Source: Cupriavidus sp. (GTDB lineage Bacteria; Pseudomonadota; Gammaproteobacteria; Burkholderiales; Burkholderiaceae). From it: a DNA stretch of 64,000 bases. Of the stretch, positions 1 to 64,000 are shown piece by piece (the first letter of the stretch is position 1; the number at the start of each line of letters is the position of its first letter). The translations under genes and the position numbers were made by a program. The notes under the pieces were generated by a model. That model worked only from the letters and a program-made list of their open reading frames with translations, was not told the DNA's origin and searched no databases. The stretch spans positions 1 to 64,000 of the forward strand of contig JAPSLP010000006.1 of the NCBI GenBank assembly GCA_031180665.1, in the 5' to 3' direction.

Positions 1-2
1 TC

Positions 3-455
3 GTCTGCGAGGACAACAAATATGGCATCTCGGTCGAGAAGTCGGCTTCGACGTCGGTCGACAGCAATGCGGTCCGCGCCGCCGGCTACGGGATACCCGG
101 CGTACTGGTGGATACCAACGATGCGGTTGCCGTGTTCCGTGCGGCCGGCGTCGCGGTCGCGCGGGCGCGGCGCGGCGAAGGGCCCACGCTGATCGAAGTC
201 AAGACTGACCGCTACCTGGGCCACTTCCAGGGCGATCCCGAAACCTATCGGCCGAAGAACGAGGCGCAGACGCTGCGCCGCAACGATCCGATCGACCGGC
301 TCGGCAAGCAGCTGCGCGAGCAGGGCCTGCTCGACGACGAGGCCGATGCCGCGCTGCGCCGGCAGATCGTCGCGCGCGTCGACGCCGCCTATGCGTTCGG
401 CCGCGAAAGCCCTTACCCCGCCCCCGAGGAAGCGCTGCAGCACGTGTTCGCGTGA
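3..455 (+). CDS. 2-oxoacid/acetoin dehydrogenase E1 alpha, C-terminal part
   Basis: C-terminal ~150 residues of a thiamine-diphosphate E1 alpha subunit; the frame is open from the window edge (VCEDNKYGIS...). The segment NKYGIS followed by a GIPGVLVDTND stretch and GPTLIEVKTDRYLGHFQGD is the usual alpha-subunit pattern (TPP-side loop and substrate-channel strand). With the next gene it forms the alpha2beta2 decarboxylase that passes an acyl group to a lipoyl domain. Family members include acetoin dehydrogenase AcoA, pyruvate and branched-chain E1 alpha; the AcoR-like activator downstream favours an acetoin-like substrate, but that is inference. The 5' half and the promoter lie outside the window. 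Confidence 0.9.
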   Translation, partial: VCEDNKYGISVEKSASTSVDSNAVRAAGYGIPGVLVDTNDAVAVFRAAGVAVARARRGEGPTLIEVKTDRYLGHFQGDPETYRPKNEAQTLRRNDPIDRLGKQLREQGLLDDEADAALRRQIVARVDAAYAFGRESPYPAPEEALQHVFA

Positions 456-507
456 TCGCACCGCGCACCGCATGCTGCCCGCCATCACAGGAACAGGAGA
501 CAACCAG

Positions 508-1605
508 ATGCAACCCAACGACACCCACCCCTCGGCCGGGGCCGCACAGGCCTCGCCGGCACCCCAGGCCACCCGCAAGCTGACCATGGCGCAGGCCATC
601 GCCGAAGCCATCGGCCAGGAGATGGAGCGCGACCCAAGCGTCTTCGTGATGGGCGAGGACATCGGCAAATACGGCGGCATTTTCAGCGCCACCACCGGGC
701 TGCTCGATCGCTTCGGCCCCGAGCGCATCATGGACACGCCGATCTCGGAGACCGCCTTCATGGGCGCCGCGATCGGCGCCGCGGCCGAAGGGCTGCGCCC
801 GATCGCCGAGCTGATGTTCGTCGACTTCTTCGGTGTCTGCTTCGACCAGATCTACAACCATCTGGCCAAGAACACCTACATGTCCGGCGGCCGTGTCAAG
901 CTGCCCGCCGTGGTGATGACCGGCATCGGCGGCGGCTACAACGACGCGGCCCAGCACTCGCAATGCCTGTACAGCACCTTCGCCCACATGCCCGGCATGA
1001 AGGTGGTGGTGCCGTCGAACGCCTACGATGCCAAGGGCCTGATGATCGAGGCGATCCGCGACGACAACCCGGTGGTGTTCTGCTACCACAAGGGCATCAT
1101 GGGCCTGTCGTGGATGTCGTACTTCGAAGGCAGCACCACGGCGGTTCCCACCGAGGCCTACACGATTCCGTTCGGCAAGGCCCGGGTGGTGCGTGAGGGC
1201 CGCGACGTGACCATCGTCACGCTGAGCCAGATGGTGCAGAAGTCGGTGCTGGCGGCCGAGCGGCTGGCGGAGGAAGGCATCGATGTCGAGATCATCGACC
1301 TGCGCACGCTGGTGCCGCTCGACAAGGAAACCGTGCTCGAGTCGGTCGCCAAGACCGGCCGCCTGCTGATCGCCGACGAGGACTATCTGAGCTACGGCCT
1401 GTCCGGCGAGATCGCCGCGATCGTGGCCGAGCATCTCGACTCTCTCTCGATGAAGGCGCCGGTGCGCCGCCTGGCCGTGCCCGACGTGCCGATTCCGTTC
1501 AGCCGTCCCCTCGAGAACTTCGTGATCCCGCAAGTGGACACGATCGCCGCCAGCGTCCGCACGCTGATGCAACCCACCCAAGAACTGAAGCGAGAAGCAG
1601 CATGA
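508..1605 (+). CDS. 2-oxoacid/acetoin dehydrogenase E1 beta
   Basis: 365-aa E1 beta subunit, full family length (about 325-340 plus a 25-residue Ala/Pro-rich N-terminal extension). The frame is open further upstream, but ATG 508 follows the GGAGA motif at 496-500 and the body starts with KLTMAQAIAEAIGQEMERD. Typical beta features are VFVMGEDIGKYGGIF, the ETAFMGAAIGAA segment, the C-terminal transketolase domain with VTIVTLSQMVQKSVLAAERLA and IDLRTLVPLDKETV. It pairs with E1 alpha to decarboxylate a 2-oxo acid or cleave acetoin, with acyl transfer to the lipoyl protein encoded next; the stop overlaps that gene's ATG by 4 bp (ATGA), so translation is coupled. Confidence 0.93.
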   Translation: MQPNDTHPSAGAAQASPAPQATRKLTMAQAIAEAIGQEMERDPSVFVMGEDIGKYGGIFSATTGLLDRFGPERIMDTPISETAFMGAAIGAAAEGLRPIAELMFVDFFGVCFDQIYNHLAKNTYMSGGRVKLPAVVMTGIGGGYNDAAQHSQCLYSTFAHMPGMKVVVPSNAYDAKGLMIEAIRDDNPVVFCYHKGIMGLSWMSYFEGSTTAVPTEAYTIPFGKARVVREGRDVTIVTLSQMVQKSVLAAERLAEEGIDVEIIDLRTLVPLDKETVLESVAKTGRLLIADEDYLSYGLSGEIAAIVAEHLDSLSMKAPVRRLAVPDVPIPFSRPLENFVIPQVDTIAASVRTLMQPTQELKREAA

Positions 1606-1847
1606 CCGACGTAACGATGGCAGACGACGTGTGGGCCGATGTCGAGGAAGGCACCGAGGCCCTGTTGCAGGACTGGCAGGTCAATGTCGGCGACAGCGTT
1701 GCCGAAGGGCAGACGCTGGTGGTGGCCGAACTGGTGAAGACCACGCACGAGATCGTCGCGCCGGTAGCCGGCCGCATCGCCGAGATCCTGGTGCAGTCGC
1801 AGGACACCTTCGCGCGCGGCGCCGTGCTGGCGCGCATCGAGGAGTAG
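1602..1847 (+). CDS. Free-standing lipoyl-domain protein
   Basis: An 81-aa polypeptide that is a single lipoyl/biotinyl domain and nothing else. The lipoylated lysine is predicted as K46 in ELVKTTHEI, on the beta turn between VAEGQTLVVAE and VAPVAGRIAEIL. In ordinary E2 proteins this domain is N-terminal to a peripheral-subunit-binding domain and the acyltransferase; here it is a separate gene that overlaps E1 beta by 4 bp and ends 3 bp before the E2 catalytic gene. It probably acts as a mobile acyl carrier between E1 and E2 much as glycine-cleavage H protein does. Function as carrier is inferred from the fold and position. Confidence 0.88.
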   Translation: MTDVTMADDVWADVEEGTEALLQDWQVNVGDSVAEGQTLVVAELVKTTHEIVAPVAGRIAEILVQSQDTFARGAVLARIEE

Positions 1848-1850
1848 ATC

Positions 1851-2594
1851 ATGGCCGAAGCCTCACTGACGCTGACGGCTGACAACGGCGCCGCCGCGCC
1901 GCCGCTCGGGGATGGGCCCACGCGGCAGACCATTGCGTTGACCGGCATGCGCGGCGCGATCGCGCGCGGCATGACGGCCGGCTGGCAGATTCCCCGGGTC
2001 GCGCATTCGCTGGAGGCCGACGTCAGTGCGGTCGAAGCGAAGCGCGCCAGGCTGCAGGCCGAACTGGGCGACAGCATCAAGCTCACGCTGACCGCCTATC
2101 TGCTGCGTGCCGCCGCGCTGACGCTGCGTGCGCATCCGCGGCTGAACGCGCGCGTCACCGACAAGGAGATCGAGCTGATGCCCGACGTCAATATCGGGCT
2201 CGCGGTCAGCCTCGATGACGGCCTGGTGGTGCCGGTGCTGCGCGAGGTCGATCGCAAGTCGGTCGAGGAGATCGCCCGCGAGGCGCGCACGCTGGCAGAG
2301 GGCGCGCGCAACGGCACGTTGAGCGCGGGGGCCTACCAGCGCGGCACCTTCACCATCAGCAATCTGGGCATGACCGAGGTCGAGCGCTTCACGCCGATCC
2401 TGCACGCGCCGCAGGCCGCGATTCTCGGCGTCACGCGCGTGATCCGCCGCGCCGTGGTCAAGGACGACTGGATCAGCATCGCGCCGATGATGGGCCTGCA
2501 CCTGGTGTTCGACCATCGCGCCGTCGACGGGTACCCGGCCGCCGCGTTCCTCGGCGACCTGAAGCGGCGCCTCGAATCCGCGGAAGACCTGTGA
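1851..2594 (+). CDS. Acyltransferase (E2 catalytic domain only)
   Basis: 247-aa protein made only of the 2-oxoacid dehydrogenase acyltransferase domain (chloramphenicol-acetyltransferase fold). The catalytic motif DHRAVDG is at residues 221-227 (H222, D226), preceded by TFTISNLGM at 166-174. No lipoyl domain and no E3/E1-binding domain are present; normal E2 proteins of this class are about 370-550 aa. It should transfer the acyl group from the lipoylated partner encoded immediately upstream to CoA. Its TGA overlaps the ATG of the lipoate ligase by one base (TGATG). How E3 is recruited without the subunit-binding domain is not visible; no E3 gene lies in the window. Confidence 0.9.
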   Translation: MAEASLTLTADNGAAAPPLGDGPTRQTIALTGMRGAIARGMTAGWQIPRVAHSLEADVSAVEAKRARLQAELGDSIKLTLTAYLLRAAALTLRAHPRLNARVTDKEIELMPDVNIGLAVSLDDGLVVPVLREVDRKSVEEIAREARTLAEGARNGTLSAGAYQRGTFTISNLGMTEVERFTPILHAPQAAILGVTRVIRRAVVKDDWISIAPMMGLHLVFDHRAVDGYPAAAFLGDLKRRLESAEDL

Positions 2595-3373
2595 TGGCTG
2601 CGCTCGCCCCGACCCTCGTCACCGCGACGCCGCACGCCGAGCAGGCGTGGAACGCGCGCCAGCTCGCCGAGCCGGTCACCGAGCCGCGTCTGCGGTTGTG
2701 GACGTATGGCGCGCCCGGCGTGGTGTTCGGCTGCTCGCAGCGGGCGCTGCACGAGCGCACCGCACTCGCGGACCGCGCGGTCGTGCGCGGCTCCGGCGGC
2801 GGCGCGGTGCTGACCGGACCGTGGATGCTGTCGGCCTCGATCGTGCTGCCGCCCGACCACGCGCTGCTCTCGAGCGGGCCGATCGGCAGCTATCGGTGGC
2901 TCGGCGTGCTGCATGCGGGCCTGCTGCGCGACATGGGCATCGCCGCAATTGCGCTGCCGCCCGAGCAGGCGCGCAGCCACCGGGCCGATGCGGCGCTGAC
3001 CTGGGCCTGCTATGGGGGCCTCTCGCCCTGGGAGGTCGTGGTCGATACGCGCAAGATCGTCGGCCTCGCGCAGCTGCGCCGGCGCACCGGCGTGCTGCTG
3101 ACCTCGGGCACGCTGATCGCGCCGCCCGACTGGCGCCTGCTGTGCGAAGCGCTCGGACAGCCGGCCGGCCTGGGCGACGCGCTCGCCGACCGCACCACCT
3201 CGTGCGAGACCGAGCTGGGCGCGCCGGTGATCGCCGAGGTGCTGGCCGACCGCTTGCACCACATGCTGACCGACGTGCTCGGCAGCGTGGCGGCCAACGA
3301 CCACGAGGCCATGCCCGGCGCTGGCACCCGCCATGCCATGCGGCCACGCGGTGCCGCGGCGCCACCCGGCTAG
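2594..3373 (+). CDS. Lipoate-protein ligase A family protein
   Basis: 259-aa biotin/lipoate ligase-fold protein. Recognisable motifs: VVRGSGGGAVLTGP (the RRxGGGxVxH-type lipoyl-AMP loop, with T-G-P in place of H), then SPWEVVVDTRKIVGLAQLRRR (the KIxGxAQ motif with the catalytic lysine) and LLTSGTL. It lacks a long C-terminal accessory domain. Located directly after E2 in the same operon, it most likely attaches lipoate to K46 of the free lipoyl protein. A GTG at 2591 is also in frame, but ATG 2594 gives the one-base overlap. Members of this fold can be amidotransferases rather than ligases, so the exact reaction is inferred. Confidence 0.8.
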   Translation: MAALAPTLVTATPHAEQAWNARQLAEPVTEPRLRLWTYGAPGVVFGCSQRALHERTALADRAVVRGSGGGAVLTGPWMLSASIVLPPDHALLSSGPIGSYRWLGVLHAGLLRDMGIAAIALPPEQARSHRADAALTWACYGGLSPWEVVVDTRKIVGLAQLRRRTGVLLTSGTLIAPPDWRLLCEALGQPAGLGDALADRTTSCETELGAPVIAEVLADRLHHMLTDVLGSVAANDHEAMPGAGTRHAMRPRGAAAPPG

Positions 3374-3447
3374 CGCGAAGCCGCAACGCGGCCCGACGCG
3401 CCTCGGCCCACACAACGATACCGATATCCCACCGAAGGAGACGACAA

Positions 3448-4041
3448 ATGCAAGACGACATCCAGCAACCGGATGCCGCCGCGCCCGCGGCCGGCATGCG
3501 CATCGTGGCCAAGACCCAGCCGGTGACCCGGCGCGGCTTCCTGCGCGGCACGGGCCTCGCCGCCATCGGCGTCGCCGTGATCTCGCCCGGCGCGCTGGCC
3601 AAGCCGGCCCGCGAGGCGCTGGTCACCGACCTGAAGGCGCTGGGCACGCCGACCGCCCGCACGCTGCTGGCGATGGCGCGCGACATCTTCCCGCACGACC
3701 GCTTCGCCGACCGCTACTACGTGCAGGCCATCGCGCCGCTGGACCAGGCGGCGGCCAAGGACAAGGCCGTGCGCACGCTGCTGCAGCGGGGCGCGCGCGA
3801 CCTCGACGCGGCCGCGCAGCGCAAGCACGGCAAACCCTATGCGCAGCTGCAGGACGAGGCCGATCGGGTTGCGCTGCTGAAGGCCATCGAAACCACGCCG
3901 TTCTTCGAGAAGGTGCGCGGCGAGATGGTGACCAGCCTCTACGACAACAAGGCGGTCTGGCCGCTGCTCGGCTACGAGGGCTCGTCCTGGGAGAAGGGCG
4001 GCTACGCCAACCGGGGCTTCAACGACATCGATTGGATCTGA
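3448..4041 (+). CDS. Gluconate 2-dehydrogenase subunit 3-like, Tat-exported
   Basis: 197-aa small subunit of a membrane-associated FAD dehydrogenase (gluconate 2-dehydrogenase subunit 3 family). A twin-arginine signal TRRGFLRGTG lies at residues 27-36 and is followed by a hydrophobic stretch to ALA near residue 51, so the mature protein is periplasmic. The rest has the helical pattern of the family ending in the aromatic segment WPLLGYEGSSWEKGGYANRG. It is thought to chaperone and co-export the flavin subunit encoded 89 bp downstream. ATG 3448 has GAAGGAG 8 bp upstream. The third usual partner, a multihaem cytochrome c, is absent from the window. Confidence 0.88.
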   Translation: MQDDIQQPDAAAPAAGMRIVAKTQPVTRRGFLRGTGLAAIGVAVISPGALAKPAREALVTDLKALGTPTARTLLAMARDIFPHDRFADRYYVQAIAPLDQAAAKDKAVRTLLQRGARDLDAAAQRKHGKPYAQLQDEADRVALLKAIETTPFFEKVRGEMVTSLYDNKAVWPLLGYEGSSWEKGGYANRGFNDIDWI

Positions 4042-4130
4042 GCCCCGCCGGCACCGCAGGGCTGCACGGCACCGCCGACAGTATCGCGGACAGTACGGCG
4101 GACCGCAGCGATACAACACTGGAGACAAAC

Positions 4131-5708
4131 ATGGCAACACGGATCGACCTGAACGACCGCGACGCGGTCGTCATCATCGGCTCCGGCGCGGGCGGCGCCA
4201 CGCTGGCCAACGAGCTGGCGCAGCGGGGCATCGGCAAGATCGTGATCCTCGAGGCCGGCAAGCACTACACGCAGGCGGACTTCGAGAACGACGAATGGGC
4301 GATGTTCCGCAAGATCTCTTGGCTCGACAAGCGGATCTCGGCCGGCGGCTGGCACCACACCAAGACCTATCCGAACCTGCCCGCGTGGATCGTCAAGGCG
4401 GTGGGCGGCTCGACCATCCACTGGTCCGGTGTCGCGCTGCGCTTCCAGCCGCACGACTTCCGCACCCGACAGATCTACGGGCAGGTCGAAGGCGCCAACG
4501 TGCTGGACTGGCCGATCACCTACGAGGAGCTGGCCCCCTACTACGACAAGGCCGAAAAGAAGATGGGCGTGACCGGCAGCGCCGCCAGCGGCCAACCGCC
4601 GATGCCCGAGAGCAACCAGTACAAGGTGGTCGCGGCCGGGGCGCGCAAGATCGGCTATCGCAAGATCGTGCGGCCGGTGGCCTCCAATTCCACCCCCTAC
4701 GATGGCCGCCCGGCGTGCCAGCAGGCCGGCTTCTGCATGCAGGGCTGCAAGATCGGCGCGAAATGGTCGGCGCTCTACACCGAGATTCCGAAGGCGCTGG
4801 CCACCGGCCGCGTCGAGCTGCGGCCCGAGAGCATGGTGCTGCAGGTCCAGCACGACAAGTCCGGCAAGGTCAATGGCGTGCTGTATGCCGACAGCAAGGG
4901 GCGCAAGCATCTGCAGAAGGCGCGCGTGGTCTGCGTCGCGGGCAATTCGATCGAGTCGGCGCGGCTGCTGCTGAACTCGGCATCGACGCTGTTTCCCAAC
5001 GGGCTGGCCAACTCCTCGGGGCAGGTCGGCCGCAACTATATGAATCATGCGACCGCGGCCGCCGTGGCGATCCATCGCAAGCCGGTCTACATGTACCGCG
5101 GCTTCGATATCGGCGCGGTGGTGGCCGACGAGGTCGCGCTCAATACCAAACGCGGCTTCAACGGCGGCTACTATCTGGAAGGACTGGCGCTGGGCCTGCC
5201 CTATACGGCAGCCTTCATGAAGCCCGGCGGCTGGGGACGCGAGGTGACCTCGGCGCTGGAGCAGTACGACCATATGACGGCGATCTGGGTCTGCGGCGAG
5301 GACATGGCGCGCGAGCAGAACACCATCACGCTGCATCCGACCGAGAAGGACCAGTACGGCCTGCCGATCCCGATCGTGACCAAGACCTACCACCGCAACG
5401 ACGAGGCCATCGCGGCGCATGGACTGCAGCAGTTCCGCAAGCTGTCGGAGGCGGTGGGCGCGACGCGGGTCATCGATATGCCGGCGTATCCCGCGAGTCA
5501 CAATATGGGCACCAACCGGATGAGCGCCAACGCCCGCGACGGCGTGGTCAACCGCTGGGGCCAGGCGCACGACGTCAAGAACCTGTTCGTCTCCGATGGC
5601 AGCCAGTTCACCTCGAGCTCCGCCGCCAACCCGACGCTGACGATCGTGGCGCTGGCCATCCGCCAGGCCGAATACCTGGCCGGCGCGCTGCGCAAGGGCG
5701 AGGTCTGA
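4131..5708 (+). CDS. GMC-family dehydrogenase, large flavin subunit
   Basis: 525-aa GMC oxidoreductase of the gluconate 2-dehydrogenase/FAD-sorbitol-fructose dehydrogenase type. The dinucleotide motif GSGAGG is at residues 17-22 and the second FAD motif AVGGSTIHWSG follows near residue 90. A cysteine cluster CQQAGFCMQGC (C196, C202, C206) matches the Fe-S-binding loop of three-subunit dehydrogenases. The catalytic region has SHNMGTNRMS (His near 457) and the C-terminal NPTLTIVALAIR. It has no signal of its own, so export would be with the Tat subunit. It oxidises a polyol or sugar acid in the periplasm and passes electrons to a cytochrome not encoded here. Substrate is unknown; placement between the E1/E2 operon and AcoR suggests one pathway. 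Confidence 0.9.
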   Translation: MATRIDLNDRDAVVIIGSGAGGATLANELAQRGIGKIVILEAGKHYTQADFENDEWAMFRKISWLDKRISAGGWHHTKTYPNLPAWIVKAVGGSTIHWSGVALRFQPHDFRTRQIYGQVEGANVLDWPITYEELAPYYDKAEKKMGVTGSAASGQPPMPESNQYKVVAAGARKIGYRKIVRPVASNSTPYDGRPACQQAGFCMQGCKIGAKWSALYTEIPKALATGRVELRPESMVLQVQHDKSGKVNGVLYADSKGRKHLQKARVVCVAGNSIESARLLLNSASTLFPNGLANSSGQVGRNYMNHATAAAVAIHRKPVYMYRGFDIGAVVADEVALNTKRGFNGGYYLEGLALGLPYTAAFMKPGGWGREVTSALEQYDHMTAIWVCGEDMAREQNTITLHPTEKDQYGLPIPIVTKTYHRNDEAIAAHGLQQFRKLSEAVGATRVIDMPAYPASHNMGTNRMSANARDGVVNRWGQAHDVKNLFVSDGSQFTSSSAANPTLTIVALAIRQAEYLAGALRKGEV

Positions 5709-5856
5709 GCCCGGGCTAGTCGGGATTGAAGTCCGCCCCGGGGCTGGTGTAAGGTCGTCGCGCCTGGAAAGGCGGGGTGCGCGGGAAGGCGGGGTGCCTG
5801 GGAAGGGCGTCCTGCCTGGGGAAGGGCCCGTCGCTCTCGCCCGCCGCTGAAGGCCG

Positions 5857-5882
5857 CCCCTCTCCCGCCCGCGGGAGAGGGG
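5857..5882. repeat. Dispersed hairpin repeat family B, copy 1
   Basis: Perfect inverted repeat with 12-bp arms CCCCTCTCCCGC / GCGGGAGAGGGG and a 2-nt loop. Related hairpins occur at 60380-60492 (two nested units) and a decayed half at 62881-62902. The element is intergenic and looks like the REP-type palindromes common between genes of many proteobacteria. Confidence 0.75.
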
Positions 5883-6020
5883 CCGGGGGAAAGGGCAAAG
5901 GCGGCCCCTGTACCGACACCGCTGCGCCCCGCCTATATTGGATAACACCACGAAGACAACAGCACACAAGCGTCCGCCGTCTCACGGTGAGGCGCAGCCA
6001 CAAGCCTGGCTCACCAGTCC

Positions 6021-6095
6021 CGTCGTCCCCGCGAATGCGGGGCCCAGCGGCTTTGAAAGCCACTGGATTCCCGCATTCGCGGGGATGACGCGACG
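6021..6095. repeat. Dispersed hairpin repeat family A, copy 1
   Basis: 75-bp element built as two outer near-inverted hairpins: CCCCGCGAATGCGGGG at the left and CCCGCATTCGCGGGG at the right, flanked by CGTCGT and GACGCGACG, with a centre that reads GCTTTGAAAGCCACTGG. Other copies are at 10592-10660 and 34212-34286. All three are intergenic. The copy ends at 6095, directly before ATG 6096, which argues against that ATG as the start of the next gene. Confidence 0.8.
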
Positions 6096-6131
6096 ATGGG
6101 TGTCATAGCCAGGATGAGTGAAGGAGACCCT

Positions 6132-8093
<1,962 letters not shown>

Positions 8094-8208
8094 GCGCGAG
8101 CCCGGACGCGAGCCCGGACGCCGCATGTTCGGCGGCTGGCATGCCGGCCTCCACCGACGTACCATCGCTGCATCGGCCGACCCTTGCCGCCCTACCGACG
8201 CTACCGCC

Positions 8209-8994
8209 ATGCCGCTGCCCGCCGAACGCCTGAACGAATATCTGAACTTCGCCCACCGCCTGGCCGATGCGGCCTCGGCGCAGACCCTGCCGCTGTTCCG
8301 CACCCACGCCGAGGTGCAGGACAAGGGCGGCCGGCGCTTCGACCCCGTGACCGCGGCCGACCAGGCCGCCGAGACCGCGATGCGCGAGCTGATCGCGGCG
8401 ACCTATCCGGACCATGGCATCCATGGCGAGGAGCATGAGCGCATCGAAGGCACGTCGCCGCTGACCTGGGTGCTCGACCCGATCGACGGCACGCGCGCCT
8501 TCATCACCGGCTTGCCGCTATGGGGCACGCTGATCGCGCTCAATGACGGCGACCGGCCCGTGCTCGGCGTGATGGACCAGCCGTTCACCGGCGAGCGCTT
8601 CGTCGGCACCTGCGATGCCGCCTGGCTCGGCAGCACGCCGCTGCGCACCCGGCCCTGCGCCAGCCTGTCCGACGCCAAGCTGATGTGCACCACGCCCGAG
8701 ATGTTCTGCGACGAGCCGGAATGGAAGGCGTTCCGCTGCGTGGCCGACCGCGCGCGGCTGCTGCGCTATGGCGGCGACTGCTATGCCTATTGCATGGTCG
8801 CCGCCGGCCATGTCGATGCGGTGGTCGAGGCCGGGCTGCAGCCCTACGACGTGCAGGCGCTGATCCCGATCGTCGAAGGCGCGGGCGGCATCATCACCAG
8901 CTGGACCGGCGACGATCCCCAGCATGGCGGACGAGTGGTGGCCTGCGGCGATCGCCGCCTGCATGCGCAGATCCTGGCGGCGCTGGCGGAATAG
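8209..8994 (+). CDS. hisN: Histidinol-phosphatase-like inositol monophosphatase family protein
   Basis: 261-aa metal-dependent phosphatase of the inositol monophosphatase superfamily. Metal-binding motifs are GEEHE (family GEE), DPIDGTRAF (family DPIDGT) and, near the C-terminus, LQPYDVQALIPIVEGAGG (family WD..A...ll.eAGG, here with Y in place of W). The DPIDGTRAFITGLPLWG segment is typical of the HisN type that removes phosphate from L-histidinol phosphate, but sugar or inositol phosphates are possible substrates. It is monocistronic; a duplicated GCGAGCCCGGAC (8097-8120) lies between it and the regulator upstream. ATG 8209 follows no clear ribosome-binding site, so the start is moderately certain. 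Confidence 0.82.
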   Translation: MPLPAERLNEYLNFAHRLADAASAQTLPLFRTHAEVQDKGGRRFDPVTAADQAAETAMRELIAATYPDHGIHGEEHERIEGTSPLTWVLDPIDGTRAFITGLPLWGTLIALNDGDRPVLGVMDQPFTGERFVGTCDAAWLGSTPLRTRPCASLSDAKLMCTTPEMFCDEPEWKAFRCVADRARLLRYGGDCYAYCMVAAGHVDAVVEAGLQPYDVQALIPIVEGAGGIITSWTGDDPQHGGRVVACGDRRLHAQILAALAE

Positions 8995-9126
8995 CACCGC
9001 GATTGGCCGATGCGGACGGGGATCGGCGAGCGAACCGAGGCTGCCGATTTCCCCCGGCGCCGCCTCGCCGGTTATGATGCGCGATTATCGAACGATCGCT
9101 GCCGCCCTCTTCCGGCCCTTTTCCGT

Positions 9127-9987
9127 ATGGACGCCACCCGCTCCACCGCCGCTTCAGCCCCTGCCGCCCCTGCCGCCGCCGATGCCGCTGCGCTGCGCCC
9201 GGCGCGTCCCGATCAGCTGGACCAGTACGCGGGCGACCCGAACTTCATGCTGTCGCTGGCCCGCGGGCTGCATGTGCTCGAGGCCTTCTCCGAGCGCAAG
9301 CGGCCTCTGACCATCTCGCAGATCGCCCAGCGCACGCAGCTCTCGCGCGCCTCGGTGCGGCGCTGCCTCTATACCTTGCAGCGGCTCGGCTACGTCAGCC
9401 AGGAGGACGGCCGCTTCGCGCTACGTCCGCGCGTGCTGCATCTGGGCCACGCCTACTTCTCGTCGACCGCGCTGGTCGCGCAGGCACAGCCGATACTGGA
9501 CCGGCTCAGCGCGGCCGTGGGCGAGACCTCGGCACTGGCGATCCTCGAAGACACCGACATCCTGTATCTGGCCCGCTGCGAGGTGCGCCGCATGCTGTCG
9601 CACGCGCTCGGCATGGGCAGCCGCCTGCCGGCCTTCTGCACGTCGATCGGTCGCATGCTGCTGGCCCATCTGGACGAGCCGGCGCGCGATGCGTACTTCG
9701 AGCGCGCCGAATTGCGACCGCGCACGCTGCAGACCAAGGTATCGCGCACCGAACTGGAGGCGTGCTTCGAGCAGGCCCGCGCGCTCGGCTATGTGGTGGT
9801 GGACGAGGAACTGGAGCTCGATCTGCGCGCGCTTGCGGTGCCGGTGCATGCGGAATCGGGCGAGGTCGTGGCCGGCATCAGTGTCAGCGTGCGACCCACG
9901 CAAGTGGGCGAAGCGGAGATGCTGGCCCGCATGCTGCCGCGCATGCGCGAGGCGGCAGTGGAAATGAGCCGATTGATTGCGGGCTGA
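9127..9987 (+). CDS. IclR-family regulator (PcaR/PobR type)
   Basis: 286-aa IclR regulator. After an Ala/Pro-rich head it has the winged HTH (FMLSLARGLHVLEAFSERKRPLTISQIA... LSRASVRRCLYTLQRLGYV) and the C-terminal effector domain (LSHALGMGSRLPAFCTSIGRMLLA, VDEELELDLRALAVPV). The wording of both segments is that of the PcaR/PobR/PcaU branch, which controls aromatic acid degradation, but no such genes are adjacent. The stop codon lies in a 13-bp direct duplication TGCGGGCTGATCG (9980-10006). ATG 9127 is the first start that keeps the usual short head. Confidence 0.88.
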   Translation: MDATRSTAASAPAAPAAADAAALRPARPDQLDQYAGDPNFMLSLARGLHVLEAFSERKRPLTISQIAQRTQLSRASVRRCLYTLQRLGYVSQEDGRFALRPRVLHLGHAYFSSTALVAQAQPILDRLSAAVGETSALAILEDTDILYLARCEVRRMLSHALGMGSRLPAFCTSIGRMLLAHLDEPARDAYFERAELRPRTLQTKVSRTELEACFEQARALGYVVVDEELELDLRALAVPVHAESGEVVAGISVSVRPTQVGEAEMLARMLPRMREAAVEMSRLIAG

Positions 9988-10335
9988 TCGTGCGGGCTGA
10001 TCGTGCGGGCGGCTGTGCGGGCGCACGGTGCGGCATGGCGACGTGGCATGACGATGTCGTATGTAGCAAGCCTCGCGTCGCTGTCTCCTCGTCACAACGA
10101 CAATCGACATGTAGCGCAAGTATTGCGCCGCTTATTTGAAGCCGATCATGTCGCAATGCTCACAATCGTGACGCTTTAAAGCGCGATGCGCGTCGCCGCC
10201 ATCACTCCTTGGAATAGCGCGGAGAAAAGTGGCGATATTCAATGCATCGCGTTGCGATATACATTGCTAAAATCACCGTCCACAAGTCCGAAACTGAAAG
10301 ACTCTTGCCAAAAAAGAGACTACCGCAACACCAAT
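9988..10335. other. AT-richer intergenic region with palindrome
   Basis: A 348-bp gap whose second half is clearly less GC-rich than its neighbours. It contains a perfect 12-bp palindrome CGCTTTAAAGCG (10172-10183) and A/T-rich stretches near 10230-10275. An open frame runs through it from 10186 but its codon use is poor before ATG 10336. It probably carries the promoter of the small gene downstream; no -35/-10 pair with correct spacing was found. Confidence 0.5.
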
Positions 10336-10569
10336 ATGACTTTCGATGACATCTCGCTTGGCGCAATCGTCGCGGATATGCGCATGGCAGAGAGACCCCT
10401 GATGCCCGCCGAACAGGCCTATCTCGCCGAACTGCGTCAACGCATTGCAGCGGGCTCCGAGAATTTGTGGGCGATCCTGGAAGACGCCGGCATGCCATCG
10501 AACGGCGGCCGCCTGTCCGGCGACGTGATGCTTGCCCTGACGATGGTGGCGCAGAGCAAGCCGCAATAA
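10336..10569 (+). CDS. Small hypothetical protein
   Basis: 77-aa soluble, acidic, mostly helical protein (MTFDDISLGAIVADMRMAE...). No family is recognised. The frame extends upstream to 10186, but only the part from ATG 10336 reads like protein; the upstream part is rich in rare residues and lies in the AT-rich promoter region. It stands alone between an IclR gene and a convergent PilZ gene, and repeat family A copy 2 follows it directly. No predicted membrane segment or cysteine pair. Confidence 0.55.
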   Translation: MTFDDISLGAIVADMRMAERPLMPAEQAYLAELRQRIAAGSENLWAILEDAGMPSNGGRLSGDVMLALTMVAQSKPQ

Positions 10570-10591
10570 GGAAGCGAAAGCCTGGGGGTCA

Positions 10592-10660
10592 CGTCGTTCC
10601 CGCGAAAGCGGGAATCCAGCGTCGTTCGGAGCCACTGGGTCCCCGCTTTCCGGGGACGAC
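10592..10660. repeat. Dispersed hairpin repeat family A, copy 2
   Basis: Second copy of the 70-75-bp element: TTCCCGCGAAAGCGGGAA at the left, CCCCGCTTTCCGGGG at the right, with the shared centre CGGAGCCACTGG. It separates the small gene ending at 10569 from the convergent PilZ gene ending at 10713, where it could act as a transcription stop for both strands. Confidence 0.8.
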
Positions 10661-10712
10661 ACCCTGGGGGTAATTTCCGTCGGTTTCGCGCGCAATCAGC
10701 ACGCGCCTTTTA

Positions 10713-11456
10713 TCAGCCGCGATGGGCCAATTCCAGCGCGAATACCAGCCGCTGCAGCGTATTTTCCAGCCGCCCATCCGGATTGACGAAGGCGCAGCCG
10801 AAATGGTGAATCGCGCCGTCGTCGCGGCCCACCAGCCAATGTCCCACCACCTGCAGATCGAGGTCCAGCTTGCCCAGTTCGCGAAAGTCGAGCCGGGCGC
10901 GCGCGATGCGCGTGCCGACCGGCAGCTGCGTGTCGTCGACCGTGCGCGAGCGCAGGCCCACCCCCGATAGCGACAGATCCGAAATATCGAGCTTGACCAC
11001 GGTACCGTCGTCGAGCCGTCCCTCGCAGCCGTAGCCGCGCGTCACCAGCGTGCGCGCGCGGAAATGCCGGCGACGCTGGAAGTGATAGAGCTTGTCCGGG
11101 AACGGGGCCTTGAACGCCGGGCCGCCCTGGTATTGCACCGACTCCGGACGGCCGATGGCGAAGTTGACCGGCACGCCACGCAGCGAAGCCGAGATCGCGT
11201 TCTCCTCGGCTTCCAGCACTGCGCGCGCCTCCTCCTCGGTCCGGCACCAGTCGAAGATGAAGGTCCGGCTGCCCGGATCGACATGCAACACGGACGAAAC
11301 CGTTTCCCGGCCGCGGCCGGAACGCACGTTCAGCGTGCATTTCTGCCAGGCCAGATCGCGCAGCACCGTGCCGATCTGCGAGGCGTGGGTCAGGCGGTAT
11401 TGCTCGTCGGATGCGACGGCGGCCTCGGGCGGGTCGATGGACTCGTGGGGACTCAT
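10713..11456 (-). CDS. YcgR-like PilZ protein (c-di-GMP receptor)
   Basis: 247-aa two-domain protein: N-terminal YcgR-type beta domain (residues ~20-120) and C-terminal PilZ domain. The c-di-GMP site is visible as QRRRHFRAR (RxxxR) and DLSLSGVGLR (D/NxSxxG) about 35 residues later. YcgR proteins bind c-di-GMP and slow the flagellar motor; no flagellar genes are adjacent, so another output is possible. A TTG start at 11486 would add 10 residues; ATG 11456 is preferred. Monocistronic; it is convergent with the small gene and repeat copy on its 3' side. Confidence 0.85.
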   Translation of the reverse strand: MSPHESIDPPEAAVASDEQYRLTHASQIGTVLRDLAWQKCTLNVRSGRGRETVSSVLHVDPGSRTFIFDWCRTEEEARAVLEAEENAISASLRGVPVNFAIGRPESVQYQGGPAFKAPFPDKLYHFQRRRHFRARTLVTRGYGCEGRLDDGTVVKLDISDLSLSGVGLRSRTVDDTQLPVGTRIARARLDFRELGKLDLDLQVVGHWLVGRDDGAIHHFGCAFVNPDGRLENTLQRLVFALELAHRG

Positions 11457-11547
11457 GAAATCACGCGGGCGGGTGCGGGGATCCAAATGCGGGCGAAGGG
11501 GACTCTAGTACAGAATCGGCATCCTCGGCGCAAAACTTGAGCCCGAC

Positions 11548-12105
11548 TTAGGAGGGGTTGTCCGGGTCCGCCTCGTGCAAGGCAAAGGCCCGGCGGCAGC
11601 GGTGCTCGGCGCCCTGACGCTGCAGGCGGCTCTCGAACAGTACGAAGCGCCGCGCCAGATAGGGCGGGCAGGCCAGTTCCCGCTGCGAGGCCAGCCATTC
11701 GCGCAGCAACGGCTCGGGTGCATGGGGTGCGCAGCGCGCCAGCGTCAGGTGCGGATGGAAGGCACGCGCCTCGGCTTCGACCCCGGCATCGCGCAGCGCC
11801 AGATCGATCGCGCCATGCAGTGCCAGCAGTGGCTGTGCGGGTGCGACGCCGGCCCACAGGATCCCGCCGCGCCGGCCGAAACGACCCGCGCCGGCGACCC
11901 GCACCGGAACCGCAACGGCGGCGATCGCGCCGAGCGCATGCTCGATCGCCACGGCCCGTTCCTCGTCGACCTCGCCGATGAAGCGCAGCGTCAGATGGAC
12001 CTGCGCCGCCGGTGCCGGACGAACCGAACGTTCGCGCGGCAACGTCGCCAGCAGCGACGCCGCGAGCGCGGGCGGGGTTTCCAGTGCAACGAACAGCCGC
12101 GGCAT
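11548..12105 (-). CDS. thpR: RNA 2',3'-cyclic phosphodiesterase
   Basis: 185-aa 2H phosphoesterase. Both catalytic HxTx motifs are present: QVHLTLRFIGE near residue 38 and AFHPHLTLARC near residue 117. Length and motif spacing match ThpR/LigT, which hydrolyses RNA 2',3'-cyclic phosphates to 2'-phosphates in the cytoplasm. Start ATG 12105 (MPRLFVALE) is chosen over an upstream TTG at 12117. It follows ogt on the same strand after a 42-bp gap and may be transcribed with the ada-alkA/ogt pair. Confidence 0.9.
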   Translation of the reverse strand: MPRLFVALETPPALAASLLATLPRERSVRPAPAAQVHLTLRFIGEVDEERAVAIEHALGAIAAVAVPVRVAGAGRFGRRGGILWAGVAPAQPLLALHGAIDLALRDAGVEAEARAFHPHLTLARCAPHAPEPLLREWLASQRELACPPYLARRFVLFESRLQRQGAEHRCRRAFALHEADPDNPS

Positions 12106-12147
12106 GCCGGGGGGCAATGTCAGGCGTCTGGCGTGATGCGGTCGGTC

Positions 12148-12699
12148 CTACGCGGCGACCGCCAGCGCGTCGCGCAACAGCGGCAGGCGCGGCGCCGCCG
12201 CCGTGCCCTCCAGCCGCAGCAATGCCTGCTTGCGGTCGGCACCGCCGGCATAGCCGGTCAACGCGCCGTTGGCGCCGAGCACGCGATGGCAGGGCACGAT
12301 CACCGAGATCGGGTTGCGGCCGACCGCACTACCCACGGCGCGCGCATGGCCGGGCGACAGGCCAAGTGCCAGCGCCAGCTGGCCGTAGCTGATGGTCTGG
12401 CCGAACGGGATCTCGCACAGCGCCTGCCAGACCTGCTGCTGGAAGACGCTGCCTGCCAGGCGCAGCGGCACGGTGAAACGCTGCCGCGCGCCGGCGAAGT
12501 ATTCGGTCAGCTCTTGCTCCGCCTGCGCCAGCACCCGCGCATCGCGCGCGTCGAAGGCAGCGGTGTGGAAGGCAGCGGTGTCGAACGGTCCGGCCGGATG
12601 GTACTTCTGCCCGGCAAAGAACATCCCCGTCAGATGGCCGTCTTCGGCGCGCAGCAGCACGTCGCCGAGCGGGCCCGACATCGAACGATAGTGAATCAT
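12148..12699 (-). CDS. ogt: Methylated-DNA-[protein]-cysteine S-methyltransferase
   Basis: 183-aa O6-alkylguanine-DNA alkyltransferase. The acceptor motif is VIVPCHRVLG, preceded by the HTH (IPFGQTISYGQLALALG) and followed by GYAGGADRKQALLRLEG. It transfers the alkyl group from O6-alkylguanine or O4-alkylthymine to its own cysteine. Its ATG overlaps the stop of the ada-alkA gene by 4 bp, so the two repair genes are translationally coupled. The MTase N-terminal domain contains a duplicated TAAFHTAAFDA segment from a short DNA repeat (12556-12590). Confidence 0.95.
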   Translation of the reverse strand: MIHYRSMSGPLGDVLLRAEDGHLTGMFFAGQKYHPAGPFDTAAFHTAAFDARDARVLAQAEQELTEYFAGARQRFTVPLRLAGSVFQQQVWQALCEIPFGQTISYGQLALALGLSPGHARAVGSAVGRNPISVIVPCHRVLGANGALTGYAGGADRKQALLRLEGTAAAPRLPLLRDALAVAA

Positions 12700-14267
12700 G
12701 TTGGCTGCTCCTGTAATTGGGGGCGGCGGGCGCGGCGCGGCGCGGCTTGCTTGCCGGAGGCTTCGCCGACGCCAGCCGGCGCGGTGCGACCCGTGGCACG
12801 CTCGCGTTCGCGGCGGTCCTGCATGTCCTGGTACTGCCGCCAAAGATGCATGGCCGCGTAGGCACGCCATGGCGCCCACTGCGCGGCGTGCCGCAGCATC
12901 TCGCCGGTGCGCTCGATGCCCAGCACCTTGCGCAGCGCATAGTCGGTGGCCGGAAACGCATCGGGCCAGCCCAGCGCACGCATCGCAATGTATTGCGCGG
13001 TCCAGTCGCCCACGCCGTCGATGCCGCACAGGGCCGCCACGGTCTGCGCAGGTTCCACGCCCGGCTCCAGCGACAGCCTGCCCTCGACCATCGCCATGGC
13101 GATCGCATGGATCGCGCGGGCCTTGGCCAGCGGCACGCCCAGCGCATTGAGCGCCGTCACTGGCACCGCGGCCAGCGTGGCGGGGCCCGGAAAACAGGCG
13201 CGCAATTCGTCCATCGGTACGGCCAGCGGCGCCCCATGGGCCTGCACCAGCCGATGCAGCATGGCGCGGGCCTGGGTCAGCGAGACCACCTGGCCGAGCA
13301 CCGCCCGCACCGCGATCTCGAATCCGTCCACCGTACCGGGCAGGCGCATGCCGGGCATGCCGGCGGCCAACGCGCCCAGGTGGCGGTCGACCACATCCGG
13401 CCGGCAACCCAGATCGCACAGGCGCCGGACCTTGCCCAGCACCTGCGGAATGGCATGCGCCAGCGAACCGGACAGCGTCACGCGCAACACGTGGCGCTGC
13501 GGGGCCAGGGCCAGCCGTATCCAGCCGCTGTGCAGGCGTGCGCCCACCTCGATGCCGATGGTGCGCCCATATTCGCCGCCATGCGCGTCGGGCCAGATCT
13601 GCTCGACGCCCGGCACCGCGCGGGCGCCCAGGAACTGCATCAGCGCGGCCCACGCGAGCGGCGGCCGATAGCCGAGTTCGAACACCAGGCGGTCGGCCGG
13701 CATGCCCGCAGCGCGCTTGCGCATCGCGGTGGGCGCCAGGCCGTAGCGCGTCTTGAGCACGTCGTTGAAGCGGCGGACGCTGCCGAAGCCCGCAGCGAGG
13801 GCCACCTCGGTGACGGGCAGCGCGGTATCGGTCAGCAGCCGCTTGGCCAGCAGCAGGCGCTGTGTCTGCGCGTAATCGACCAGCGAAACGCCGAACTGCG
13901 CGGTGAACAGCCGCCGCAGGTGCCGCTCGGTGACGCCGATGCGCGCAGCCAGCTCGGGCACACCGGCATCGGCCAGGAATCCCTCGTCGATCAGCGTCGC
14001 CGCCGCCTGTGCCAGCCGGCCCGACAGGTCGGCGATCCCATGGCCCGGCGCCAGTTCGGGGCGGCAGCGCAGGCAGGGCCGATAGCCGTGCTTCTCGGCC
14101 GCCGCGGCGGTGGCGAAGAAACTGCAGTTTTCGCGCTTGGGCGTGCGCACCGCGCAGACCGGCCGACAGTAGATGCCGGTCGACGACACGGCGACGAAAA
14201 AGCGCCCGTCGAAGCGGCGGTCGTGCGAAACCACGGCGCGGTAGCAGGTATCGGGATCGAGTTCCAT
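12696..14267 (-). CDS. Ada-AlkA fusion: methyl sensor, AraC HTH and 3-methyladenine glycosylase
   Basis: 523-aa fusion. Residues 1-80: Ada N-terminal zinc domain with cysteines C34, C38, C65 and C68 spaced as in E. coli Ada, where the first accepts a methyl group from phosphotriesters. Residues ~85-180: AraC-type HTH (GVTERHLRRLFTAQFGVS, LPVTEVALAAGFGSVRRFNDV). Residues ~190-490: AlkA glycosylase with the HhH motif GIDGVGDWTAQYIAMRALGW and the catalytic aspartate of the PATD that follows. It both senses alkylation and removes 3-methyladenine and related bases. With ogt this gives a compact adaptive response. A basic, Ala/Arg-rich tail ends the protein. Confidence 0.94.
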   Translation of the reverse strand: MELDPDTCYRAVVSHDRRFDGRFFVAVSSTGIYCRPVCAVRTPKRENCSFFATAAAAEKHGYRPCLRCRPELAPGHGIADLSGRLAQAAATLIDEGFLADAGVPELAARIGVTERHLRRLFTAQFGVSLVDYAQTQRLLLAKRLLTDTALPVTEVALAAGFGSVRRFNDVLKTRYGLAPTAMRKRAAGMPADRLVFELGYRPPLAWAALMQFLGARAVPGVEQIWPDAHGGEYGRTIGIEVGARLHSGWIRLALAPQRHVLRVTLSGSLAHAIPQVLGKVRRLCDLGCRPDVVDRHLGALAAGMPGMRLPGTVDGFEIAVRAVLGQVVSLTQARAMLHRLVQAHGAPLAVPMDELRACFPGPATLAAVPVTALNALGVPLAKARAIHAIAMAMVEGRLSLEPGVEPAQTVAALCGIDGVGDWTAQYIAMRALGWPDAFPATDYALRKVLGIERTGEMLRHAAQWAPWRAYAAMHLWRQYQDMQDRRERERATGRTAPAGVGEASGKQAAPRRARRPQLQEQPT

Positions 14268-14352
14268 GGCCGCATGCTACCGCTTTCCGACGGTGCGACC
14301 AGCCGGAATCGGACATGCGAGTCCGGCTGCGGCGCGGCCTGCTCTCCCCCGC

Positions 14353-15246
14353 TCAGCGGGACTTGCTCCGCCGCCCGCGCCACTGGCGCGCCGCGATGAC
14401 GAAGGCCTCGATCAGCGCCGCAGTGGGCGCGCGCGACAGCGCCGAGGGGCGCGCCAGCACGCCGACCTCGCGATGGATGGGCCGGCCGGGCAACGGCTCG
14501 GCCTGCACGTTGGGGCATTGCGCCAACGGCAGCAGATCGGCCGGCACGATCGCGCAGCCCAGTCCCTGGTCGACCATCTGCAGGATCACCGCCGGCTCGT
14601 CGAGCTCCATGCCCTCGTCGACCCGCAGCCGATGGCGCTTCAGATAGCGATCGACCAGATGCCCGCCGGCCGAGTGCCGGTTGTAGCGGATGAAGGGCAG
14701 CGCGCCCAGCATCGCCTTCAGCTCGCGCGGCGCGCCGCGCGGCGCGATGGCAACGAAGGGCTCGCTCAGCAAGGGCAACCATTTCAACTCGGCGGGGATG
14801 CCGAGCCGGGGCTTGATCATCACCGCGACCTCGAGCTCGCGCGCATCGACCTGGGTCAGCAATTGCGTCGACATGCCGGGCACGATGTTGACGTGGGTCT
14901 TCGGATAATCGGCGCGAAAGCGCTGCATCGCCTTCGGCAGCAGCGTGGACTGCACCGTCGATACCGCGCCCAGGTCGATCGGCGTCAGCGCCGGAGCGGC
15001 ATGCGCCTGCCCTTTCATCGACTCGTAGAGCTCGACGAAGCGCACCGCCTCGGGCAGCAGCTTGCGCCCCTGCTCGCTGAGCGCCACCGATTTGCCGGTG
15101 CGATCGAACAGCGCGCAACCGAGATCCTCCTCCAGCCGCCGTATCTGCGTGCTGACCGCCGACTGCGTCAGCGACAGCCGCGCCGCGGCGGCGGAAAACG
15201 AAGCGGTCTCGGCGGCGACCAGGAAAGTGCGGAAGTAGCGGATCAT
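14353..15246 (-). CDS. LysR-family regulator
   Basis: 297-aa LysR protein; HTH at residues ~1-60 (FRTFLVAAETASFSAAAARLSLTQSAVSTQIRRLEEDLG), ligand domain after residue 90. Start ATG 15246 gives the canonical MIRYFRTFL opening. It is transcribed divergently from the VOC-family gene at 15391, and the shared 144-bp gap is the obvious place for its operator. LysR proteins usually activate the divergent gene when bound to a small ligand; ligand unknown. Confidence 0.92.
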   Translation of the reverse strand: MIRYFRTFLVAAETASFSAAAARLSLTQSAVSTQIRRLEEDLGCALFDRTGKSVALSEQGRKLLPEAVRFVELYESMKGQAHAAPALTPIDLGAVSTVQSTLLPKAMQRFRADYPKTHVNIVPGMSTQLLTQVDARELEVAVMIKPRLGIPAELKWLPLLSEPFVAIAPRGAPRELKAMLGALPFIRYNRHSAGGHLVDRYLKRHRLRVDEGMELDEPAVILQMVDQGLGCAIVPADLLPLAQCPNVQAEPLPGRPIHREVGVLARPSALSRAPTAALIEAFVIAARQWRGRRSKSR

Positions 15247-15390
15247 GGCGACGGGCTGATTGGAATCCGATCGAAATCTCTGATACTCAGCGCCAAAATG
15301 ATTCGCTTCATATCGTGACTTGTGCTGAGTAGAATTTCCGGGACCATACCACGCCGCAGCCCGGCGCTTCCTCTCCAGAAAGGCCCCCAC

Positions 15391-15813
15391 ATGCAAACCA
15401 TTCCCCTGTTCCACCTGGCGTTCCCCGTGCACGATCTGGCCGAGGCCCGGCGTTTCTACGGCGAACTGCTCGGCTGCCCCGAGGGCCGCAGCTCCGACAG
15501 CTGGGTCGATTTCAATTTCTACGGCCATCAGGTGGTGGCCCACCTGTCGCCCGAAGAGACCGGCCATCGCTCGACCAGCGCGGTCGATGGCGACGACGTG
15601 CCGGTGCGCCATTTCGGCGCGATCCTGTCGATGGAGCAATGGGAGGCGCTGGCCGACAAGCTGCGCGCGGCCAACGTCGAGTTCGTGATCGAGCCCCATG
15701 TGCGATTCAAGGGTCAGGTCGGCGAACAGGCCACGATGTTCTTCCTCGACCCGTCGGGCAATGCGCTCGAATTCAAGGCCTTCGGCGATATCAGCCAGGT
15801 GTTCGCGAAGTAG
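15391..15813 (+). CDS. VOC-superfamily (glyoxalase/dioxygenase-like) protein
   Basis: 140-aa vicinal-oxygen-chelate protein with two beta-alpha-beta-beta-beta modules. Metal ligands are visible: H8 in FHLAFPVHD, the histidine of [11 protein letters not shown], and the glutamate in ALEFKAF near the C-terminus; [10 protein letters not shown] is the family signature. It could be a lactoylglutathione lyase-like, dioxygenase or resistance enzyme. Paired divergently with the LysR gene at 14353-15246, which likely controls it. The 5' spacer carries AGAAAGG about 10 bp before the ATG. Confidence 0.87.
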
Positions 15814-15835
15814 GACCGCCGCGCCGCCGGGCGCG

Positions 15836-15872
15836 GGGGCTACAACGGGCTACAACGGGCTACAACGGCTAC
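15836..15872. repeat. Short tandem repeat GGGCTACAAC
   Basis: Three copies of GGGCTACAAC plus a one-base-shorter fourth, at the 3' end of the LysR gene on the minus strand, including its stop codon region. The last LysR codons (GGLSL then stop) lie within it, so copy-number change would alter the C-terminus. Confidence 0.75.
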
Positions 15873-16762
15873 AACGACAGTCCGCCCAGATGGTGCGCCA
15901 GCAGATCGATCATTGCGCGCGTCTTGGCCGGAATCGCGCGCGCCGCGGGCCATACCGCCTGCACCGGGATCGGCGGCGCCTCGAAGGCGTCCAGCACAGT
16001 CACGAGGCGCCGCTGCGCGAGCAGATGCGCCACCTGCCATAACGGGCCGAAGCCGATGCCCAGGCCCAGCGCCACGGCCTCGTTGACCGCCGCCGTGCTT
16101 CCTGCACGGAGTCTGCCGCCGACGGGGAAACGCCGCAGCTTGCCGTCGACCATGAACGGCCAGCGCGCGTCATTGCCCTCGCCGCTGCGCACGACGCAGC
16201 GATGCGCGGCCAGGTCGCGCGGATGCGCCGGCACGCCGTGGCGTGCCACATAGCTGCGCGAGCAGAATGCCACGCGCCGCAGCATCGCCAGCCGGCGCGC
16301 CTTCAGGTTGTCATCGCCGACCTCGCCGATCCGTACCGCAAGGTCCAGCCCTTGCGCGCGCAGATCGGTGAAGGCGTCGCTGACCGTCAGCTCCACTTCC
16401 ACCTGCGGGTGCCGCTCCATGTAGCGCGCGACCACCGGCACGATATACGCCGGTGCAAACAGGACCGGTGCGCTGAGCCGAAGCGTCCCGGACGCGGACG
16501 AACTGAGGCTCGACGCGGCATCCCACGCCTCGTTCAACTCCGCCATGGCCGGCGCGACGCGATGCCGGAACGCCTCGCCGGCCTCGGTCAGCTGGCAGCT
16601 GCGGGTGGTTCGCTGCACCAGCTGCACGCCGAGGCTGCGCTCGAGCAGCGCCAATGAACGGCTGACCGATTGCAGCGAGCGGCCCAGATGCCGGGCGGCC
16701 TTGCTCAGGCTGCCCTGCTCGGCAATGGCGAGGAAGGTCAGGATGTCGGACACGCGCTCCAT
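15869..16762 (-). CDS. LysR-family regulator
   Basis: 297-aa LysR regulator of the CrgA/AaeR-like branch: HTH MERVSDILTFLAIAEQGSLSKAARHLGRSLQSVSRSLALLERSLGVQLVQRTTR. The effector domain has the usual DLRAQGLDLAVRIGEVGDDNLKARRL core. ATG 16762 is the normal start; the frame extends to 16810 without a homologous head. It is divergent from the SDR gene at 16907, which it probably represses or activates. The 3' end is made of a short tandem repeat. Confidence 0.92.
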   Translation of the reverse strand: MERVSDILTFLAIAEQGSLSKAARHLGRSLQSVSRSLALLERSLGVQLVQRTTRSCQLTEAGEAFRHRVAPAMAELNEAWDAASSLSSSASGTLRLSAPVLFAPAYIVPVVARYMERHPQVEVELTVSDAFTDLRAQGLDLAVRIGEVGDDNLKARRLAMLRRVAFCSRSYVARHGVPAHPRDLAAHRCVVRSGEGNDARWPFMVDGKLRRFPVGGRLRAGSTAAVNEAVALGLGIGFGPLWQVAHLLAQRRLVTVLDAFEAPPIPVQAVWPAARAIPAKTRAMIDLLAHHLGGLSL

Positions 16763-16906
16763 CGGCGCTCCATGTTCGGGATCGAGGATCGTTGCCCGCC
16801 ATTCTCTCAATTTGTGGAAGGGAGAATCACCGGGCGCCCGTATTCTCCTTCCAGGCGGGACTCTCTATCGTGTCCGGGTCATCCACCACGAACGAGGAAG
16901 CGCACC

Positions 16907-17824
16907 GTGACATCCATCGCAACCGCCATGCATTCCACCGAAACCGCCGCCGCGCGCCGCGTGCTCGTCGTCGGCGCCGCCGGGCGTTTTGCCGGCCTGG
17001 TTCCCCAGGCGCTGCGGGACAAGGGCGTGACCGTACGCGGACTGGTCCGCGACGCCGAACGCTCCGCCCGCGCGCTGGCCAACGGCGTCGACGAGGTCGC
17101 GGTCGCCGACCTGCGCTCGCCCGAGACGCTGGCCGCCGCGCTGGACGGCGTCGACGGCGTCTTCTACATCGGCCCCGCCTTCGCCCCGGACGAATCGCAA
17201 CTGGGCGTCGGCATGGTCGCCGCGGCGAGGCGCGCCGGCGTACGGCGCTTCGTGTTTTCATCGGTGATCCAGCCGACCGACGTATCGCTGGCCAACCACG
17301 CCAGCAAGATTCCGGTCGAGCAGGCGCTGTTCGACTCGGGCCTGCAGTTCACCGTGCTGCAGCCAGCAAATTTCTACCAGAACCTGCTGGGCGGATGGGC
17401 ACGCGTGGTGGCCGAAGGCGTGTTCGCCGAGCCCTATCCGGTCGACGTGCCGGTGGCCCGCGTCGACTATCGCGATGTGGCCGAGGTCGCCGCGATGGCG
17501 CTGACCAGTGACCGCCTGGCGTACGGCTGCTTCGAGCTGACCGGCGAGGCCGGGCTCACGCGCAAGCAGATCGCCGCGATGATGAGCGACGCGCTCGGGC
17601 ACACCATCGTCGCCGGCGAGATCGATTTCGAGCAATGGGCGGCGCGCCTGCCGCTGGACTACACCGCCGCCCAATGGGAACTGCTACGCAGGATCCAGGA
17701 ACACTATGCAGCCCATGGTTTGCGCGCCAATCCGCTGGTGCTGCAGGCCATCCTGGGTCGCCCACCCAGGTCGATGCAGGCATTTTTGCGGGAGCTCGCC
17801 GCGAGCACACGCGCGGCAGCGTGA
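16907..17824 (+). CDS. NmrA/SDR-type NAD(P)-binding protein
   Basis: 305-aa atypical short-chain dehydrogenase of the NmrA/quinone oxidoreductase 2 (QorB)-like group. The nucleotide-binding loop is VVGAAGRFAG, followed by LVRDAERS, VDGVFYIGP and RRFVFSSVIQP; the catalytic tyrosine of true SDRs is not obvious (ASKIPVEQAL). It could reduce quinones or sense NADP. GTG 16907 is taken as start because ACGAGGAAG precedes it by 8 bp; ATG 16928 is the alternative. Divergent to the LysR gene. Confidence 0.8.
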   Translation: MTSIATAMHSTETAAARRVLVVGAAGRFAGLVPQALRDKGVTVRGLVRDAERSARALANGVDEVAVADLRSPETLAAALDGVDGVFYIGPAFAPDESQLGVGMVAAARRAGVRRFVFSSVIQPTDVSLANHASKIPVEQALFDSGLQFTVLQPANFYQNLLGGWARVVAEGVFAEPYPVDVPVARVDYRDVAEVAAMALTSDRLAYGCFELTGEAGLTRKQIAAMMSDALGHTIVAGEIDFEQWAARLPLDYTAAQWELLRRIQEHYAAHGLRANPLVLQAILGRPPRSMQAFLRELAASTRAAA

Positions 17825-17898
17825 GCGGTCATCGGCCGAGCGGCACACCCTGCCGACGTGGCCCCGATTTGTGAGCCCCTTCCTGGGGCACCTTCCGC

Positions 17899-17927
17899 TT
17901 GCCGGGTGATCCCAAGGACTGTATATT
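17899..17927 (+). promoter_or_regulatory. Sigma-70-like promoter overlapping a LexA box
   Basis: TTGCCG at 17899-17904 and TATATT at 17922-17927 are separated by 17 bp, matching 4/6 and 5/6 of the sigma-70 consensus. The -10 lies inside the LexA-type palindrome, as expected of a repressed SOS promoter. It reads into the 123-aa gene at 17960. Confidence 0.6.
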
Positions 17928-17940
17928 TGTACAGTCCTTG
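17913..17940. promoter_or_regulatory. LexA-type SOS box within an 11-bp-arm palindrome
   Basis: CTGTATATTTGTACAG at 17919-17934 is a full match to the E. coli-type LexA consensus CTGT-N8-ACAG with an A/T-rich centre, and the symmetry extends outward (CAAGGACTGTA on the left, TACAGTCCTTG on the right). It is 25 bp upstream of the ATG at 17960. A terminator is less likely: no T run follows. Confidence 0.75.
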
Positions 17941-17959
17941 ATCGCCACGAGAGGTAAGC

Positions 17960-18331
17960 ATGTCAATCGCACGAGCCGGCAGCAAAAACGAGGCCCTGCG
18001 TCTGCTGGCCGCCCGTGAGGTTCTGGCGCTGGAGCTGGACTATGAAACGGGTTGGCAGGACGCCGTCGAACTGGGCCGGCTGGGGGAAAAACGCGGCATC
18101 CGCGTCCAGTACCGCGGCCAGGAAAGCATCGCGGTGCGTTCGCACGAGGCCCTGATCGAAGGGCTCGCCAAACCCAAGACCACCTTCCGTCAGCGCAATC
18201 TTTATTGCCTGTTCGATCTCGGCGCCATGGCGGACCAGGAACTCCATGAGCTGGAAGCGCGCGCCAGCCGCCTCGGCGACTACATCCTGGCCGGTCATCT
18301 GCTGCGCGAGGTGGATGCCTTCTGGCATTGA
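17960..18331 (+). CDS. Unknown protein under a LexA box
   Basis: 123-aa protein (MSIARAGSKNEALRLLAARE...) of no family I can name. It is soluble with mixed helix and short strands: an N-terminal helical part, a basic segment GEKRGIRVQYRGQES, and a long C-terminal helix MADQELHELEARASRLGDYILAGHLLREVDAFW. No transmembrane segment or catalytic signature is seen. GAGAGG precedes ATG 17960 by 6 bp. Its promoter is overlapped by a near-perfect SOS operator, so expression should rise on DNA damage. It is not SulA, ImuA, RecX or DinB by length or motifs. Alternative: the operator belongs to another LexA-like regulator. Confidence 0.72.
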   Translation: MSIARAGSKNEALRLLAAREVLALELDYETGWQDAVELGRLGEKRGIRVQYRGQESIAVRSHEALIEGLAKPKTTFRQRNLYCLFDLGAMADQELHELEARASRLGDYILAGHLLREVDAFWH

Positions 18332-18591
18332 GCCGCGATTGGCGCGCGACTGAGGCGCGCTTCAGGCCAGTTGAGGCGCACCCCTGCGACGCCGTGTCGC
18401 AGCCGCAGGGATATCGCCAAAACCATCGCTTTACCCGAAGATCCACCAAATACTTTCGTGAGCTTTTCGAAAGAAGGCGGTATCCGGGCAACGCACGATG
18501 GTGCCCCCGCTCGCAGGCAGGGTTCGCCCCACGCGCCAGTGCCGCGAGCAGCAGCCATCAGGCAAAAACACAACAGGAGACTCGCGACACC

Positions 18592-19107
18592 ATGTCAGCC
18601 AACCTGTACGACGCCAAGGAACCGCTGCTGCGCTGTCTACAAGAGAATCTGGCCGGTTGGCATTCGGCCCTCGACCACGTTCTGTCGCAGTCCGGCATCT
18701 CGACGACGGAATGGCATCTGCTGCAACACCTCGCACACCGCCAGCGCACCGAACCGGATCGCATCACGGCTGCTTGCGCGTTGCCCTGGCTCGATGCCGA
18801 GGAGTTCGAGGCGATGGTCCGCAGCCTGTCGGACCAGGGATGGCTCGAGCAGCAGCCCGGTTCCCATCCGGCGCAGCCGATTCCGGTGATCCGCTCGAGC
18901 GCCAGCCATCGCATGGACAAGCTGGGTCAGGCCATCAAGGCGCTGCAATCGGTCTGGGTCTCGCCGCTGAGCCTGGAGGAGCGCGGCATGATGATCACCT
19001 ATCTGACCAAGATGCAACGCCAGCTCGAGCGGCTGGCGCCACGCGGCTCGGCAAACTGCGGCAGCGTGACGCGCGGCGCGTCGGATCGTCGGGTGCCGAT
19101 CCGCTGA
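18592..19107 (+). CDS. MarR-like winged-helix protein
   Basis: 171-aa protein with a MarR-type layout: N-terminal helix, ISTTEWHLLQHLAHRQRTEPDRIT (recognition region), LSDQGWLEQQPGSHPAQPIPVIRSSASHRMDKLGQAIKAL (wing then dimer helix) and a C-terminal helix LSLEERGMMITYLTKMQRQLERL. ATG 18592 has CAGGAG 12-17 bp upstream. The preceding 260 bp (18332-18591) hold no gene. Its targets are unknown; no drug efflux or catabolic gene adjoins it. Confidence 0.7.
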   Translation: MSANLYDAKEPLLRCLQENLAGWHSALDHVLSQSGISTTEWHLLQHLAHRQRTEPDRITAACALPWLDAEEFEAMVRSLSDQGWLEQQPGSHPAQPIPVIRSSASHRMDKLGQAIKALQSVWVSPLSLEERGMMITYLTKMQRQLERLAPRGSANCGSVTRGASDRRVPIR

Positions 19108-19125
19108 GTCGCCGGCCGCTGCGCG

Positions 19126-20118
19126 CTACGCTCTGGCGCTGACACTGACGCGGTATTGCGGCCATATCCCGCGCGGTTGCGGGCAGACCGCATCGCGCGG
19201 CAGCTGCAACAAGGTCAGGCCGAGCCGTCCCCGGCCGCTTTCGACCGTTCCCATTGACGCTTCCATCAGTTGACCCCCGGCGGGCGCCTGGGAAAACCAG
19301 TCCGACATCGCCACGCGGCGTTCGTGAACGGCGGCAGCCGGCATGGCGTCGCTCGACGGTTCGATCGTGCCCTGCTCGTCCCGCACCGGCAGCGCGGCTG
19401 TATCGATGCGCCAGCCCGCCGAGCACGCCGTTTCGCTGAGCCAGCTGGCGCGCACCGTCCCGGCCTCATCGAGTACCAGCACGGCCTTCTGCGCCGTCCG
19501 CGCGAGCCAGCGCCGCGCCGCATGCAGCAGCGGCACTTGCAGTCGGGAGGCGAAGGCCATCAGCACGTCGCCATCGACATGGCCCGTCAGACCGAGATGG
19601 CAGGCGGCCGCCGGCATCGTCAGGCGGGCCGCAAAGCTGTAGGCGCGCGCCGCCGGGCTGTCGTCATCGGCCAGCGAAAACAAGCTGGCTTGCCGGCATT
19701 CGAACGCATCGGTATCAGCATGCTCGCCGCGCATCGCATAGCAGGCGAGCAGCCAGGCCTGGACGAAGCGGATATCGGACGGACGCAGCGCGGTCCGATG
19801 CAGCAGCGTCCAGCCGCCGTTGCCGGTCCGGTACAGCACGCCGTCGACGTCGCCGAGTTCCGCCGCCTGGACCGACACGATCGGATCGCGGCGGCCCAGA
19901 ATGGCTGCCGCCCCAAGCGCCAGCCCGCCCACGTCCAGCGGTGCCGTCGGCGGCGTGGCGCAGGCCTCGCGCAGCGCGGCGATGATCGGAAAGCATGGCG
20001 GACGAGCCGGCTCGTCGGCGTCCAATGCCAAATGCGGAGCCCAGCCGAGCGCGCCGGCACCGGGGTGTGCGATCCCGGGTGCCGTGCCGGCAAGGCGGAC
20101 GCGTTGAAGCTGTTTCAT
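19126..20118 (-). CDS. Hypothetical protein, possibly degenerate ImmA/IrrE-like
   Basis: 330-aa protein that lies 28 bp downstream of the acyl-CoA dehydrogenase on the same strand. Sequence order resembles ImmA/IrrE (M78) proteins: DGVLYRTGNGGWTLL, then RPSDIRFVQAWLLACYAM where those proteins have R-F-T-L-A-H-E-x-x-H, then RAYSFAARLTMPAA (their AN-FAA-LLMP) and LMAFASRLQVPLLHAARRW. The metal-binding HExxH is absent, so any such domain would be inactive. The C-terminal third is unlike that family. The similarity is my reading of patterns, not an alignment; function unknown. Confidence 0.6.
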   Translation of the reverse strand: MKQLQRVRLAGTAPGIAHPGAGALGWAPHLALDADEPARPPCFPIIAALREACATPPTAPLDVGGLALGAAAILGRRDPIVSVQAAELGDVDGVLYRTGNGGWTLLHRTALRPSDIRFVQAWLLACYAMRGEHADTDAFECRQASLFSLADDDSPAARAYSFAARLTMPAAACHLGLTGHVDGDVLMAFASRLQVPLLHAARRWLARTAQKAVLVLDEAGTVRASWLSETACSAGWRIDTAALPVRDEQGTIEPSSDAMPAAAVHERRVAMSDWFSQAPAGGQLMEASMGTVESGRGRLGLTLLQLPRDAVCPQPRGIWPQYRVSVSARA

Positions 20119-20146
20119 GCTCGAACCCTCCGCGTCCGGCCCGGCT

Positions 20147-21304
20147 TCAATCGCGCAGCAGCTGCTTGGCGATGATCATCTGCTGGATCTGCGTGGTGCC
20201 TTCGTACAGGCGCAGCAGACGGACATCGCGGTAGAACCGTTCGGCCTTGTACTCGGCGATATAGCCGGCGCCGCCATGGATCTGCACCGCGCGATCGGCC
20301 ACGCGGCCGACCATCTCGGTACAGAACATCTTGACGCACGAGGCCAGCATGCTGACTTCGGGATCGCTCTTGCCCGGCTCCTTGGCGTCGTAGCGCTGCG
20401 CGCAATCGCGCACCATCGACAGGCCGGCGTAGAGCTCGGCCTGGCTGTCGGCCAGCATGCCCTGGATCAGCTGGAACTCGCCGATCGGACGGCCGAACTG
20501 CTTGCGATCCTTGGCGTAGGCCACCGCATCGGTCAGCAGGCGGTGCGCCATGCCGCAGGCCAGCGCGGAGATATGCAGGCGACCGCGGTCGAGCACCTTC
20601 ATCGCGGTCTTGAAGCCCACGCCCGGCACGCCGCCGATGATATTGGCGGCCGGCACGCGCACGTTCTCGAGCACCACGTCGCAAGTCTTGGTGCCGCGCT
20701 GGCCCATCTTCTTGTCAGGCTTGCCCAGCGAAATCCCCGGCGTGTCTGCCGGCACGATGAAGGCCGAGATGCCCGATGCGCCCGGGCCGCCGGTGCGCGC
20801 CATCAGCGTGAAGGCGCCCGCGCGCGGCGCATTGGTGATGAAGCGCTTGGTGCCGTTGATCACATAGTGATCGCCGTCGAGCTCGGCCTTGGTCTGCAGC
20901 GAGGCGGCGTCGGAGCCGGCGTTCGGCTCGGTCAGCGCGAACGAGATCACCAGCTCGCCGCTGGCGATGCGCGGCAGGTAGTTCTGCTTCTGCTCCTCGG
21001 TGCCATCCATCAGGATGCCTTGCGAACCGATACCGACGTTGGTGCCGAACACCGAGCGGAAGGCCAGCGCGGTATGGCCCAGGTCGTAGACGACATCGCA
21101 CTCCTGCGACATCGACAGGCCGATGCCGCCGTAGTTTTCCGGAATCGAGATGCCGAACAGGCCCATCTCCTTCATGTCGGCCACGATATCGGCCGGCACG
21201 TCGTCCGTTTCCTCGAGGATGTCCTCGGCGGGCTTCAGGCGCTCTTCGATGAAGCGCTGCACCGAGGCGCGCAGCAAGGAAAACGATTCGGTGTCCAGGG
21301 TCAT
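20147..21304 (-). CDS. Acyl-CoA dehydrogenase
   Basis: 385-aa flavin-dependent acyl-CoA dehydrogenase of normal length. Signature segments: FALTEPNAGSDAASLQT (FAD/substrate loop), RGTKTCDVVLENVRVPAANIIG, GRLHISALACGMA, and the C-terminal IHGGAGYIAEYKAERFYRDVRLLRLYEGTTQIQQ with the catalytic base E368. It introduces the trans-2 double bond into a CoA thioester and passes electrons to ETF. It is divergent from the LysR gene at 21547; a direct repeat in the shared 242-bp gap is a candidate operator. Chain-length preference is not predictable. Confidence 0.95.
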   Translation of the reverse strand: MTLDTESFSLLRASVQRFIEERLKPAEDILEETDDVPADIVADMKEMGLFGISIPENYGGIGLSMSQECDVVYDLGHTALAFRSVFGTNVGIGSQGILMDGTEEQKQNYLPRIASGELVISFALTEPNAGSDAASLQTKAELDGDHYVINGTKRFITNAPRAGAFTLMARTGGPGASGISAFIVPADTPGISLGKPDKKMGQRGTKTCDVVLENVRVPAANIIGGVPGVGFKTAMKVLDRGRLHISALACGMAHRLLTDAVAYAKDRKQFGRPIGEFQLIQGMLADSQAELYAGLSMVRDCAQRYDAKEPGKSDPEVSMLASCVKMFCTEMVGRVADRAVQIHGGAGYIAEYKAERFYRDVRLLRLYEGTTQIQQMIIAKQLLRD

Positions 21305-21428
21305 GGCGATCTCCGTGGGAATTCGGTGGAGGAAGGGGTGGCAGCCGCGAGGCCGGCAGCGGTCCGGGGCCGGACCGGCCGATCCGGCAATGCGGGCGGA
21401 TCGCCGTCATGGTACGCCGACCCCGGAT

Positions 21429-21480
21429 TTTGACAATCCACGCCAGCTTGGACAGAATGGACAGCCATATTTGACAATCC
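21429..21480. promoter_or_regulatory. Direct-repeat candidate LysR operator
   Basis: TTTGACAATCC occurs twice in the same orientation at 21429-21439 and 21470-21480, 41 bp apart (about four helical turns), with GGACAGAATGGACAG between. It lies in the divergent acyl-CoA dehydrogenase/LysR spacer, where a regulator tetramer could bind both repeats. Confidence 0.5.
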
Positions 21481-21546
21481 CACGGCGGGCGCCGCCATCC
21501 GGCCCGCCGTCCCGGCCCTTCCCCTCTTCCCCTTCCCCGTCTCGCC

Positions 21547-22473
21547 ATGATGGATCTGAACGCCCTGCGCCTGTTCGTCGATATCGTCGATGCCGGCAAC
21601 CTGTCCGCCGCCGCGCGCAAGCTGAAGATGACGCGCGCCAACGTCAGCTACCGGCTCAAGGCGCTGGAGGAAGAACTGGGCGTGCAGCTGCTGCGCCGCA
21701 CCACGCGCCATGTCGAGCCGACTCCCGTGGGCGCCGGCCTCTACGAGCACGGCCGCAACATCCTGGCCGAGGTGGCCGCGGCCGATGCGCTGATCACCAA
21801 TATGGGCAAGACGCTGCAGGGCCATGTGCGGCTGTCGGTGCCGACCGGGCTGGGTCACGCGCTGCTCTCGCCGCTGCTGGTGCAGTTCAAGCACCGCTAC
21901 CCCGACATCACGCTCGATGTGGTGTTCGACAACCGCATCCACAACCTGGTCTCGGAGGACGTCGAGGTCGCGCTGCGGATCATCTCGACGCCGCCCGATT
22001 CGGTGGTCGCCACCGAAATCGGCGAGGTGGACTGGGTGGCGTGCGCCTCGCCGGCCTATCTGGCCGCGCAGCCGGCGCCGCAAACGCTTGCTGATCTGCA
22101 GCGCCATGCGATTGTCTGCGCCTCGCCGGTCGGGCAGAAGCTGAAAGCCTTCGGCACGCGCGCCGGCGAGGACGAACGCGAGCAGGTCGCGCTGGAACCC
22201 ACACTCAGCTCCGAGAACTTCGCCTTCCTGAAGGAGGCCGTGCTGGGCGATGTCGGCATCGGCATCTTCCCGCTCTACGCAATCGCGCGCGAACTCGCCG
22301 CCGGCCAGCTGACGCCGGTATTGCGGGACTACCGCATCAGCGTGTTCGGCAGCCGGCTCTATATGCTGACGCTGCCGAACCGCTACCAGACCATGGCGAC
22401 GCGCTGCCTGCTGACGTTCCTGAAGGGGGAACTGCAAGCGATCTGGCCCCGGCTGGCCGCGATGCCGCAGTGA
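21547..22473 (+). CDS. LysR-family regulator of the divergent acyl-CoA dehydrogenase
   Basis: 308-aa LysR protein: HTH MDLNALRLFVDIVDAGNLSAAARKLKMTRANVSYRLKALEEELGVQLLRRTTR; effector domain with LSVPTGLGHALLSPLLVQFKHRYPDITLDVVFDNR. The start may be 21547 or the next codon, 21550 (ATGATG). Divergent from the acyl-CoA dehydrogenase at 20147-21304, so likely its regulator. Ligand unknown. Confidence 0.92.
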   Translation: MMDLNALRLFVDIVDAGNLSAAARKLKMTRANVSYRLKALEEELGVQLLRRTTRHVEPTPVGAGLYEHGRNILAEVAAADALITNMGKTLQGHVRLSVPTGLGHALLSPLLVQFKHRYPDITLDVVFDNRIHNLVSEDVEVALRIISTPPDSVVATEIGEVDWVACASPAYLAAQPAPQTLADLQRHAIVCASPVGQKLKAFGTRAGEDEREQVALEPTLSSENFAFLKEAVLGDVGIGIFPLYAIARELAAGQLTPVLRDYRISVFGSRLYMLTLPNRYQTMATRCLLTFLKGELQAIWPRLAAMPQ

Positions 22474-22495
22474 GGGAATGCCGCGCCGGCGACCC

Positions 22496-23506
22496 TCAGT
22501 CCGGCCCGCCCGTCGAGGCGCGCTCGATCACGCGAAAGCCGACATCGACGATACGCGGCTCCACCGGCAACCCCTTGCACTTGTCCAGGATCAGCCGCGC
22601 GGCGGTCTCGCCGATATGCGCGGCATCGACCTGGACCGTGGTCAGCGACGGCGCCATATGGGCTGACGCCTCGGCATCGCCGAAGCCGCAGACCGCGAGA
22701 TCCCCGGGCACGCGCAGGCCCCGGGCCTGCGCTTCGACCAGCACGCCCTGCGCCAGCTGGTCCGAGCTGCAGCAGATCGCCTGCAGACCGGGCTCCTTCT
22801 CCAGCAGCTCCGCCAGCGCGCGCCGCCCCAACGGCAGGTTGCTCGGCGCCGGCACGACGGCGGTCGGCACCGGCCGGCCGAAGGTCGACACGAATGCCTC
22901 CGAGCGGATGCGAGCGCGGCGATCGTCGCCGGTGGCGATGCCCACGCGCTGCCAGCCCTTCGACAGGAAATAGCCCGCCACCGCGCTGCCGACCTTGACG
23001 TGCGAGAAGCCGACCGCCATGTCCACCGGCCGGTCGCTGAGCTCCCACGTCTCCACCACCGGAATGCCCGACTGGCGCAGACGCTCGCGCGCCGCCTCCG
23101 ACTGGATCAGCCCGGTGACGACGATGCCGTCGGGGCGCCGCCCGATCATCGCGTTGAGCAGTGCCTCCTCGCGCGAATCGTCGTAGCTGCTCTGGCCGAG
23201 GATCAGGTGGTAGCCGGCCGCCTCGAGCGTCTCGGTCAACGCCTTGATGGTCGGCAGGAACTGCGTCACGGCAATATCCGGCACCACCGCCGCCACCATC
23301 AGGCTGCGCCGGGACTTCAGTCCGCCGGCGATCAGGTTGGGGATATAGCCGACCGCCTCGGCAGCCTGCTGCACGCGTTCGATGGTCTTGGCCGACACCA
23401 TGCCGGGATTGCTCAGCGCGCGGGAGGCAGTGATCAGCGACACGCCGGCCTCGCGGGCGACGTCATGCAGGGTGACGGACTTGTTCTGGGCTTTGGTGGT
23501 GGCCAC
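22496..23506 (-). CDS. LacI-family repressor of the galactarate genes
   Basis: 336-aa LacI/GalR regulator. HTH: SVTLHDVAREAGVSLITASRALSNPGMVSAKTIERVQQAAEAVGYIPN; ligand domain with FLPTIKALTETLEAAGYHLILGQSSYD and the C-terminal VPGDLAVCGFGDAEASAHMAPSLTTVQV. The branch resembles the gluconate repressor GntR. GTG 23506 is chosen to give the usual head length; an ATG at 23566 in the same frame would add 20 Pro-rich residues. It is divergent from a galactarate-type dehydratase, with two matching palindromes in the 265-bp spacer, so it likely represses sugar-diacid use until inducer binds. Confidence 0.88.
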   Translation of the reverse strand: MATTKAQNKSVTLHDVAREAGVSLITASRALSNPGMVSAKTIERVQQAAEAVGYIPNLIAGGLKSRRSLMVAAVVPDIAVTQFLPTIKALTETLEAAGYHLILGQSSYDDSREEALLNAMIGRRPDGIVVTGLIQSEAARERLRQSGIPVVETWELSDRPVDMAVGFSHVKVGSAVAGYFLSKGWQRVGIATGDDRRARIRSEAFVSTFGRPVPTAVVPAPSNLPLGRRALAELLEKEPGLQAICCSSDQLAQGVLVEAQARGLRVPGDLAVCGFGDAEASAHMAPSLTTVQVDAAHIGETAARLILDKCKGLPVEPRIVDVGFRVIERASTGGPD

Positions 23507-23604
23507 GTCAGGTCTCGGGTCGGGGCAAACGGGATGGCAACGGACAGGCGGATGCGGGAAAGCCATTAGCCGGCATCGCGGCGAAGCGCGTTGACATCCA
23601 CGAT

Positions 23605-23620
23605 ATGACAACGTTAGCAT
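23605..23620. promoter_or_regulatory. LacI-type operator, imperfect copy
   Basis: ATGACAACGTTAGCAT differs at two positions from the perfect palindrome 106 bp away. It lies about 100 bp before the repressor start and could serve autoregulation or DNA looping with the second operator. Confidence 0.65.
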
Positions 23621-23710
23621 TTCGCCGAAACGCGCCCGTTCCTGTCACGCCGCACCGCAATATCGCAGTGCACGGCGCCCGACATTGTAACGGGCTTCCT
23701 TTGGCACCGG

Positions 23711-23728
23711 AATGACAACGTTGTCATT
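23711..23728. promoter_or_regulatory. LacI-type operator, perfect palindrome
   Basis: AATGACAACGTTGTCATT is an 18-bp perfect palindrome with the central CG typical of LacI-family operators, 44 bp upstream of the dehydratase ATG. Together with the imperfect copy it forms the expected control region for the divergent repressor and catabolic operon. Confidence 0.75.
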
Positions 23729-23771
23729 GCGGCTATGCAACGAAGACCTGCCGCCGCACGGAGACCGCCCC

Positions 23772-24908
23772 ATGACCCTCGCCGCCGACCGCATCGCCTG
23801 GATCCGCCTGTCCAGCTGTTATCTGCCGCTGGCCACCCCGATCAGCGACGCCAAGGTACTGACCGGCCGCCAGAAGCCGATGACCGAGGTTGCCATCCTG
23901 TTCGCCGAGATCGCCACGGCCGAAGGGCGTGAGGGCCTGGGCTTCAGCTATGCGAAGCGCGCCGGCGGTCCGGGCCAGTACGCCCATGCCTGCGAGCTCG
24001 CGCCCACGCTGCTGGGCGAGGACCCCAGCGATATCGCGCGGCTGTGGGACAAGCTGTGCTGGGCCGGCGCCTCCGTCGGGCGCAGCGGCATGGCGACGCA
24101 GGCGATCGGCGCCTTCGACGTTGCGCTGTGGGATCTGAAGGCGCGCCGCGCCGGCCTGTCGCTGGCCAAGCTGCTGGGTGCGCAGCGCGAGGCGGTGCGC
24201 TGCTACAACACCTCGGGCGGCTTCCTGCATACGCCGCTCGATCAACTGTTGATCAACGCCGCGGCCTCGGTCGAACGCGGCATCGGCGGCATCAAGCTCA
24301 AGGTCGGCCAGCCGGACGGGGCGCGCGACCTGGAACGCGTCGCCGCCGTGCGCCAGCATCTGGGCGAGGCGGTGCCGCTGATGGTCGACGCCAACCAGCA
24401 GTGGGACCGCCCCACCGCGCAGCGCATGTGCCGGACGCTGGAGCCGTTCAACCTGGTCTGGATCGAGGAACCGCTGGACGCCTACGACCACGAGGGCCAT
24501 GCCGCGCTGGCCGCGCAGTTCGATACCCCGATCGCCACCGGCGAGATGCTGACCAGCGCCGCCGAACACTGGGACCTGATCCGCCACCGCGCCGCCGACT
24601 ACCTGATGCCCGATGCCCCGCGCGTGGGCGGCATCACGCCCTTCCTGAAGGTCGCCGCGCTGGCCGAGCACGCCGGGCTGATGCTGGCCCCGCATTTCGC
24701 GATGGAGCTGCACATCCACCTGGCCGCCGCGTATCCGCGCGAGCCTTGGGTCGAGCATTTCGACTGGCTCGAGCCGCTGTTCAACGAGCGGCTCGACATC
24801 CGCGATGGCCGCATCGTCGTGCCGACGCGGCCGGGCCTGGGCGTATCGATCAGCGAGCAGGCGCGTGCATGGACCCGCGCGCAAGCGGAATTCGGCGAGC
24901 GGCCATAA
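23772..24908 (+). CDS. Enolase-superfamily L-talarate/galactarate-type dehydratase
   Basis: 378-aa member of the mandelate racemase subgroup. Active-site features: KxK pair K175/K177 (GGIKLKVGQ), metal ligands D206 (VDANQQW), E232 (IEEPL) and E258 (ATGEML), and general base H308 (APHFAMELH). These and the length fit L-talarate/galactarate dehydratase, which makes 5-keto-4-deoxy-D-glucarate. ATG 23772 with GGAGA upstream is used; an earlier ATG (23712) lies inside the operator. First gene of an operon with a Bug protein and GarD; the exact substrate (talarate, galactarate or another acid sugar) is inferred. Confidence 0.85.
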   Translation: MTLAADRIAWIRLSSCYLPLATPISDAKVLTGRQKPMTEVAILFAEIATAEGREGLGFSYAKRAGGPGQYAHACELAPTLLGEDPSDIARLWDKLCWAGASVGRSGMATQAIGAFDVALWDLKARRAGLSLAKLLGAQREAVRCYNTSGGFLHTPLDQLLINAAASVERGIGGIKLKVGQPDGARDLERVAAVRQHLGEAVPLMVDANQQWDRPTAQRMCRTLEPFNLVWIEEPLDAYDHEGHAALAAQFDTPIATGEMLTSAAEHWDLIRHRAADYLMPDAPRVGGITPFLKVAALAEHAGLMLAPHFAMELHIHLAAAYPREPWVEHFDWLEPLFNERLDIRDGRIVVPTRPGLGVSISEQARAWTRAQAEFGERP

Positions 24909-24993
24909 GGGCGGCCCGCCAACCCAAGACAGGCCGGCGCCCAAGACCGGCCGACGCACCGAGAGCGCAGATCCCATCCTCAAGGAGACACTG

Positions 24994-25953
24994 ATGAAAC
25001 GCCTGATCGCCACGCTGGCCGTCGGCCTTGCCACCACCCTGTCCGCCCATGCCGCCTGGCCCGACAAGCCGGTCGCCATGGTGGTGCCCTTCCCCGCCGG
25101 CGGCTCGACCGACGTGATCGCCCGCATCCTGGGCGCCAAGCTGCAGGAGCAGACCGGCGCCAGCTTCGTGGTGGAGAACAAACCCGGCGCGGCGGGCGCG
25201 ATCGGCGCCAGCTTCGTCAAGCGCGCGCCACCGGACGGCTACACGCTGCTCGTGTCCTCGCTCGGGCCGCTGGTCATCGCGCCGCATCTGATCAAGAGCA
25301 CGCCCTACGATCCGGCCCGCGATTTCGACTACATCTCGGTGGCGGTACAGGCACCGAACATCCTGGCGGTGCCGGCCAACTCGCGCTTCCAGACGCTGCA
25401 GGAAGTCGTGGCGTACCTCAAGGCCAATCCGGGCAAGCTGACCTTCGCCTCGGCCGGCAACGGCACCAGCGACCATCTGACCGCCGAGCTGTTCTGGCAG
25501 CAGACCGGCACCAGCGGCACCCATGTCCCCTACAAGGGCGGCGCGCCGGCGATGAACGACCTGATCGGCGGCCAGGTCGATGCGACCTTCATGAACATCA
25601 ACACGGCGATGCCGCACGTCAGGGCCGGCAAGATCCGCGCGCTGGCGATCACCAGCACGCAGCGCTCGCCGGTGCTGCCGTCGGTGCCGACCATGGACGA
25701 GGCAGGGATCAAGAACCTCGTCGTCTATTCATGGCAAGCCGTGGCGGCGCCCCGGGGGCTGCCCGTCGATATCCGCGAGCGGCTGCACAAGGGCATCGTC
25801 GCCGGGCTGAACGACCCTGCTGTCAAGAACAAGCTGCTCGAGGTCGGCTTCGAGATCGTCGGCAATACGCCCGAACAGTTCACCCGCTTCCAGGCCGCCG
25901 AGTCGGCCCGCTGGAAGCGCGTCATCGAAACCGGAAAGATCGCCGCCGACTGA
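24994..25953 (+). CDS. Bug/TctC-type periplasmic binding protein (galactarate operon)
   Basis: 319-aa tripartite-tricarboxylate-transporter receptor of the Bug family. A Sec signal ([20 protein letters not shown]) precedes [26 protein letters not shown], with the conserved [19 protein letters not shown] loop near residue 180. AAGGAG is 7 bp before ATG 24994. Bug proteins bind carboxylates through two bridging waters; between two sugar-diacid dehydratases, galactarate or glucarate is the likely ligand. No TctA/TctB membrane genes are near, which is common in this group. Confidence 0.93.
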
Positions 25954-25975
25954 CGGCGGCACAGGAGAACCACTG

Positions 25976-27541
25976 ATGATGCAAACGGCGAGCCGCGGCC
26001 CCGGCCAACCGCTCTATATCCGCATGCACGAGGCCGACAACGTCGCCATCGTCGCCAACGACGGCGGCCTGCCGGCCGGCGCCACCTTCCCATGCGGACT
26101 GCGACTGGTCGAGAACGTGCCGCAGGGCCACAAGGTCGCGCTGGTCGATCTGGACGAGGGCGCGCCGGTGCTGCGCTACAACGTCGTCATCGGCTACACG
26201 CTCAAGCCGCTGCCGCGCGGCAGCTGGGTCAACGAGCGTGTGCTGCGGATGCCGTCCGCGCCCGAACTGGACGCGCTGCCGATCGCCAATCGCGTGCCGC
26301 CCGCGCTGCCGCCGCTGGAGGGCTATACCTTCCAGGGCTACCGCAATGCCGACGGCTCGGTCGGCACGCGCAACATCCTGGCGATCACGACCACGGTGCA
26401 ATGCGTGGCCGGCGTGGTGGACTTCGCCGTGCGCCGGATCAAGGCCGAGCTGCTGCCGCGCTATCCGAACGTCGACGACGTGGTCGCACTGGAACACGGC
26501 TATGGCTGCGGCGTGGCCATCGACGCGCCCGATGCGATCATCCCGATCCGCACGATCCGCAACCTGGCGCTCAATCCGAACTTCGGCGGCGAAGTGATGA
26601 TCGTCAGCCTGGGCTGCGAGAAGCTGCAGCCGACGCGGCTGATCGAGGCCGGCACGATCCCGCTGCAGATCGAGGGCGGCGCGCCCGATGTGGTGTGCCT
26701 GCAGGACGAGCGCCATGTCGGCTTCGGCTCGATGATCGACTCGATCCTGGAGACCGCCGAGCGCCATCTGCAACGCCTGAATGCACGCCGGCGCGAGACC
26801 TGCCCGGCCTCCGAGCTGGTCGTCGGCGTGCAGTGCGGCGGCAGCGACGCGTTCTCCGGCGTCACGGCCAATCCTGCAGTCGGCTTCGCCACCGATCTGC
26901 TGGTGCGCGCCGGCGCCACCGTGATGTTCTCCGAGGTCACCGAGGTACGCGACGGCATCGATCAGCTGACCGCGCGCGCCGCCACGCCCGACGTCGCACA
27001 GGCGATGATCGAGCAGATGGCGTGGTACGACCATTACCTCAGCAAGGGCCGCGTCGACCGCAGCGCGAACACCACGCCGGGCAACAAGAAGGGCGGGCTG
27101 TCGAACATCGTCGAGAAGGCGATGGGCTCGATCGTCAAGTCGGGCACCGGGCCGATCCACGGCGTGGTGGCCCCCGGCGAGAAGGCGACGCGGAAGGGCC
27201 TGCTCTATGCGGCGACGCCGGCCAGCGATTTCATCTGCGGCACGCTGCAGCTGGCCGCCGGCATGAACCTGCATGTGTTCACCACCGGCCGCGGCACGCC
27301 GTACGGACTGGCGGAAGTCCCGGTGATCAAGGTCGCCACGCGCAGCGACCTGGCGCGCCGCTGGCACGACCTGATGGACATCGACGCCGGCCGGATCGCC
27401 ACCGGCGAGGCCACCATCGAAGAGGTGGGCTGGCAGCTGTTCCACGCGATGCTGGACATCGCCAGCGGCCGCAAGTCGTATGCCGAGCAGTGGAAGCTGC
27501 AGAACGCGCTGGTGCTGTTCAATCCGGCGCCGGTGACCTGA
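25976..27541 (+). CDS. garD: Galactarate dehydratase
   Basis: 521-aa UxaA/GarD-family dehydratase with an N-terminal SAF-like domain (residues ~10-85) and the large C-terminal domain. GarD-specific segments: [58 protein letters not shown], and [20 protein letters not shown]. It dehydrates galactarate to 5-keto-4-deoxy-D-glucarate using Fe(II). It is the last gene of the operon led by an enolase-superfamily dehydratase, so two unrelated enzymes may cover the same or related substrates. It overlaps the convergent eutC by 23 bp. Confidence 0.94.
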
Positions 27542-28304
27542 GGGCCGCGGCTTCGTCCCGGCCGGGCGCGCCGCTGTCCTCCTTGAGCCGCACGCCGCTG
27601 CAGCCGAGTGCCACTGCGCCGCGCAGCAGCCACGCCAGCCGGTCGGCCGCCTGCTGGTACGACAGCCCTTCGGGCCGCACGTTGGAGATGCAGTTGCGCT
27701 GCGCGTCGGTGCGCCCGGGGTGCGGGTCGTAGGTCAAATAGATGCCCAGGCTGTCCGGTGAGCTGAGCCCCGGACGTTCCCCGATCAGCATCACGACCTG
27801 CCGTGCGCGCAGCAGCTCGCCAATCTCGTCGCCGAGGGCCACGCGCGACTGCTCGGCGATCGCGACCGGGCCGATCCGCCAGTCGGGCAGCCGCTCCCGC
27901 ACCGCGCGCAGTACCGGCACCGCATGGCGCTGCACCGCCTGGGCCGACAAACCATCGGCGATCACGAAGGCCACGTCGCACGGTTCGCCCGCCGCCTGGC
28001 GCAGTCGCTGGCGGCTGTCCTCGTCCAGCCGGCGGCCAAGGTCCGGGCGGCGCAGATACTGCGCGCGATCCGCCGCCGCGCTATGGACTGGCAGGCTGTC
28101 AAACCCGGCCTCGTCCAGCGCCGTCTTGATGGCCTCGCACGACAGCCGCTGGTGTACCGCGTCGCGCGCCTGGGCATGGGCGAGGCCGAACGCGAGCACC
28201 GCATCGGTGGGCTGGCTGTGCCCGGCGCGGCCGAGCGCGATGCGCGCTGAGGTGAACTGGCGCAGCCGTTGCCAGGGATTGGGAGGGACAAGGGTCGAAG
28301 GCAT
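27519..28304 (-). CDS. eutC: Ethanolamine ammonia-lyase small subunit
   Basis: 261-aa EutC. Typical segments: [81 protein letters not shown]. With EutB it forms the adenosylcobalamin-dependent lyase that splits ethanolamine to acetaldehyde and ammonia. It is 18 bp downstream of eutB and its 3' end overlaps garD (27519-27541) convergently. The C-terminus past [11 protein letters not shown] is Ala-rich and variable. Confidence 0.96.
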
Positions 28305-28322
28305 CGATCGCTCCTGGGTCGC

Positions 28323-29705
28323 TCACAGATCGTGCGCCAGTTGCAGCAGGGGCTGGCGCCCGGCCGGCTCGACCAGCCTGCCGTCCTCGCCGAGGATGCC
28401 GGTACGCTGCAGCCACGCCTCGAACTCGGGCGCCGGCGCCAGGCCCAGCGTCTCGCGCAGGTACAGCGCATCGTGGAAGGCTGTGCTCTGGTAATTGAGC
28501 ATGATGTCGTCCGCGCCGGGCACGCCCATGATGAAGTTGACGCCGGCCACGCCGAACAGCGTCAGCAGCGTGTCCATATCGTCCTGATCGGCCTCGGCGT
28601 GGTTGGTATAGCAGATGTCGCAGCCCATCGGCACGCCGAGCAGCTTGCCGCAGAAATGGTCCTCGAGCCCGGCGCGCACGATCTGCTTGCCGTCGTACAG
28701 GTACTCCGGCCCGATGAAGCCGACCACGGTATTGACCAGCAGTGGCGAGAACGTGCGCGCCACCGCGTACGCCCGCGCCTCCATGGTCTGCTGGTCGACG
28801 CCGTGGTGGGCGTTGGCCGACAGCGCGCTGCCCTGCCCGGTCTCGAAGTACATCAGGTTGTTGCCGACCGTGCCGCGGCCCAGCGACAGCGCGGCAGCGC
28901 GGGCTTCGGCCAGCAGCGCCAGATCGATGCCGAAGGCGGCGTTGGCCTGCTCGCTGCCGGCGATCGACTGGAATACCAGGTCGACCGGTGCGCCCTGTTC
29001 GATCGCGCGCAGCGTGTTGGTGACATGGGTCAGCACGCATGACTGCGTTGGCACGCCGTGGCGCTCGCGCAGTTCGTCGATCAGCCGCAGCAGGGCCACG
29101 ATAGAAGCGAGGTTGTCGCCGGCCGGGTTGATGCCGATGGTGGCGTCGCCGCAGCCGTAGAACAGGCCGTCGATGATCGAGGCGGCGATCCCCTTGGGGT
29201 CGTCGGTCGGATGGTTCGGCTGCAGCCGCACCGACAGCCGGCCCGGCAGCCCGATCGTGTCGCGAAAACGCGTGACCACGCGGCACTTGCGTGCCACCGC
29301 GATCAGGTCCTGGTTGCGCATCAGCTTGCTGACCGCCGCTGCCATCTCCGGCGTGATGCCCGGCGCCACCCGGGCCAGCACCGTGCCGTCGGTCTCATGC
29401 AGCAGCAGCCAGTTGCGGAATTCGCCGACCGTCAGCGCCGCGATCTCGGCGAAGACATCGGCGTCGTGGCGATCGACGATCAGACGCGTGACCTCGTCGC
29501 TTTCGTAGGGAATCAGCGCCTCGTTCAGGAAGCGCGACAGCGGCAGGTCGGCCAGCGCCATCCGCGCGGCCATCCGCTCTTCCTCGGTATCGGCCGCGAG
29601 GCCGGCCAGCTGGTCGCCCGAGCGGGCCGGGCTGGCCTTGGCCAGCAGGGTCTTCAGGTCCGCGAACGTGTAACGCCGCGCGCCAATCGTTTCAGTGAAC
29701 GCCAT
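28323..29705 (-). CDS. eutB: Ethanolamine ammonia-lyase large subunit
   Basis: 460-aa EutB, full length. Conserved blocks: DGLFYGCGDATIGINPAGDN, LVFQSIAGSEQANAAFGIDLALL, GNNLMYFETGQGSALSANAHHGVDQQTMEARAYAVAR, and GCDICYTNHAEADQDDMD. It carries the substrate site and most of the B12 site. ATG 29705 (MAFTETIGARRYTF) follows a CAAGGAG-like motif (CCGGGGGAA nearby); a longer frame to 29816 is not homologous. No eat permease, acetaldehyde dehydrogenase, reactivase or microcompartment genes are adjacent. Confidence 0.96.
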   Translation of the reverse strand: MAFTETIGARRYTFADLKTLLAKASPARSGDQLAGLAADTEEERMAARMALADLPLSRFLNEALIPYESDEVTRLIVDRHDADVFAEIAALTVGEFRNWLLLHETDGTVLARVAPGITPEMAAAVSKLMRNQDLIAVARKCRVVTRFRDTIGLPGRLSVRLQPNHPTDDPKGIAASIIDGLFYGCGDATIGINPAGDNLASIVALLRLIDELRERHGVPTQSCVLTHVTNTLRAIEQGAPVDLVFQSIAGSEQANAAFGIDLALLAEARAAALSLGRGTVGNNLMYFETGQGSALSANAHHGVDQQTMEARAYAVARTFSPLLVNTVVGFIGPEYLYDGKQIVRAGLEDHFCGKLLGVPMGCDICYTNHAEADQDDMDTLLTLFGVAGVNFIMGVPGADDIMLNYQSTAFHDALYLRETLGLAPAPEFEAWLQRTGILGEDGRLVEPAGRQPLLQLAHDL

Positions 29706-30059
29706 CTGTTCCCCCGGCAAGGAGCGGTGGCCCGGGCATGACGCGCCTTGGCGCGACGGCGGGGCCTCTGGTCCGCAATATAGCGCGCAAACGTTGCGAG
29801 GCGGAGCGGCGGGCATTTTCCGGACTGTCGGAGCGCAAAGCGTACCCGTTTCTGCGTGCCGCTATCGCCGGCTCGGCGGGCTGCCAAACGGGCTCCATTT
29901 CCGGTGTTGTGACGGCTCCTGCGGCTCGTCAGAGCGCCCCGCGGTGCGGCGAGCCAGGCGATGAGCCGGTGCGGCCGTACCCGTTTCTGCGTACGCCTTT
30001 GTCGGGGCACCAGACGCCGAAACACCGGGGAAAGCGCGTCGCCTCCGCGCTCCGGCCGG
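29706..30059. other. Intergenic region with 17-bp direct repeat
   Basis: 354 bp between eutB and lldR without a convincing gene. CGTACCCGTTTCTGCGT occurs twice (29841-29857, 29976-29992), 135 bp apart, and both lie in a run of GC-rich sequence. The eutB promoter must be here; no clear -35/-10 was found. Confidence 0.6.
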
Positions 30060-30761
30060 CTACTCCGCGTGGCTGCGCACGTAGTCGATATGCGCCTGCA
30101 TCGCTGTACGCGCCTCCTCGGGACGCCGGGCCAGGATCGCCGCGCACAGCGTGCGATGCTGCAGCAGCAATTGCCCGGAGGCCTCGGCATCCTGCTCGCG
30201 CAGGCCGGTGCCATTGGTCGTGATGTGCTCGCGCAGCATGCCGATCACACTGGTATGCAGGTGCAGGAACATCGTGTTGTGCGAGGCCAGCGCGATGGCC
30301 TCGTGCAGCTGGGCGTCGGCGTCCGCCTCCGCCTGCTTGTCGTCGCGGCCGCGGGCGCGCTCCAACTGATCCAACAGGGCGCGGATCCGCCGCAGGTCCT
30401 GCGCGTCCGCACGCAGCGCGGCGAAATAGGCGGTGGCGCCTTCCAGCACGCGGCGGAATTCCAGGATGTCCTCGCGCAAGGCCGGATGATCGGCCACCAG
30501 CTGGCGCCACGGCGACGCGATACCGCTGCGCAGCTGCTCGGTGACGAACACGCCGGCGCCGCGCCGGCTCTGCAGCAGGCCGCGCGCGGCGAGCCGCTGT
30601 GTGGCCTCCCGCACGGTGTTGCGTGCCACGCCGTAGGTCTGCGCCAGGACGCGCTCGGCCGGCAGGCGCGTGCCCGCCGGCCACGTGCCGTCGAGCAGCG
30701 CGGTCTCGACCTTGCGCATCACCTCTTCCACCCGGCCCCGCTCGCGCATGCCTGCCGCCAT
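30060..30761 (-). CDS. lldR: GntR/FadR-type regulator of lactate genes
   Basis: 233-aa FadR-subfamily GntR regulator: winged helix (VETALLDGTWPAGTRLPAERVLAQTYGVARNTVREATQRLAARGLLQSRRGAGVFV) and an all-helical FCD ligand domain with metal-type histidines (LHEAIALASHNTMFLHL, HRTLCAAILARRPEEARTAMQAHI). ATG 30761 has AAGGGAG 6 bp upstream; ATG 30779 is the alternative. It is divergent from lutACB-lldP and a PdhR/LldR-like operator lies in the spacer, so it most likely represses lactate use until L-lactate binds. Confidence 0.9.
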   Translation of the reverse strand: MAAGMRERGRVEEVMRKVETALLDGTWPAGTRLPAERVLAQTYGVARNTVREATQRLAARGLLQSRRGAGVFVTEQLRSGIASPWRQLVADHPALREDILEFRRVLEGATAYFAALRADAQDLRRIRALLDQLERARGRDDKQAEADADAQLHEAIALASHNTMFLHLHTSVIGMLREHITTNGTGLREQDAEASGQLLLQHRTLCAAILARRPEEARTAMQAHIDYVRSHAE

Positions 30762-30801
30762 CGTTTTCTCCCTTCGCATCGCCCTGCCACGTGTCGGTCC
30801 G

Positions 30802-30872
30802 CCGACCGGCTCGCCACCCGGTTCGTCGCTCGGTTCGCCTCCCGGCTCACCGCCTGGTTCGTCAACTGGTCC
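30802..30872. repeat. Degenerate 12-bp tandem repeat upstream of lldR
   Basis: Five to six degenerate copies of a CCCGGTTCGTCG-like 12-bp unit in the lldR/lutA spacer. They end at the LldR operator. A non-homologous frame through them (GGEPGGEPSDEPGGEP) explains the false longer start of lldR. Confidence 0.7.
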
Positions 30873-30880
30873 AACCAATT
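30864..30880. promoter_or_regulatory. LldR operator
   Basis: AACTGGTCCAACCAATT, read on the other strand as AATTGGTTGGACCAGTT, matches the PdhR/LldR consensus AATTGGTNNNACCAATT except one base. It overlaps the -35 of the lutA promoter by one base, in a position for repression. Confidence 0.75.
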
Positions 30881-30908
30881 TGAACCTTGTCGCCAGAGCG
30901 GGAATTAT
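30880..30908 (+). promoter_or_regulatory. Candidate lutA promoter
   Basis: TTGAAC at 30880-30885 and AATTAT at 30903-30908 with a 17-bp spacer; both match 4-5 of 6 consensus bases. The LldR operator abuts it upstream. Confidence 0.45.
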
Positions 30909-31017
30909 GCCGCCGAAACGGACGCGCCCTGTCGCGCCCACCATCGGACGCATCACGACGTCCCCGGCACCACGCATCGAGCCCGCCATTGCAGGCGGGC
31001 CATCTCCGGAGCGAGAC

Positions 31018-31905
31018 ATGATTCCGAGGCAATACCCCGAGGCCCCCGCCGAGGTGTACCTGTTCGCGACCTGCCTGGTCGACCTGTTCGTGCCGCAAGC
31101 CGGCCTGGATGCGGTCCGCCTGCTGGAGCGGGAAGGGCTGACCGTGCATTTCCCCCGCGGGCAGAGCTGCTGCGGCCAGCCGGCCTACAGCAGCGGCAAT
31201 CCCGAGCAGGCCCGCGCCGTCGCGCGTGCGCAACTCGATTTGTTCGCGCAGCCTTGGCCGATCGTGGTCCCCTCCGGTTCGTGCGCGGGCATGATGCGCC
31301 ATCACTGGCCCAAGCTGTTTGAGGACGATGCTGTCGCCGGGCCGAAGGCGCGCGCGCTGGCCGAGCGCGTGTACGAGTTGAGCGAGTTCCTGCTGCGCGT
31401 ACTGAAGGTCCGCTTTCCCGCCGCCGCGGCCCCGGGGTCGGGGTCGGGGTCGGGGTCGGCGTCAGGCAGACCTGAAACCGTGGTGCTGCATACCTCGTGC
31501 GCGGCCCGCCGCGAGATGGGCACGCGCGTTCACGGCGTCGAACTGATCGACGCGCTGCCCGGTGTCACACGGCTGGAACACGAGCGCGAATCCGAGTGCT
31601 GCGGTTTTGGCGGCACCTTCTCGCTCAAGCATCCGGACATCTCGGGCGCGATGGTGCAGGACAAGGTCAGCTCGGCCTGCGCCACCGGCTGCGACACGCT
31701 GGTATCGGCCGATTGCGGTTGCCTGCTCAATATCGGCCACGCCGCGCGCCGGCAGGCGCTCGGGCTCAAGGTCGAACACATGGCGACGTTCCTGTGGCGC
31801 CGTCTTGGCGGCCGGGACAACGGCAGCGACAACCGAGGCGATGGCAGCGGCGATGGCATCGGCGGCCAGGACGCGGCGCGCACCGGAACGGAGACACAGC
31901 GATGA
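31018..31905 (+). CDS. lutA: Lactate utilization Fe-S subunit A
   Basis: 295-aa LutA/LldE with two CCG-type cysteine domains: FPRGQSCCGQPAYSSGN near residue 45 and ESECCGFGGTFSLKHP near residue 195. With LutB and LutC it forms the flavin-free lactate oxidase complex that oxidises L-lactate to pyruvate. Between the two domains is a GSGSGSGSASG linker encoded by a GGGGTC hexamer repeat that is also a G-quadruplex motif. The Asp/Gly-rich tail (GGRDNGSDNRGDGSGDG) is extra to the family. GGAG at 31007-31010 precedes ATG 31018; the stop overlaps lutC by 4 bp. Confidence 0.93.
   Translation: MIPRQYPEAPAEVYLFATCLVDLFVPQAGLDAVRLLEREGLTVHFPRGQSCCGQPAYSSGNPEQARAVARAQLDLFAQPWPIVVPSGSCAGMMRHHWPKLFEDDAVAGPKARALAERVYELSEFLLRVLKVRFPAAAAPGSGSGSGSASGRPETVVLHTSCAARREMGTRVHGVELIDALPGVTRLEHERESECCGFGGTFSLKHPDISGAMVQDKVSSACATGCDTLVSADCGCLLNIGHAARRQALGLKVEHMATFLWRRLGGRDNGSDNRGDGSGDGIGGQDAARTGTETQR
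31434..31455 (+). repeat. Hexanucleotide repeat / G-quadruplex motif in lutA
   Basis: Four GGGG runs separated by TC on the coding strand. It satisfies the G4 motif with 2-nt loops and encodes the Gly-Ser linker of LutA. Each unit is 6 bp, so slippage keeps the frame. Confidence 0.8.
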
Positions 31906-32744
31906 TCGCCGACAACGCCCGCACCCGCATTCTCGAACGGCTGCGCGCGGCCGCGCCGAACGCCACCGACGGCCTCGTCGCCGCGCCAACGCTGAGCCGG
32001 CGCATCGATGCGCATTTCGACGTCCGGCGCGCGATGCACGCGCCTGCCGACGCCGCCGCGCTGACGGACGCAATGCAGGCCGCCCTGCAGGCCGCGCACG
32101 CCGAAGTCTGGCGCACCGACGAGGCCGGCTGGCCCACGCTGCTCGCCGAGCGCCTTGCCGCCGATGGCGTGCGCCGCCTGCTGTTCGATCCGCAGGGTCC
32201 CGAAGGCGCCGCGCTGTCGCGCACCCTGCCTTCAGCCGTGGAAGCCGTCGACTATCAACGCCCGATCGAAGACTGGAAGCGCGAGCTGTTCGACACCGTC
32301 GACGCCGGCTTCACGGTGGCGCGCTCCGGCATCGCGGGAACCGGCACGCTGGTGCTCGTGCCGGACGCACGCGCGCCGCGCACGGTCTCGCTGGTGCCGC
32401 CGCTGCACGTGGCGCTGGTCTACGCCGACACGCTGCACGCCGACCTGCACGCCGCCATGCGCGCCGAACGCTGGCAGGACGGCATGCCGACCAACCTGGT
32501 GCTGGTGTCCGGTCCATCGAAGACCTCCGACATCCAGCAGACGCTGGCCTATGGCGCGCATGGGCCGCGCCGGCTGTGGGTGCTGATCGTCGAGCGCGGC
32601 GGCAAGGCGCCATCGGCCGCTGTATCGGGCGCGTTATCGGGCGCTGTATCGGCCGCTGTATCGGCCGCTGTATCGGCCGCGCCATCGAGCGCGGTACCGG
32701 GCGCGGTACCGGGCGCGGTATCGGCGCAGGGAGAATCCGCATGA
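31902..32744 (+). CDS. lutC: Lactate utilization protein C with repeat-encoded tail
   Basis: 280-aa LutC/LldG (DUF162/LUD domain). Core segments: DTVDAGFTVARSGIAGTGTLVLVPDARAPRTVSLVPPLHVAL and LVLVSGPSKTSDIQQTLAYGAHGPRRLWVLIVERG, after which LutC normally ends. Here about 45 further residues follow, made of four-residue units AVSG/ALSG/AVSA/APSS/AVPG encoded by a 12-bp tandem repeat. Starts in a 4-bp overlap with lutA and ends in a 4-bp overlap with lutB; the order A-C-B differs from the lutABC order of Bacillus. Confidence 0.92.
   Translation: MIADNARTRILERLRAAAPNATDGLVAAPTLSRRIDAHFDVRRAMHAPADAAALTDAMQAALQAAHAEVWRTDEAGWPTLLAERLAADGVRRLLFDPQGPEGAALSRTLPSAVEAVDYQRPIEDWKRELFDTVDAGFTVARSGIAGTGTLVLVPDARAPRTVSLVPPLHVALVYADTLHADLHAAMRAERWQDGMPTNLVLVSGPSKTSDIQQTLAYGAHGPRRLWVLIVERGGKAPSAAVSGALSGAVSAAVSAAVSAAPSSAVPGAVPGAVSAQGESA
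32620..32729 (+). repeat. 12-bp tandem repeat in the 3' end of lutC
   Basis: About nine copies of a GCTGTATCGGCC-like unit with drift to GCGGTACCGGGC at the end. The unit is a multiple of 3, so copy-number change lengthens or shortens the tail in frame. Confidence 0.85.
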
Positions 32745-34186
32745 GCGCGACCCCGATGCATTTCGTCCCCTCCGCGGATTTCAAGGCGCGGGCCCGGGCG
32801 GCGCTGGACGATCCCAAGCTGCGCAGCAGCTTCCGCGGCGCGATGGACTTCCTGCAGAACAAGCGCGCGATCCAGTTTCCCGACGGCGACGAGCTGCAGG
32901 CGCTGCGCGATCTCGGCGAAGCGGTGCGCCAGCACTCGCTGGCGCATTTGCCGGAGCTGCTGGAACAACTGGAAGCCAAGCTGACCGAAGCAGGCGTGCA
33001 GGTCCATTGGGCACAGACGCCCGACGAAGCCAACGCGATCATCGCCGGCATTGCGCAGCGCCACGGCGCGCGCAGCGTGATCAAGGGCAAGTCGATGGCC
33101 AGCGAGGAAATCGCGCTGAACCATTACCTCGCCGAGCGCGGCATCCGCAGCCTCGAGTCGGATATGGGCGAATACATCGTCCAGCTGGCCGGCGAAGGCC
33201 CCTCGCATATCGTGATGCCGGCGATTCACAAAACGCGCGGCGATATCGCCGCGCTGTTCGAGCAGCATATCCCCGACACGCCCTACACCGAGGACGTCGA
33301 CACGCTGATCCAGACCGGCCGCCGCGCGCTGCGGCACGCTTTCGTCGAAGCCGACATCGGCCTGTCCGGCGTCAACTTCGCCGCCGCCGATACCGGCACG
33401 CTGTGGCTGGTGGAGAACGAGGGCAACGGCAGGCTCTCGACCACCGTGCCGCCGGTGCATATCGCCATCATGGGCATCGAGAAGGTAGTGGCGAGCCTGG
33501 ACCATATCGTGCCGCTCGCCACGCTGCTGACGCGCTCGGCCACCGGCCAGGCCATCACCACCTACTTCAACCTGATCACCGGCCCGCGCCGCGCCGGCGA
33601 GCTCGACGGTCCGCGCGAGATGCACGTGGTGCTGCTCGACAACGGCCGCACCCAGGCCTATGCCGACGCGCAATTGCGCGCCACGCTGCAGTGCATCCGC
33701 TGCGGCGCCTGCATGAACCACTGCCCGGTCTATACCCGCATCGGCGGGCACGCCTACGGCACCACCTACCCGGGTCCGATCGGCAAGATCATCTCGCCGC
33801 ATCTGCTGGGGCTGGACGCCACCGCCGACCTGCCGACCGCGTCGAGCCTGTGCGGCGCCTGCGGCGAGGTTTGCCCCGTGCGAATCCCGATTCCCCAGTT
33901 GCTGATCCGGTTGCGCACCGAAGCCAACCGCGATCCCGACGAGGCGGTGAAGCACCCCTTGCGCGGCCAGGGCGCGCGCTACAGCCGCGGCGAACAGCTG
34001 ATCTGGCGCTTCTGGCGCGGCGCGTTCGCGCATCCGCGCCTCTACAAGCTGTTCCGCTGGGCCGCGACGCGGCTGCGGGCCTTCACGCCATCGCGACAGA
34101 TGGGGTGGACCGACCACCGCGAGCCCTTGCGGCCGGCTGCCCGCAGCCTGGCCGATCTGCTGCGCGAGCGCGGACAGCCCGAGTAG
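32741..34186 (+). CDS. lutB: Lactate utilization Fe-S protein B
   Basis: 481-aa LutB/LldF. N-terminal LUD domain (GARSVIKGKSMASEEIALNHYLAERG, GEGPSHIVMPAIHKTRGDIAALF), then two ferredoxin-like 4Fe-4S motifs CIRCGACMNHCPVY and CGACGEVCPVRIPI, and a C-terminal helical region (SRQMGWTDHREPL). It is the electron-transfer subunit of the LutABC lactate oxidation complex. ATG 32741 overlaps the lutC stop. Repeat family A copy 3 follows the gene. Confidence 0.95.
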   Translation: MSATPMHFVPSADFKARARAALDDPKLRSSFRGAMDFLQNKRAIQFPDGDELQALRDLGEAVRQHSLAHLPELLEQLEAKLTEAGVQVHWAQTPDEANAIIAGIAQRHGARSVIKGKSMASEEIALNHYLAERGIRSLESDMGEYIVQLAGEGPSHIVMPAIHKTRGDIAALFEQHIPDTPYTEDVDTLIQTGRRALRHAFVEADIGLSGVNFAAADTGTLWLVENEGNGRLSTTVPPVHIAIMGIEKVVASLDHIVPLATLLTRSATGQAITTYFNLITGPRRAGELDGPREMHVVLLDNGRTQAYADAQLRATLQCIRCGACMNHCPVYTRIGGHAYGTTYPGPIGKIISPHLLGLDATADLPTASSLCGACGEVCPVRIPIPQLLIRLRTEANRDPDEAVKHPLRGQGARYSRGEQLIWRFWRGAFAHPRLYKLFRWAATRLRAFTPSRQMGWTDHREPLRPAARSLADLLRERGQPE

Positions 34187-34211
34187 GCAGGCGTCATCGC
34201 CGACAAACGTC

Positions 34212-34286
34212 CGTCGTTCCCGCCCAAGCGGGGACCCGGCGGCTTTCGAAGACGCTGGATTCCCGCGTCGCGGGAACGACGCGACG
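34212..34286. repeat. Dispersed hairpin repeat family A, copy 3
   Basis: Third copy (TTCCCGCCCAAGCGGGGA ... TTCCCGCGTCGCGGGAA with ends CGTCGT and GACGCGACG). It sits between lutB and lldP in the same operon, where it could act as an mRNA-stabilising or attenuating hairpin. Confidence 0.8.
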
Positions 34287-34365
34287 CTGACCGAGGCACG
34301 GTCAGCAGCGTTGCCGGCCACGAATTTTTCCCTTTCTAGACTCGCATCCCTCGGAGGAGACCGAT

Positions 34366-36087
34366 ATGCAAACCTGGCAACAGGTCTATACGCCGCTGGG
34401 CAGCCTGTGGCTGTCCTCGCTGGCCGCCGCCATTCCCATCCTGTTCTTCTTCGTCGCGCTGGCGCTGCTGCGCATGAAAGGCCATGTGGCCGCGGCGATC
34501 ACGCTGGCGCTCGCGCTCGCCGTGGCCATCTTCGGCTACGGCATGCCGGTGCCGCAGGCGCTCGCCTCGGCGGGCTACGGCTTCCTCTATGGCCTGTGGC
34601 CGATCGCCTGGATCATCGTCACCGCCGTGTTCCTGTACAAGATCGTGGTCAAGACCGGCCAGTTCGACGTGATCCGCGCCTCGGTGCTGGCGATCACCGA
34701 CGACCAGCGCCTGCAGGTGCTGCTGATCGGCTTCGCCTTCGGCGCCTTCCTCGAGGGCGCGGCCGGCTTCGGCGCGCCGGTGGCGATCACCGCCGCGCTG
34801 CTGGTCGGCCTGGGTTTCAATCCGCTCTACGCGGCGGGGCTGTGCCTGATCGCCAATACCGCACCGGTGGCCTTCGGCGCGATGGGCATCCCCATCATCG
34901 TGGCGGGGCAGGTCACCGGCCTCGACCCCTTCCATATCGGCGCGATGGCCGGCCGGCAATTGCCGCTGCTATCGCTGGCGGTGCCGTTCTGGCTGGTGTT
35001 CATGATGGACGGCGTCAAGGGCGTGCGCGAAACCTGGCCGGCCGCGCTGGTCACGGGCGCAAGCTTCGCCGTGACGCAATACTTCACCGCCAACCATATC
35101 GGTCCGGAACTGCCGGACATCACCTCCGCGTTGGTCAGCCTGGTCTCGCTGTCGGCCTTCCTGAAGGTCTGGCAGCCGCGCAGCGCGACGCGCGCCGCCG
35201 GCGCATCGCTGCGTGCCGGCCATGGCGGCGCCGCGGCGCTGGGCGGCTTCGGCGATATGGGCGGCTTCCCGACGGTTGGCACCACGCACCAGCGCAAGGC
35301 CTCGCCCTACACGCTCGCGCAGACGGTGCGCGCCTGGGCGCCGTTCGGCATCCTGACCGCGATCGTCACGGTATGGAGCCTGCAGCCGTTCAAGGCGCTG
35401 TTCGCGACCGGCGGCGCGCTCGCCGGCACCGTGATGAAGTTTCCGGTGCCCTGGCTGGACCAGCTGGTCGTCAAGACCGCGCCGATCGTCGCCGCACCGA
35501 AGGCCTACGATGCGGTGCTGAAGATCGACCTGCTATCCGCCGTCGGCACCGCGATCCTGCTGACCGCGCTGATCTCCGCCGTGCTGCTGCGCATGTCCCC
35601 GCGCGCGCTGCTGGCGACCTTCGGCGAGACCCTGCTCGAGCTGCGCCGCCCCATCCTGTCGATCGGACTGGTGCTGGCCTTCGCCTTCGTCGCCAACTAC
35701 TCGGGCATGTCGTCGACGCTGGCGCTGCTGCTCGCCGGCACCGGCGCGGCCTTTCCGTTCTTCTCGCCCTTCCTCGGCTGGCTGGGCGTCTTCCTGACCG
35801 GCTCCGATACCTCATCGAACGCGCTGTTCTGCTCGCTGCAGAGCACGACCGCGCATCAGATCGGCGTCTCCGACACGCTGCTGGTCGCCGCCAATACCAC
35901 CGGCGGCGTGACCGGCAAGATGATCTCGCCGCAGTCCATCGCAGTGGCCTGCGCGGCGACGGGCCTGGTGGGCCGCGAGTCGGAGCTGTTCCGCTTCACG
36001 GTCAAGCACAGCCTGCTGTTCGCGGTGATCGTGGGGATCATCACGATGATGCAGGCGTATTGGTTGACGGGGATGATTCCGGGTTGA
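34366..36087 (+). CDS. lldP: L-lactate permease
   Basis: 573-aa LctP-family transporter with about 13 membrane segments ([52 protein letters not shown] and others). The motif [18 protein letters not shown] and the C-terminal [22 protein letters not shown] / [20 protein letters not shown] are family hallmarks. It imports L-lactate with protons. GGAGGAGA precedes ATG 34366. The distance from lutB (179 bp, with a repeat) allows co-transcription under the LldR operator. Confidence 0.95.
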
Positions 36088-36295
36088 TTGCCAGGCGGGC
36101 GCGGGGCGTCGCGCCAGCGCAGGGAATGTGTCGGGATCGTGTGCACGCTCTTCGATGGACGTCGGAAAAAAGCGAAAGCCGCGCAAATCGTGCGGTGGGA
36201 TAGTGCTGCATCGGTCGAGTCGCGTGTCGACAAGGATGTACGAGCCTTGTCTCATGCGCCGCCGACCGATGCAGCCCTTCTTATCCCGATGGACG

Positions 36296-36733
36296 ATGAC
36301 CATGATCACCACCCCGGACCCGAACGTTACCGATCACGATGCGATGCAAGCCGACCCCTCTCGCCCGAAAACCCACCGGCGCCGCAACGACGCGCTGTCC
36401 CGACACGACGCGCTTCAACTGATCCGCAAGCAGATGGGGACAATCGTTCCCCCGTGGGCCCTGTTCACGTCCGTCGGCAGTGGAATCGCGATCGTCATCT
36501 CGGTGATGAGCTTCCAGAGCGCCAACACGCAGGACAAGGTCGACAAGAACACGGCACCGTTGCAGGCCGAGATCGTCGAAATGGACAAGCGGCTGACGGG
36601 CCGGCTCGATGCAGTCGACAGGAGGCTGGATCGCTTCGGGTCCCGCCTCGACGCGTTGGAGATCCGAATGGGCGCGGTGGAAACGCGGCTGGAGCGAATT
36701 GACGCCAAGCTCGACCGCCTGCTCGGCAAATAA
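36296..36733 (+). CDS. Membrane-anchored coiled-coil protein
   Basis: About 145 aa: a basic, polar head (KTHRRRNDALSRHDALQLIRKQMG), one transmembrane helix (PPWALFTSVGSGIAIVISVMSF, residues ~52-72), and a C-terminal coiled coil with heptads (KRLTGRLDAVDRRLDRFGSRLDALEIRMGAVETRLERIDAKLDRLL). Small proteins of this plan are common and mostly uncharacterised. The start is uncertain: ATG 36254, 36269, 36296 and 36302 are in frame and none has a good ribosome-binding site. A perfect hairpin follows the stop. Confidence 0.6.
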   Translation: MTMITTPDPNVTDHDAMQADPSRPKTHRRRNDALSRHDALQLIRKQMGTIVPPWALFTSVGSGIAIVISVMSFQSANTQDKVDKNTAPLQAEIVEMDKRLTGRLDAVDRRLDRFGSRLDALEIRMGAVETRLERIDAKLDRLLGK

Positions 36734-36739
36734 ATCCCA

Positions 36740-36763
36740 GGCCATCCGCCACGGCGGATGGCC
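36740..36763. terminator. Hairpin between convergent genes
   Basis: Perfect inverted repeat with 11-bp arms GGCCATCCGCC / GGCGGATGGCC and a 2-nt loop, between the coiled-coil gene (+) and the M24 peptidase gene (-). No T run follows on either side, so it may be a bidirectional, Rho-assisted terminator. Confidence 0.6.
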
Positions 36764-36781
36764 CAATCCTCCCGCGTTGCG

Positions 36782-37972
36782 CTACGCCACCGTCGCGTAA
36801 GCCAACGTCTTCGGCGTCTTGACGATGACCTCCGGCCGCTCGCCCACGATTACCGTATCGTCCAGCCGGAAGCCACCGAGTCCGTAGACATATAGACCGG
36901 GCTCGGCGGAATACACCTCCCCTGCCAGCAGCGGCCGCGTATTGAACGCCATGTCCTCCGGATACTCATGCAGCATCAGGCCAACGGCATGGCCGGTCCG
37001 GTGAAAGACGTATTGCGCGCAGTCGGCCCGCTCGATCACCTGCAACGCCGCGGCATCCATGTCGCAGACGCGTTTGCCGAGCACCGCCGCCTCGACCGCG
37101 GCATCGGCGGCTTCAGCCGCAACCGAGTAGAGGCGCGCCTGTTCGTCGGTCGGCTTGCCGCAGAACCACGTCCGTTCGTTCTCGACATACAGCCCATTCA
37201 AACGCGGCAGCACCAGGTTGACGATCGTGTCGCCCGCCGAGATGCGCGCGCCGCAAGCCGCGCCGTCGCCATGCGGCGAGGCGGAGGCGGGGCCGGTCAG
37301 CGTCCAGCACTTCAGGATGTCGAAGTCCTCGCCGGGAAAACGGCGCGCGGCTTCCTCGACCATCAGGGCCGCCATGGCGTGGTCCAGTTCCTGGACCAGC
37401 CGCCCCGCGCGGATGTTCTCGCGGTAGCGGTCCTGCACCCAGTCGGTCAGCGCCCCGAGTTCGCGCATCACCTGCAATTCCTCGGGATGCTTGACCCAAC
37501 GCAGGCTGCGCATCTCGCCCATCGCCGGCCGCAGCGTCATCTCCGGCAGGTAGCGCTGCGCCGCCGTCAGGATGGGGTGTCCGACATCGACGGCGATGCG
37601 CGACATGCCCAGTCCCTTCTCGGCCAGCAGGGCCGCAACGACCTCGGGCAGCTGCGGCACCAGCGGCAGGCGATTGGCAACGCGTGGGTGCTCGGCGTAG
37701 TAGGTGATATCCGACAACCACACCTTGCCCTTTTCGGTGGCGAAGCGCATATGGTTGGTCGACAGCTCGTTCATCACGGCAAAGGTGTCACCGTTGCGGG
37801 GGACGACCACGAAGACCGGCCGCTCCCACGGCCATACGTCCAGCTGGAAATTGGTCGCGAATTGAAAGAAGTCGGGCGTGCCGAAGATCAGCGCGTCGAC
37901 GCGCAGTCGGTCCATCAGCTTGCGCATCGACGCCAGGCGGTATTCGTGGACGGCTTTTGTCAGATGAGGCAT
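36782..37972 (-). CDS. M24-family (aminopeptidase P/creatinase-like) peptidase
   Basis: 396-aa protein: creatinase N-terminal domain (RLASMRKLMDRLRVDALIFGTPDFFQFATNF) and the pita-bread catalytic domain. Candidate catalytic segments are ISAGDTIVNLVLPRLNGLYVENERTWF, FHRTGHAVGLMLHEYPEDM and EVYSAEPGLYVYGLGGFRLDDTVIV. The usual first metal pair D-x(10)-D appears altered (N and E at the second site), so activity needs checking. ATG 37972 is 10 bp past the Bug stop, suggesting coupling; a TTG at 37999 is in frame. It may hydrolyse an amide substrate imported with that Bug protein. Confidence 0.85.
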   Translation of the reverse strand: MPHLTKAVHEYRLASMRKLMDRLRVDALIFGTPDFFQFATNFQLDVWPWERPVFVVVPRNGDTFAVMNELSTNHMRFATEKGKVWLSDITYYAEHPRVANRLPLVPQLPEVVAALLAEKGLGMSRIAVDVGHPILTAAQRYLPEMTLRPAMGEMRSLRWVKHPEELQVMRELGALTDWVQDRYRENIRAGRLVQELDHAMAALMVEEAARRFPGEDFDILKCWTLTGPASASPHGDGAACGARISAGDTIVNLVLPRLNGLYVENERTWFCGKPTDEQARLYSVAAEAADAAVEAAVLGKRVCDMDAAALQVIERADCAQYVFHRTGHAVGLMLHEYPEDMAFNTRPLLAGEVYSAEPGLYVYGLGGFRLDDTVIVGERPEVIVKTPKTLAYATVA

Positions 37973-37982
37973 GGCGTCGTGG

Positions 37983-38951
37983 TCAAAGAGAAATGCCAAG
38001 TTTGCGGATGATCGGGCCCCAGGCTTCGGCGTCCCGCTTCATATGGCGTTCCACTTCGGTGGATGGGCCCTTGATCGGTTCGAGAAACTGGAAGGCCAGC
38101 TTTTCTTTCAATTGCGGGTCGTCCAGCGCCTGATTGATGTCGGCGTTGATCTTTTGCACCAGCGCGGCCGGCGTACCGGTCTTGGCGACGATCGCGTACC
38201 AGCCCGGCACCGCGACGTCATAGCCCAGCTCCTTGAAGGTCGGCACATTGGGCAGCGCGGCGAGGCGCTTGTCGCCGGTGACGGCAAGCGGCACCAGCCT
38301 CTGCCCGACGATGTTGGCGTGCACGCCGGCCACCACATTCATCATCACCGGAGTCTGGCCGTTCATCAGGCTGGTGGCGCCGCCCGGCCCGTTGAACGGG
38401 ACGTGCTGCAGCTTGATTCCCGCCTTTTCGGCGACCAGCTCCATCGCCAGATGCGTGGAATTGCCGACGCCGCCCGACGCGAAACTGATCTCGCCCTGAC
38501 GCGCCTTCGCCATCTGCACGAACTCCTGCAAGGTCTTGACCTTCAGCGACGGCGCGGCGACGAAGACGAACGGCGAGTTCGCCAGCATGGCGACGCCCAC
38601 CAGATCCTTCGACGGGTTGTACGGCAGCTTTGGATACAGATGCGGGTTGAAGCTCAGGTTCGACACGCCGGCAAAGAACAGCGTGTAGCCGTCGGCGGGC
38701 TGCGACAGCACATAGTTGATGGCCAGCGCGCCGTTGGCGCCCGGCTTGTTTTCGACCACGACGGCCTGCTTCCACGCGTGCCCCAACCGTTCGGCCAGCG
38801 CCCGCGCCAGTACGTCGTTGCCCGTTCCTCCGGCTTGCGGCACCACCAGCCGTACCGGCCGGGAGGGATAGGTTTCGGCCTGTCCGATACCCGGAAGCGC
38901 CGCGGCCAGCACTGCGCCCGCAGTCCAGCTCATCAATGTTCGCCGTTTCAT
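37983..38951 (-). CDS. Bug/TctC-type periplasmic binding protein
   Basis: 322-aa Bug receptor with signal MKRRTLMSWTAGAVLAAALPGIGQA and mature start ETYPSRPVRLVVPQAGGTGNDVLARALAE. Conserved VPFNGPGGATSLMNGQTPVMM replaces the usual VPYKG loop. ATG 38951 is used; the frame upstream (to 39080) runs through the palindromic operator. It is transcribed with the M24 peptidase and lies downstream of the TetR gene, with a 26-bp palindrome between. Ligand unknown. Confidence 0.92.
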   Translation of the reverse strand: MKRRTLMSWTAGAVLAAALPGIGQAETYPSRPVRLVVPQAGGTGNDVLARALAERLGHAWKQAVVVENKPGANGALAINYVLSQPADGYTLFFAGVSNLSFNPHLYPKLPYNPSKDLVGVAMLANSPFVFVAAPSLKVKTLQEFVQMAKARQGEISFASGGVGNSTHLAMELVAEKAGIKLQHVPFNGPGGATSLMNGQTPVMMNVVAGVHANIVGQRLVPLAVTGDKRLAALPNVPTFKELGYDVAVPGWYAIVAKTGTPAALVQKINADINQALDDPQLKEKLAFQFLEPIKGPSTEVERHMKRDAEAWGPIIRKLGISL

Positions 38952-39026
38952 CCTGCACTCACTATTTCGTCGATTGGTCTCGGTCGAGATTCGCTTCGAA
39001 CGCCACCCACGGCGGTCCGAGCCAGA

Positions 39027-39052
39027 CGCAATGTACCACGTGGTACATTGCG
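39027..39052. promoter_or_regulatory. 26-bp perfect palindrome, TetR operator candidate
   Basis: A perfect 26-bp palindrome with core TGTACCACGTGGTACA and arms ending CGCAA/TTGCG lies between the Bug gene and the TetR gene. TetR-family dimers bind palindromes of this size. It is 75 bp upstream of the Bug ATG, so it could overlap the promoter of the Bug-M24 operon. Confidence 0.7.
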
Positions 39053-39121
39053 CGGTGTAGCGCGGGTATACGCGAATCACGGCGGAAATTCAGGGACTGG
39101 CGTGCGGAGGCGGCGAGGGGA

Positions 39122-39721
39122 TCACGGCCGGCGCTGGCGCACCATCATTTCGGCGAAGTACTCGATGGCAGCGGTCGTGCCCTTGCGGTCGCCGGTGGTG
39201 ACCAGATCGAGCAGCAGCCCTCGAATGGTGGCGACTTCGACGCGCGCGAGCAGCTTGGCTTCGGTGCGGCTCATCGCCAGATCGCGCTCGAAGCGTTCGG
39301 CCAGCATGCCGGTCCAGCTGCCGACGACATCCTCGAGAAAGCCACTGAAGCGTTCGCGGTCGCGGATGGCGCGGCCGTATATTTCGAACACCAGTTGCAT
39401 GATGGGCAAGTAGTTCGAGGCCGAATATCGCTGCCAGGCGGCGACCAGCGCCGTCCTGGGATCCGCGCCTTCGGCCAGCGTCTGCTGCCGCGCCTGCTGC
39501 TCGGCATGCCGGATGCGATGCAGCAGCGCCTGCCAGAATCCGTCCGCGGAACCGAAGTAATAGATCAGCATGCGATGGCTGGTACCCAGGGCCTCCGCGA
39601 CGCTGCGCAGCGACAGGTCGCCGAGGCCGTGGTCGAGCACATGCTCGGTGGCCGCATCCAGCAGTTGAAGGGCTTGCTCGCTGGTCGCGCGCGTGCTGGT
39701 GTCGGATTTCTTCGTAGGCAT
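39122..39721 (-). CDS. TetR-family regulator
   Basis: 199-aa TetR protein. HTH: LLDAATEHVLDHGLGDLSLRSVAEALGTSHRMLIYYFGSADGFWQALLHRIR. The C-terminal helical domain is unlike well-known drug-efflux repressors. It is upstream of the Bug and M24 genes on the same strand; the palindrome at 39027-39052 is its likely operator. Ligand unknown. Confidence 0.92.
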   Translation of the reverse strand: MPTKKSDTSTRATSEQALQLLDAATEHVLDHGLGDLSLRSVAEALGTSHRMLIYYFGSADGFWQALLHRIRHAEQQARQQTLAEGADPRTALVAAWQRYSASNYLPIMQLVFEIYGRAIRDRERFSGFLEDVVGSWTGMLAERFERDLAMSRTEAKLLARVEVATIRGLLLDLVTTGDRKGTTAAIEYFAEMMVRQRRP

Positions 39722-39841
39722 CGGATAGCGGTCGGTAGGCGGGACAACGACAGGGGCGTCGCGAACCGCGATTCTAGCCGCGGTCCGCCCCGTCGCAAGC
39801 CATTCCGACGCTACGCCCGGCCGGGCAAGGCAGCCCGGCGT

Positions 39842-40195
39842 TCAGGCCTGGACGATCGGTTCGAAGCCGCCGTAGATCATCCGCTGCCCATCGAAGGGCA
39901 TGTTTTGCATGTCGTTCGCCAGGCGCGGATCGGCCATCGACGCTTTCATGCCCTCGTCCCGCTTCTCGCGCGACGGCCACTCGATCCATGAGAACACGAC
40001 GGACTCGTCATCCTTGCGCTGGACCGCCATCGTGAACGACGTGACCTTGCCCTCGGGCACATCGTCACCCCAGCATTCGTAGACCTTCAGGGCGCCGTAC
40101 TCCTTGAACACCTGCGCGGCCTTCTGCGCCATTTCGCGATAGGCCTCGCGGTTGGCGGTAGGCACGGCAATGACAAAACCGTCGACATAGGACAT
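39842..40195 (-). CDS. DUF1428 family protein
   Basis: 117-aa ferredoxin-like (dimeric alpha/beta barrel-type) protein of the DUF1428 group: MSYVDGFVIAVPTANREAYREMAQKAAQVFKEYGALKVYECWGDDVPEGK and FSWIEWPSREKRDEGMKASMADPR. Function of the family is not known. AAGGAGA lies 5-11 bp before ATG 40195. The next gene on the strand (CaiB) ends 124 bp upstream, so its own promoter is likely. Confidence 0.9.
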   Translation of the reverse strand: MSYVDGFVIAVPTANREAYREMAQKAAQVFKEYGALKVYECWGDDVPEGKVTSFTMAVQRKDDESVVFSWIEWPSREKRDEGMKASMADPRLANDMQNMPFDGQRMIYGGFEPIVQA

Positions 40196-40318
40196 GGGGG
40201 TCTCCTTGGGAATCGATTGGCACCGGCGATCGGGTCCGCGCCGGATGGCGCAGCCTTTCGCTCGGAATGCGTTCGTTACCATAGTGCAAGAACCGCAATG
40301 TCCAAAGTGGACAGCAGG

Positions 40319-41455
40319 CTAGCCCTCCCCCTCCCGCGGTAGGAAGGCGTCTCCCTCGGCCAGCGGCGCGAAACGATAGGTCGCCGGCGTGCGCGACAGC
40401 TTCACCGGCGCACCCAAACCCCGGTAGCCGCCTTCCATCTCGACCACCATCTCCCGATGCGCGGTGTGCGGATGCTGCAATGCATCGGGCACCGACAGCA
40501 CCGGTGCGCACGGCACGCCGGCCTGCACCAGCGCATCGGCCAGGGTCTTGCCATCACGCGTGCCGAGTAGCGCCTCCAGCTCCGCCTTCAACGAGGACCG
40601 ATTGACCGAGCGCGCCCCGGCCGTCGCATAGCGCTCGTCGTCGGCCAGCGCGGCCATGCCCAGGTGCTCGCACAGGATGCGGAACTGCCGGTCATTGCCG
40701 ACCGCGAGGAAGATCGGATCGGTGGCGGTGGCCACCGTGTCGTAGGGGTAGATGTTCGGATGCGCGTTGCCGGTGCGCTGCGGCGCCTTGCCGCTCATGA
40801 ACCAGTTGGCCGCGTGCGGATGCAGCAGCGACAGGCCGGAGTCATACAGCGCGGCCTCGACGAACTGGCCGCGGCCGCTGCGCTCGCGCTCCTGCAAGGC
40901 GAGCAGCACGCCGAGCGCGGCGTTCAGGCCGGTCACCATGTCGACCACCGGCAAGCCGACGCGCAAGGCATCGCCGTCCGCTTCGCCGTTGATGCTCATG
41001 ATGCCCGCCATCGCCTGGATCGCGGCGTCGTAGCCCGGCAGGCCGCCCAGCGGCCCGTCGGCGCCGTAGCCCGAAACGCGGCAGTGCACCAGGCGCGGGA
41101 AGCGTGCCGACAGCGCCTCGTAGCCCAGGCCCCACTTCTCCATGGTGCCGGTCTTGAAGTTCTCGATCAGCACATCGGCGTCGGCCAGCAGCGCGAGCAA
41201 TGCCTCGCGCTGGGCCGGCACGGTCAGATCGAGCCGCATCACGCGCTTGTTGCGGTTCAGGCCGAAGTAGTAGGACGCCACGCCGTCCTTGAACGGCGGC
41301 CCCCAGGTTCGCGTGTCGTCGCCCTGCGGCGGCTCGATCTTCAGCACATCGGCGCCGTGGTCGCCGAGGATCTGCCCGCAGTACGGGCCGCCCAGGATGC
41401 GCGACAGGTCGACCACCCGGATGCCGGCGAGCGCGCCGGTGCTAGCTTGCGTCAT
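40319..41455 (-). CDS. CaiB/BaiF CoA-transferase
   Basis: 378-aa class III CoA-transferase. N-terminal GIRVVDLSRILGGPYCGQILGDHGADVLKIE, LNRNKRVMRLDL, and the catalytic aspartate in PGYDAAIQAMAG (near residue 142); C-terminal VPCAPVLSVPDALQHPHTAHREMVVE. It moves CoA between two carboxylic acids (for example succinyl-CoA to the substrate). Third gene of a minus-strand operon after an AidB-like acyl-CoA dehydrogenase and a Bug protein, which suggests uptake, activation and oxidation of an organic acid. Confidence 0.95.
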   Translation of the reverse strand: MTQASTGALAGIRVVDLSRILGGPYCGQILGDHGADVLKIEPPQGDDTRTWGPPFKDGVASYYFGLNRNKRVMRLDLTVPAQREALLALLADADVLIENFKTGTMEKWGLGYEALSARFPRLVHCRVSGYGADGPLGGLPGYDAAIQAMAGIMSINGEADGDALRVGLPVVDMVTGLNAALGVLLALQERERSGRGQFVEAALYDSGLSLLHPHAANWFMSGKAPQRTGNAHPNIYPYDTVATATDPIFLAVGNDRQFRILCEHLGMAALADDERYATAGARSVNRSSLKAELEALLGTRDGKTLADALVQAGVPCAPVLSVPDALQHPHTAHREMVVEMEGGYRGLGAPVKLSRTPATYRFAPLAEGDAFLPREGEG

Positions 41456-41497
41456 CGAATCCCCTTGCTGGTTGCCATCGTCGGCGCTGTCGTCAGG

Positions 41498-42487
41498 TCA
41501 GTCCAGCTGCGCGCCCGACTTCTGCACCACCGCGCGCCACTTGCCGACCTCCGCCTTGATGAACCCGCCCAGTTGCTCGGGCTTGGTCGACGGGGCGAAC
41601 TCCAGTCCCTGCCCTTGCAGGGTCTTGCGGACCTCCGGCTGCTTCAGCGCGTCGGCAAAGGCCGCGTTGAGCTTGCCGACGACTTCCTTGGGCGTACCGG
41701 CCGGCGCCACCACGCCGAAGAACACCGACACGTCGAAGCCGGCGACGCCCTGCTCGGCGACCGTCGGCACATCGGGCAGCGCCTGCGAGCGCTCCCTGGT
41801 CGTCACGCCCAACGCGCGCAGCTTGCCGCTCTTGATGAAGGGCAGCGCGGTCAGCACGTCGGTAAAGGTCATGCTGACCTGGCCGCCCAGCAGATCGTTC
41901 AGCGCCGGACCGGTGCCCTTGTACGGAATGTGCTGGAAGTCGGTGCCCGCCAGGTTGTTGAACAGCACGCCGGCCAGGTGCGATGACGCGCCGTTGCCCG
42001 ACGAGGCATAGGTCAGCTTGCCGGGATTGGCCTTGGCGTAGGCGATCAGCTCGGTGACGTTCCTGGCCGGCACCGACGGATTGACGACCAGCACGTTGGG
42101 CAGATGGCCGATCTGGATCACCGGCGTGAAGCTCTTGACCGGGTCGTAGTTGATCTTGCGATAGAGGCTGACATTGATCGCCAGCGGCGCCGAGGTGCCG
42201 AACATCAGCGTGTAGCCATCCGGCTCGGCGCGCGCGACGGCCTCCGCACCGATATTGCCGCCCGCGCCGGCGCGGTTTTCCACCACCACCGGTTGGCCCA
42301 GCGTGTTCTTCAGCGAGGCCGCCAGCGTGCGCGCCATCGCGTCGGTCGGGCCGCCCGGCGGGTAGGTCACCACCATCATGATCGGCTTGGACGGATAGTC
42401 CTTCTGCGCGAAGGCCGGCGCGACGCCGACGCACAGCGTAAGCGCGGAAGCGGCGGCCAGCGCCGCGATGCGTTGCCAGGGGGTCAT
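41498..42487 (-). CDS. Bug/TctC-type periplasmic binding protein
   Basis: 329-aa Bug receptor. Signal MTPWQRIAALAAASALTLCVGVAPAFA, then QKDYPSKPIMMVVTYPPGGPTDAMARTLAASLKNTLGQPVVVENRAGAGG; the ligand loop is IPYKGTGPALNDLLGGQVSMTF. AAGGAGACATGAG precedes ATG 42487. It lies between an AidB-like dehydrogenase and a CaiB enzyme, so its ligand is probably the acid those enzymes process. Confidence 0.94.
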   Translation of the reverse strand: MTPWQRIAALAAASALTLCVGVAPAFAQKDYPSKPIMMVVTYPPGGPTDAMARTLAASLKNTLGQPVVVENRAGAGGNIGAEAVARAEPDGYTLMFGTSAPLAINVSLYRKINYDPVKSFTPVIQIGHLPNVLVVNPSVPARNVTELIAYAKANPGKLTYASSGNGASSHLAGVLFNNLAGTDFQHIPYKGTGPALNDLLGGQVSMTFTDVLTALPFIKSGKLRALGVTTRERSQALPDVPTVAEQGVAGFDVSVFFGVVAPAGTPKEVVGKLNAAFADALKQPEVRKTLQGQGLEFAPSTKPEQLGGFIKAEVGKWRAVVQKSGAQLD

Positions 42488-42619
42488 CTCATGTCTCCTT
42501 GTCGGGCCATGCGCCGGCGGGATTCATCGTCCCGGGCGCTTGTTCGGTTTGTCGTTGTGTTGGGAAATGCGCCGCGAGACACGACGCCTCGCGACCGGCA
42601 GTCCGCGGGTCCGCGGTCT

Positions 42620-44410
42620 TCAGAACAGGTCGACCTGTTCGACCGCACCGGCCGGCTGCACCTCGCCTTCCATCGATGGCGCGACGGTGTCCGCCAGCCA
42701 CTCTGGCTCGACGCCGCCGGCCAGCGGATCGCGCGGCAGCACACGGTGGATCAGCACCAGCTGGGCCAGGCGCATGCGGCGCACCGAGCCGATGCGTCCC
42801 GCTTCCCACCCCATCGCCACCGCGCTGGTGACGTGATACAGCGCGGACGCGGCCTGGCGCGCGAGCACATCGCCAGCGGCATCGGCCCGCGCGGCGTCGG
42901 CGGCCAGCGTGCAGGCGCGCTCGAGCGCCAGGTCGAATGCGGCGCGGGCATTGGCGTGCATCGCCGTCTGCGCCAGCAGCGTTTGCAGATGGGTCCGCAG
43001 CACAGGCAAGGCGCCCTCGCGCCGGATCGCGCGCAGCACGTCGAGGGCGACGATATTGCTGGTGCCTTCCCAGATCGAACCGAGGTGGGCATCGCGCACC
43101 AGTCGCGGATCGCTCCATTCCTCGATGTAGCCGCAGCCGCCGCGAATCTCCATGGCGTCGCCGGTGACCTTGCGCGCGTCGCGGCAGGCGCGGAACTTGA
43201 TCAGCGGCGTCAGGATGCGCATCAACGGATAGGCGTCGGCCTCGCCGGCATCGGCCCGGCGCAGCGCCTCGGCGGTCTGGAACACCATCGTGCGGGCCTG
43301 CTCGGTCGGCAGCGTCAGCTTCAGCAATTGCCGGCGCATCAGCGGCATGTCGATCAGCCGCTTGCCGAACGCACGGCGCTCCCGCGCGATGAACAGTCCT
43401 TCCGACAACGCCCGGCGCATCAGTCCGGCGGCGCGCACGCCGTTGGACAGCCGCGAGTTGTTGATCATGTCCGCCATCTGCACGAAGCCGCGGCCCGGCT
43501 CGCCCACCAGCCAGGCGTGCGCGCCTTCGAGGCGGATTTCGCCGCTCGCCATCGAGCGGGTGCCAAGCTTGTCCTTCAACCGGATGATCCGATAATGGTT
43601 CGGGCTGCCGTCGGCCAGCCGGCGCGGCAGCAGGAACAGCGACACTCCCTTGATGCCCTCCGGCGCCCCATCCGGGCGCGCCAGCACCATCGCCAGCTCG
43701 GCGTCGGGATTGGAGCAGAACCACTTGTCGCCGCTCAGGCGCCAGCCGCCCTGCGCGTCGGGATCGGGCACCGCGCGCGTGGCGGTCGCGGCCACATCGG
43801 AGCCCGCGCCCTGTTCGGTCATGAACATCGCGCCCTGGTACAGGTCCTCGAACACCTGCGTGGTCAGGTTCGGCAGGAAGCGCTCGACCAGTGCCGGATC
43901 GCCGAACTTGCGCAGCGTGCGCGTCAGCGAATCGGTCATCGACAGCGGGCAGCACAGGCCGAACTCGGCCTGCACGAACAGATAGGTCAGCGCGTACTTG
44001 GCGGCCGCCGGCATCGGCTGCGGCCAGCCCAGCACGCCACCGCGATGCGATGCCGCCGCCAAGCCGAACTCGGCGAACGCCACGCGCTCCAGTTCCACAT
44101 AGGCCGGATGCTTGTCGATGCGCTGCGCATCGATGCCGGTGCGCGTGCGATGCGTCAGCGTCGGCGGATGATGGTCGGCGGTATTGGCCAGCGCATCGAG
44201 CACGCCGCCGGCCAGCGCGCCCATCCGGTCCAGATGCGGCAACAGGTGCTGGTACAGGTCCGCCGGCAGATACAGCGGCAGCAACGCGCGCAGATCGGGA
44301 TCGCTGGCAAACAGATTGACGCCATGCTGATCCGGCACCGGATGCACGGGCGGCGTCGCCGCGGCGGCAGCTTGGGATGAAACGTCCTGGCGGACGGCGC
44401 TGGTCGGCAT
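42620..44410 (-). CDS. AidB-like acyl-CoA dehydrogenase
   Basis: 596-aa acyl-CoA dehydrogenase of the AidB/long type. Features: MTDSLTRTLRKFGDPALVERFLPNL, GAMFMTEQGAGSDVAATATRAV, KLGTRSMASGEIRLEGAHAWLVG, and IRGGCGYIEEWSDPRLVRDAHLGSIWEGTSNIVALDVLRAI. The extra ~150 C-terminal helical residues are typical of AidB proteins, which have acyl-CoA dehydrogenase activity and in E. coli bind DNA. With CaiB and Bug partners a catabolic role is more likely here. ATG 44410 has AGGAGA 7 bp upstream. Confidence 0.93.
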   Translation of the reverse strand: MPTSAVRQDVSSQAAAAATPPVHPVPDQHGVNLFASDPDLRALLPLYLPADLYQHLLPHLDRMGALAGGVLDALANTADHHPPTLTHRTRTGIDAQRIDKHPAYVELERVAFAEFGLAAASHRGGVLGWPQPMPAAAKYALTYLFVQAEFGLCCPLSMTDSLTRTLRKFGDPALVERFLPNLTTQVFEDLYQGAMFMTEQGAGSDVAATATRAVPDPDAQGGWRLSGDKWFCSNPDAELAMVLARPDGAPEGIKGVSLFLLPRRLADGSPNHYRIIRLKDKLGTRSMASGEIRLEGAHAWLVGEPGRGFVQMADMINNSRLSNGVRAAGLMRRALSEGLFIARERRAFGKRLIDMPLMRRQLLKLTLPTEQARTMVFQTAEALRRADAGEADAYPLMRILTPLIKFRACRDARKVTGDAMEIRGGCGYIEEWSDPRLVRDAHLGSIWEGTSNIVALDVLRAIRREGALPVLRTHLQTLLAQTAMHANARAAFDLALERACTLAADAARADAAGDVLARQAASALYHVTSAVAMGWEAGRIGSVRRMRLAQLVLIHRVLPRDPLAGGVEPEWLADTVAPSMEGEVQPAGAVEQVDLF

Positions 44411-44529
44411 GCTTGTCTCCTCTTCCCACTTCTCGATTCGGCCGGGACGGGAGGCCCGCCCGATGCTCGAATGTTCGAGGAAACAGCGATTTGCGTCCAA
44501 TACTAAGAATGGCTCGGACGATATGTTTT

Positions 44530-45963
44530 TTATATGGAGCTTGCCTGCCGCATCTGCACGGCGGGATCGCCCAGGATCACGTAGTTGCGTGCGTCGTCGC
44601 GCATCACCCAGCGCAGCGCCAGTTCGCGATCCGGCACCACGGCGCCGGCCTGCCGCTCGCGCAGCAGATCGGCAAGCTCCGTGCTCAATGCCGCCCAGCG
44701 CAGGTTGAAGCGGTCCGTCGCGTGGCCGATGCGATCGCCGCGCAGGAGGCTGCCGATCACGTCGCGAAAGCCCTGCGTCTGCGGCGCGGCCCGCGTGTTC
44801 TGAAAACTGTAGGCCCAGGCCCGATCGACATGTCCGAGCACCGCCAGCGCGCCTCCCCCGGGATGGGCGAGCAGGCGCTGCGGCAGGCGCGCGGTGCGGG
44901 GAGCCTGGGCGATCCGCACGGGGGCGTCTGCCGGCGCGAAATCGTCGAACTCCGGCACGCCCGCGCCGTAGCAGGCAAAGCAGAAATAAATCATGCCGTG
45001 ACAGTCCATATCGTCGGGCAGATCGCCGGCGCCGAGCCAGTGGTCAGGCCCGATGGCCCCATAGCCTTGCCAGTCCTGGCAGACGATGGCCCCCTGCATG
45101 TCCGCCTGGCGGGGGTCCTGCGGACGCAGGCTCACGCCATGCGTGCCGGTGAACAGCAGCGACGGCGCGCCGCCGGTCAGCTTGCCACGCAGTATGTCGC
45201 GCAGCGCGGCCTTGGTGGCGGCCTCGGCGAGTACCGGATGGAAGGCGATGTCGGGTCGTCGCCCCAGCGCCTCGGCGAGGGGACCGGCCAGCTGGCGCGT
45301 CAGCAGGCGCGTCGCACGGTCGAAATCGTGGCACGTCGCGAACAGCACGCTGCTGGCCGCTGTCTGCGTGCGGTCTGTCGATTCCCACGCCACGATGCTT
45401 TCCGCGTAGCGGCGCAAATCCTCGGGCGCGGGGAAGTCGAGCCGGCCGACTGCCCAATACAGATCGAGCGTGTATTGGAACGCGTAAGGAATCTGCTGTG
45501 GCGATCCGACCAGCGCCAGATAGTAGGGCACGCCCAGTTCCGGATCGACCAGGTTCAAGGAGGCGCCATGCCGGCTCAGCCAGGCACTCGCGCTCTCGCC
45601 CGGCTGGCAGCCGGCCGCGCCGTGGAAGACGCGAAAACGGGCGCCAGCCTGTTCGCGCCGCCTGCCGATCAACGGCGCCAGCGCGTCAAGCCACGGAGCC
45701 GGATCGGTCCCGCTGGCGAATACCAGACCCCAGCCCGCTTGTTGGAGCGCATTGGCGCAGACGTCCCCCATCAAGGCAAACGTGCGCGCCTGCCGCGACT
45801 TCTCCGCGGCCGCTTCCGGCGAGCGCCGATGGCGGGCTTCGCGCCGTCCGAACGCATCGAAGCTGCGGGGATCGATCGGTGGCAGCGGCAGGCCGGTATC
45901 GGCGTCCACCCCGAGGGGCAGCGGCGCCTCGCCGTCGGCCGGTTCCGCGGCTGCGGTAGTCAT
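44530..45963 (-). CDS. Gingipain/caspase-fold cysteine protease-like protein
   Basis: 477-aa protein that reads as a C25 (gingipain)-type member of the caspase-haemoglobinase fold. The candidate catalytic histidine is H275 (LLFTGTHGVSL) and cysteine C331 (IYFCFACYGAG), each after a hydrophobic strand, and the C-terminal YVILGDPAVQMR is the segment that closes many C25 domains. YYLALVGSPQQIPYAFQY (148-165) also fits. There is no signal peptide, unlike secreted gingipains, so it would act in the cytoplasm. It is the last gene of the five-gene operon and overlaps the hydrolase gene by 4 bp (ATGA). Proteolytic activity and target are inferred from motifs; I have no alignment. Confidence 0.7.
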   Translation of the reverse strand: MTTAAAEPADGEAPLPLGVDADTGLPLPPIDPRSFDAFGRREARHRRSPEAAAEKSRQARTFALMGDVCANALQQAGWGLVFASGTDPAPWLDALAPLIGRRREQAGARFRVFHGAAGCQPGESASAWLSRHGASLNLVDPELGVPYYLALVGSPQQIPYAFQYTLDLYWAVGRLDFPAPEDLRRYAESIVAWESTDRTQTAASSVLFATCHDFDRATRLLTRQLAGPLAEALGRRPDIAFHPVLAEAATKAALRDILRGKLTGGAPSLLFTGTHGVSLRPQDPRQADMQGAIVCQDWQGYGAIGPDHWLGAGDLPDDMDCHGMIYFCFACYGAGVPEFDDFAPADAPVRIAQAPRTARLPQRLLAHPGGGALAVLGHVDRAWAYSFQNTRAAPQTQGFRDVIGSLLRGDRIGHATDRFNLRWAALSTELADLLRERQAGAVVPDRELALRWVMRDDARNYVILGDPAVQMRQASSI

Positions 45964-47309
45964 GATCCGCTCCTGTCCGCCGCCATGGCGGCCTGCCAGA
46001 TCAGATGGGCGACCTCCGGTCCGTCGATATCGCTGTGCGCGCCCGAGATGCCATCGCCCTTGCGGATGTACTGGCTGGCGTCGAGATTGAACACGTCGCC
46101 TTCGCTCCAGGGATAGACGCCATCGACGCCGAGCATCGACGCATCCTGGACACTGTCGATGCCTTGCAGGCCAAAGGCGCCGATCGCGCCGTACTTCGGC
46201 AGCGCCGAGGTCTCCGCAAGCGCCAGCTGGCCTGCCACGCCGGCGGCCCAGGGGTAGAGCACACCGACCGCGCTGTCGTGACGCGACCGGGTCACGGCGA
46301 TCGGCCCGCTCACCTTGCCGTGCGTCAGGATGCCGTGGCAATAGCCCGGCGTGCCGCGCTGCAGCGGGATGTCGGGCGAATAGGACCAGATCGACATCGC
46401 GCCCTGGATCAGCACGCAACTGCCCACGGGCCGCTGCAGGGGCGCATTGCCGCCGTGGCCCGCCAGCGCCGCTGACATCACCACGCAGCCGAAACTGTGG
46501 CCAACCAGATGCAGCCGGATCGCGGGCGCGACCGCATATATCCGGTTGAGCAACGGATGCAGCGCGGTCTCGCCGATCCGCTGCCCGCGCTTTTTCATGG
46601 TCCAGAAGGACAGTTGCCGCAGCGGCGCCAGGATGCCGGCGAGCGAAGGAGCGCCGAAGGCCGCATCGACCTGCACCGCGTCGTCGAAGGCCTGCTCCGG
46701 ATCGAACGGCAGGCGATCCGACGACAAATCGCCGCCCAGGCCCTGGGCGCCCAGCTCCAGTTCCCGATCGAGCGCGCGGTAGGCAAGTTGCGCCTGGGCT
46801 GGCAGCCGCATGGCATCGGGCTCGGTGCGTGCCACCTCGATGATGGTGGCGAGCGCCGCGCGGACCTGCGGCGTATCGCCAAGGCGCTCGGCGTAGGCGT
46901 CGATCAGGGCTTGCGGGCCGATCGCCCCGGCCGCCGCGAAGCTGCCATCGCCAGTCCCGGGCTCATCGCCCATCTCCTCGTCGCCCCAGGGCTGGCTCGG
47001 CCAATGCAGGCCGACGTGCTCGATCCGCATATCGGGCTGCCGCGCCAGCGCCGCCTCCCGGTCGGCGCCCTGGCGCTCGAAGGCGCCGATCCATCTGCTG
47101 TATTGCGCCAGCGCCGCCGGCATGTCGCCCTTCCAGCCGTGGCACCACAGAAAGGCGTCGGTGGGGGGCGCGCCGCGCCAGCGTTCGAGCAGCCGCAGCG
47201 ACAGGCGGCCCGATTCGCCGTCCGGGTCGTCGCTGCGTTCGTTGCCATCCGCGTCGAAGGCGATCAGGGCATAGCGAACGCCGGATTCCGGCAAGGTCAC
47301 GAAAGGCAT
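45960..47309 (-). CDS. Serine alpha/beta hydrolase in conflict operon
   Basis: 449-aa cytoplasmic alpha/beta hydrolase. Oxyanion-strand motif FLWCHGWKGD (53-62), nucleophile elbow LHLVGHSFGC (S272), candidate acid D345 (RSRHDSAVG) and base H425 (GAHSDIDGPEVAHLIW). A long helical insert (residues ~110-260) lies before the elbow. The class includes lipases and esterases; membrane lipid attack is a possible effector action, not shown. ATG 47309 has GAGGAGA 6 bp upstream. It is 52 bp downstream of the nSTAND gene and overlaps the caspase-fold gene by 4 bp. Confidence 0.75.
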   Translation of the reverse strand: MPFVTLPESGVRYALIAFDADGNERSDDPDGESGRLSLRLLERWRGAPPTDAFLWCHGWKGDMPAALAQYSRWIGAFERQGADREAALARQPDMRIEHVGLHWPSQPWGDEEMGDEPGTGDGSFAAAGAIGPQALIDAYAERLGDTPQVRAALATIIEVARTEPDAMRLPAQAQLAYRALDRELELGAQGLGGDLSSDRLPFDPEQAFDDAVQVDAAFGAPSLAGILAPLRQLSFWTMKKRGQRIGETALHPLLNRIYAVAPAIRLHLVGHSFGCVVMSAALAGHGGNAPLQRPVGSCVLIQGAMSIWSYSPDIPLQRGTPGYCHGILTHGKVSGPIAVTRSRHDSAVGVLYPWAAGVAGQLALAETSALPKYGAIGAFGLQGIDSVQDASMLGVDGVYPWSEGDVFNLDASQYIRKGDGISGAHSDIDGPEVAHLIWQAAMAADRSGS

Positions 47310-47361
47310 GGCGATTCTCCTCGACAGTGGGCAGGTGAGATGGCGCGGGGCGGCACCGCCG

Positions 47362-50300
47362 CTACGAAGCGTCGGCGGCGGGAATGAACGATTCGCATGG
47401 CGCCGGGGCGATGAAGCCGCCTTTGAGCAGCGAGCGCTTCTGCCGGTCCGTGAAGCCGCCGCCCACGATCGCACATGCGGTCGCACGCCAGGCATCGGGA
47501 TCGAGATTCCACTCGGCGGCGACTTCGGTACCCGCCGAGTAGAGATGCTTGCCGTCGTCGGATACCGAAAGAAACGCGATGGGCTGGCGGCGATCGCCAT
47601 CGCGATAGACCGATTGCGTCAGCGGCAGCAGGCCGCGGCCGTCCGCCGGCAGCAGGAACAGGTTGCCGTGGTCGTCGCCGGCCACGACGAAGGGCGCCCC
47701 GGGCGGCATCGTCAGCGCGGTGATGACGCCCGAGGCATCATGCTTGAGCACCGTCACCACGGGTTCGCTGACGGGCTTGCCGGGCGCTGCATCGTCGCGC
47801 CCTCCCTCGACCGGGACGCGATAGACCTTGCCCAGATAGTTGCCTGCCAACAGCGCCTGCCCATGCGGTTCGAACGCCAGGCTGGTGATCTGGCCGCGCG
47901 GCAGATGGTCGAATGCGCGCTTGCGGACGATGCTCGCCCCGGCGCAGCCGCTCCTGGGCAGCGTGATCGTCCACAACCGTACCTTGTCGTCTTCGGCCAC
48001 GGCCAGCTCGTGTGCGGCGCCAGGGCGGAACACCGCGTTGGACGCCTTGCGCAGATCGTCCGGCAACGCGATGGCGCACGGCGAGCCGGCCTCGGCAAGC
48101 GAGCTGCGCGTCGCCGCCGCGGGCAAGCGCCATAGCTGCAGCTGCCGGCTGACATTGCGATCGACCGAGCGGATCGCCAGCAGCGCGCCATCCGGGCTCA
48201 GCGCCACGCGGACCAGGGAGCCGGCGTGCACGCCCGGCATCCGCACCCACTCCCGTGCGCCGCCCGCGCCGGCGACGAACACGTCGCCATTGCCGTCGAC
48301 CAGCGCGAGCCGCCGCGCGGTGCGCGCCCAGTCCATCGCCTGCACCGGGGTGGCGGGCGGTCCCGCCGCTCGCGCCGGCGGCGCCGCGTCGCGGTATCCG
48401 GCCGGCAGCCACGCCATGCCACCCTCGCCCGACGCCGCCACGGTAGGAGGCTGGCTGCCCGGCAATGCCAGCAGCAAGGGCGGCGCGCCGTCGTGGCCCC
48501 GTGCGACGATGCGGGCCATCGGATGCACCGGTGTTGCGGTCCGCAGCTGCAGCAGTTCGCCCTGCTCGGACGAGGCGACCGCCTGGTCCGCCTTCGGTCC
48601 GAGCGCCAGGCCCGCTATCTGGAATGGCAAATCGACCAGCACGGAGCGGCGCACCTCCATGCCCTCCGGATCGAGCTGCCACTTGATGACGCGGCCATCC
48701 CAGCCCGCCGACAGCAACACGCCATCGCCCTGGAACACCATCCGCACCACCGCGTCGTCGTGCCCGAGCAGCGGACGCGGCCAGCGGCCCCCGTCGCCGG
48801 TGCGCCAGACGGTAATGCGTCCGGAGCGCGAGCCGGCCGCGGCGAGCTTGCCGTCGGGACTGACTGCCACGCTATGCAGGCCGGTGTACCAGTTGTTCGC
48901 ATCCGGCGGAGCCAGCAGCGCCTGGGCCGGCGTCTCGGGGCGCACGCGTGCATTGCCTTCGGCCGCGGACTCCGGCAGCTGCCACATATAGGCCGCGCTG
49001 TCCCAGCCCGACGTCGCCAGGCGCCGCCCGCGATCGAACAGCGTGAGGTCCGTCACCCGTGAGCGATGGGCGTCGATCGCCGCGATGGGCGTGGCGCGCT
49101 GCGCGGGCGGCAGGGACAGGTCCCATACCGCAATGCGCCCGCTGTCATAGCCGGCCGCGAGCCGACTGCCGTCGCCGGTCAGCGAGGACACACCGCCGAG
49201 CCCGCGCTGCCTGCCGATGTCCGGCATGGCCAAGGCGGCGGGCGCCGCCGCGCCGGTCAGGTCCCACAGCGTGACGCTGCCATCCTGGCCGCCGACCGCC
49301 AGTAGCGCCGGTCCGGCCAGCGCAAACGCACGCACGCCGGCCGGATGCCAGGCCGCCAGCGCCTCCGTCGCCAGCCGCACCGCGGGGCCACCCTGCAGCG
49401 GCACGATCTCGAGCTCGGACCTTCGGGGATGGAGCCAGCCGAGCACGCGATAGTTCGCATTGGCCTGCACCGTCAGCGTCCTGCCGTCTGCCCGCATCAG
49501 ATAGCGTTCGATATGCCGGGCGCGTTCCATCGCGCTCACCAGGGTGCGGCGGAAGTCGAAGCCGCCGGGCGGCCGATGCAGGCTGTGTCCCGCCATGCCC
49601 TGGACCGCCGCGAGCAGCGCCACGTCCGGCGCCGGTCGGGCACTGACCACCGACAGCAGCATGTTCTGGCGATTGAGCTTGAACGCCAGCAGCAGCGTGA
49701 CGACCGTCAGCCCGACCATCGCCAGCGCCGCGCCGTAGCCGATTTGCCGCAGCCGGCGCGCCCGCGTTCGCTCGATTGCATCGCGCCGATAGTCGGCCAG
49801 GAAGCGGTTCTCCGCATCGCTGTGCAGCTGCGGCGACTCGCGCAGGGCCGCTTCGATTTCCTCCGGCGCCGCTTCGCGCAGCAGGGCTGGATGCTCGTTG
49901 GCCATGGTCCAGGCTCGCACCAGGTTCTTCCAGTGCGGCAGGTGCCGCTCGCGCCAGCGCCCATTGCTGGCACGCACCGGGCCCACCAGCCGGTCGTGCG
50001 CGAGTTCGAACCACTGGGCGTCCTGCCGGCTCTGCGCGCGGACCAGGTACAGGCGCTGCAGCGTCGCCAGCTCTTGCGCGGTGGGCGCGGATTTCGCGCC
50101 GCTGTCCAGCATCACCAGCGAACGCAGGTTCGATGCGGTGATCAGCTTGTCCTCGATCCAGTCCCGCAGCACACGCTGGCGCACCACCGCGGGCGCCGCA
50201 CTCTCGAGCGTGGCGTTGTAATACGCTTCGAGCGCCGCACCGGTATCGAGAGGTTCGACGTCCTGCAGGCCGATATGCGCGCCGGCCGGCGGCGGCTTGG

Positions 50301-51117
50301 CGTCGAAGCACGCCGACCACAGATTCATGCCGATCACCTGCAGTTGCACCGGTTCGACATAGCGGCCGTCGCGATACGCCGGTTGGTGATTGGAGCCCGG
50401 CATGCGCACCTTCGCCAGATCCCGCGCCAGGTGCCGGGCGGCGTCTTCATCGAACGCGACGCCCGCCGCGTTTGCCGGCCCGATCAGGGCCTGCACGGCC
50501 TGCTCGCGCGAAAGCAGGTCGATGCGCATCGTGTTGTTCAAGCGCGTGGGCACGCGGTCGCGATAGGCATCCAGCCACGAAAAGAACTCCTCCCGCATCG
50601 AGAACAGCGCCCACACATGGCTGCCGCCATGGCCGAGCAGATCGCCCAGCTGCGTGAAAAAGGCCAGCTTGTCGCCGGTATCGTTGGCGTCGGCGGTGAA
50701 GATCTCTTCGAACTGATCGAAGATCAGCAGCATCCGTCGCGGGCGCGATCCAGGCGGGTCGCCGCCGGTGCGCGACAGATACGACAGCAGCGTATCGTCC
50801 GGGCGCGCCGGGGCCTGGGCCGAGGACCAGCACTGCAGGACGCTCCATACATAGCGATTGACCGGCTCGCCCTCGGCTGGCGCGTGCGCGCCGACCCGCG
50901 CGGTGGGCAACATGTCGAAGCGATCGCGCAGCCGCGGTCGCAAGCCGGCCTCGATCAGCGAACTCTTGCCGGCGCCCGACGGCGAGTACAGCACGACGAT
51001 GCGATCGGCGACGAGCCGGTAGCCCAGTTCCTCGATCTCGCGGTCCCGCCCGAAGATTGGCGTGCGTTCCGTCAACGGCGCCGGGCCGATATAGGGCAGA
51101 TGGGGCGCGGATGCCAT
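47362..51117 (-). CDS. nSTAND1 NTPase with transmembrane helix and WD40 propeller
   Basis: 1251-aa STAND-type NTPase. Walker A YSPSGAGKSS (44-53, K51), Walker B MLLIFDQFEEIF (129-140, D134), a helical region with WFELAHDRLVGPV (369-381) typical of the nSTAND1 group, one predicted membrane helix (IGYGAALAMVGLTVVTLLLAF, 459-479), then about 750 residues of beta-propeller repeats (GGQDGSVTLWDLTG, AAGYDSGRIAVWDL, ATSGWDSAAYMWQL, AAAGSRSGRITVWRTG, SAGWDGRVIKWQL). Such proteins sense a ligand by the propeller and assemble on NTP binding. It is the central gene of the operon, 9 bp downstream of the CHAT-SIR2 gene. Sensor role inferred from the family. Confidence 0.9.
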   Translation of the reverse strand: MASAPHLPYIGPAPLTERTPIFGRDREIEELGYRLVADRIVVLYSPSGAGKSSLIEAGLRPRLRDRFDMLPTARVGAHAPAEGEPVNRYVWSVLQCWSSAQAPARPDDTLLSYLSRTGGDPPGSRPRRMLLIFDQFEEIFTADANDTGDKLAFFTQLGDLLGHGGSHVWALFSMREEFFSWLDAYRDRVPTRLNNTMRIDLLSREQAVQALIGPANAAGVAFDEDAARHLARDLAKVRMPGSNHQPAYRDGRYVEPVQLQVIGMNLWSACFDAKPPPAGAHIGLQDVEPLDTGAALEAYYNATLESAAPAVVRQRVLRDWIEDKLITASNLRSLVMLDSGAKSAPTAQELATLQRLYLVRAQSRQDAQWFELAHDRLVGPVRASNGRWRERHLPHWKNLVRAWTMANEHPALLREAAPEEIEAALRESPQLHSDAENRFLADYRRDAIERTRARRLRQIGYGAALAMVGLTVVTLLLAFKLNRQNMLLSVVSARPAPDVALLAAVQGMAGHSLHRPPGGFDFRRTLVSAMERARHIERYLMRADGRTLTVQANANYRVLGWLHPRRSELEIVPLQGGPAVRLATEALAAWHPAGVRAFALAGPALLAVGGQDGSVTLWDLTGAAAPAALAMPDIGRQRGLGGVSSLTGDGSRLAAGYDSGRIAVWDLSLPPAQRATPIAAIDAHRSRVTDLTLFDRGRRLATSGWDSAAYMWQLPESAAEGNARVRPETPAQALLAPPDANNWYTGLHSVAVSPDGKLAAAGSRSGRITVWRTGDGGRWPRPLLGHDDAVVRMVFQGDGVLLSAGWDGRVIKWQLDPEGMEVRRSVLVDLPFQIAGLALGPKADQAVASSEQGELLQLRTATPVHPMARIVARGHDGAPPLLLALPGSQPPTVAASGEGGMAWLPAGYRDAAPPARAAGPPATPVQAMDWARTARRLALVDGNGDVFVAGAGGAREWVRMPGVHAGSLVRVALSPDGALLAIRSVDRNVSRQLQLWRLPAAATRSSLAEAGSPCAIALPDDLRKASNAVFRPGAAHELAVAEDDKVRLWTITLPRSGCAGASIVRKRAFDHLPRGQITSLAFEPHGQALLAGNYLGKVYRVPVEGGRDDAAPGKPVSEPVVTVLKHDASGVITALTMPPGAPFVVAGDDHGNLFLLPADGRGLLPLTQSVYRDGDRRQPIAFLSVSDDGKHLYSAGTEVAAEWNLDPDAWRATACAIVGGGFTDRQKRSLLKGGFIAPAPCESFIPAADAS

Positions 51118-51127
51118 GGCCGCCTCG

Positions 51128-53194
51128 CTACGGCCGCAGACGCCGCTGCAGTTCCGCGACGAACATGGCGACGTCGCCCCAGTACAGCTTCATCCTCGCC
51201 TTGTCCTGGAAATAGCGCTCCAGGTAGCGCCGTGCGCTGACCGGGTCGAGAATGCTGTTCGGATCGAGCTGAGCGGACATATGCAGGTATTCGCTGCGCA
51301 GATCGGCCCCTTCCTGATTCAGGATGGTGCGGAACAGCACGCGGAAGTCCCACGATTGCACGTCGAAGCCGACGATCAGCAGCGCGCTGTCGTTCAGCCG
51401 CGCGCGAATCGGCAGCGGAATGATGGCGTCCAGGTTCTTGGACACGCTGATCAGGTAGTCGAAGTACTGATCCTCGGTCAGCACCAGCGAGCGGGGTTCG
51501 CGCAGGTCGCCGAACATCTTGAACACCATCGGCGTGCGCGTGGTGGGGCGGGCATCGCGATGGTCGACCGTCAGCGCGTCGTCACACGCTTCGGCCGCCG
51601 CGTTCCAGCGGCAAAGCCGCACGAATGGCCGCACTTCGCTATCGCGCGCCCGCAGCGCATGGACCAGCAGATCGCTCGGATCGGTCGTGATGTAGACCGG
51701 CAGCCGCAACTGCGCCAGCACGCGGTGGGCGTCGTCGGGCACGGCAAGGCGAGCGCCAGCCACGGCTGCGACCACTTCGCCCAGCTGCGCGACGATGTCT
51801 TCCTCATGCAGGCCGAGCAGCGGCGGCGGGATGGCGTCGCGGTATTGCTCGCACAGTTGCTGATACAGGAAGCGGTAGAACAGGCGGCGCGGCGTGACCG
51901 GCTGCTGCGAGGCCGACAGGTACTGAGCGACCTGCGGCAGTTCGTCGCGCTCATGGGCGGCCATCGGAAAGTGGAAGGTCTCCGCCCACGTCTGCGCCAT
52001 CTGCAGCCGCGAGCCGAACAGCGGCTCGCCGACACCGGGCCCGAGAATCGGCGTGGTTTCGCCATGACGGATATTGTCGATCACGGCGCGCCAGGGATCG
52101 TCGCCCGCTTCCTCTCCCGCGCCGCCCGCACCGAACCCCGGCGGATAGAAGATGCGCGCGCTTTCCAGGCGGGTGAACACCGCGGGCATCCACCAGTCCG
52201 GCTGCGTAGCGATCGCGGCGCGCGCGACGCCGGCGGCCCGGTCCACTTCGCCGTGTTCGCGCAATTCGGCGAAGAACAGCGGCATGAAGGTCCCCATGCT
52301 TTCCATGCCGACATTGCCCTGCATGGCCAGCACGGCCGGCACGCCCGCCTGCGCCAGCAGCGGGCCGAGCGCCTTCATCATGTCCCCGCCACGGGCTGGC
52401 CCGGTGCCCGCGCTCTGGCACGAGCAAAGCACCACCAGGCTGGGCGGCCGCTCGAGCAGGCCGATCCGGTTGACCAGCACCCGGCCCGCGACCAGGTCGC
52501 GCGAGCCATCGACGCGTTCGAGCCACAGCATCGGTTCGTCGTCGATCATCGCGCCGTGGCAAACCAGATAGAACACCTCGACGCCCTCGCGCAGGGCCGC
52601 GAACATCCGCTCCGTGCCGGCCTGTCCCGGCTCGGCCAGCGTGGTGACCGGAATCGGCGCCAGCGCGGCGCCGATCCGTGCCGCTTCGGCGGTCGCGTCG
52701 ATCCTGGCCAGGTCCTCGGCCAGTCCGCCGGGATTGGCCACCGCAACCAGCGCGGACACGCCGCTGCGCGGGCGCAGCCGCGGCAGCCGCATCTCGCGCG
52801 AGAACAGGTACCGCGAAAAAAAGCACCGCTGCGAGAGGCACAACGGCGCTTGGCCCCCGGGGTCGAACAGGGTCTCCCATGGCAGCACGTGCAGTTCCGT
52901 CGCATCGACGCTGACGCGCAGGCGCAGGCGCAGGTCGACGCCGGCCTCCTGCGCCGCAGTCTGCGCCGCAACGAAGGCATCGCGCACGTCGGGCGGCGCG
53001 AACAGCGTGGCAGCGAGCGCGCGGCCGCAGACCTGCGGATCGGCGTCGCGGAAGGCCGGGTTCGCCGGTGCCAGCGTCAGCGGCACCCGGGGCGTGATCA
53101 CATCGCCGGTCGGCATGCGACGCCTGGCCTCGACCTGGTATCCGCCCGGGCCGGTGCTGATCAGGATCTCCAGTTCGGCGTAGCGGTGACCCAT
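51128..53194 (-). CDS. CHAT protease-SIR2-like fusion protein
   Basis: 688 aa. Residues ~90-345 are a CHAT (caspase-like) domain: H213 in VFYLVCHGAMIDDEPMLWLE and C259 in LVVLCSCQSAGTGPARGGD form the dyad. Residues ~370-640 look SIR2-like: TPILGPGVGEP (381-391), YITTDPSDLLVHAL (501-514), PMVFKMFGDLREPRSLVLTEDQYFDYL (in two parts, 555-581) and LLIVGFDVQSWDFRVLFRTIL. In NAD-cleaving SIR2 domains the second motif has TTN and the third LHG; here they are TTD and MFG, so the catalytic His is replaced by F561. This half may sense or bind a nucleotide without NADase activity. It lies 9 bp upstream of the nSTAND gene. Confidence 0.85.
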   Translation of the reverse strand: MGHRYAELEILISTGPGGYQVEARRRMPTGDVITPRVPLTLAPANPAFRDADPQVCGRALAATLFAPPDVRDAFVAAQTAAQEAGVDLRLRLRVSVDATELHVLPWETLFDPGGQAPLCLSQRCFFSRYLFSREMRLPRLRPRSGVSALVAVANPGGLAEDLARIDATAEAARIGAALAPIPVTTLAEPGQAGTERMFAALREGVEVFYLVCHGAMIDDEPMLWLERVDGSRDLVAGRVLVNRIGLLERPPSLVVLCSCQSAGTGPARGGDMMKALGPLLAQAGVPAVLAMQGNVGMESMGTFMPLFFAELREHGEVDRAAGVARAAIATQPDWWMPAVFTRLESARIFYPPGFGAGGAGEEAGDDPWRAVIDNIRHGETTPILGPGVGEPLFGSRLQMAQTWAETFHFPMAAHERDELPQVAQYLSASQQPVTPRRLFYRFLYQQLCEQYRDAIPPPLLGLHEEDIVAQLGEVVAAVAGARLAVPDDAHRVLAQLRLPVYITTDPSDLLVHALRARDSEVRPFVRLCRWNAAAEACDDALTVDHRDARPTTRTPMVFKMFGDLREPRSLVLTEDQYFDYLISVSKNLDAIIPLPIRARLNDSALLIVGFDVQSWDFRVLFRTILNQEGADLRSEYLHMSAQLDPNSILDPVSARRYLERYFQDKARMKLYWGDVAMFVAELQRRLRP

Positions 53195-53221
53195 GCGAGC
53201 CCTCGTCGGAGGCCGGCCGCT

Positions 53222-54034
53222 CTAGCGGGCGCCACGCGGATCGCCGGGCAGGTAATGCCCCGTGACCCGGCGATATGCGGCCGACGTCCGCTTGCCCGGA
53301 TGGCCGTCCACCCGGACGAACACGCCGGTAAAGGTGTTGAGCCAGCGCTGCAGCCATTCGGTCGTCCTGCGCGTCGCCGGATCGGCAGGAGGGCGGGCGA
53401 CGTAGCGCACGATCAGCGGATCGTCGCCGGCGGGCGGCGACACCCGATCGCCGAAGTCGATCTCCCCCATTTCCGCCAGTCGCCGCAACAGCACGGCAGC
53501 GCCGCACTGGCGAGACACGGCGCGATCGGACCAGGTGCCGTCCGCCACATACTTGCCGCGCTCGTAATGGCCCGAAAAGCTCCACAAATAGGGGCTCAGT
53601 ACCTCGGGATGGAAGCGCCGGTAGCCGAAGCCGTTGTATCGCTCCAGCTGGTACAGCGTGCCGGCCAGGCTCCAGTCGGTGCCGTCATTCAGGCCCTTGA
53701 GCGCCAGTGCATCGGCCGCGCTGTCTTCCCAGCGGAACGGCGGCGAGCCGGTGCGCGGACGGCCCGCCGGCACGTGAGTGGTGCGTCCGGTCAAGGGATC
53801 GCCGTTGTGCAGATGGGCGTCCATGCGCTGGCTGCTTTCCATGTTGTGCACGACGGCGATGAAATGCCATGGCACCCCGGACAATTGCGACGCTGCCGCA
53901 TAGCGGCCCCTGTTCTTGAGCAGGGCCTTGACCAGCGTATCGAGCTCGGCCCGGCGGCCCGGCTGCGTGACGCACGTATCGAACAATCGCTCGTAGTCCG
54001 CACGCAGCGATGGGGTCAACGAAATGGCGGCCAT
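53222..54034 (-). CDS. Muramidase-like protein without signal peptide
   Basis: 270-aa protein with a lysozyme-like core: VPWHFIAVVHNMESSQRMDAH with candidate catalytic E66, HLHNGDPLTGRT, VPAGRPRTGSPPFRWEDSAADAL, LERYNGFGYRRFHPEVLSPYLWSFSGHY (in overlapping parts) and VSRQCGAAVLLRRL. The C-terminus (VRVDGHPGKRTSAAYRRVTGHYLPGDP) resembles a peptidoglycan-binding domain. Proteins with this core are usually described as putative peptidoglycan hydrolases. The N-terminus (MAAISLTPSLRADYERLF) is not a Sec or Tat signal, so release would need lysis or another route. First gene of the conflict-like operon, 27 bp before the CHAT-SIR2 gene. Confidence 0.75.
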   Translation of the reverse strand: MAAISLTPSLRADYERLFDTCVTQPGRRAELDTLVKALLKNRGRYAAASQLSGVPWHFIAVVHNMESSQRMDAHLHNGDPLTGRTTHVPAGRPRTGSPPFRWEDSAADALALKGLNDGTDWSLAGTLYQLERYNGFGYRRFHPEVLSPYLWSFSGHYERGKYVADGTWSDRAVSRQCGAAVLLRRLAEMGEIDFGDRVSPPAGDDPLIVRYVARPPADPATRRTTEWLQRWLNTFTGVFVRVDGHPGKRTSAAYRRVTGHYLPGDPRGAR

Positions 54035-54429
54035 GGGGACACCCTCTTTCCCCCGGCCGGTGTTCGAATCGCGCCACTGGGGCCATGTCGTTATTGGCCG
54101 GTTCGGTCCGGCACGGGCGGCAGGCCCGCTTTGCCGCCTGCGTGAAGGCTAGATCATCGAATCGGCAAAGAAAAGGCGGGCGCGTACCGGCCCGGGATGA
54201 AATGCGTGCATGACAGGTATGCAGCGGGTTTTGCGCAGGCGGGTACCGTGCAACGGCTGCTGTGCTGGTGTACCAGGTTTGCAACCTTTTTTCGGCGTCG
54301 GCGCGCGATAGAGGAATACCCGCGGCCCTTCCCACACCGGCCGCCACTGATTGCATACTGTCCCCCCGCGGACCGCCAAGCCGGCCGGCACAGACCGGCG
54401 GTGCGCCGCGATCATACAAAGGAGACACC
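54035..54429. other. Divergent spacer of the conflict operon and Bug gene
   Basis: 395 bp between the muramidase-like gene (-) and the Bug gene (+). No CDS. It contains a short stem AGGTT/AACCT followed by six T (54275-54292), a weak terminator or attenuator toward the Bug gene. No regulator gene and no clear -35/-10 for the operon were found. Confidence 0.55.
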
Positions 54430-55413
54430 ATGCAACGACGCGACATTCTGCGGCTCGCCGCCGCTTCCACGGTCGCCGCGTTAGGCCCGGCCCTGGCTTC
54501 GCGCGCCTACGGCGCCGACGAATTCCCCACCCGCCCGCTCAAGCTGATCGTGCCCTACGGCGCGGGCGGCATCACCGACCAGATCGGCCGCGCTCTGGCC
54601 GATGCGGCGGGGCGCGAGCTGGGCCAATCGATCATCGTCGAGAACAAGCCCGGGGTCAGCGGCACGCTGGGCGCGACGCAGATGGCCACCAGCGAGCCCG
54701 ACGGCTATACGCTGACGATGGCGCCCGTGGTGATCTTCCGCCTGCCGCACGTGCAGAAGATGCGCTACGACCCGCTGAAGGACCTGACCTATATCTCGAT
54801 GATCGCGGACTACAACTTCGCGGTCGCGGTGCGCACCGACGCCAAGTGGAAGACCATGCAGGAGCTGGTGGCCGAGGCCAAGGCGTCGAGCCGCGGCATC
54901 AGCTACGGCACCACCGGCATCTACGGCAGCCAGCATCTGACGATCTCGGAACTGGCGCGGATCACGCAATCGAACTGGACGCATGTGCCCTACAAGGGCG
55001 ACGCCGAGGCCATCACCTCGCTGCTCGGCGGCCAGTGCGACGTGGCGATGCTGACCAACACGCTGCTGCCGTATGTGAAGAACGGCCAGTTGCGCGTGCT
55101 GGCGGTGCTGTCGGAAAAGCGCGCGCCGGACTTCCCCGATGCGCCGACGCTCAAGGAGATCGGCTATCCGGTCTGGTCCAATTCGCCGTTCGGCATCGTC
55201 GGCCCCGCCGGCATGAAGCCCGAGGTCGTGAAGAAGCTCGACACCGCGTTCCGCAATGCGCTGAAGGATCCGAAGCTGCTGGCGGTGACGCAGCAGTACG
55301 GCATGTCGACCAACTATATGGGTCCCGAGCAGTACACCGCCTATGCGCAGAAGGCCTTCAAGAGCGAGGGGGCGATCATCCAGCGGCTGGCCGAGGCCAT
55401 GAAGAACCAGTAA
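54430..55413 (+). CDS. Bug/TctC-type periplasmic binding protein
   Basis: 327-aa Bug receptor. The leader MQRRDILRLAAASTVAALGPALASRAYG has a twin-arginine-like RRDILR and could use Tat or Sec. Mature start ADEFPTRPLKLIVPYGAGGITDQIGRAL; ligand loop VPYKGDAEAITSLLGGQCDVAM. AAGGAGACACC precedes ATG 54430. It is monocistronic: the DnaJ-like gene ends four bases away on the other strand. Ligand unknown. Confidence 0.93.
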   Translation: MQRRDILRLAAASTVAALGPALASRAYGADEFPTRPLKLIVPYGAGGITDQIGRALADAAGRELGQSIIVENKPGVSGTLGATQMATSEPDGYTLTMAPVVIFRLPHVQKMRYDPLKDLTYISMIADYNFAVAVRTDAKWKTMQELVAEAKASSRGISYGTTGIYGSQHLTISELARITQSNWTHVPYKGDAEAITSLLGGQCDVAMLTNTLLPYVKNGQLRVLAVLSEKRAPDFPDAPTLKEIGYPVWSNSPFGIVGPAGMKPEVVKKLDTAFRNALKDPKLLAVTQQYGMSTNYMGPEQYTAYAQKAFKSEGAIIQRLAEAMKNQ

Positions 55414-55417
55414 GGGC

Positions 55418-56476
55418 TCATTCGCCGGCACCGCGGCCGAGTTCGCGCAGCAGCGTCTGCTGCGACTCGGTCAGCGTGCGCAGCCGCGACGGCAGGTCGA
55501 TCGCGACCGTCAGCAGCAGATCGCCGGTCTTCTGTTTGGCGCGATCGTGCAGGCCCATGCCGCGCACCCGGATCACGGTGCCGCTGCGCGTCATCGCCGG
55601 AATCTCGGCCATCACGGTCTTGCGAAAGCGCACCACCGGCACGCGCCCGCCCAGGCAAGCGAGCACGAAGTCGATTTTCAGTTCGCGCGTCAGGTCCAGT
55701 CCGTCGACGCCGAATACGCGGTCCTTGCGCACCCGGACCTTGCACATCAGATTGCCGTTGGGACCGCCGTCGATGCCGGCGCCGCCCATGCCCCGGGCGC
55801 GCAGCACGGTACCGTCGATCACGCCGGGCTTGATCTGCACGCGCAGCGCCTTGTCGACGCGGACCTTGCCGGTCCCGCCACAGGCATCGCAGGCAGCCGG
55901 CTCGACGCCGCGGCCCGCGCAGCGCTCGCAGGCGCCATACGCGTTGAAGAGCCCCCGCCGCACCTGGCCCGTGCCGGCGCACGGCTTGCAGGCCATCATG
56001 CGGATGCCGCGCGCATCGCAGTGCAGGCAATCGACGGTCATCCGGACCCGGGTCGATGCCATGCCGCCCAGCACCGCCGTTTCCAGCGCGATGCTGGTTT
56101 CGCACAGATAGTCGACGCCGGCCTTGCCCTGCGGATTGCGCCGCGGGCCGCCGTGCGGCCAGGCCTCGCGCGCCGGACGCGGGCCATGGGCGCCGCGGCC
56201 GTTGCCGGTCCCGCTGCTGGCACCATTGCCGGCGCCGTGAGCGGTACCGCCACGCGGCGCCGCGCGCGCGGCGTCGTAGGCCATCCGGCGGCCGACATCC
56301 TTGAGCACCGCGAAGGCATGCTGCAATCGCTTGAACCGCTCTTCCGCGGCCTGCGGATCGTCCGGATTGCGGTCCGGATGCCAGCGCATGGCCAGCCGCC
56401 GATACGCCTGCCGGATCTCCTCCGCCGTGGCCGTCGGGGCAACGCCTAGGGTCTGGTAGTGGTCATGGTGCGTCAC
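55418..56476 (-). CDS. DnaJ-like co-chaperone
   Basis: 352-aa type I J-domain protein. J domain: YQTLGVAPTATAEEIRQAYRRLAMRWHPDRNP with HPD; a short Gly/Ala-rich linker (GAGNGASSGTGNGRG); four zinc-finger repeats CLHCDARG, CKPCAGTG, CERCAGRG and CDACGGTG; then the two beta-barrel substrate domains. It should stimulate an Hsp70 ATPase. No dnaK or grpE is nearby, and the linker is not the usual Phe-rich one, so it is probably an accessory DnaJ. GTG 56476 is chosen by fit to the J domain; the frame beyond it begins with TTG only. Confidence 0.88.
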   Translation of the reverse strand: MTHHDHYQTLGVAPTATAEEIRQAYRRLAMRWHPDRNPDDPQAAEERFKRLQHAFAVLKDVGRRMAYDAARAAPRGGTAHGAGNGASSGTGNGRGAHGPRPAREAWPHGGPRRNPQGKAGVDYLCETSIALETAVLGGMASTRVRMTVDCLHCDARGIRMMACKPCAGTGQVRRGLFNAYGACERCAGRGVEPAACDACGGTGKVRVDKALRVQIKPGVIDGTVLRARGMGGAGIDGGPNGNLMCKVRVRKDRVFGVDGLDLTRELKIDFVLACLGGRVPVVRFRKTVMAEIPAMTRSGTVIRVRGMGLHDRAKQKTGDLLLTVAIDLPSRLRTLTESQQTLLRELGRGAGE

Positions 56477-56660
56477 GGGGGCCTTGTGTTCGCCGTTGGC
56501 GCAGCCGGCACTGCTGCTGCGCGCTACCTGTTCAGCCGGCACATCGAAGGGATAACGGCATGCCGCGCGCAAACTGTAGGCATAGAATGAGGCCCGCTTT
56601 GCCGTTCCCGCCCCCCTTCACCGAACCTTCATCGAAGCGTCATCGAACGCCGCCCCTGCC

Positions 56661-57557
56661 ATGGAGTTCCGCCATCTGCGCTATTTCCTCGTGCTGGCCG
56701 ACGAGCTGCATTTCGGCCGCGCCGCGCGCCGGCTGTCGATTTCCCAGCCGCCGTTGTCGCTGAACATCCAGCAGCTGGAGGCGTCGGTCGGCGCCCGGCT
56801 GTTCGAGCGCGACAGCAAGGGCGTACGGCTGACCGCGGCGGGCCGGGCGTTCCGCGAATCGGCGACCGCGCTGCTGGCGCAGGCCGAGGAGGCGCGGCTG
56901 CTGGCGCGGCAGATCGAGGCCGGCGCAGTGGGCAGGCTGCGGGTGGGCTTCGTCGGGTCGATGCTGTATCGGGGCCTGCCGCAAAAGCTGCAACAGTTCG
57001 AGGCCGATCAGCCCGGCATCCAGATCGCGCTGACCGAACTCAATTCGCAGGAACAGATCGAGGCGCTGCTGCACGGGCAGCTGGACGTCGGCTTCATCCA
57101 CACCAGCCGCGTGCCGGACGAGCTGGCCACGCGGCTGATCCACAGCGAGCCCTTCGTCTGCTGCATGCCGGCCGGCCATCGGCTGGCATCCCGCCGCACC
57201 ATCGCGCTGACCGAGTTGCGCGGCGAGCCGTTCGTGCTGTTCTCGCGCAACGCGTCGCCCGACTATTACGCGCGCATCGTCGACATGTGCGCGGCCGAGG
57301 GCTTCTACCCGCAGATCCGCCACGAGGTCCGGCACTGGCTGTCGGTGGTGTCGCTGGTCTCGCAGGGAATGGGCGTGGCGGTAGTGCCGGCCGCCCTGCG
57401 GCATTCGGCGCTGGCCGGCGCGGCGTTCCGGCCGCTCAAGCCCAGCACCGTGCCGTCGGAGGTCTATTGCGTGTGGAAGGCGGCGCCGGACCATCCGGCG
57501 CGCGATCGCTTCGTCGGCATCTTTCCGACGCCGCCCGCGCGGCTACGGACGGCCTAG
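56661..57557 (+). CDS. LysR-family regulator
   Basis: 298-aa LysR protein of the CatR/BenM-like type: MEFRHLRYFLVLADELHFGRAARRLSISQPPLSLNIQQLEASVGARLFERDSKGVRLTAAG. Effector domain with LRVGFVGSMLYRGLPQKLQQFEADQPGIQIALTEL. Convergent with, and overlapping by 4 bp, the enoyl-CoA hydratase gene on its 3' side. Target genes unknown; candidates are the cupin-CaiB operon or a locus elsewhere. Confidence 0.93.
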   Translation: MEFRHLRYFLVLADELHFGRAARRLSISQPPLSLNIQQLEASVGARLFERDSKGVRLTAAGRAFRESATALLAQAEEARLLARQIEAGAVGRLRVGFVGSMLYRGLPQKLQQFEADQPGIQIALTELNSQEQIEALLHGQLDVGFIHTSRVPDELATRLIHSEPFVCCMPAGHRLASRRTIALTELRGEPFVLFSRNASPDYYARIVDMCAAEGFYPQIRHEVRHWLSVVSLVSQGMGVAVVPAALRHSALAGAAFRPLKPSTVPSEVYCVWKAAPDHPARDRFVGIFPTPPARLRTA

Positions 57558-58330
57558 CGGGCCGACGCCGCGCGATAGGCGCGGATGCGCTCGCGCAAGC
57601 CTGGGCGCGCGGCGGAGTGGACCAGCGCGGCGAGCTGCCTGGCCAGTTCGTCGCCGTCGGCGCGCGACGCGGCATGGATCGCCGCCTGCGTATCGGCGTC
57701 GAGCCGGCGCGCCTGACGGACCAACGCCTCCAGCGCGGTATCGGGCTTGCCGGGTTCATCCGCCTCGAAGTGCCGCGAGGCCAAGCCCGCGGCCAGGGCC
57801 GTGTGCGCGTCGACGGTTGCACCGGCGCCGATCCATTGGCGCGCCAGCGTCGGTCCGACGCGGGCGGCAAGCCGCGCGGTCCCCAACACCAGCCCGAACG
57901 CCGCGCCCGGGAAGGCGAAGCGGCTGTCCTCGGCCACCCAGCATTGTTCGCAGGCCACCGCCAGATCCGCGCCGGCGCCCATGGCGCGGCCATGGACCCG
58001 CGCCACGGTGGTAAACGGCGCGGTGTAGATGGCCTGGAGCATCAGTTCGACGCGGACGAAGCGGGCCAGCAGCGTGTCGTCGGTTTCGCCGTCGAGGTCG
58101 CCGAGGTCGAAGCCCGTGCAGAAGTGCCGGCCCGCGCCTTCGATCAGCAGCAGCCGCGTGCCGTCGCGCCGGCAGGCCAGGACCGCGTCGTGCAGCGCCT
58201 GGACCAACTCCGCCGACAAGGCATTGCCCCGTTGCGGACGGTTCAGCGTCAGCCGCGTGATATCGCCTTGCCGGTCGATCAGCAGCGCCGGCTCCGCCGT
58301 GGCGGCGACGGTCGATGCATCGTCAGACAT
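57554..58330 (-). CDS. Enoyl-CoA hydratase/isomerase-family protein
   Basis: 258-aa crotonase-fold protein: LTLNRPQRGNALSAELVQALHDAV, oxyanion segment GAGRHFCTGFDLGDLDGE, and ARVHGRAMGAGADLAVACEQCWVAEDSRFAFPGAAFGLV. The two glutamates of true enoyl-CoA hydratases appear replaced (D in GADL, A/F in PGAAFG), so another crotonase reaction (isomerase, thioesterase or hydrolase) is likely. ATG 58330 overlaps the cupin stop by 8 bp. Third gene of the CaiB-cupin-crotonase operon. Confidence 0.86.
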   Translation of the reverse strand: MSDDASTVAATAEPALLIDRQGDITRLTLNRPQRGNALSAELVQALHDAVLACRRDGTRLLLIEGAGRHFCTGFDLGDLDGETDDTLLARFVRVELMLQAIYTAPFTTVARVHGRAMGAGADLAVACEQCWVAEDSRFAFPGAAFGLVLGTARLAARVGPTLARQWIGAGATVDAHTALAAGLASRHFEADEPGKPDTALEALVRQARRLDADTQAAIHAASRADGDELARQLAALVHSAARPGLRERIRAYRAASAR

Positions 58331-58916
58331 CGGGTGCCGCCCACAGATTCGGCGCGAAGCGGTTGGCATAGCCGGAGACGAATTCCTTCGGCGCGCCCGT
58401 CGTCGGATCGAAGACATGGCGGCGAATGCGGCCGATATTGCCGCCGTACAGGTGGACGCTGACCGAGACCCGATCGTCGAAGGCATTGCGCACACGGTGG
58501 ATGTCGCCCAGCGAGGGCGATACCGCCGCGACCTGTCCGGCCTCGAGCCGGGTTTCGTCGCCGTCCTGATGGATGCCTCGATCGTCGCGCCGATAGCGGA
58601 TGTCGATCTCCGCGCCGCGCAGCACGCCGATCCAGCCCCACACCGTGTGGTCGTGCACGGGCGTCTGCTGCCCCGGGCCCCAGACGAAGCTGACCACCGA
58701 GAAGCGATCGAGCGGGTCGCCGTACAGCAGGTATTGCTGGTAGTAGGTCGGATGCGGCTGCGCCAGTTCGTCCGGCAGCCAGTCGTCGCGGGCGACCAGC
58801 GCCTGCAGCAGGGGCCGCGTGCCTTCCAGCAAGGCCGCCTCGTCGCGGTCGGGTCCTTCCATCAGCGACGTGACGCCGGCAACGAAGGTCCGCAGCGGTT
58901 CGATAGTGCGGCTCAT
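58323..58916 (-). CDS. Cysteine dioxygenase-like cupin
   Basis: 197-aa cupin of the cysteine/3-mercaptopropionate dioxygenase family. Iron ligands H88 and H90 in TPVHDHTVWGWIGVLRG and H140 in LGDIHRVRNAF. The length fits the family; the substrate-binding Arg/Tyr/Cys set cannot be assigned by eye. These enzymes oxidise a thiol to a sulfinate. Its ATG overlaps the CaiB stop by 4 bp (ATGA), and it overlaps the crotonase gene, so the three enzymes likely act on one sulfur-containing or CoA-bound acid. The pathway is inferred. Confidence 0.85.
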   Translation of the reverse strand: MSRTIEPLRTFVAGVTSLMEGPDRDEAALLEGTRPLLQALVARDDWLPDELAQPHPTYYQQYLLYGDPLDRFSVVSFVWGPGQQTPVHDHTVWGWIGVLRGAEIDIRYRRDDRGIHQDGDETRLEAGQVAAVSPSLGDIHRVRNAFDDRVSVSVHLYGGNIGRIRRHVFDPTTGAPKEFVSGYANRFAPNLWAAPDV

Positions 58917-60220
58917 GGCGTTTTCTCCTGCGTTTGGTCCTGCGTTGGGTCCTGCGCTTGGTCCTGCGTTTGGTCCTGCGTTTGGTCCTGCGTTTGGTCC
59001 TGCGTTTGGTCCTGCGCCCGTTCCCGAGTTTGCTTCTGCGCTTGTTCCGGCGCCCGACTGGCGCCGCCGGCATGGGCGGCACGAATCGCCTCGGTATGCT
59101 CGCCAAGCGCGGGCGGGGGCCAGCGCACCGGCAATCCCATGCCGTCCAGCCGCAGCGGCGAAACGAAGGTCCGCGTCGCCACCCCGCTGGGCAGCGTCAG
59201 CGGGCGCACCCATTCCATGTGTTCGACCTGCGGATCCTGCAACGCCGCGGCATAGTCGTTGATGCGCGCGTGCGGCACGCCGGCGGCCTGGAAGGCCGCG
59301 ATCCAGTGATCGACGCCGGCGCGGGCAAAGCGCTGCTCCAGCAGTGCCTTCAACGCGGTCTGGTTGGCGGCGCGATCGCGCGTGGTGGCAAAGCGCGGGT
59401 CTTCGGCCAATTCCGGCATATCGACCACGCGCACGACCTCCAGCCACAGCTTCTGGTTGCCGGCCGCGATGGCGAAGTAGCCGTCGGCCGCGCGGAACGC
59501 CTGGTACGGCGCATTGCGCGGATGGGCCGAGCCCAGCTTCGCCGGGCTGCGGCCGGTACCGAAATACTCGCTGGTCTGCAGCGCGGCGATGCCCAGCGTG
59601 CAGCCATACATCGGCACATCGATATGCATGCCGGCGCCGCCGGCGCGCACGCGGGCCAGCGCGCTGGCGATGGCGAAGGCCCCGTACAGCCCCGAGGCGA
59701 AATCGGCCAGCGGCACGCCGCATTTGACCGGCGCACCGTCCGGCTCCCCGGTCACGCTCATCACGCCGGCGGCGGCCTGGATGGTCAGGTCGAAGCCGCC
59801 CTCGGTGGCGCGCGGCCCGCTCTGGCCATAGGCCGACACCGAGCAGTAGACGAGCCCCGGATGGTCCTCGCGCAGGCTGGCATAGCCCAGCCCCAGGCGG
59901 TCCATCACCCCGGGTCGGTTGTTTTCGACCACCACGTCGGCCTCGAGCATCAATTGCCGCGCCAGCGCGACGTCTTCCGGCTGCTTCAGGTTCAGCACCA
60001 CGGAGCGCTTGTTGCGGTTCAGCGAGGCGAAGTTCTCGGAAAAGCCCGCCGAGATCGGCGGCCATTGCCGCAGCGTATCGCCGTCGGGCGGTTCGATCTT
60101 GACGACGTCGGCGCCCATGTCGGCCAGCAGCATGCCGCAGAACGGTCCGGCGGCGACGGTGCAGAACTCCAATACCTTGACGCCGGCGAGCGGCAGATCC
60201 TTCTCGTTCAGATCGGACAT
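58913..60220 (-). CDS. CaiB/BaiF CoA-transferase with Gln/Asp repeat tail
   Basis: 435-aa class III CoA-transferase. Core as usual: GVKVLEFCTVAAGPFCGMLLADMGADVVKIE, LNRNKRSVVLNL, catalytic Asp in GGFDLTIQAAAGVM, and VPHARINDYAAALQDPQVEHMEWVRPL. The normal protein ends near GEHTEAIRAAHA; here about 45 residues follow, mostly QDQT repeats, encoded by a 12-bp tandem repeat. First gene of the operon with the cupin and crotonase. It faces the IclR gene, which probably controls it, across a spacer full of repeats. Confidence 0.94.
   Translation of the reverse strand: MSDLNEKDLPLAGVKVLEFCTVAAGPFCGMLLADMGADVVKIEPPDGDTLRQWPPISAGFSENFASLNRNKRSVVLNLKQPEDVALARQLMLEADVVVENNRPGVMDRLGLGYASLREDHPGLVYCSVSAYGQSGPRATEGGFDLTIQAAAGVMSVTGEPDGAPVKCGVPLADFASGLYGAFAIASALARVRAGGAGMHIDVPMYGCTLGIAALQTSEYFGTGRSPAKLGSAHPRNAPYQAFRAADGYFAIAAGNQKLWLEVVRVVDMPELAEDPRFATTRDRAANQTALKALLEQRFARAGVDHWIAAFQAAGVPHARINDYAAALQDPQVEHMEWVRPLTLPSGVATRTFVSPLRLDGMGLPVRWPPPALGEHTEAIRAAHAGGASRAPEQAQKQTRERAQDQTQDQTQDQTQDQTQDQAQDPTQDQTQEKTP
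58922..59040 (-). repeat. 12-bp tandem repeat in the 3' end of the CaiB gene
   Basis: About eight copies of CCTGCGTTTGGT (plus-strand reading), several identical, with degenerate flanks. On the coding strand it encodes QDQT units. The unit length keeps frame, so the tail length can vary. Confidence 0.88.
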
Positions 60221-60527
60221 GACAGGGGCAGCGATGGGATGGCGCCGGTCGGCGGGATGGGGCGCCAGCGCGGGTTGCGGGCGCCGGGGCATGCGGGGCA
60301 TTATATTGACGTGCCGGAATACGGGACAACGGTTCCGTATTTGAGAACAAGCTGCCGGCGCGTCGGCTGCCCAGGACTGCCCTCTCCCCCAGCCTCTCTC
60401 CCGCAAGCGGGAGAGGGGCGCGAAAACCAAGGGCGATGACGTCGGCAATCGGCTCCCCTCTCCCACCTGTGGGAGAGGGGTGGGGGAGAGGGAAAACCCG
60501 CGTGAAAGCCCAAGCCATACCAAACCC
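60221..60527. other. Repeat-bearing divergent spacer
   Basis: 307 bp between the CaiB gene (-) and the IclR gene (+). It holds the AT-richer promoter part (60296-60350), with ATTATATTGACG near 60300, and a 113-bp compound hairpin (family B). No CDS. Confidence 0.6.
60380..60492. repeat. Dispersed hairpin repeat family B, compound copy
   Basis: Two hairpins: CTCTCCCGC/GCGGGAGAG around 60396-60415 and CCCCTCTCCCA/TGGGAGAGGGG at 60455-60480. The outer parts (CCCTCTCCCCC at 60380 and GGGGGAGAGGG ending 60492) are also complementary, so the whole 113 bp can form one long stem. Same family as 5857-5882. Confidence 0.75.
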
Positions 60528-61325
60528 ATGAACAACACCCTGATCAAAGGCCTCGGCATCGTCGAACTGCTGGCCCACAGCGACCGGCCGCTGGGGCTGA
60601 CCGAGATCGCCAACCGGCTCGGCATGGCCAAGAGCAACGTCCATCGGCTGCTGCAGGCGCTGACCGAACTGCGCTATGTCATTCGCGACGAGGCCACCGC
60701 GACCTACAGCGCGTCGATCAAGCTGTGGGAGCTGGGCTCGGCGGTGCTGGGCCGGCTCGATTTGCGCCGCCACGCCGAGGGCTGGATGGAACGGCTGATG
60801 CGCGACAGCGGCGAAAGCGTCCACCTGTCGGTGCTCGACCGCGGCGAGGTCGTCTACGTGCACAAGATCGACAGCCCCAATCCGGTCCGGGCCTACACGC
60901 AGATCGGCGGCCGCGCGCTGGCGCACTGCGTGGCGACCGGCAAGGCCATGCTGGCTTTCCAGCCGCCCACCGTGCTGCAGCGGATGTCGACGGCGCTCGA
61001 GGGCGCCACCGCCAACTCGATCGTCGAGCCGGCCCGCTTCCTGCAGGAGATGGACAAGGTGCGGCGGCAGGGCTATGCGGTCAATCGCGGCGAATGGCGC
61101 GAGTCGGTCCATGGCGTGGCTGCGCCGATCGTCGACGGGCATGGCCAGGTGTTCGCTGCGGTGGGCCTGTCCGGACCGGCGGAGCGCTTCAAGCCGCAGA
61201 AGCTGCGCACGTTCGCGGAAATGGTCCAGCACGCCGCGGCCGAGATTTCGTCGAGCCTGCGCGGCGGCACCCGGCACAGCGCGCTCGCGCTGGCCACGCG
61301 CGGCATGGTGGCCGCGGGGCGCTGA
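60528..61325 (+). CDS. IclR-family regulator
   Basis: 265-aa IclR regulator. Winged HTH: MNNTLIKGLGIVELLAHSDRPLGLTEIANRLGMAKSNVHRLLQALTELRYV; effector domain with YTQIGGRALAHCVATGKAMLAF, YAVNRGEWRESVHGVAAPIVDGHGQVFAAVGLSGPAERF. ATG 60528 gives the canonical start. It is divergent from the CaiB-cupin-crotonase operon and is its likely regulator. Confidence 0.93.
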   Translation: MNNTLIKGLGIVELLAHSDRPLGLTEIANRLGMAKSNVHRLLQALTELRYVIRDEATATYSASIKLWELGSAVLGRLDLRRHAEGWMERLMRDSGESVHLSVLDRGEVVYVHKIDSPNPVRAYTQIGGRALAHCVATGKAMLAFQPPTVLQRMSTALEGATANSIVEPARFLQEMDKVRRQGYAVNRGEWRESVHGVAAPIVDGHGQVFAAVGLSGPAERFKPQKLRTFAEMVQHAAAEISSSLRGGTRHSALALATRGMVAAGR

Positions 61326-61688
61326 GCGCCGGTCAACCGGCATTACCCCCCATCGGCGGGGACTGCGCGCACGCGAGTGTTCCGCGAAAGCCACAACCGC
61401 GTGGGATTGGTGCAGCGCGCATAGGCCGCTCCAAGATTCACCTTATAATGCCGCCACCTGGCCGACACCGAACGGACTTACCCGGTCCTCACCGGTGCGG
61501 TGGGCAGGCGGGCGATTGGCCTGCGCAATAACAAGAACGTGGTCAAGTAGTGCCCTTTCAGGCCTGAGCCGCGGTCGTGCATGCGCGCCCCCGACCAGCC
61601 TGTCAAGTCGCCGGGGAGTTCTTCGATTTTGCGCACGTCCAAGGCCCGCGCCTGGATGATTCGAACAAACACGATCGAGGAGCTCCCA
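61326..61688. other. Spacer upstream of livK
   Basis: 363 bp. It contains a TATAAT at 61444-61449, without a good -35 at 16-18 bp, that may be the livK -10. A frame ending at 61551 reads GLRNNKNVVK before its stop but has no start codon; it is not called. The long leader after the TATAAT (about 235 nt) leaves room for leader regulation. Confidence 0.5.
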
Positions 61689-62804
61689 ATGAAGCATTCC
61701 CGTCTTACCTCCCTTTCTCTCGCCGCCGCGCTGCTCACCGTGGGTGCCGTCGCGCATGCGGAAACCGTCAAGATCGCCATCGCCGGCCCGATGAGCGGCT
61801 CGGTCGCGCAGTACGGCGACATGGTCAAGGCGGGCGCACTGACCGCCATCGAGCAGATCAACGCTGCCGGCGGCGCCGGCGGCAACAAGCTCGAAGTCGT
61901 GCTGATGGACGACGCCTGCGAACCGAAGCAGGCCGTGGCCGTCGCCAACAAGATCGTCAGCCAGAACATCCGCTATGTGATCGGCCACGTCTGCTCGGGC
62001 TCGACCATTCCTGCCGCCGACATCTACGAGAACGAAGGCGTCGTGATGGTGACGCCGTCGGCCACCGCGCCGCAGCTGACCGAAGGCAAGAAGCGCAAGA
62101 TGATCTTCCGCACGATCGGCCGTGACGACCAGCAGGGTCCGGCCGCCGCGCAGTACATCATCGGCAAGGTCAAGCCCAAGAAGGTTGCCGTGCTGCATGA
62201 CAAGCAGTCGTACGGCCAGGGCATCGCCGCCTCGGTGCGCAAGGACCTGGAAGCGGCCAAGATCCCCGTGGTGCTGTTCGAAGGCATCAACGCCGGCGAT
62301 TCGGACTACTCGGCTGTGATCACCAAGCTGAAGTCGCAGGGCGTGGACTTCGTCTACTTCGGCGGCTATCACCCCGAGATGGGCCTGCTGCTGCGCCAGG
62401 CGCGCGAGCAGGGCGTCAAGGCGACGTTCATGGGACCGGAAGGCGTGGGCAACAAGGACGTCACCGCGATTGCCGGTCCGGCTTCCGAAGGCATGCTGGT
62501 CACGCTGCCGGCCGACTTCTCGGCCGATCCGGCCAACGCGGCGCTGGTCAAGGCCTTCGCCGACAAGAAGCGCGATCCGAACGGTCCGTTCCAGATGCCG
62601 GCCTACGCGGGCGTCAAGATCATCGCCGACGCCATCGCGGGCGCCAAGAGCACCGATCCGACCAAGGTCGCGGCGTACATGCACAAGAACGCCTTCCAGA
62701 CCCCGATCGGCAAGGTGGAATACGACGCGCAAGGCGACCTCAAGTCGTTCAAGTTCGTCGTCTTCACCTGGCACAAGGACGCCACCAAGACGGCCGCCAA
62801 CTGA
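61689..62804 (+). CDS. livK: Branched-chain amino-acid-type ABC substrate-binding protein
   Basis: 371-aa periplasmic type I binding protein of the LivK/BraC family. Signal MKHSRLTSLSLAAALLTVGAVAHA, mature start ETVKIAIAGPMSGSVAQYGDMVKAG; binding segments VIGHVCSGSTIPAADIYENEGVVMVTPSATAPQLTE and YSAVITKLKSQGVDFVYFGGYHPEMG. AGGAG is 6 bp before ATG 61689. Followed by a strong terminator and then livH/livM, so expression of the binding protein would exceed that of the permease. Ligand probably leucine/isoleucine/valine. Confidence 0.94.
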   Translation: MKHSRLTSLSLAAALLTVGAVAHAETVKIAIAGPMSGSVAQYGDMVKAGALTAIEQINAAGGAGGNKLEVVLMDDACEPKQAVAVANKIVSQNIRYVIGHVCSGSTIPAADIYENEGVVMVTPSATAPQLTEGKKRKMIFRTIGRDDQQGPAAAQYIIGKVKPKKVAVLHDKQSYGQGIAASVRKDLEAAKIPVVLFEGINAGDSDYSAVITKLKSQGVDFVYFGGYHPEMGLLLRQAREQGVKATFMGPEGVGNKDVTAIAGPASEGMLVTLPADFSADPANAALVKAFADKKRDPNGPFQMPAYAGVKIIADAIAGAKSTDPTKVAAYMHKNAFQTPIGKVEYDAQGDLKSFKFVVFTWHKDATKTAAN

Positions 62805-62824
62805 TCGCCGGCGCGGTCCGTGCC

Positions 62825-62856
62825 AACGCCCCGTTCGTCACCGAACGGGGCGTTTT
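62825..62856 (+). terminator. Intrinsic terminator after livK
   Basis: 13-bp perfect stem (AACGCCCCGTTCG / CGAACGGGGCGTT), 4-nt loop TCAC, then a short T run (four T in total, two of them in the stem). It lies 20 bp past the livK stop and 133 bp before livH, so it may act as an intra-operon attenuator. Confidence 0.85.
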
Positions 62857-62880
62857 GATATGCCGGGCCGCTTCGATCGC

Positions 62881-62902
62881 GCCCTTCCCCGCGCGGGAGG
62901 GG
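62881..62902. repeat. Decayed family B hairpin
   Basis: CCCTTCCCCGCGCGGGAGGGGC resembles the arms of the family B elements with mismatches. Placed between the livK terminator and livH. Confidence 0.45.
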
Positions 62903-62988
62903 CCCGCCGCGACAGGCACGCCGGCCTCACCGAACCGGCCCCGACGGGCTGAACCCGGCCGACGTGCAGTACAGACGGGACGTACCCC

Positions 62989-63915
62989 ATGAACGAATTC
63001 CTACCTCAATTCACCCAGCAGCTGGTCAACGGCCTGACGCTGGGTGCGATCTATGCGCTGATCGCCATCGGCTACACGATGGTCTACGGCATCATCGGCA
63101 TGATCAATTTCGCCCACGGCGAGATCTACATGATCGGCGCCTATGTGGGCCTGGTGACGCTGACCGCCATCGGCGTGGCGGCCGGCTATCCGCTGCCGCT
63201 GGTGCTGGGCGCCGCGCTGCTGGTATCGGTGATCGTCACCGGCCTGTACGGCTTCGCGGTCGAGCGGGTCGCCTACCGGCCGCTGCGAGGCGGACCGCGG
63301 CTGGTGCCCCTGATCTCCGCGATCGGCATGTCGATCTTCCTGCAGAACTACGTGCAGATCGGCCAGGGCGCGCGCGACGTGTCGGTGCCGGTGCTGATCA
63401 GCGGCGCGCTCGAGCTCCAGATGGGCGGCGATTTCACGGTGACCGTGCCGTACTCGCGCCTGCTGATCGTCGGCGTGACGCTGGTGCTGATGATCGCGCT
63501 GACGCTGTTCATCGGCCACTCCCGCATGGGCCGCGCCTGCCGCGCTTGCGCCGAGGACATGCGCATGGCCAATCTGCTGGGCATCGATACCAACCGCGTG
63601 ATCTCGTTCACCTTCGTGCTGGGCGCGATGCTGGCCGCCGCGGGCGGCGTGCTGATCGGGCTGAGCATCGGCAAGCTGAACCCCTTCATCGGCTTCGTCG
63701 CCGGCATCAAGGCCTTCACGGCGGCGGTGCTGGGCGGCATCGGCAGCATTCCGGGCGCCATGCTCGGCGGCGTGCTGCTGGGGCTGGCCGAGACCTTCGC
63801 CTCGGGCTATATGCCGGCCGAATACAAGGACGTGGTTGCGTTCGGCCTGCTGGTGCTGATCCTGCTGTTCCGTCCCACCGGCCTGCTCGGCAAGCCGGAT
63901 GTGGAAAAAGTCTGA
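62989..63915 (+). CDS. livH: Branched-chain amino-acid ABC permease LivH
   Basis: 308-aa membrane permease with about eight helices. Family segments: LVNGLTLGAIYALIAIGYTMVYGIIGMINFAHGEIYMIGAYVGL, RVAYRPLRGGPRLVPLISAIGMSIFLQN, FIGHSRMGRACRACAEDMRMANLLGIDTNRVISFTFVLGAMLAAAGG, and IGSIPGAMLGGVLLGLAETF. With LivM it forms the translocation pore. The LivF/LivG ATPases are presumably past the window edge. ATG 62989 has weak spacing to a purine-rich site. Confidence 0.96.
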   Translation: MNEFLPQFTQQLVNGLTLGAIYALIAIGYTMVYGIIGMINFAHGEIYMIGAYVGLVTLTAIGVAAGYPLPLVLGAALLVSVIVTGLYGFAVERVAYRPLRGGPRLVPLISAIGMSIFLQNYVQIGQGARDVSVPVLISGALELQMGGDFTVTVPYSRLLIVGVTLVLMIALTLFIGHSRMGRACRACAEDMRMANLLGIDTNRVISFTFVLGAMLAAAGGVLIGLSIGKLNPFIGFVAGIKAFTAAVLGGIGSIPGAMLGGVLLGLAETFASGYMPAEYKDVVAFGLLVLILLFRPTGLLGKPDVEKV

Positions 63916-63925
63916 GGAGCGCGCC

Positions 63926-64000
63926 ATGAATTCCTCCATTTCGATGACGCAATCGCTGAAGAACGCCGTCTCCGCGGCGGTGCTGACCGCCATCCTGACG
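63926..64000 (+). CDS. livM: Start of LivM permease gene
   Basis: The first 25 codons (MNSSISMTQSLKNAVSAAVLTAILT) of the next permease, 10 bp after livH with GAGGAG before ATG 63926. The hydrophobic start and position after livH point to LivM. The frame is cut by the window edge. Confidence 0.75.
   Translation, partial: MNSSISMTQSLKNAVSAAVLTAILT

Follow-up and report, generated by a model that had tools for sequence, protein, structure and literature searches.

Which system do five adjacent minus-strand genes of Cupriavidus sp. form, and which of their products could act on which? They lie in a window (the whole stretch of DNA that was analysed) of 64,000 nucleotides, where the initial annotation had proposed an operon for conflict or programmed death. 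All five open reading frames were found in the region 44530-54034 (Table 1). The gaps of 27, 52 and -4 bp were reproduced, and the second gap is 10 bp, not 9 bp as had been given. The start of gene 4 was set at 47309 by homology, the longest open reading frame extending to 47600. The cluster is an insertion of ~9.8 kb; the same site is empty in two close relatives and is occupied by a zeta-toxin-like gene in another genome. The left edge of the insertion is at 44535-44539 (BLAST), and the right edge is between about 54310 (by eye) and 54413 (BLAST). The nearest flanking genes look metabolic by eye. The presence in Cupriavidus is patchy, full-length gene 2 being found in 9 of 60 genomes.

Table 1. 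Features of the five-gene cluster and of the inserted segment.
Feature	Assignment	Position	Strand	Remarks
Gene 1 (P0001, 270 aa)	putative wall hydrolase (lysozyme-like guess)	53222..54034	-	without signal; C-terminal PG_binding_3, weak
Gene 2 (P0002, 688 aa)	CHAT protease (His213, Cys259) and SIR2-like domain (Phe561, catalytic His absent)	51128..53194	-	
Gene 3 (P0003, 1251 aa)	nSTAND1 NTPase - TM - WD40 repeats, candidate sensor/switch	47362..51117	-	
Gene 3, hydrophobic segment	probably transmembrane	49675..49731	-	about residues 463-481
Gene 4 (P0004, 449 aa)	alpha/beta hydrolase (Ser272, Asp345, His425), proposed zymogen	45960..47309	-	
Gene 4, site 1	candidate cleavage site GDGSFAAAG (Phe124)	46926..46952	-	low-confidence loop 109-128
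Gene 4, site 2	candidate cleavage site VDAAFGAPS (Phe218)	46644..46670	-	low-confidence loop 215-223; score 7.6
Gene 5 (P0005, 477 aa)	C25/gingipain-fold cysteine protease (His275, Cys331), proposed executioner	44530..45963	-	
Inserted segment	insertion relative to three close Cupriavidus genomes	44540..54312		

The protease assignment of gene 5 was confirmed. Foldseek places its AlphaFold2 model (pLDDT 91.7) with the gingipains, at values from 4e-8 (the best, among Kgp and RgpB) to 1.8e-7. The score against Pfam Peptidase_C25 is 21.6 bits, slightly below the curated 23, and 73 of 74 alignment members, gene 5 included, match this family at E<=0.01. Across 74 rows His275 never varies and Cys331 is conserved to at least 90%; in a set of 9 rows neither varies. 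A search of PDB by sequence with the C25 profile produced a single match, judged to be due to chance. No hydrophobic stretch was seen in the hydropathy profile (the top 19-residue window, at residue 321, scores 0.95). Since the N-terminus has no hydrophobic signal-like stretch, the protein is, by hydropathy, presumably cytosolic. Gingipains are secreted and specific for Arg/Lys. Gene 5 shares with them the fold and the catalytic His and Cys, but differs in this N-terminus, in being bound to an operon, and in its predicted preference for Phe.

Gene 4 has weak Pfam matches only. Nevertheless, it is a serine hydrolase, as annotated: a GHSxG elbow and a Ser-Asp-His triad are present, and in the alignment Asp345 and His425 occur in 32/32 rows and Ser272 in 31/32. 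The model is mostly confident (pLDDT 83.8). No fold reaches E<=0.001; the nearest are TleB (E about 2e-3) and PlaB (about 2e-2), and a phospholipase activity of this alpha/beta hydrolase is putative. The CHAT, caspase-like (C25) and alpha/beta hydrolase folds, set as a test beforehand, are supported. A helical insertion, about residues 129-214, is flanked by two low-confidence loops, each with a candidate site. Matches to the loose pattern occur at conserved structural positions of the hydrolase in up to 26 of 32 rows, and in the two loops in 32 and 28 rows. L008 and L009, two divergent hydrolases linked to C25, lack Phe in loop 1.

Gene 2 is indeed a CHAT-SIR2 fusion (Pfam CHAT, 3e-26; SIR2_2, 4e-14). 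In all 27 rows, among which the window protein is present twice, the CHAT His/Cys dyad is kept and the SIR2 HG motif lacks its catalytic His. Phe561 aligns with the His of chain 9v0g, a position taken by Ala in the near-identical chain 9v12. An active SIR2 NADase was rejected because this His is lost, and NAD depletion is for this reason unlikely. Gene 3 has the claimed architecture (nSTAND1, 2e-28; WD40, 1e-23; hydrophobicity 2.19 at residue 463). A segment with hydropathy over 1.9 is present in 38 of 39 STAND+WD proteins longer than 900 aa, the window's included. The muramidase-like label of gene 1 is a weak assignment, since the sole Pfam match is PG_binding_3 (E=0.015) and there is no PDB match; no Pfam lysozyme domain was found either. 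The family has conserved Glu residues, and some plasmid relatives are annotated as peptidoglycan-binding. Gene 1 is an accessory gene: it occurs in five of the eight Cupriavidus-type C25 loci, window included, and in no other C25 locus of the set. It has no good motif site (score -0.8).

The five genes are not a conserved unit. What stays together, across at least five phyla, is the association of C25 with the hydrolase, CHAT and STAND. Among GTDB loci with at least 9 kb on either side of C25 (n=34), 30 contain CHAT or STAND and 20 contain the hydrolase. Not counting the window, 39 cases were called, and in 29 of them the hydrolase gene directly adjoins C25, far beyond chance; in 28 of these the two are on the same strand, and the median gap is 24 bp. 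The conserved core consists of C25 plus an effector, be it the hydrolase or a different one; most loci, though not all, also contain CHAT and/or STAND. The counts exclude the duplicate loci L001-L004 and L014 (the contig of L014 is that of L018) and the repeats L176, L178 and L185; in Chloroflexota, the DNA around 20 of 42 listed C25 matches was examined.

The other effectors in C25 loci are gasdermins, lipoxygenases, GH108 muramidases, PLD-like and papain-like proteins, and family F1. In five of these six families some or all members have a linker motif, roughly [VALG][SA]F[AGSD], which also marks the two flexible hydrolase loops. This is a candidate cleavage motif common to the effectors, a possible means of coupling them to the protease. 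The motif is short, and the loci used to test it are those in which it was first seen. The PSSM was built from 35 windows, 32 from hydrolase loop 1 (site 1 of gene 4 among them) and three strays from another column. Its matches exceed expectation in F1 (21 vs 1.55), lipoxygenases (9 vs 1.35) and gasdermins (8 vs 1.65). Genes more than 3 kb away show no excess (38 matches vs 39.4 expected), and the counts are 2 vs 0.6 in F2, 0 vs 1.25 in a kinase family, and none at threshold in GH108-F2. The excess in CHAT/STAND proteins (132 vs 34) is provisionally attributed to WD40 repeats.

Gasdermins, identified by PDB 7n51 (E=1e-39), are present in eight related loci; some relatives stand beside these known death effectors, in line with the annotated role. 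The C-terminal loop contains a Phe that is invariant in 8/8, recurs in a ninth protein and lies 21-42 aa before the end; in 8/9 the last 50 aa include the top-scoring site (p=9e-6, relatedness ignored). In the L028 gasdermin the PSSM match is outside the loop, the loop's own site scoring 1.4. A strict pattern V[ST][FY] is also raised (8 vs 1.0), most matches being in the core, not in the loop. A reciprocal gasdermin search in 297 Acidobacteriota genomes yielded one new case, whose contig also has C25 and CHAT and whose loop carries the site IAFD (score 7.6).

Linker sites occur in 4/7 C25-linked lipoxygenases vs 0/30 unlinked ones; three planctomycete lipoxygenases lack the motif. In the validation set, sites were present in 7/7 new non-duplicate F1 proteins and 4/4 new hydrolases; F1 in L182 and L183 was identified by hand, not by the gene caller. 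Of 15 long C25 proteins, 12 have sites within their extensions (18 vs 2.75 expected), nine of them being close relatives and the L028 site at residue 116 being a PSSM training window. All p-values ignore relatedness; L089 is closely akin to L090, and there is similar kinship among several long C25 proteins. In C25 proteins under 850 aa there are 8 extension sites vs 2.8 expected. An autocleavage site in C25 of ordinary length was rejected, as the whole class has 29 matches vs 23.7 expected and the excess under 850 aa is modest.

Taken with the domain composition, these observations make us lean, by a small degree, towards a membrane-tethered, sensor-controlled lytic cell-death module in which a C25 executioner activates membrane-attacking zymogens. 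The WD40-nSTAND1 protein would sense a trigger, oligomerise at the membrane and license the CHAT protease, with the SIR2 part as a dead ligand-binding or scaffold domain. CHAT and/or the NTPase would then activate the C25 protease, predicted to cut after Phe at small flexible sites of the above motif. In the window the substrate would be the hydrolase. As its insertion lies between two site-bearing loops, cutting would free or remove this lid and let a phospholipase-like enzyme attack the membrane. If the small product of gene 1 is indeed a wall enzyme, it might act after membrane failure, like an endolysin after a holin. In other lineages C25 would act with a gasdermin, lipoxygenase, PLD-like, papain-like or F1 protein, many of which have the site, or alternatively with a GH108 muramidase that has the F2 domain of C25. 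The purpose is likely abortive defence or other programmed lysis. The interpretation in the initial annotation is partly supported.

A broader generalization is possible, to which we give somewhat less than an even chance. A single gingipain-fold C25 would be a true bacterial executioner, comparable to an executioner caspase of animals, and would cut at one defined short site in many zymogens that are otherwise unrelated (lipid hydrolase, gasdermin, lipoxygenase, PLD-like, papain-like, F1). An adaptor domain would also tie in the muramidase, all under STAND/CHAT control, and effectors would be swapped freely if the site or adaptor is kept. If true, bacteria too would use the caspase principle, in which one protease recognises one motif in many death substrates; a single protease family would link gasdermins with lipoxygenases and wall hydrolases, and there would be a sequence rule for discovering new lytic effectors. 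Several concrete effector candidates with mutable sites are provided.

Another possibility, with the same death logic, is that the shared site is cut by CHAT, C25 being a second effector or a downstream substrate. Its intact dyad would allow this, CHAT is present in all eight first-set gasdermin loci and in the ninth, and in a figure of PMC9612521 it is among the caspase-like proteases drawn in known gasdermin operons. On the other hand, the examined DNA lacks CHAT in 12 of 20 F1 loci, although only 3 of these extend more than 8 kb on either side of C25, and nine Chloroflexota loci (L186-L194) with a long cis-site C25 have no CHAT call, some contigs being short. We consider CHAT as the cutter unlikely.

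Still less probable, in our estimate, is that [SA]F is a docking motif for C25, CHAT or the WD40 propeller, with activation by assembly and proteolysis elsewhere. Many F1 proteins contain two or three copies, and the F2 domain, common to C25, GH108 muramidases and standalone proteins, suggests recruitment in the design. Passages of PMC9612521 describe that eight gasdermin-site residues, when transplanted, left the recipient gasdermins resistant to cleavage; a substrate may therefore need more than a short motif. However, in the same passages bacterial gasdermins are cut some 20 aa before the C-terminus, following a Leu or an Arg (a caspase-like protease acts in the Leu-Gly case), close to the position of the gasdermin sites here, and the L028 hydrolase-C25 fusion has one motif site in its interdomain linker. 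Both points favour cutting.

Equally improbable is a developmental or signalling proteolysis module, rather than a death module, producing lipid-derived signals with the hydrolase and lipoxygenase in multicellular, soil and bloom-forming hosts. The hosts do include filamentous cyanobacteria, Chloroflexi and Acidobacteria, and the CHAT part is weakly linked by NCBIfam to HetF, a cell division protein (26 bits vs a cut-off of 1200). The expected seat in defence islands was not seen: 105 flanking proteins (of 181 picked) from 18 loci, without a control set, gave scattered PADLOC families only, 20 at 1e-10, each in one to three proteins and some general (RtcR, DEDDh), and the absence of a signal is only suggestive. 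The five window genes themselves gave only weak partial matches to the PADLOC models SAVED_CHAT, ThsA and ThsB. A phage or prophage origin was rejected, none of 28 pattern-matching stretches in viral contigs being confirmed; one F1 and one F2 protein scanned had no match in PHROGs, and a Buttiauxella gene had no relatives in E. coli. Against a developmental role are the gasdermin, muramidase and PLD-like partners, the patchy distribution and the zeta-toxin-like gene at the insertion site.

That mobile genes came together by chance or under loose selection, without acting jointly, would agree with the 10 of 21 validation loci that have no recognised partners (after correction). This is very improbable and strongly disfavoured given the same-strand adjacency, the fusions and the recurrence in several phyla.

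The favoured lytic module resembles the gasdermin/CARD-NLR systems of Lysobacter and Runella and LypABC of Caulobacter in combining a STAND/NLR-like ATPase, proteases and a membrane effector, and in a caspase-like cut after a hydrophobic residue near the gasdermin C-terminus. Parts of PMC9612521 mention lysozyme and phospholipase genes near some gasdermin operons, and in parts of PMC13236601 phospholipases stand in for gasdermin in some variants. Unlike these systems, the window has no gasdermin by the domains of the five genes and the gene map, and no match to CARD, a short domain, came up among them; it has a gingipain-fold C25 and CHAT, whereas LypA and the second Lysobacter protease are trypsin-like; and its hydrolase has two candidate sites of a motif shared by several effector families. 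Among the literature matches listed, no title or opening of an abstract describes the C25-hydrolase pair or the motif; the novelty is lower if the phospholipase of the primary gasdermin papers (Johnson 2022, Wein 2025) belongs to this hydrolase family, which it could. The NTP-dependent conflict systems of the Aravind group (STAND, CHAT, caspase and effector-associated domains) share the domain vocabulary and the adaptor domains linking effectors and regulators, and sections of PMC8195603 name an alpha/beta hydrolase among the effectors; the C25-hydrolase pair, the F2 domain and the shared motif do not appear in those sections.

In caspase-nuclease (canu) and Hachiman/AVAST nuclease-protease pairs, as described in portions of PMC12799240, a protease is likewise combined with a proenzyme with gating insertions, and partners are swapped. 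Here, however, the effector is an alpha/beta hydrolase and not an MBL nuclease, no such domain being found in the five genes, and the protease is C25, not a paracaspase or a trypsin-like enzyme. The hydrolase family also occurs outside C25 loci. In 300 Burkholderiales genomes the sole full match was the window's own, with two partial ones of 49 and 31 positions. Among plasmid records, 26 contain a hydrolase relative at 1e-5 and 7 contain C25, and of the 20 hydrolase records listed, 16 fall outside the C25 set. Three distant hydrolases encoded away from C25 keep the catalytic motifs and have the PSSM site in 0/3; for the third there is no annotated protease within about 5 kb, and directly upstream of the other two is an S8 peptidase, a parallel to the partner swapping above. 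The sites of the hydrolase seem to vary with the protease that it is paired with.

The five-gene cluster is a real, conserved module, and it is probably a lytic death module. All five open reading frames of the operon proposed in the initial annotation are present on the minus strand where they had been placed. Domain matches bear out the first reading of gene 3 as nSTAND1 and WD40 with a single hydrophobic segment. The structural model of the gene 5 product (pLDDT 91.7) matches the gingipains Kgp and RgpB at 4e-8 to 1.8e-7, with separase next, in agreement with its assignment to the C25/caspase-fold proteases. In an alignment of 74 rows, all have His275 and at least 90% have Cys331; in a 9-row alignment both residues are present without exception. 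Gene 4 encodes an alpha/beta hydrolase, as claimed, with conserved Ser272 (31/32 rows), Asp345 and His425 (both 32/32). The nearest folds to its model (pLDDT 83.8) are the phospholipases TleB and PlaB, at E-values of only about 2e-3 to 2e-2. Both domains of the proposed fusion in gene 2, CHAT and SIR2_2, were found; however, only the former retains its catalytic residues. CHAT His213 and Cys259 are kept in 27/27 rows, with the window protein counted twice, and the SIR2 catalytic His in 0/27, counted likewise. The window protein has Phe at the position of this His in solved SIR2 proteins; chain 9v0g has the His, and the near-identical chain 9v12 has Ala at the same place.

The muramidase-like reading of gene 1 is the weakest assignment. 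Its sole domain match is PG_binding_3 (E=0.015), and no match was found in the PDB. Several records of its plasmid relatives are annotated as peptidoglycan-binding, and in an S. meliloti plasmid protein (L010) the gene-1 domain sits inside a protein annotated as a DNA/RNA non-specific endonuclease, with an N-terminal part that looks trypsin-like by eye. Genes for PAS-domain, CHAT and S8 peptidase proteins lie further downstream in L010, a candidate for another conflict operon.

A scan of GTDB genomes produced 307 relatives of the C25 protease, and the best 80 loci were kept. Thirty-four of these extend for 9 kb or more to each side of C25; in this subset, 30 contain CHAT and/or STAND, 20 contain the hydrolase, and 26 contain at least one of the hydrolase, gasdermin, lipoxygenase and F1, a protein family of C25 loci. 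The respective counts for all 79 C25-called loci, many of them on short contigs, are 55, 33 and 50. In 29 of 39 cases the hydrolase directly adjoins C25; 28 of these pairs are co-oriented, and the median gap is 24 bp. The two genes also occur together on plasmids of Sinorhizobium, Planktothrix and Nostoc, and in divergent forms in Bradyrhizobium and Gemmobacter. The five-gene set as a whole is not what stays together: the core is C25 with the hydrolase or another effector, accompanied by CHAT and/or STAND in most loci. Gene 1 was observed in 5/8 Cupriavidus-type loci (window included) and nowhere else among the C25 loci of the set. Features noted in these and other loci are collected in the table.

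Coordinates and content of the cluster and of features in related loci
Feature	Locus	Coordinates	Content
Five-gene cluster	window	44530-54034	minus strand
F2 domain	L082	2966-3919	
F2 domain	L085	7038-7991	
F2 domain	many C25 proteins		C-termini
Gene-1 domain protein	L010	7805-10558	S. meliloti plasmid
Divergent operon	L008 (Bradyrhizobium)	8971-10437	hydrolase, uncharacterised protein (no Pfam match), CHAT, C25
Divergent operon	L009 (Gemmobacter)	8886-10235	hydrolase, uncharacterised protein, CHAT, C25
Tandem C25-like genes	L022 (Gemmatimonas)	11484-17351	several genes, one STAND-fused; locus also with CHAT-SIR2 and gasdermin
F6 upstream of C25	L025, L032, L040, L045, L048, L069, L081; once in L029		at most one small gene between
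S8 pairing	L195	4189-7218	S8 (subtilisin-type) peptidase and hydrolase without Phe sites
S8 pairing	L196	4123-7221	S8 (subtilisin-type) peptidase and hydrolase without Phe sites
Insertion site, third relative	L103	G639:C58:121527-123838	gene with AAA_33 and Zeta_toxin matches, small ORF

Other effector families were found beside C25 in other lineages. These are bacterial gasdermins (eight loci; 1e-39 to PDB 7n51 in one compared), lipoxygenases (seven loci; 3e-57 in one scanned), F1 (15 loci), fusions of a GH108 muramidase with the F2 domain (two loci; 1e-26 in one scanned), a PLD-like protein (L036) and papain-like proteases (L071, L075). A reciprocal search of 297 Acidobacteriota genomes with the gasdermin profile yielded one new genome, with C25, gasdermin and CHAT on one contig. 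The F2 domain (about 105 aa) is found on C25 proteins at about 1e-12 to 1e-23, on GH108 muramidases (1e-19), weakly in F1 (1e-5 at best), and as a standalone protein; from its distribution, it is a candidate new effector-associated adaptor domain. A Ser/Thr kinase-like family, F6 (TPR-like by eye), is recurrent upstream of C25 in Acidobacteria.

The hydrolase model contains two low-confidence loops, residues 109-128 and 215-223, that flank a helical insertion. A pattern of Phe (rarely Tyr) between small residues is observed in loop 1 of 32/32 and loop 2 of 28/32 aligned hydrolases, at Phe124 and Phe218 of the window protein. Conserved structural positions in other parts of the hydrolase satisfy this loose pattern as well, in up to 26/32 rows, and therefore the cross-family test carries more weight. 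A position-specific matrix (PSSM) of the candidate cleavage site was built from 35 segments, of which 32 come from loop 1 and three are stray. It was applied to every called gene, and shuffled copies supplied the expected counts. There were 21 matches in F1 against 1.55 expected (11/15 proteins), nine in lipoxygenases against 1.35 (4/7 proteins), and eight in gasdermins against 1.65 (8/8 proteins, one match being outside the loop). The best scores of the PLD-like protein and the two papain-like proteases are 15.4, 14.2 and 10.9. Counting against enrichment are F2 (two matches against 0.6 expected), the kinase family (none against 1.25; F6 has no site), the gene-1 family (none in eight proteins), the C25 class (29 against 23.7), other adjacent genes (24 against 13.6), genes at mid-distance (36 against 31.4) and those more than 3 kb away (38 against 39.4). 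The excess in CHAT/STAND proteins (132 against 34.4) is tentatively attributed to WD40 repeats.

In gasdermins, the Phe is the invariant residue of a variable C-terminal loop, 21-42 residues from the end, in 8/8 proteins and in a ninth later case. The loop site scores at least 8 in 7/9, the exceptions being L028 (1.4) and L102 (7.6), and the best-scoring site is within the last 50 residues in 8/9 (p=9e-6, kinship ignored). A simpler strict pattern is likewise enriched, but mostly at core places, and thus is not relied upon. Met replaces the invariant Phe in the closest gasdermin of known structure. According to PMC9612521 and PMC9079055, the cleavage site of published gasdermins lies about 20 residues before the C-terminus, following Leu or Arg, and in one of them Leu and the adjoining Gly are essential. 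Eight site residues transplanted into other gasdermins gave no cleavage, as described there, which points to an exosite. Lipoxygenase sites in the N-terminal linker are present in 4/7 C25-linked proteins (all four cyanobacterial, none of three planctomycete) against 0/30 cyanobacterial proteins not beside C25 (p=5e-4, kinship not corrected). The latter have five PSSM matches, all in the catalytic domain as judged by eye.

Among new genomes, C25 was found in 5/244 cyanobacteria (one being the L053 genome, which served as the search centre) and 22/331 Chloroflexota (one being the L041 genome), where the DNA around 20 of 42 listed matches was examined. The hydrolase adjoins C25 in 4/4 new cyanobacterial loci, all with sites, plus CHAT/STAND, and 7/7 new non-duplicate F1 proteins have two or three sites. 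Of 21 validation loci, ten lack a known partner after F1 was found in two more; nine of these ten belong to a C25 subfamily of about 940 aa, and in every one the N-terminal extension of C25 itself contains one or two sites. Long C25 proteins (at least 850 aa) have a site outside the core in 12/15, with 18 sites against 2.75 expected, although nine of the 15 proteins are closely related and the training segments included one of the sites (L028, residue 116). The hydrolase-C25 fusion of L028 has another site, residue 456, in the linker. Finally, CHAT is absent from the DNA examined at 12/20 F1 loci, of which only three extend more than 8 kb on either side of C25. Taken together, these cis sites, the linker site and the F1 loci without CHAT suggest, at the sequence level, that C25 is the likelier cutter.

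The hydrolase also occurs outside C25 loci. Across 300 Burkholderiales genomes, only the window's copy matched the hydrolase profile in full, and two other matches were short; on plasmids, distant relatives outnumber C25 (26 records against 7). In two of three plasmid loci examined, from Rhizobium and Rhodococcus oxybenzonivorans, an S8 peptidase gene is followed by the hydrolase about 10 bp downstream; the R. rhodochrous locus has no annotated protease within about 5 kb. All three hydrolases retain the GHSFG elbow together with Asp and His at the aligned positions, and none has a loop-1 Phe site or a PSSM match of at least 8. In loop 2, the L195 hydrolase does have a Phe at the aligned position, but its setting differs. 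Five C25-linked plasmid hydrolases lay outside the training set: the loop-1 Phe is present in L005, L006 and L007, and the divergent L008 and L009 show just a DF in loop 2. Thus, in this small sample, the presence of sites tends to go with the identity of the paired protease. The S8 loci L195 and L196 form a second hydrolase-protease pairing.

The probable mechanism is as follows. The STAND-WD40 protein would sense and then assemble at the membrane, and CHAT would pass the signal on. C25 would then cut effectors at the Phe sites, freeing the helical insertion (about residues 129-214), a candidate lid that may cover the hydrolase active site, so that the membrane would be attacked. The wall enzyme, if gene 1 encodes one, would complete lysis. 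This mechanism is testable and unusually specific. The gasdermin/CARD-NLR systems and the nuclease-protease pairs of PMC12799240 work similarly; however, the window has neither gasdermin nor MBL nuclease, and by the features tested the module belongs to neither kind. There are precedents for parts of this picture: PMC9612521 describes lysozyme and phospholipase genes in the vicinity of some gasdermin operons, and phospholipases in the place of gasdermin are mentioned in PMC13236601. Neither a C25 executioner nor a motif shared between effector families appeared among the papers listed by the literature searches, which did not reach the primary gasdermin papers.

In three close Cupriavidus genomes, the genes flanking the module, an acyl-CoA dehydrogenase and a TctC-like gene as read by eye, are about 0.35, 0.38 and 1.3 kb apart instead of 10 kb. 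The gap in the third relative contains a gene with AAA_33 and Zeta_toxin matches. Hence the module is an insertion at a variable site, and the content of L103 suggests a variable cargo site. The flanks, considered without a control set, gave no signal of a defence island. Full-length gene 2 is present in 9/60 genomes of the genus, and a tenth has a partial match of 32%.
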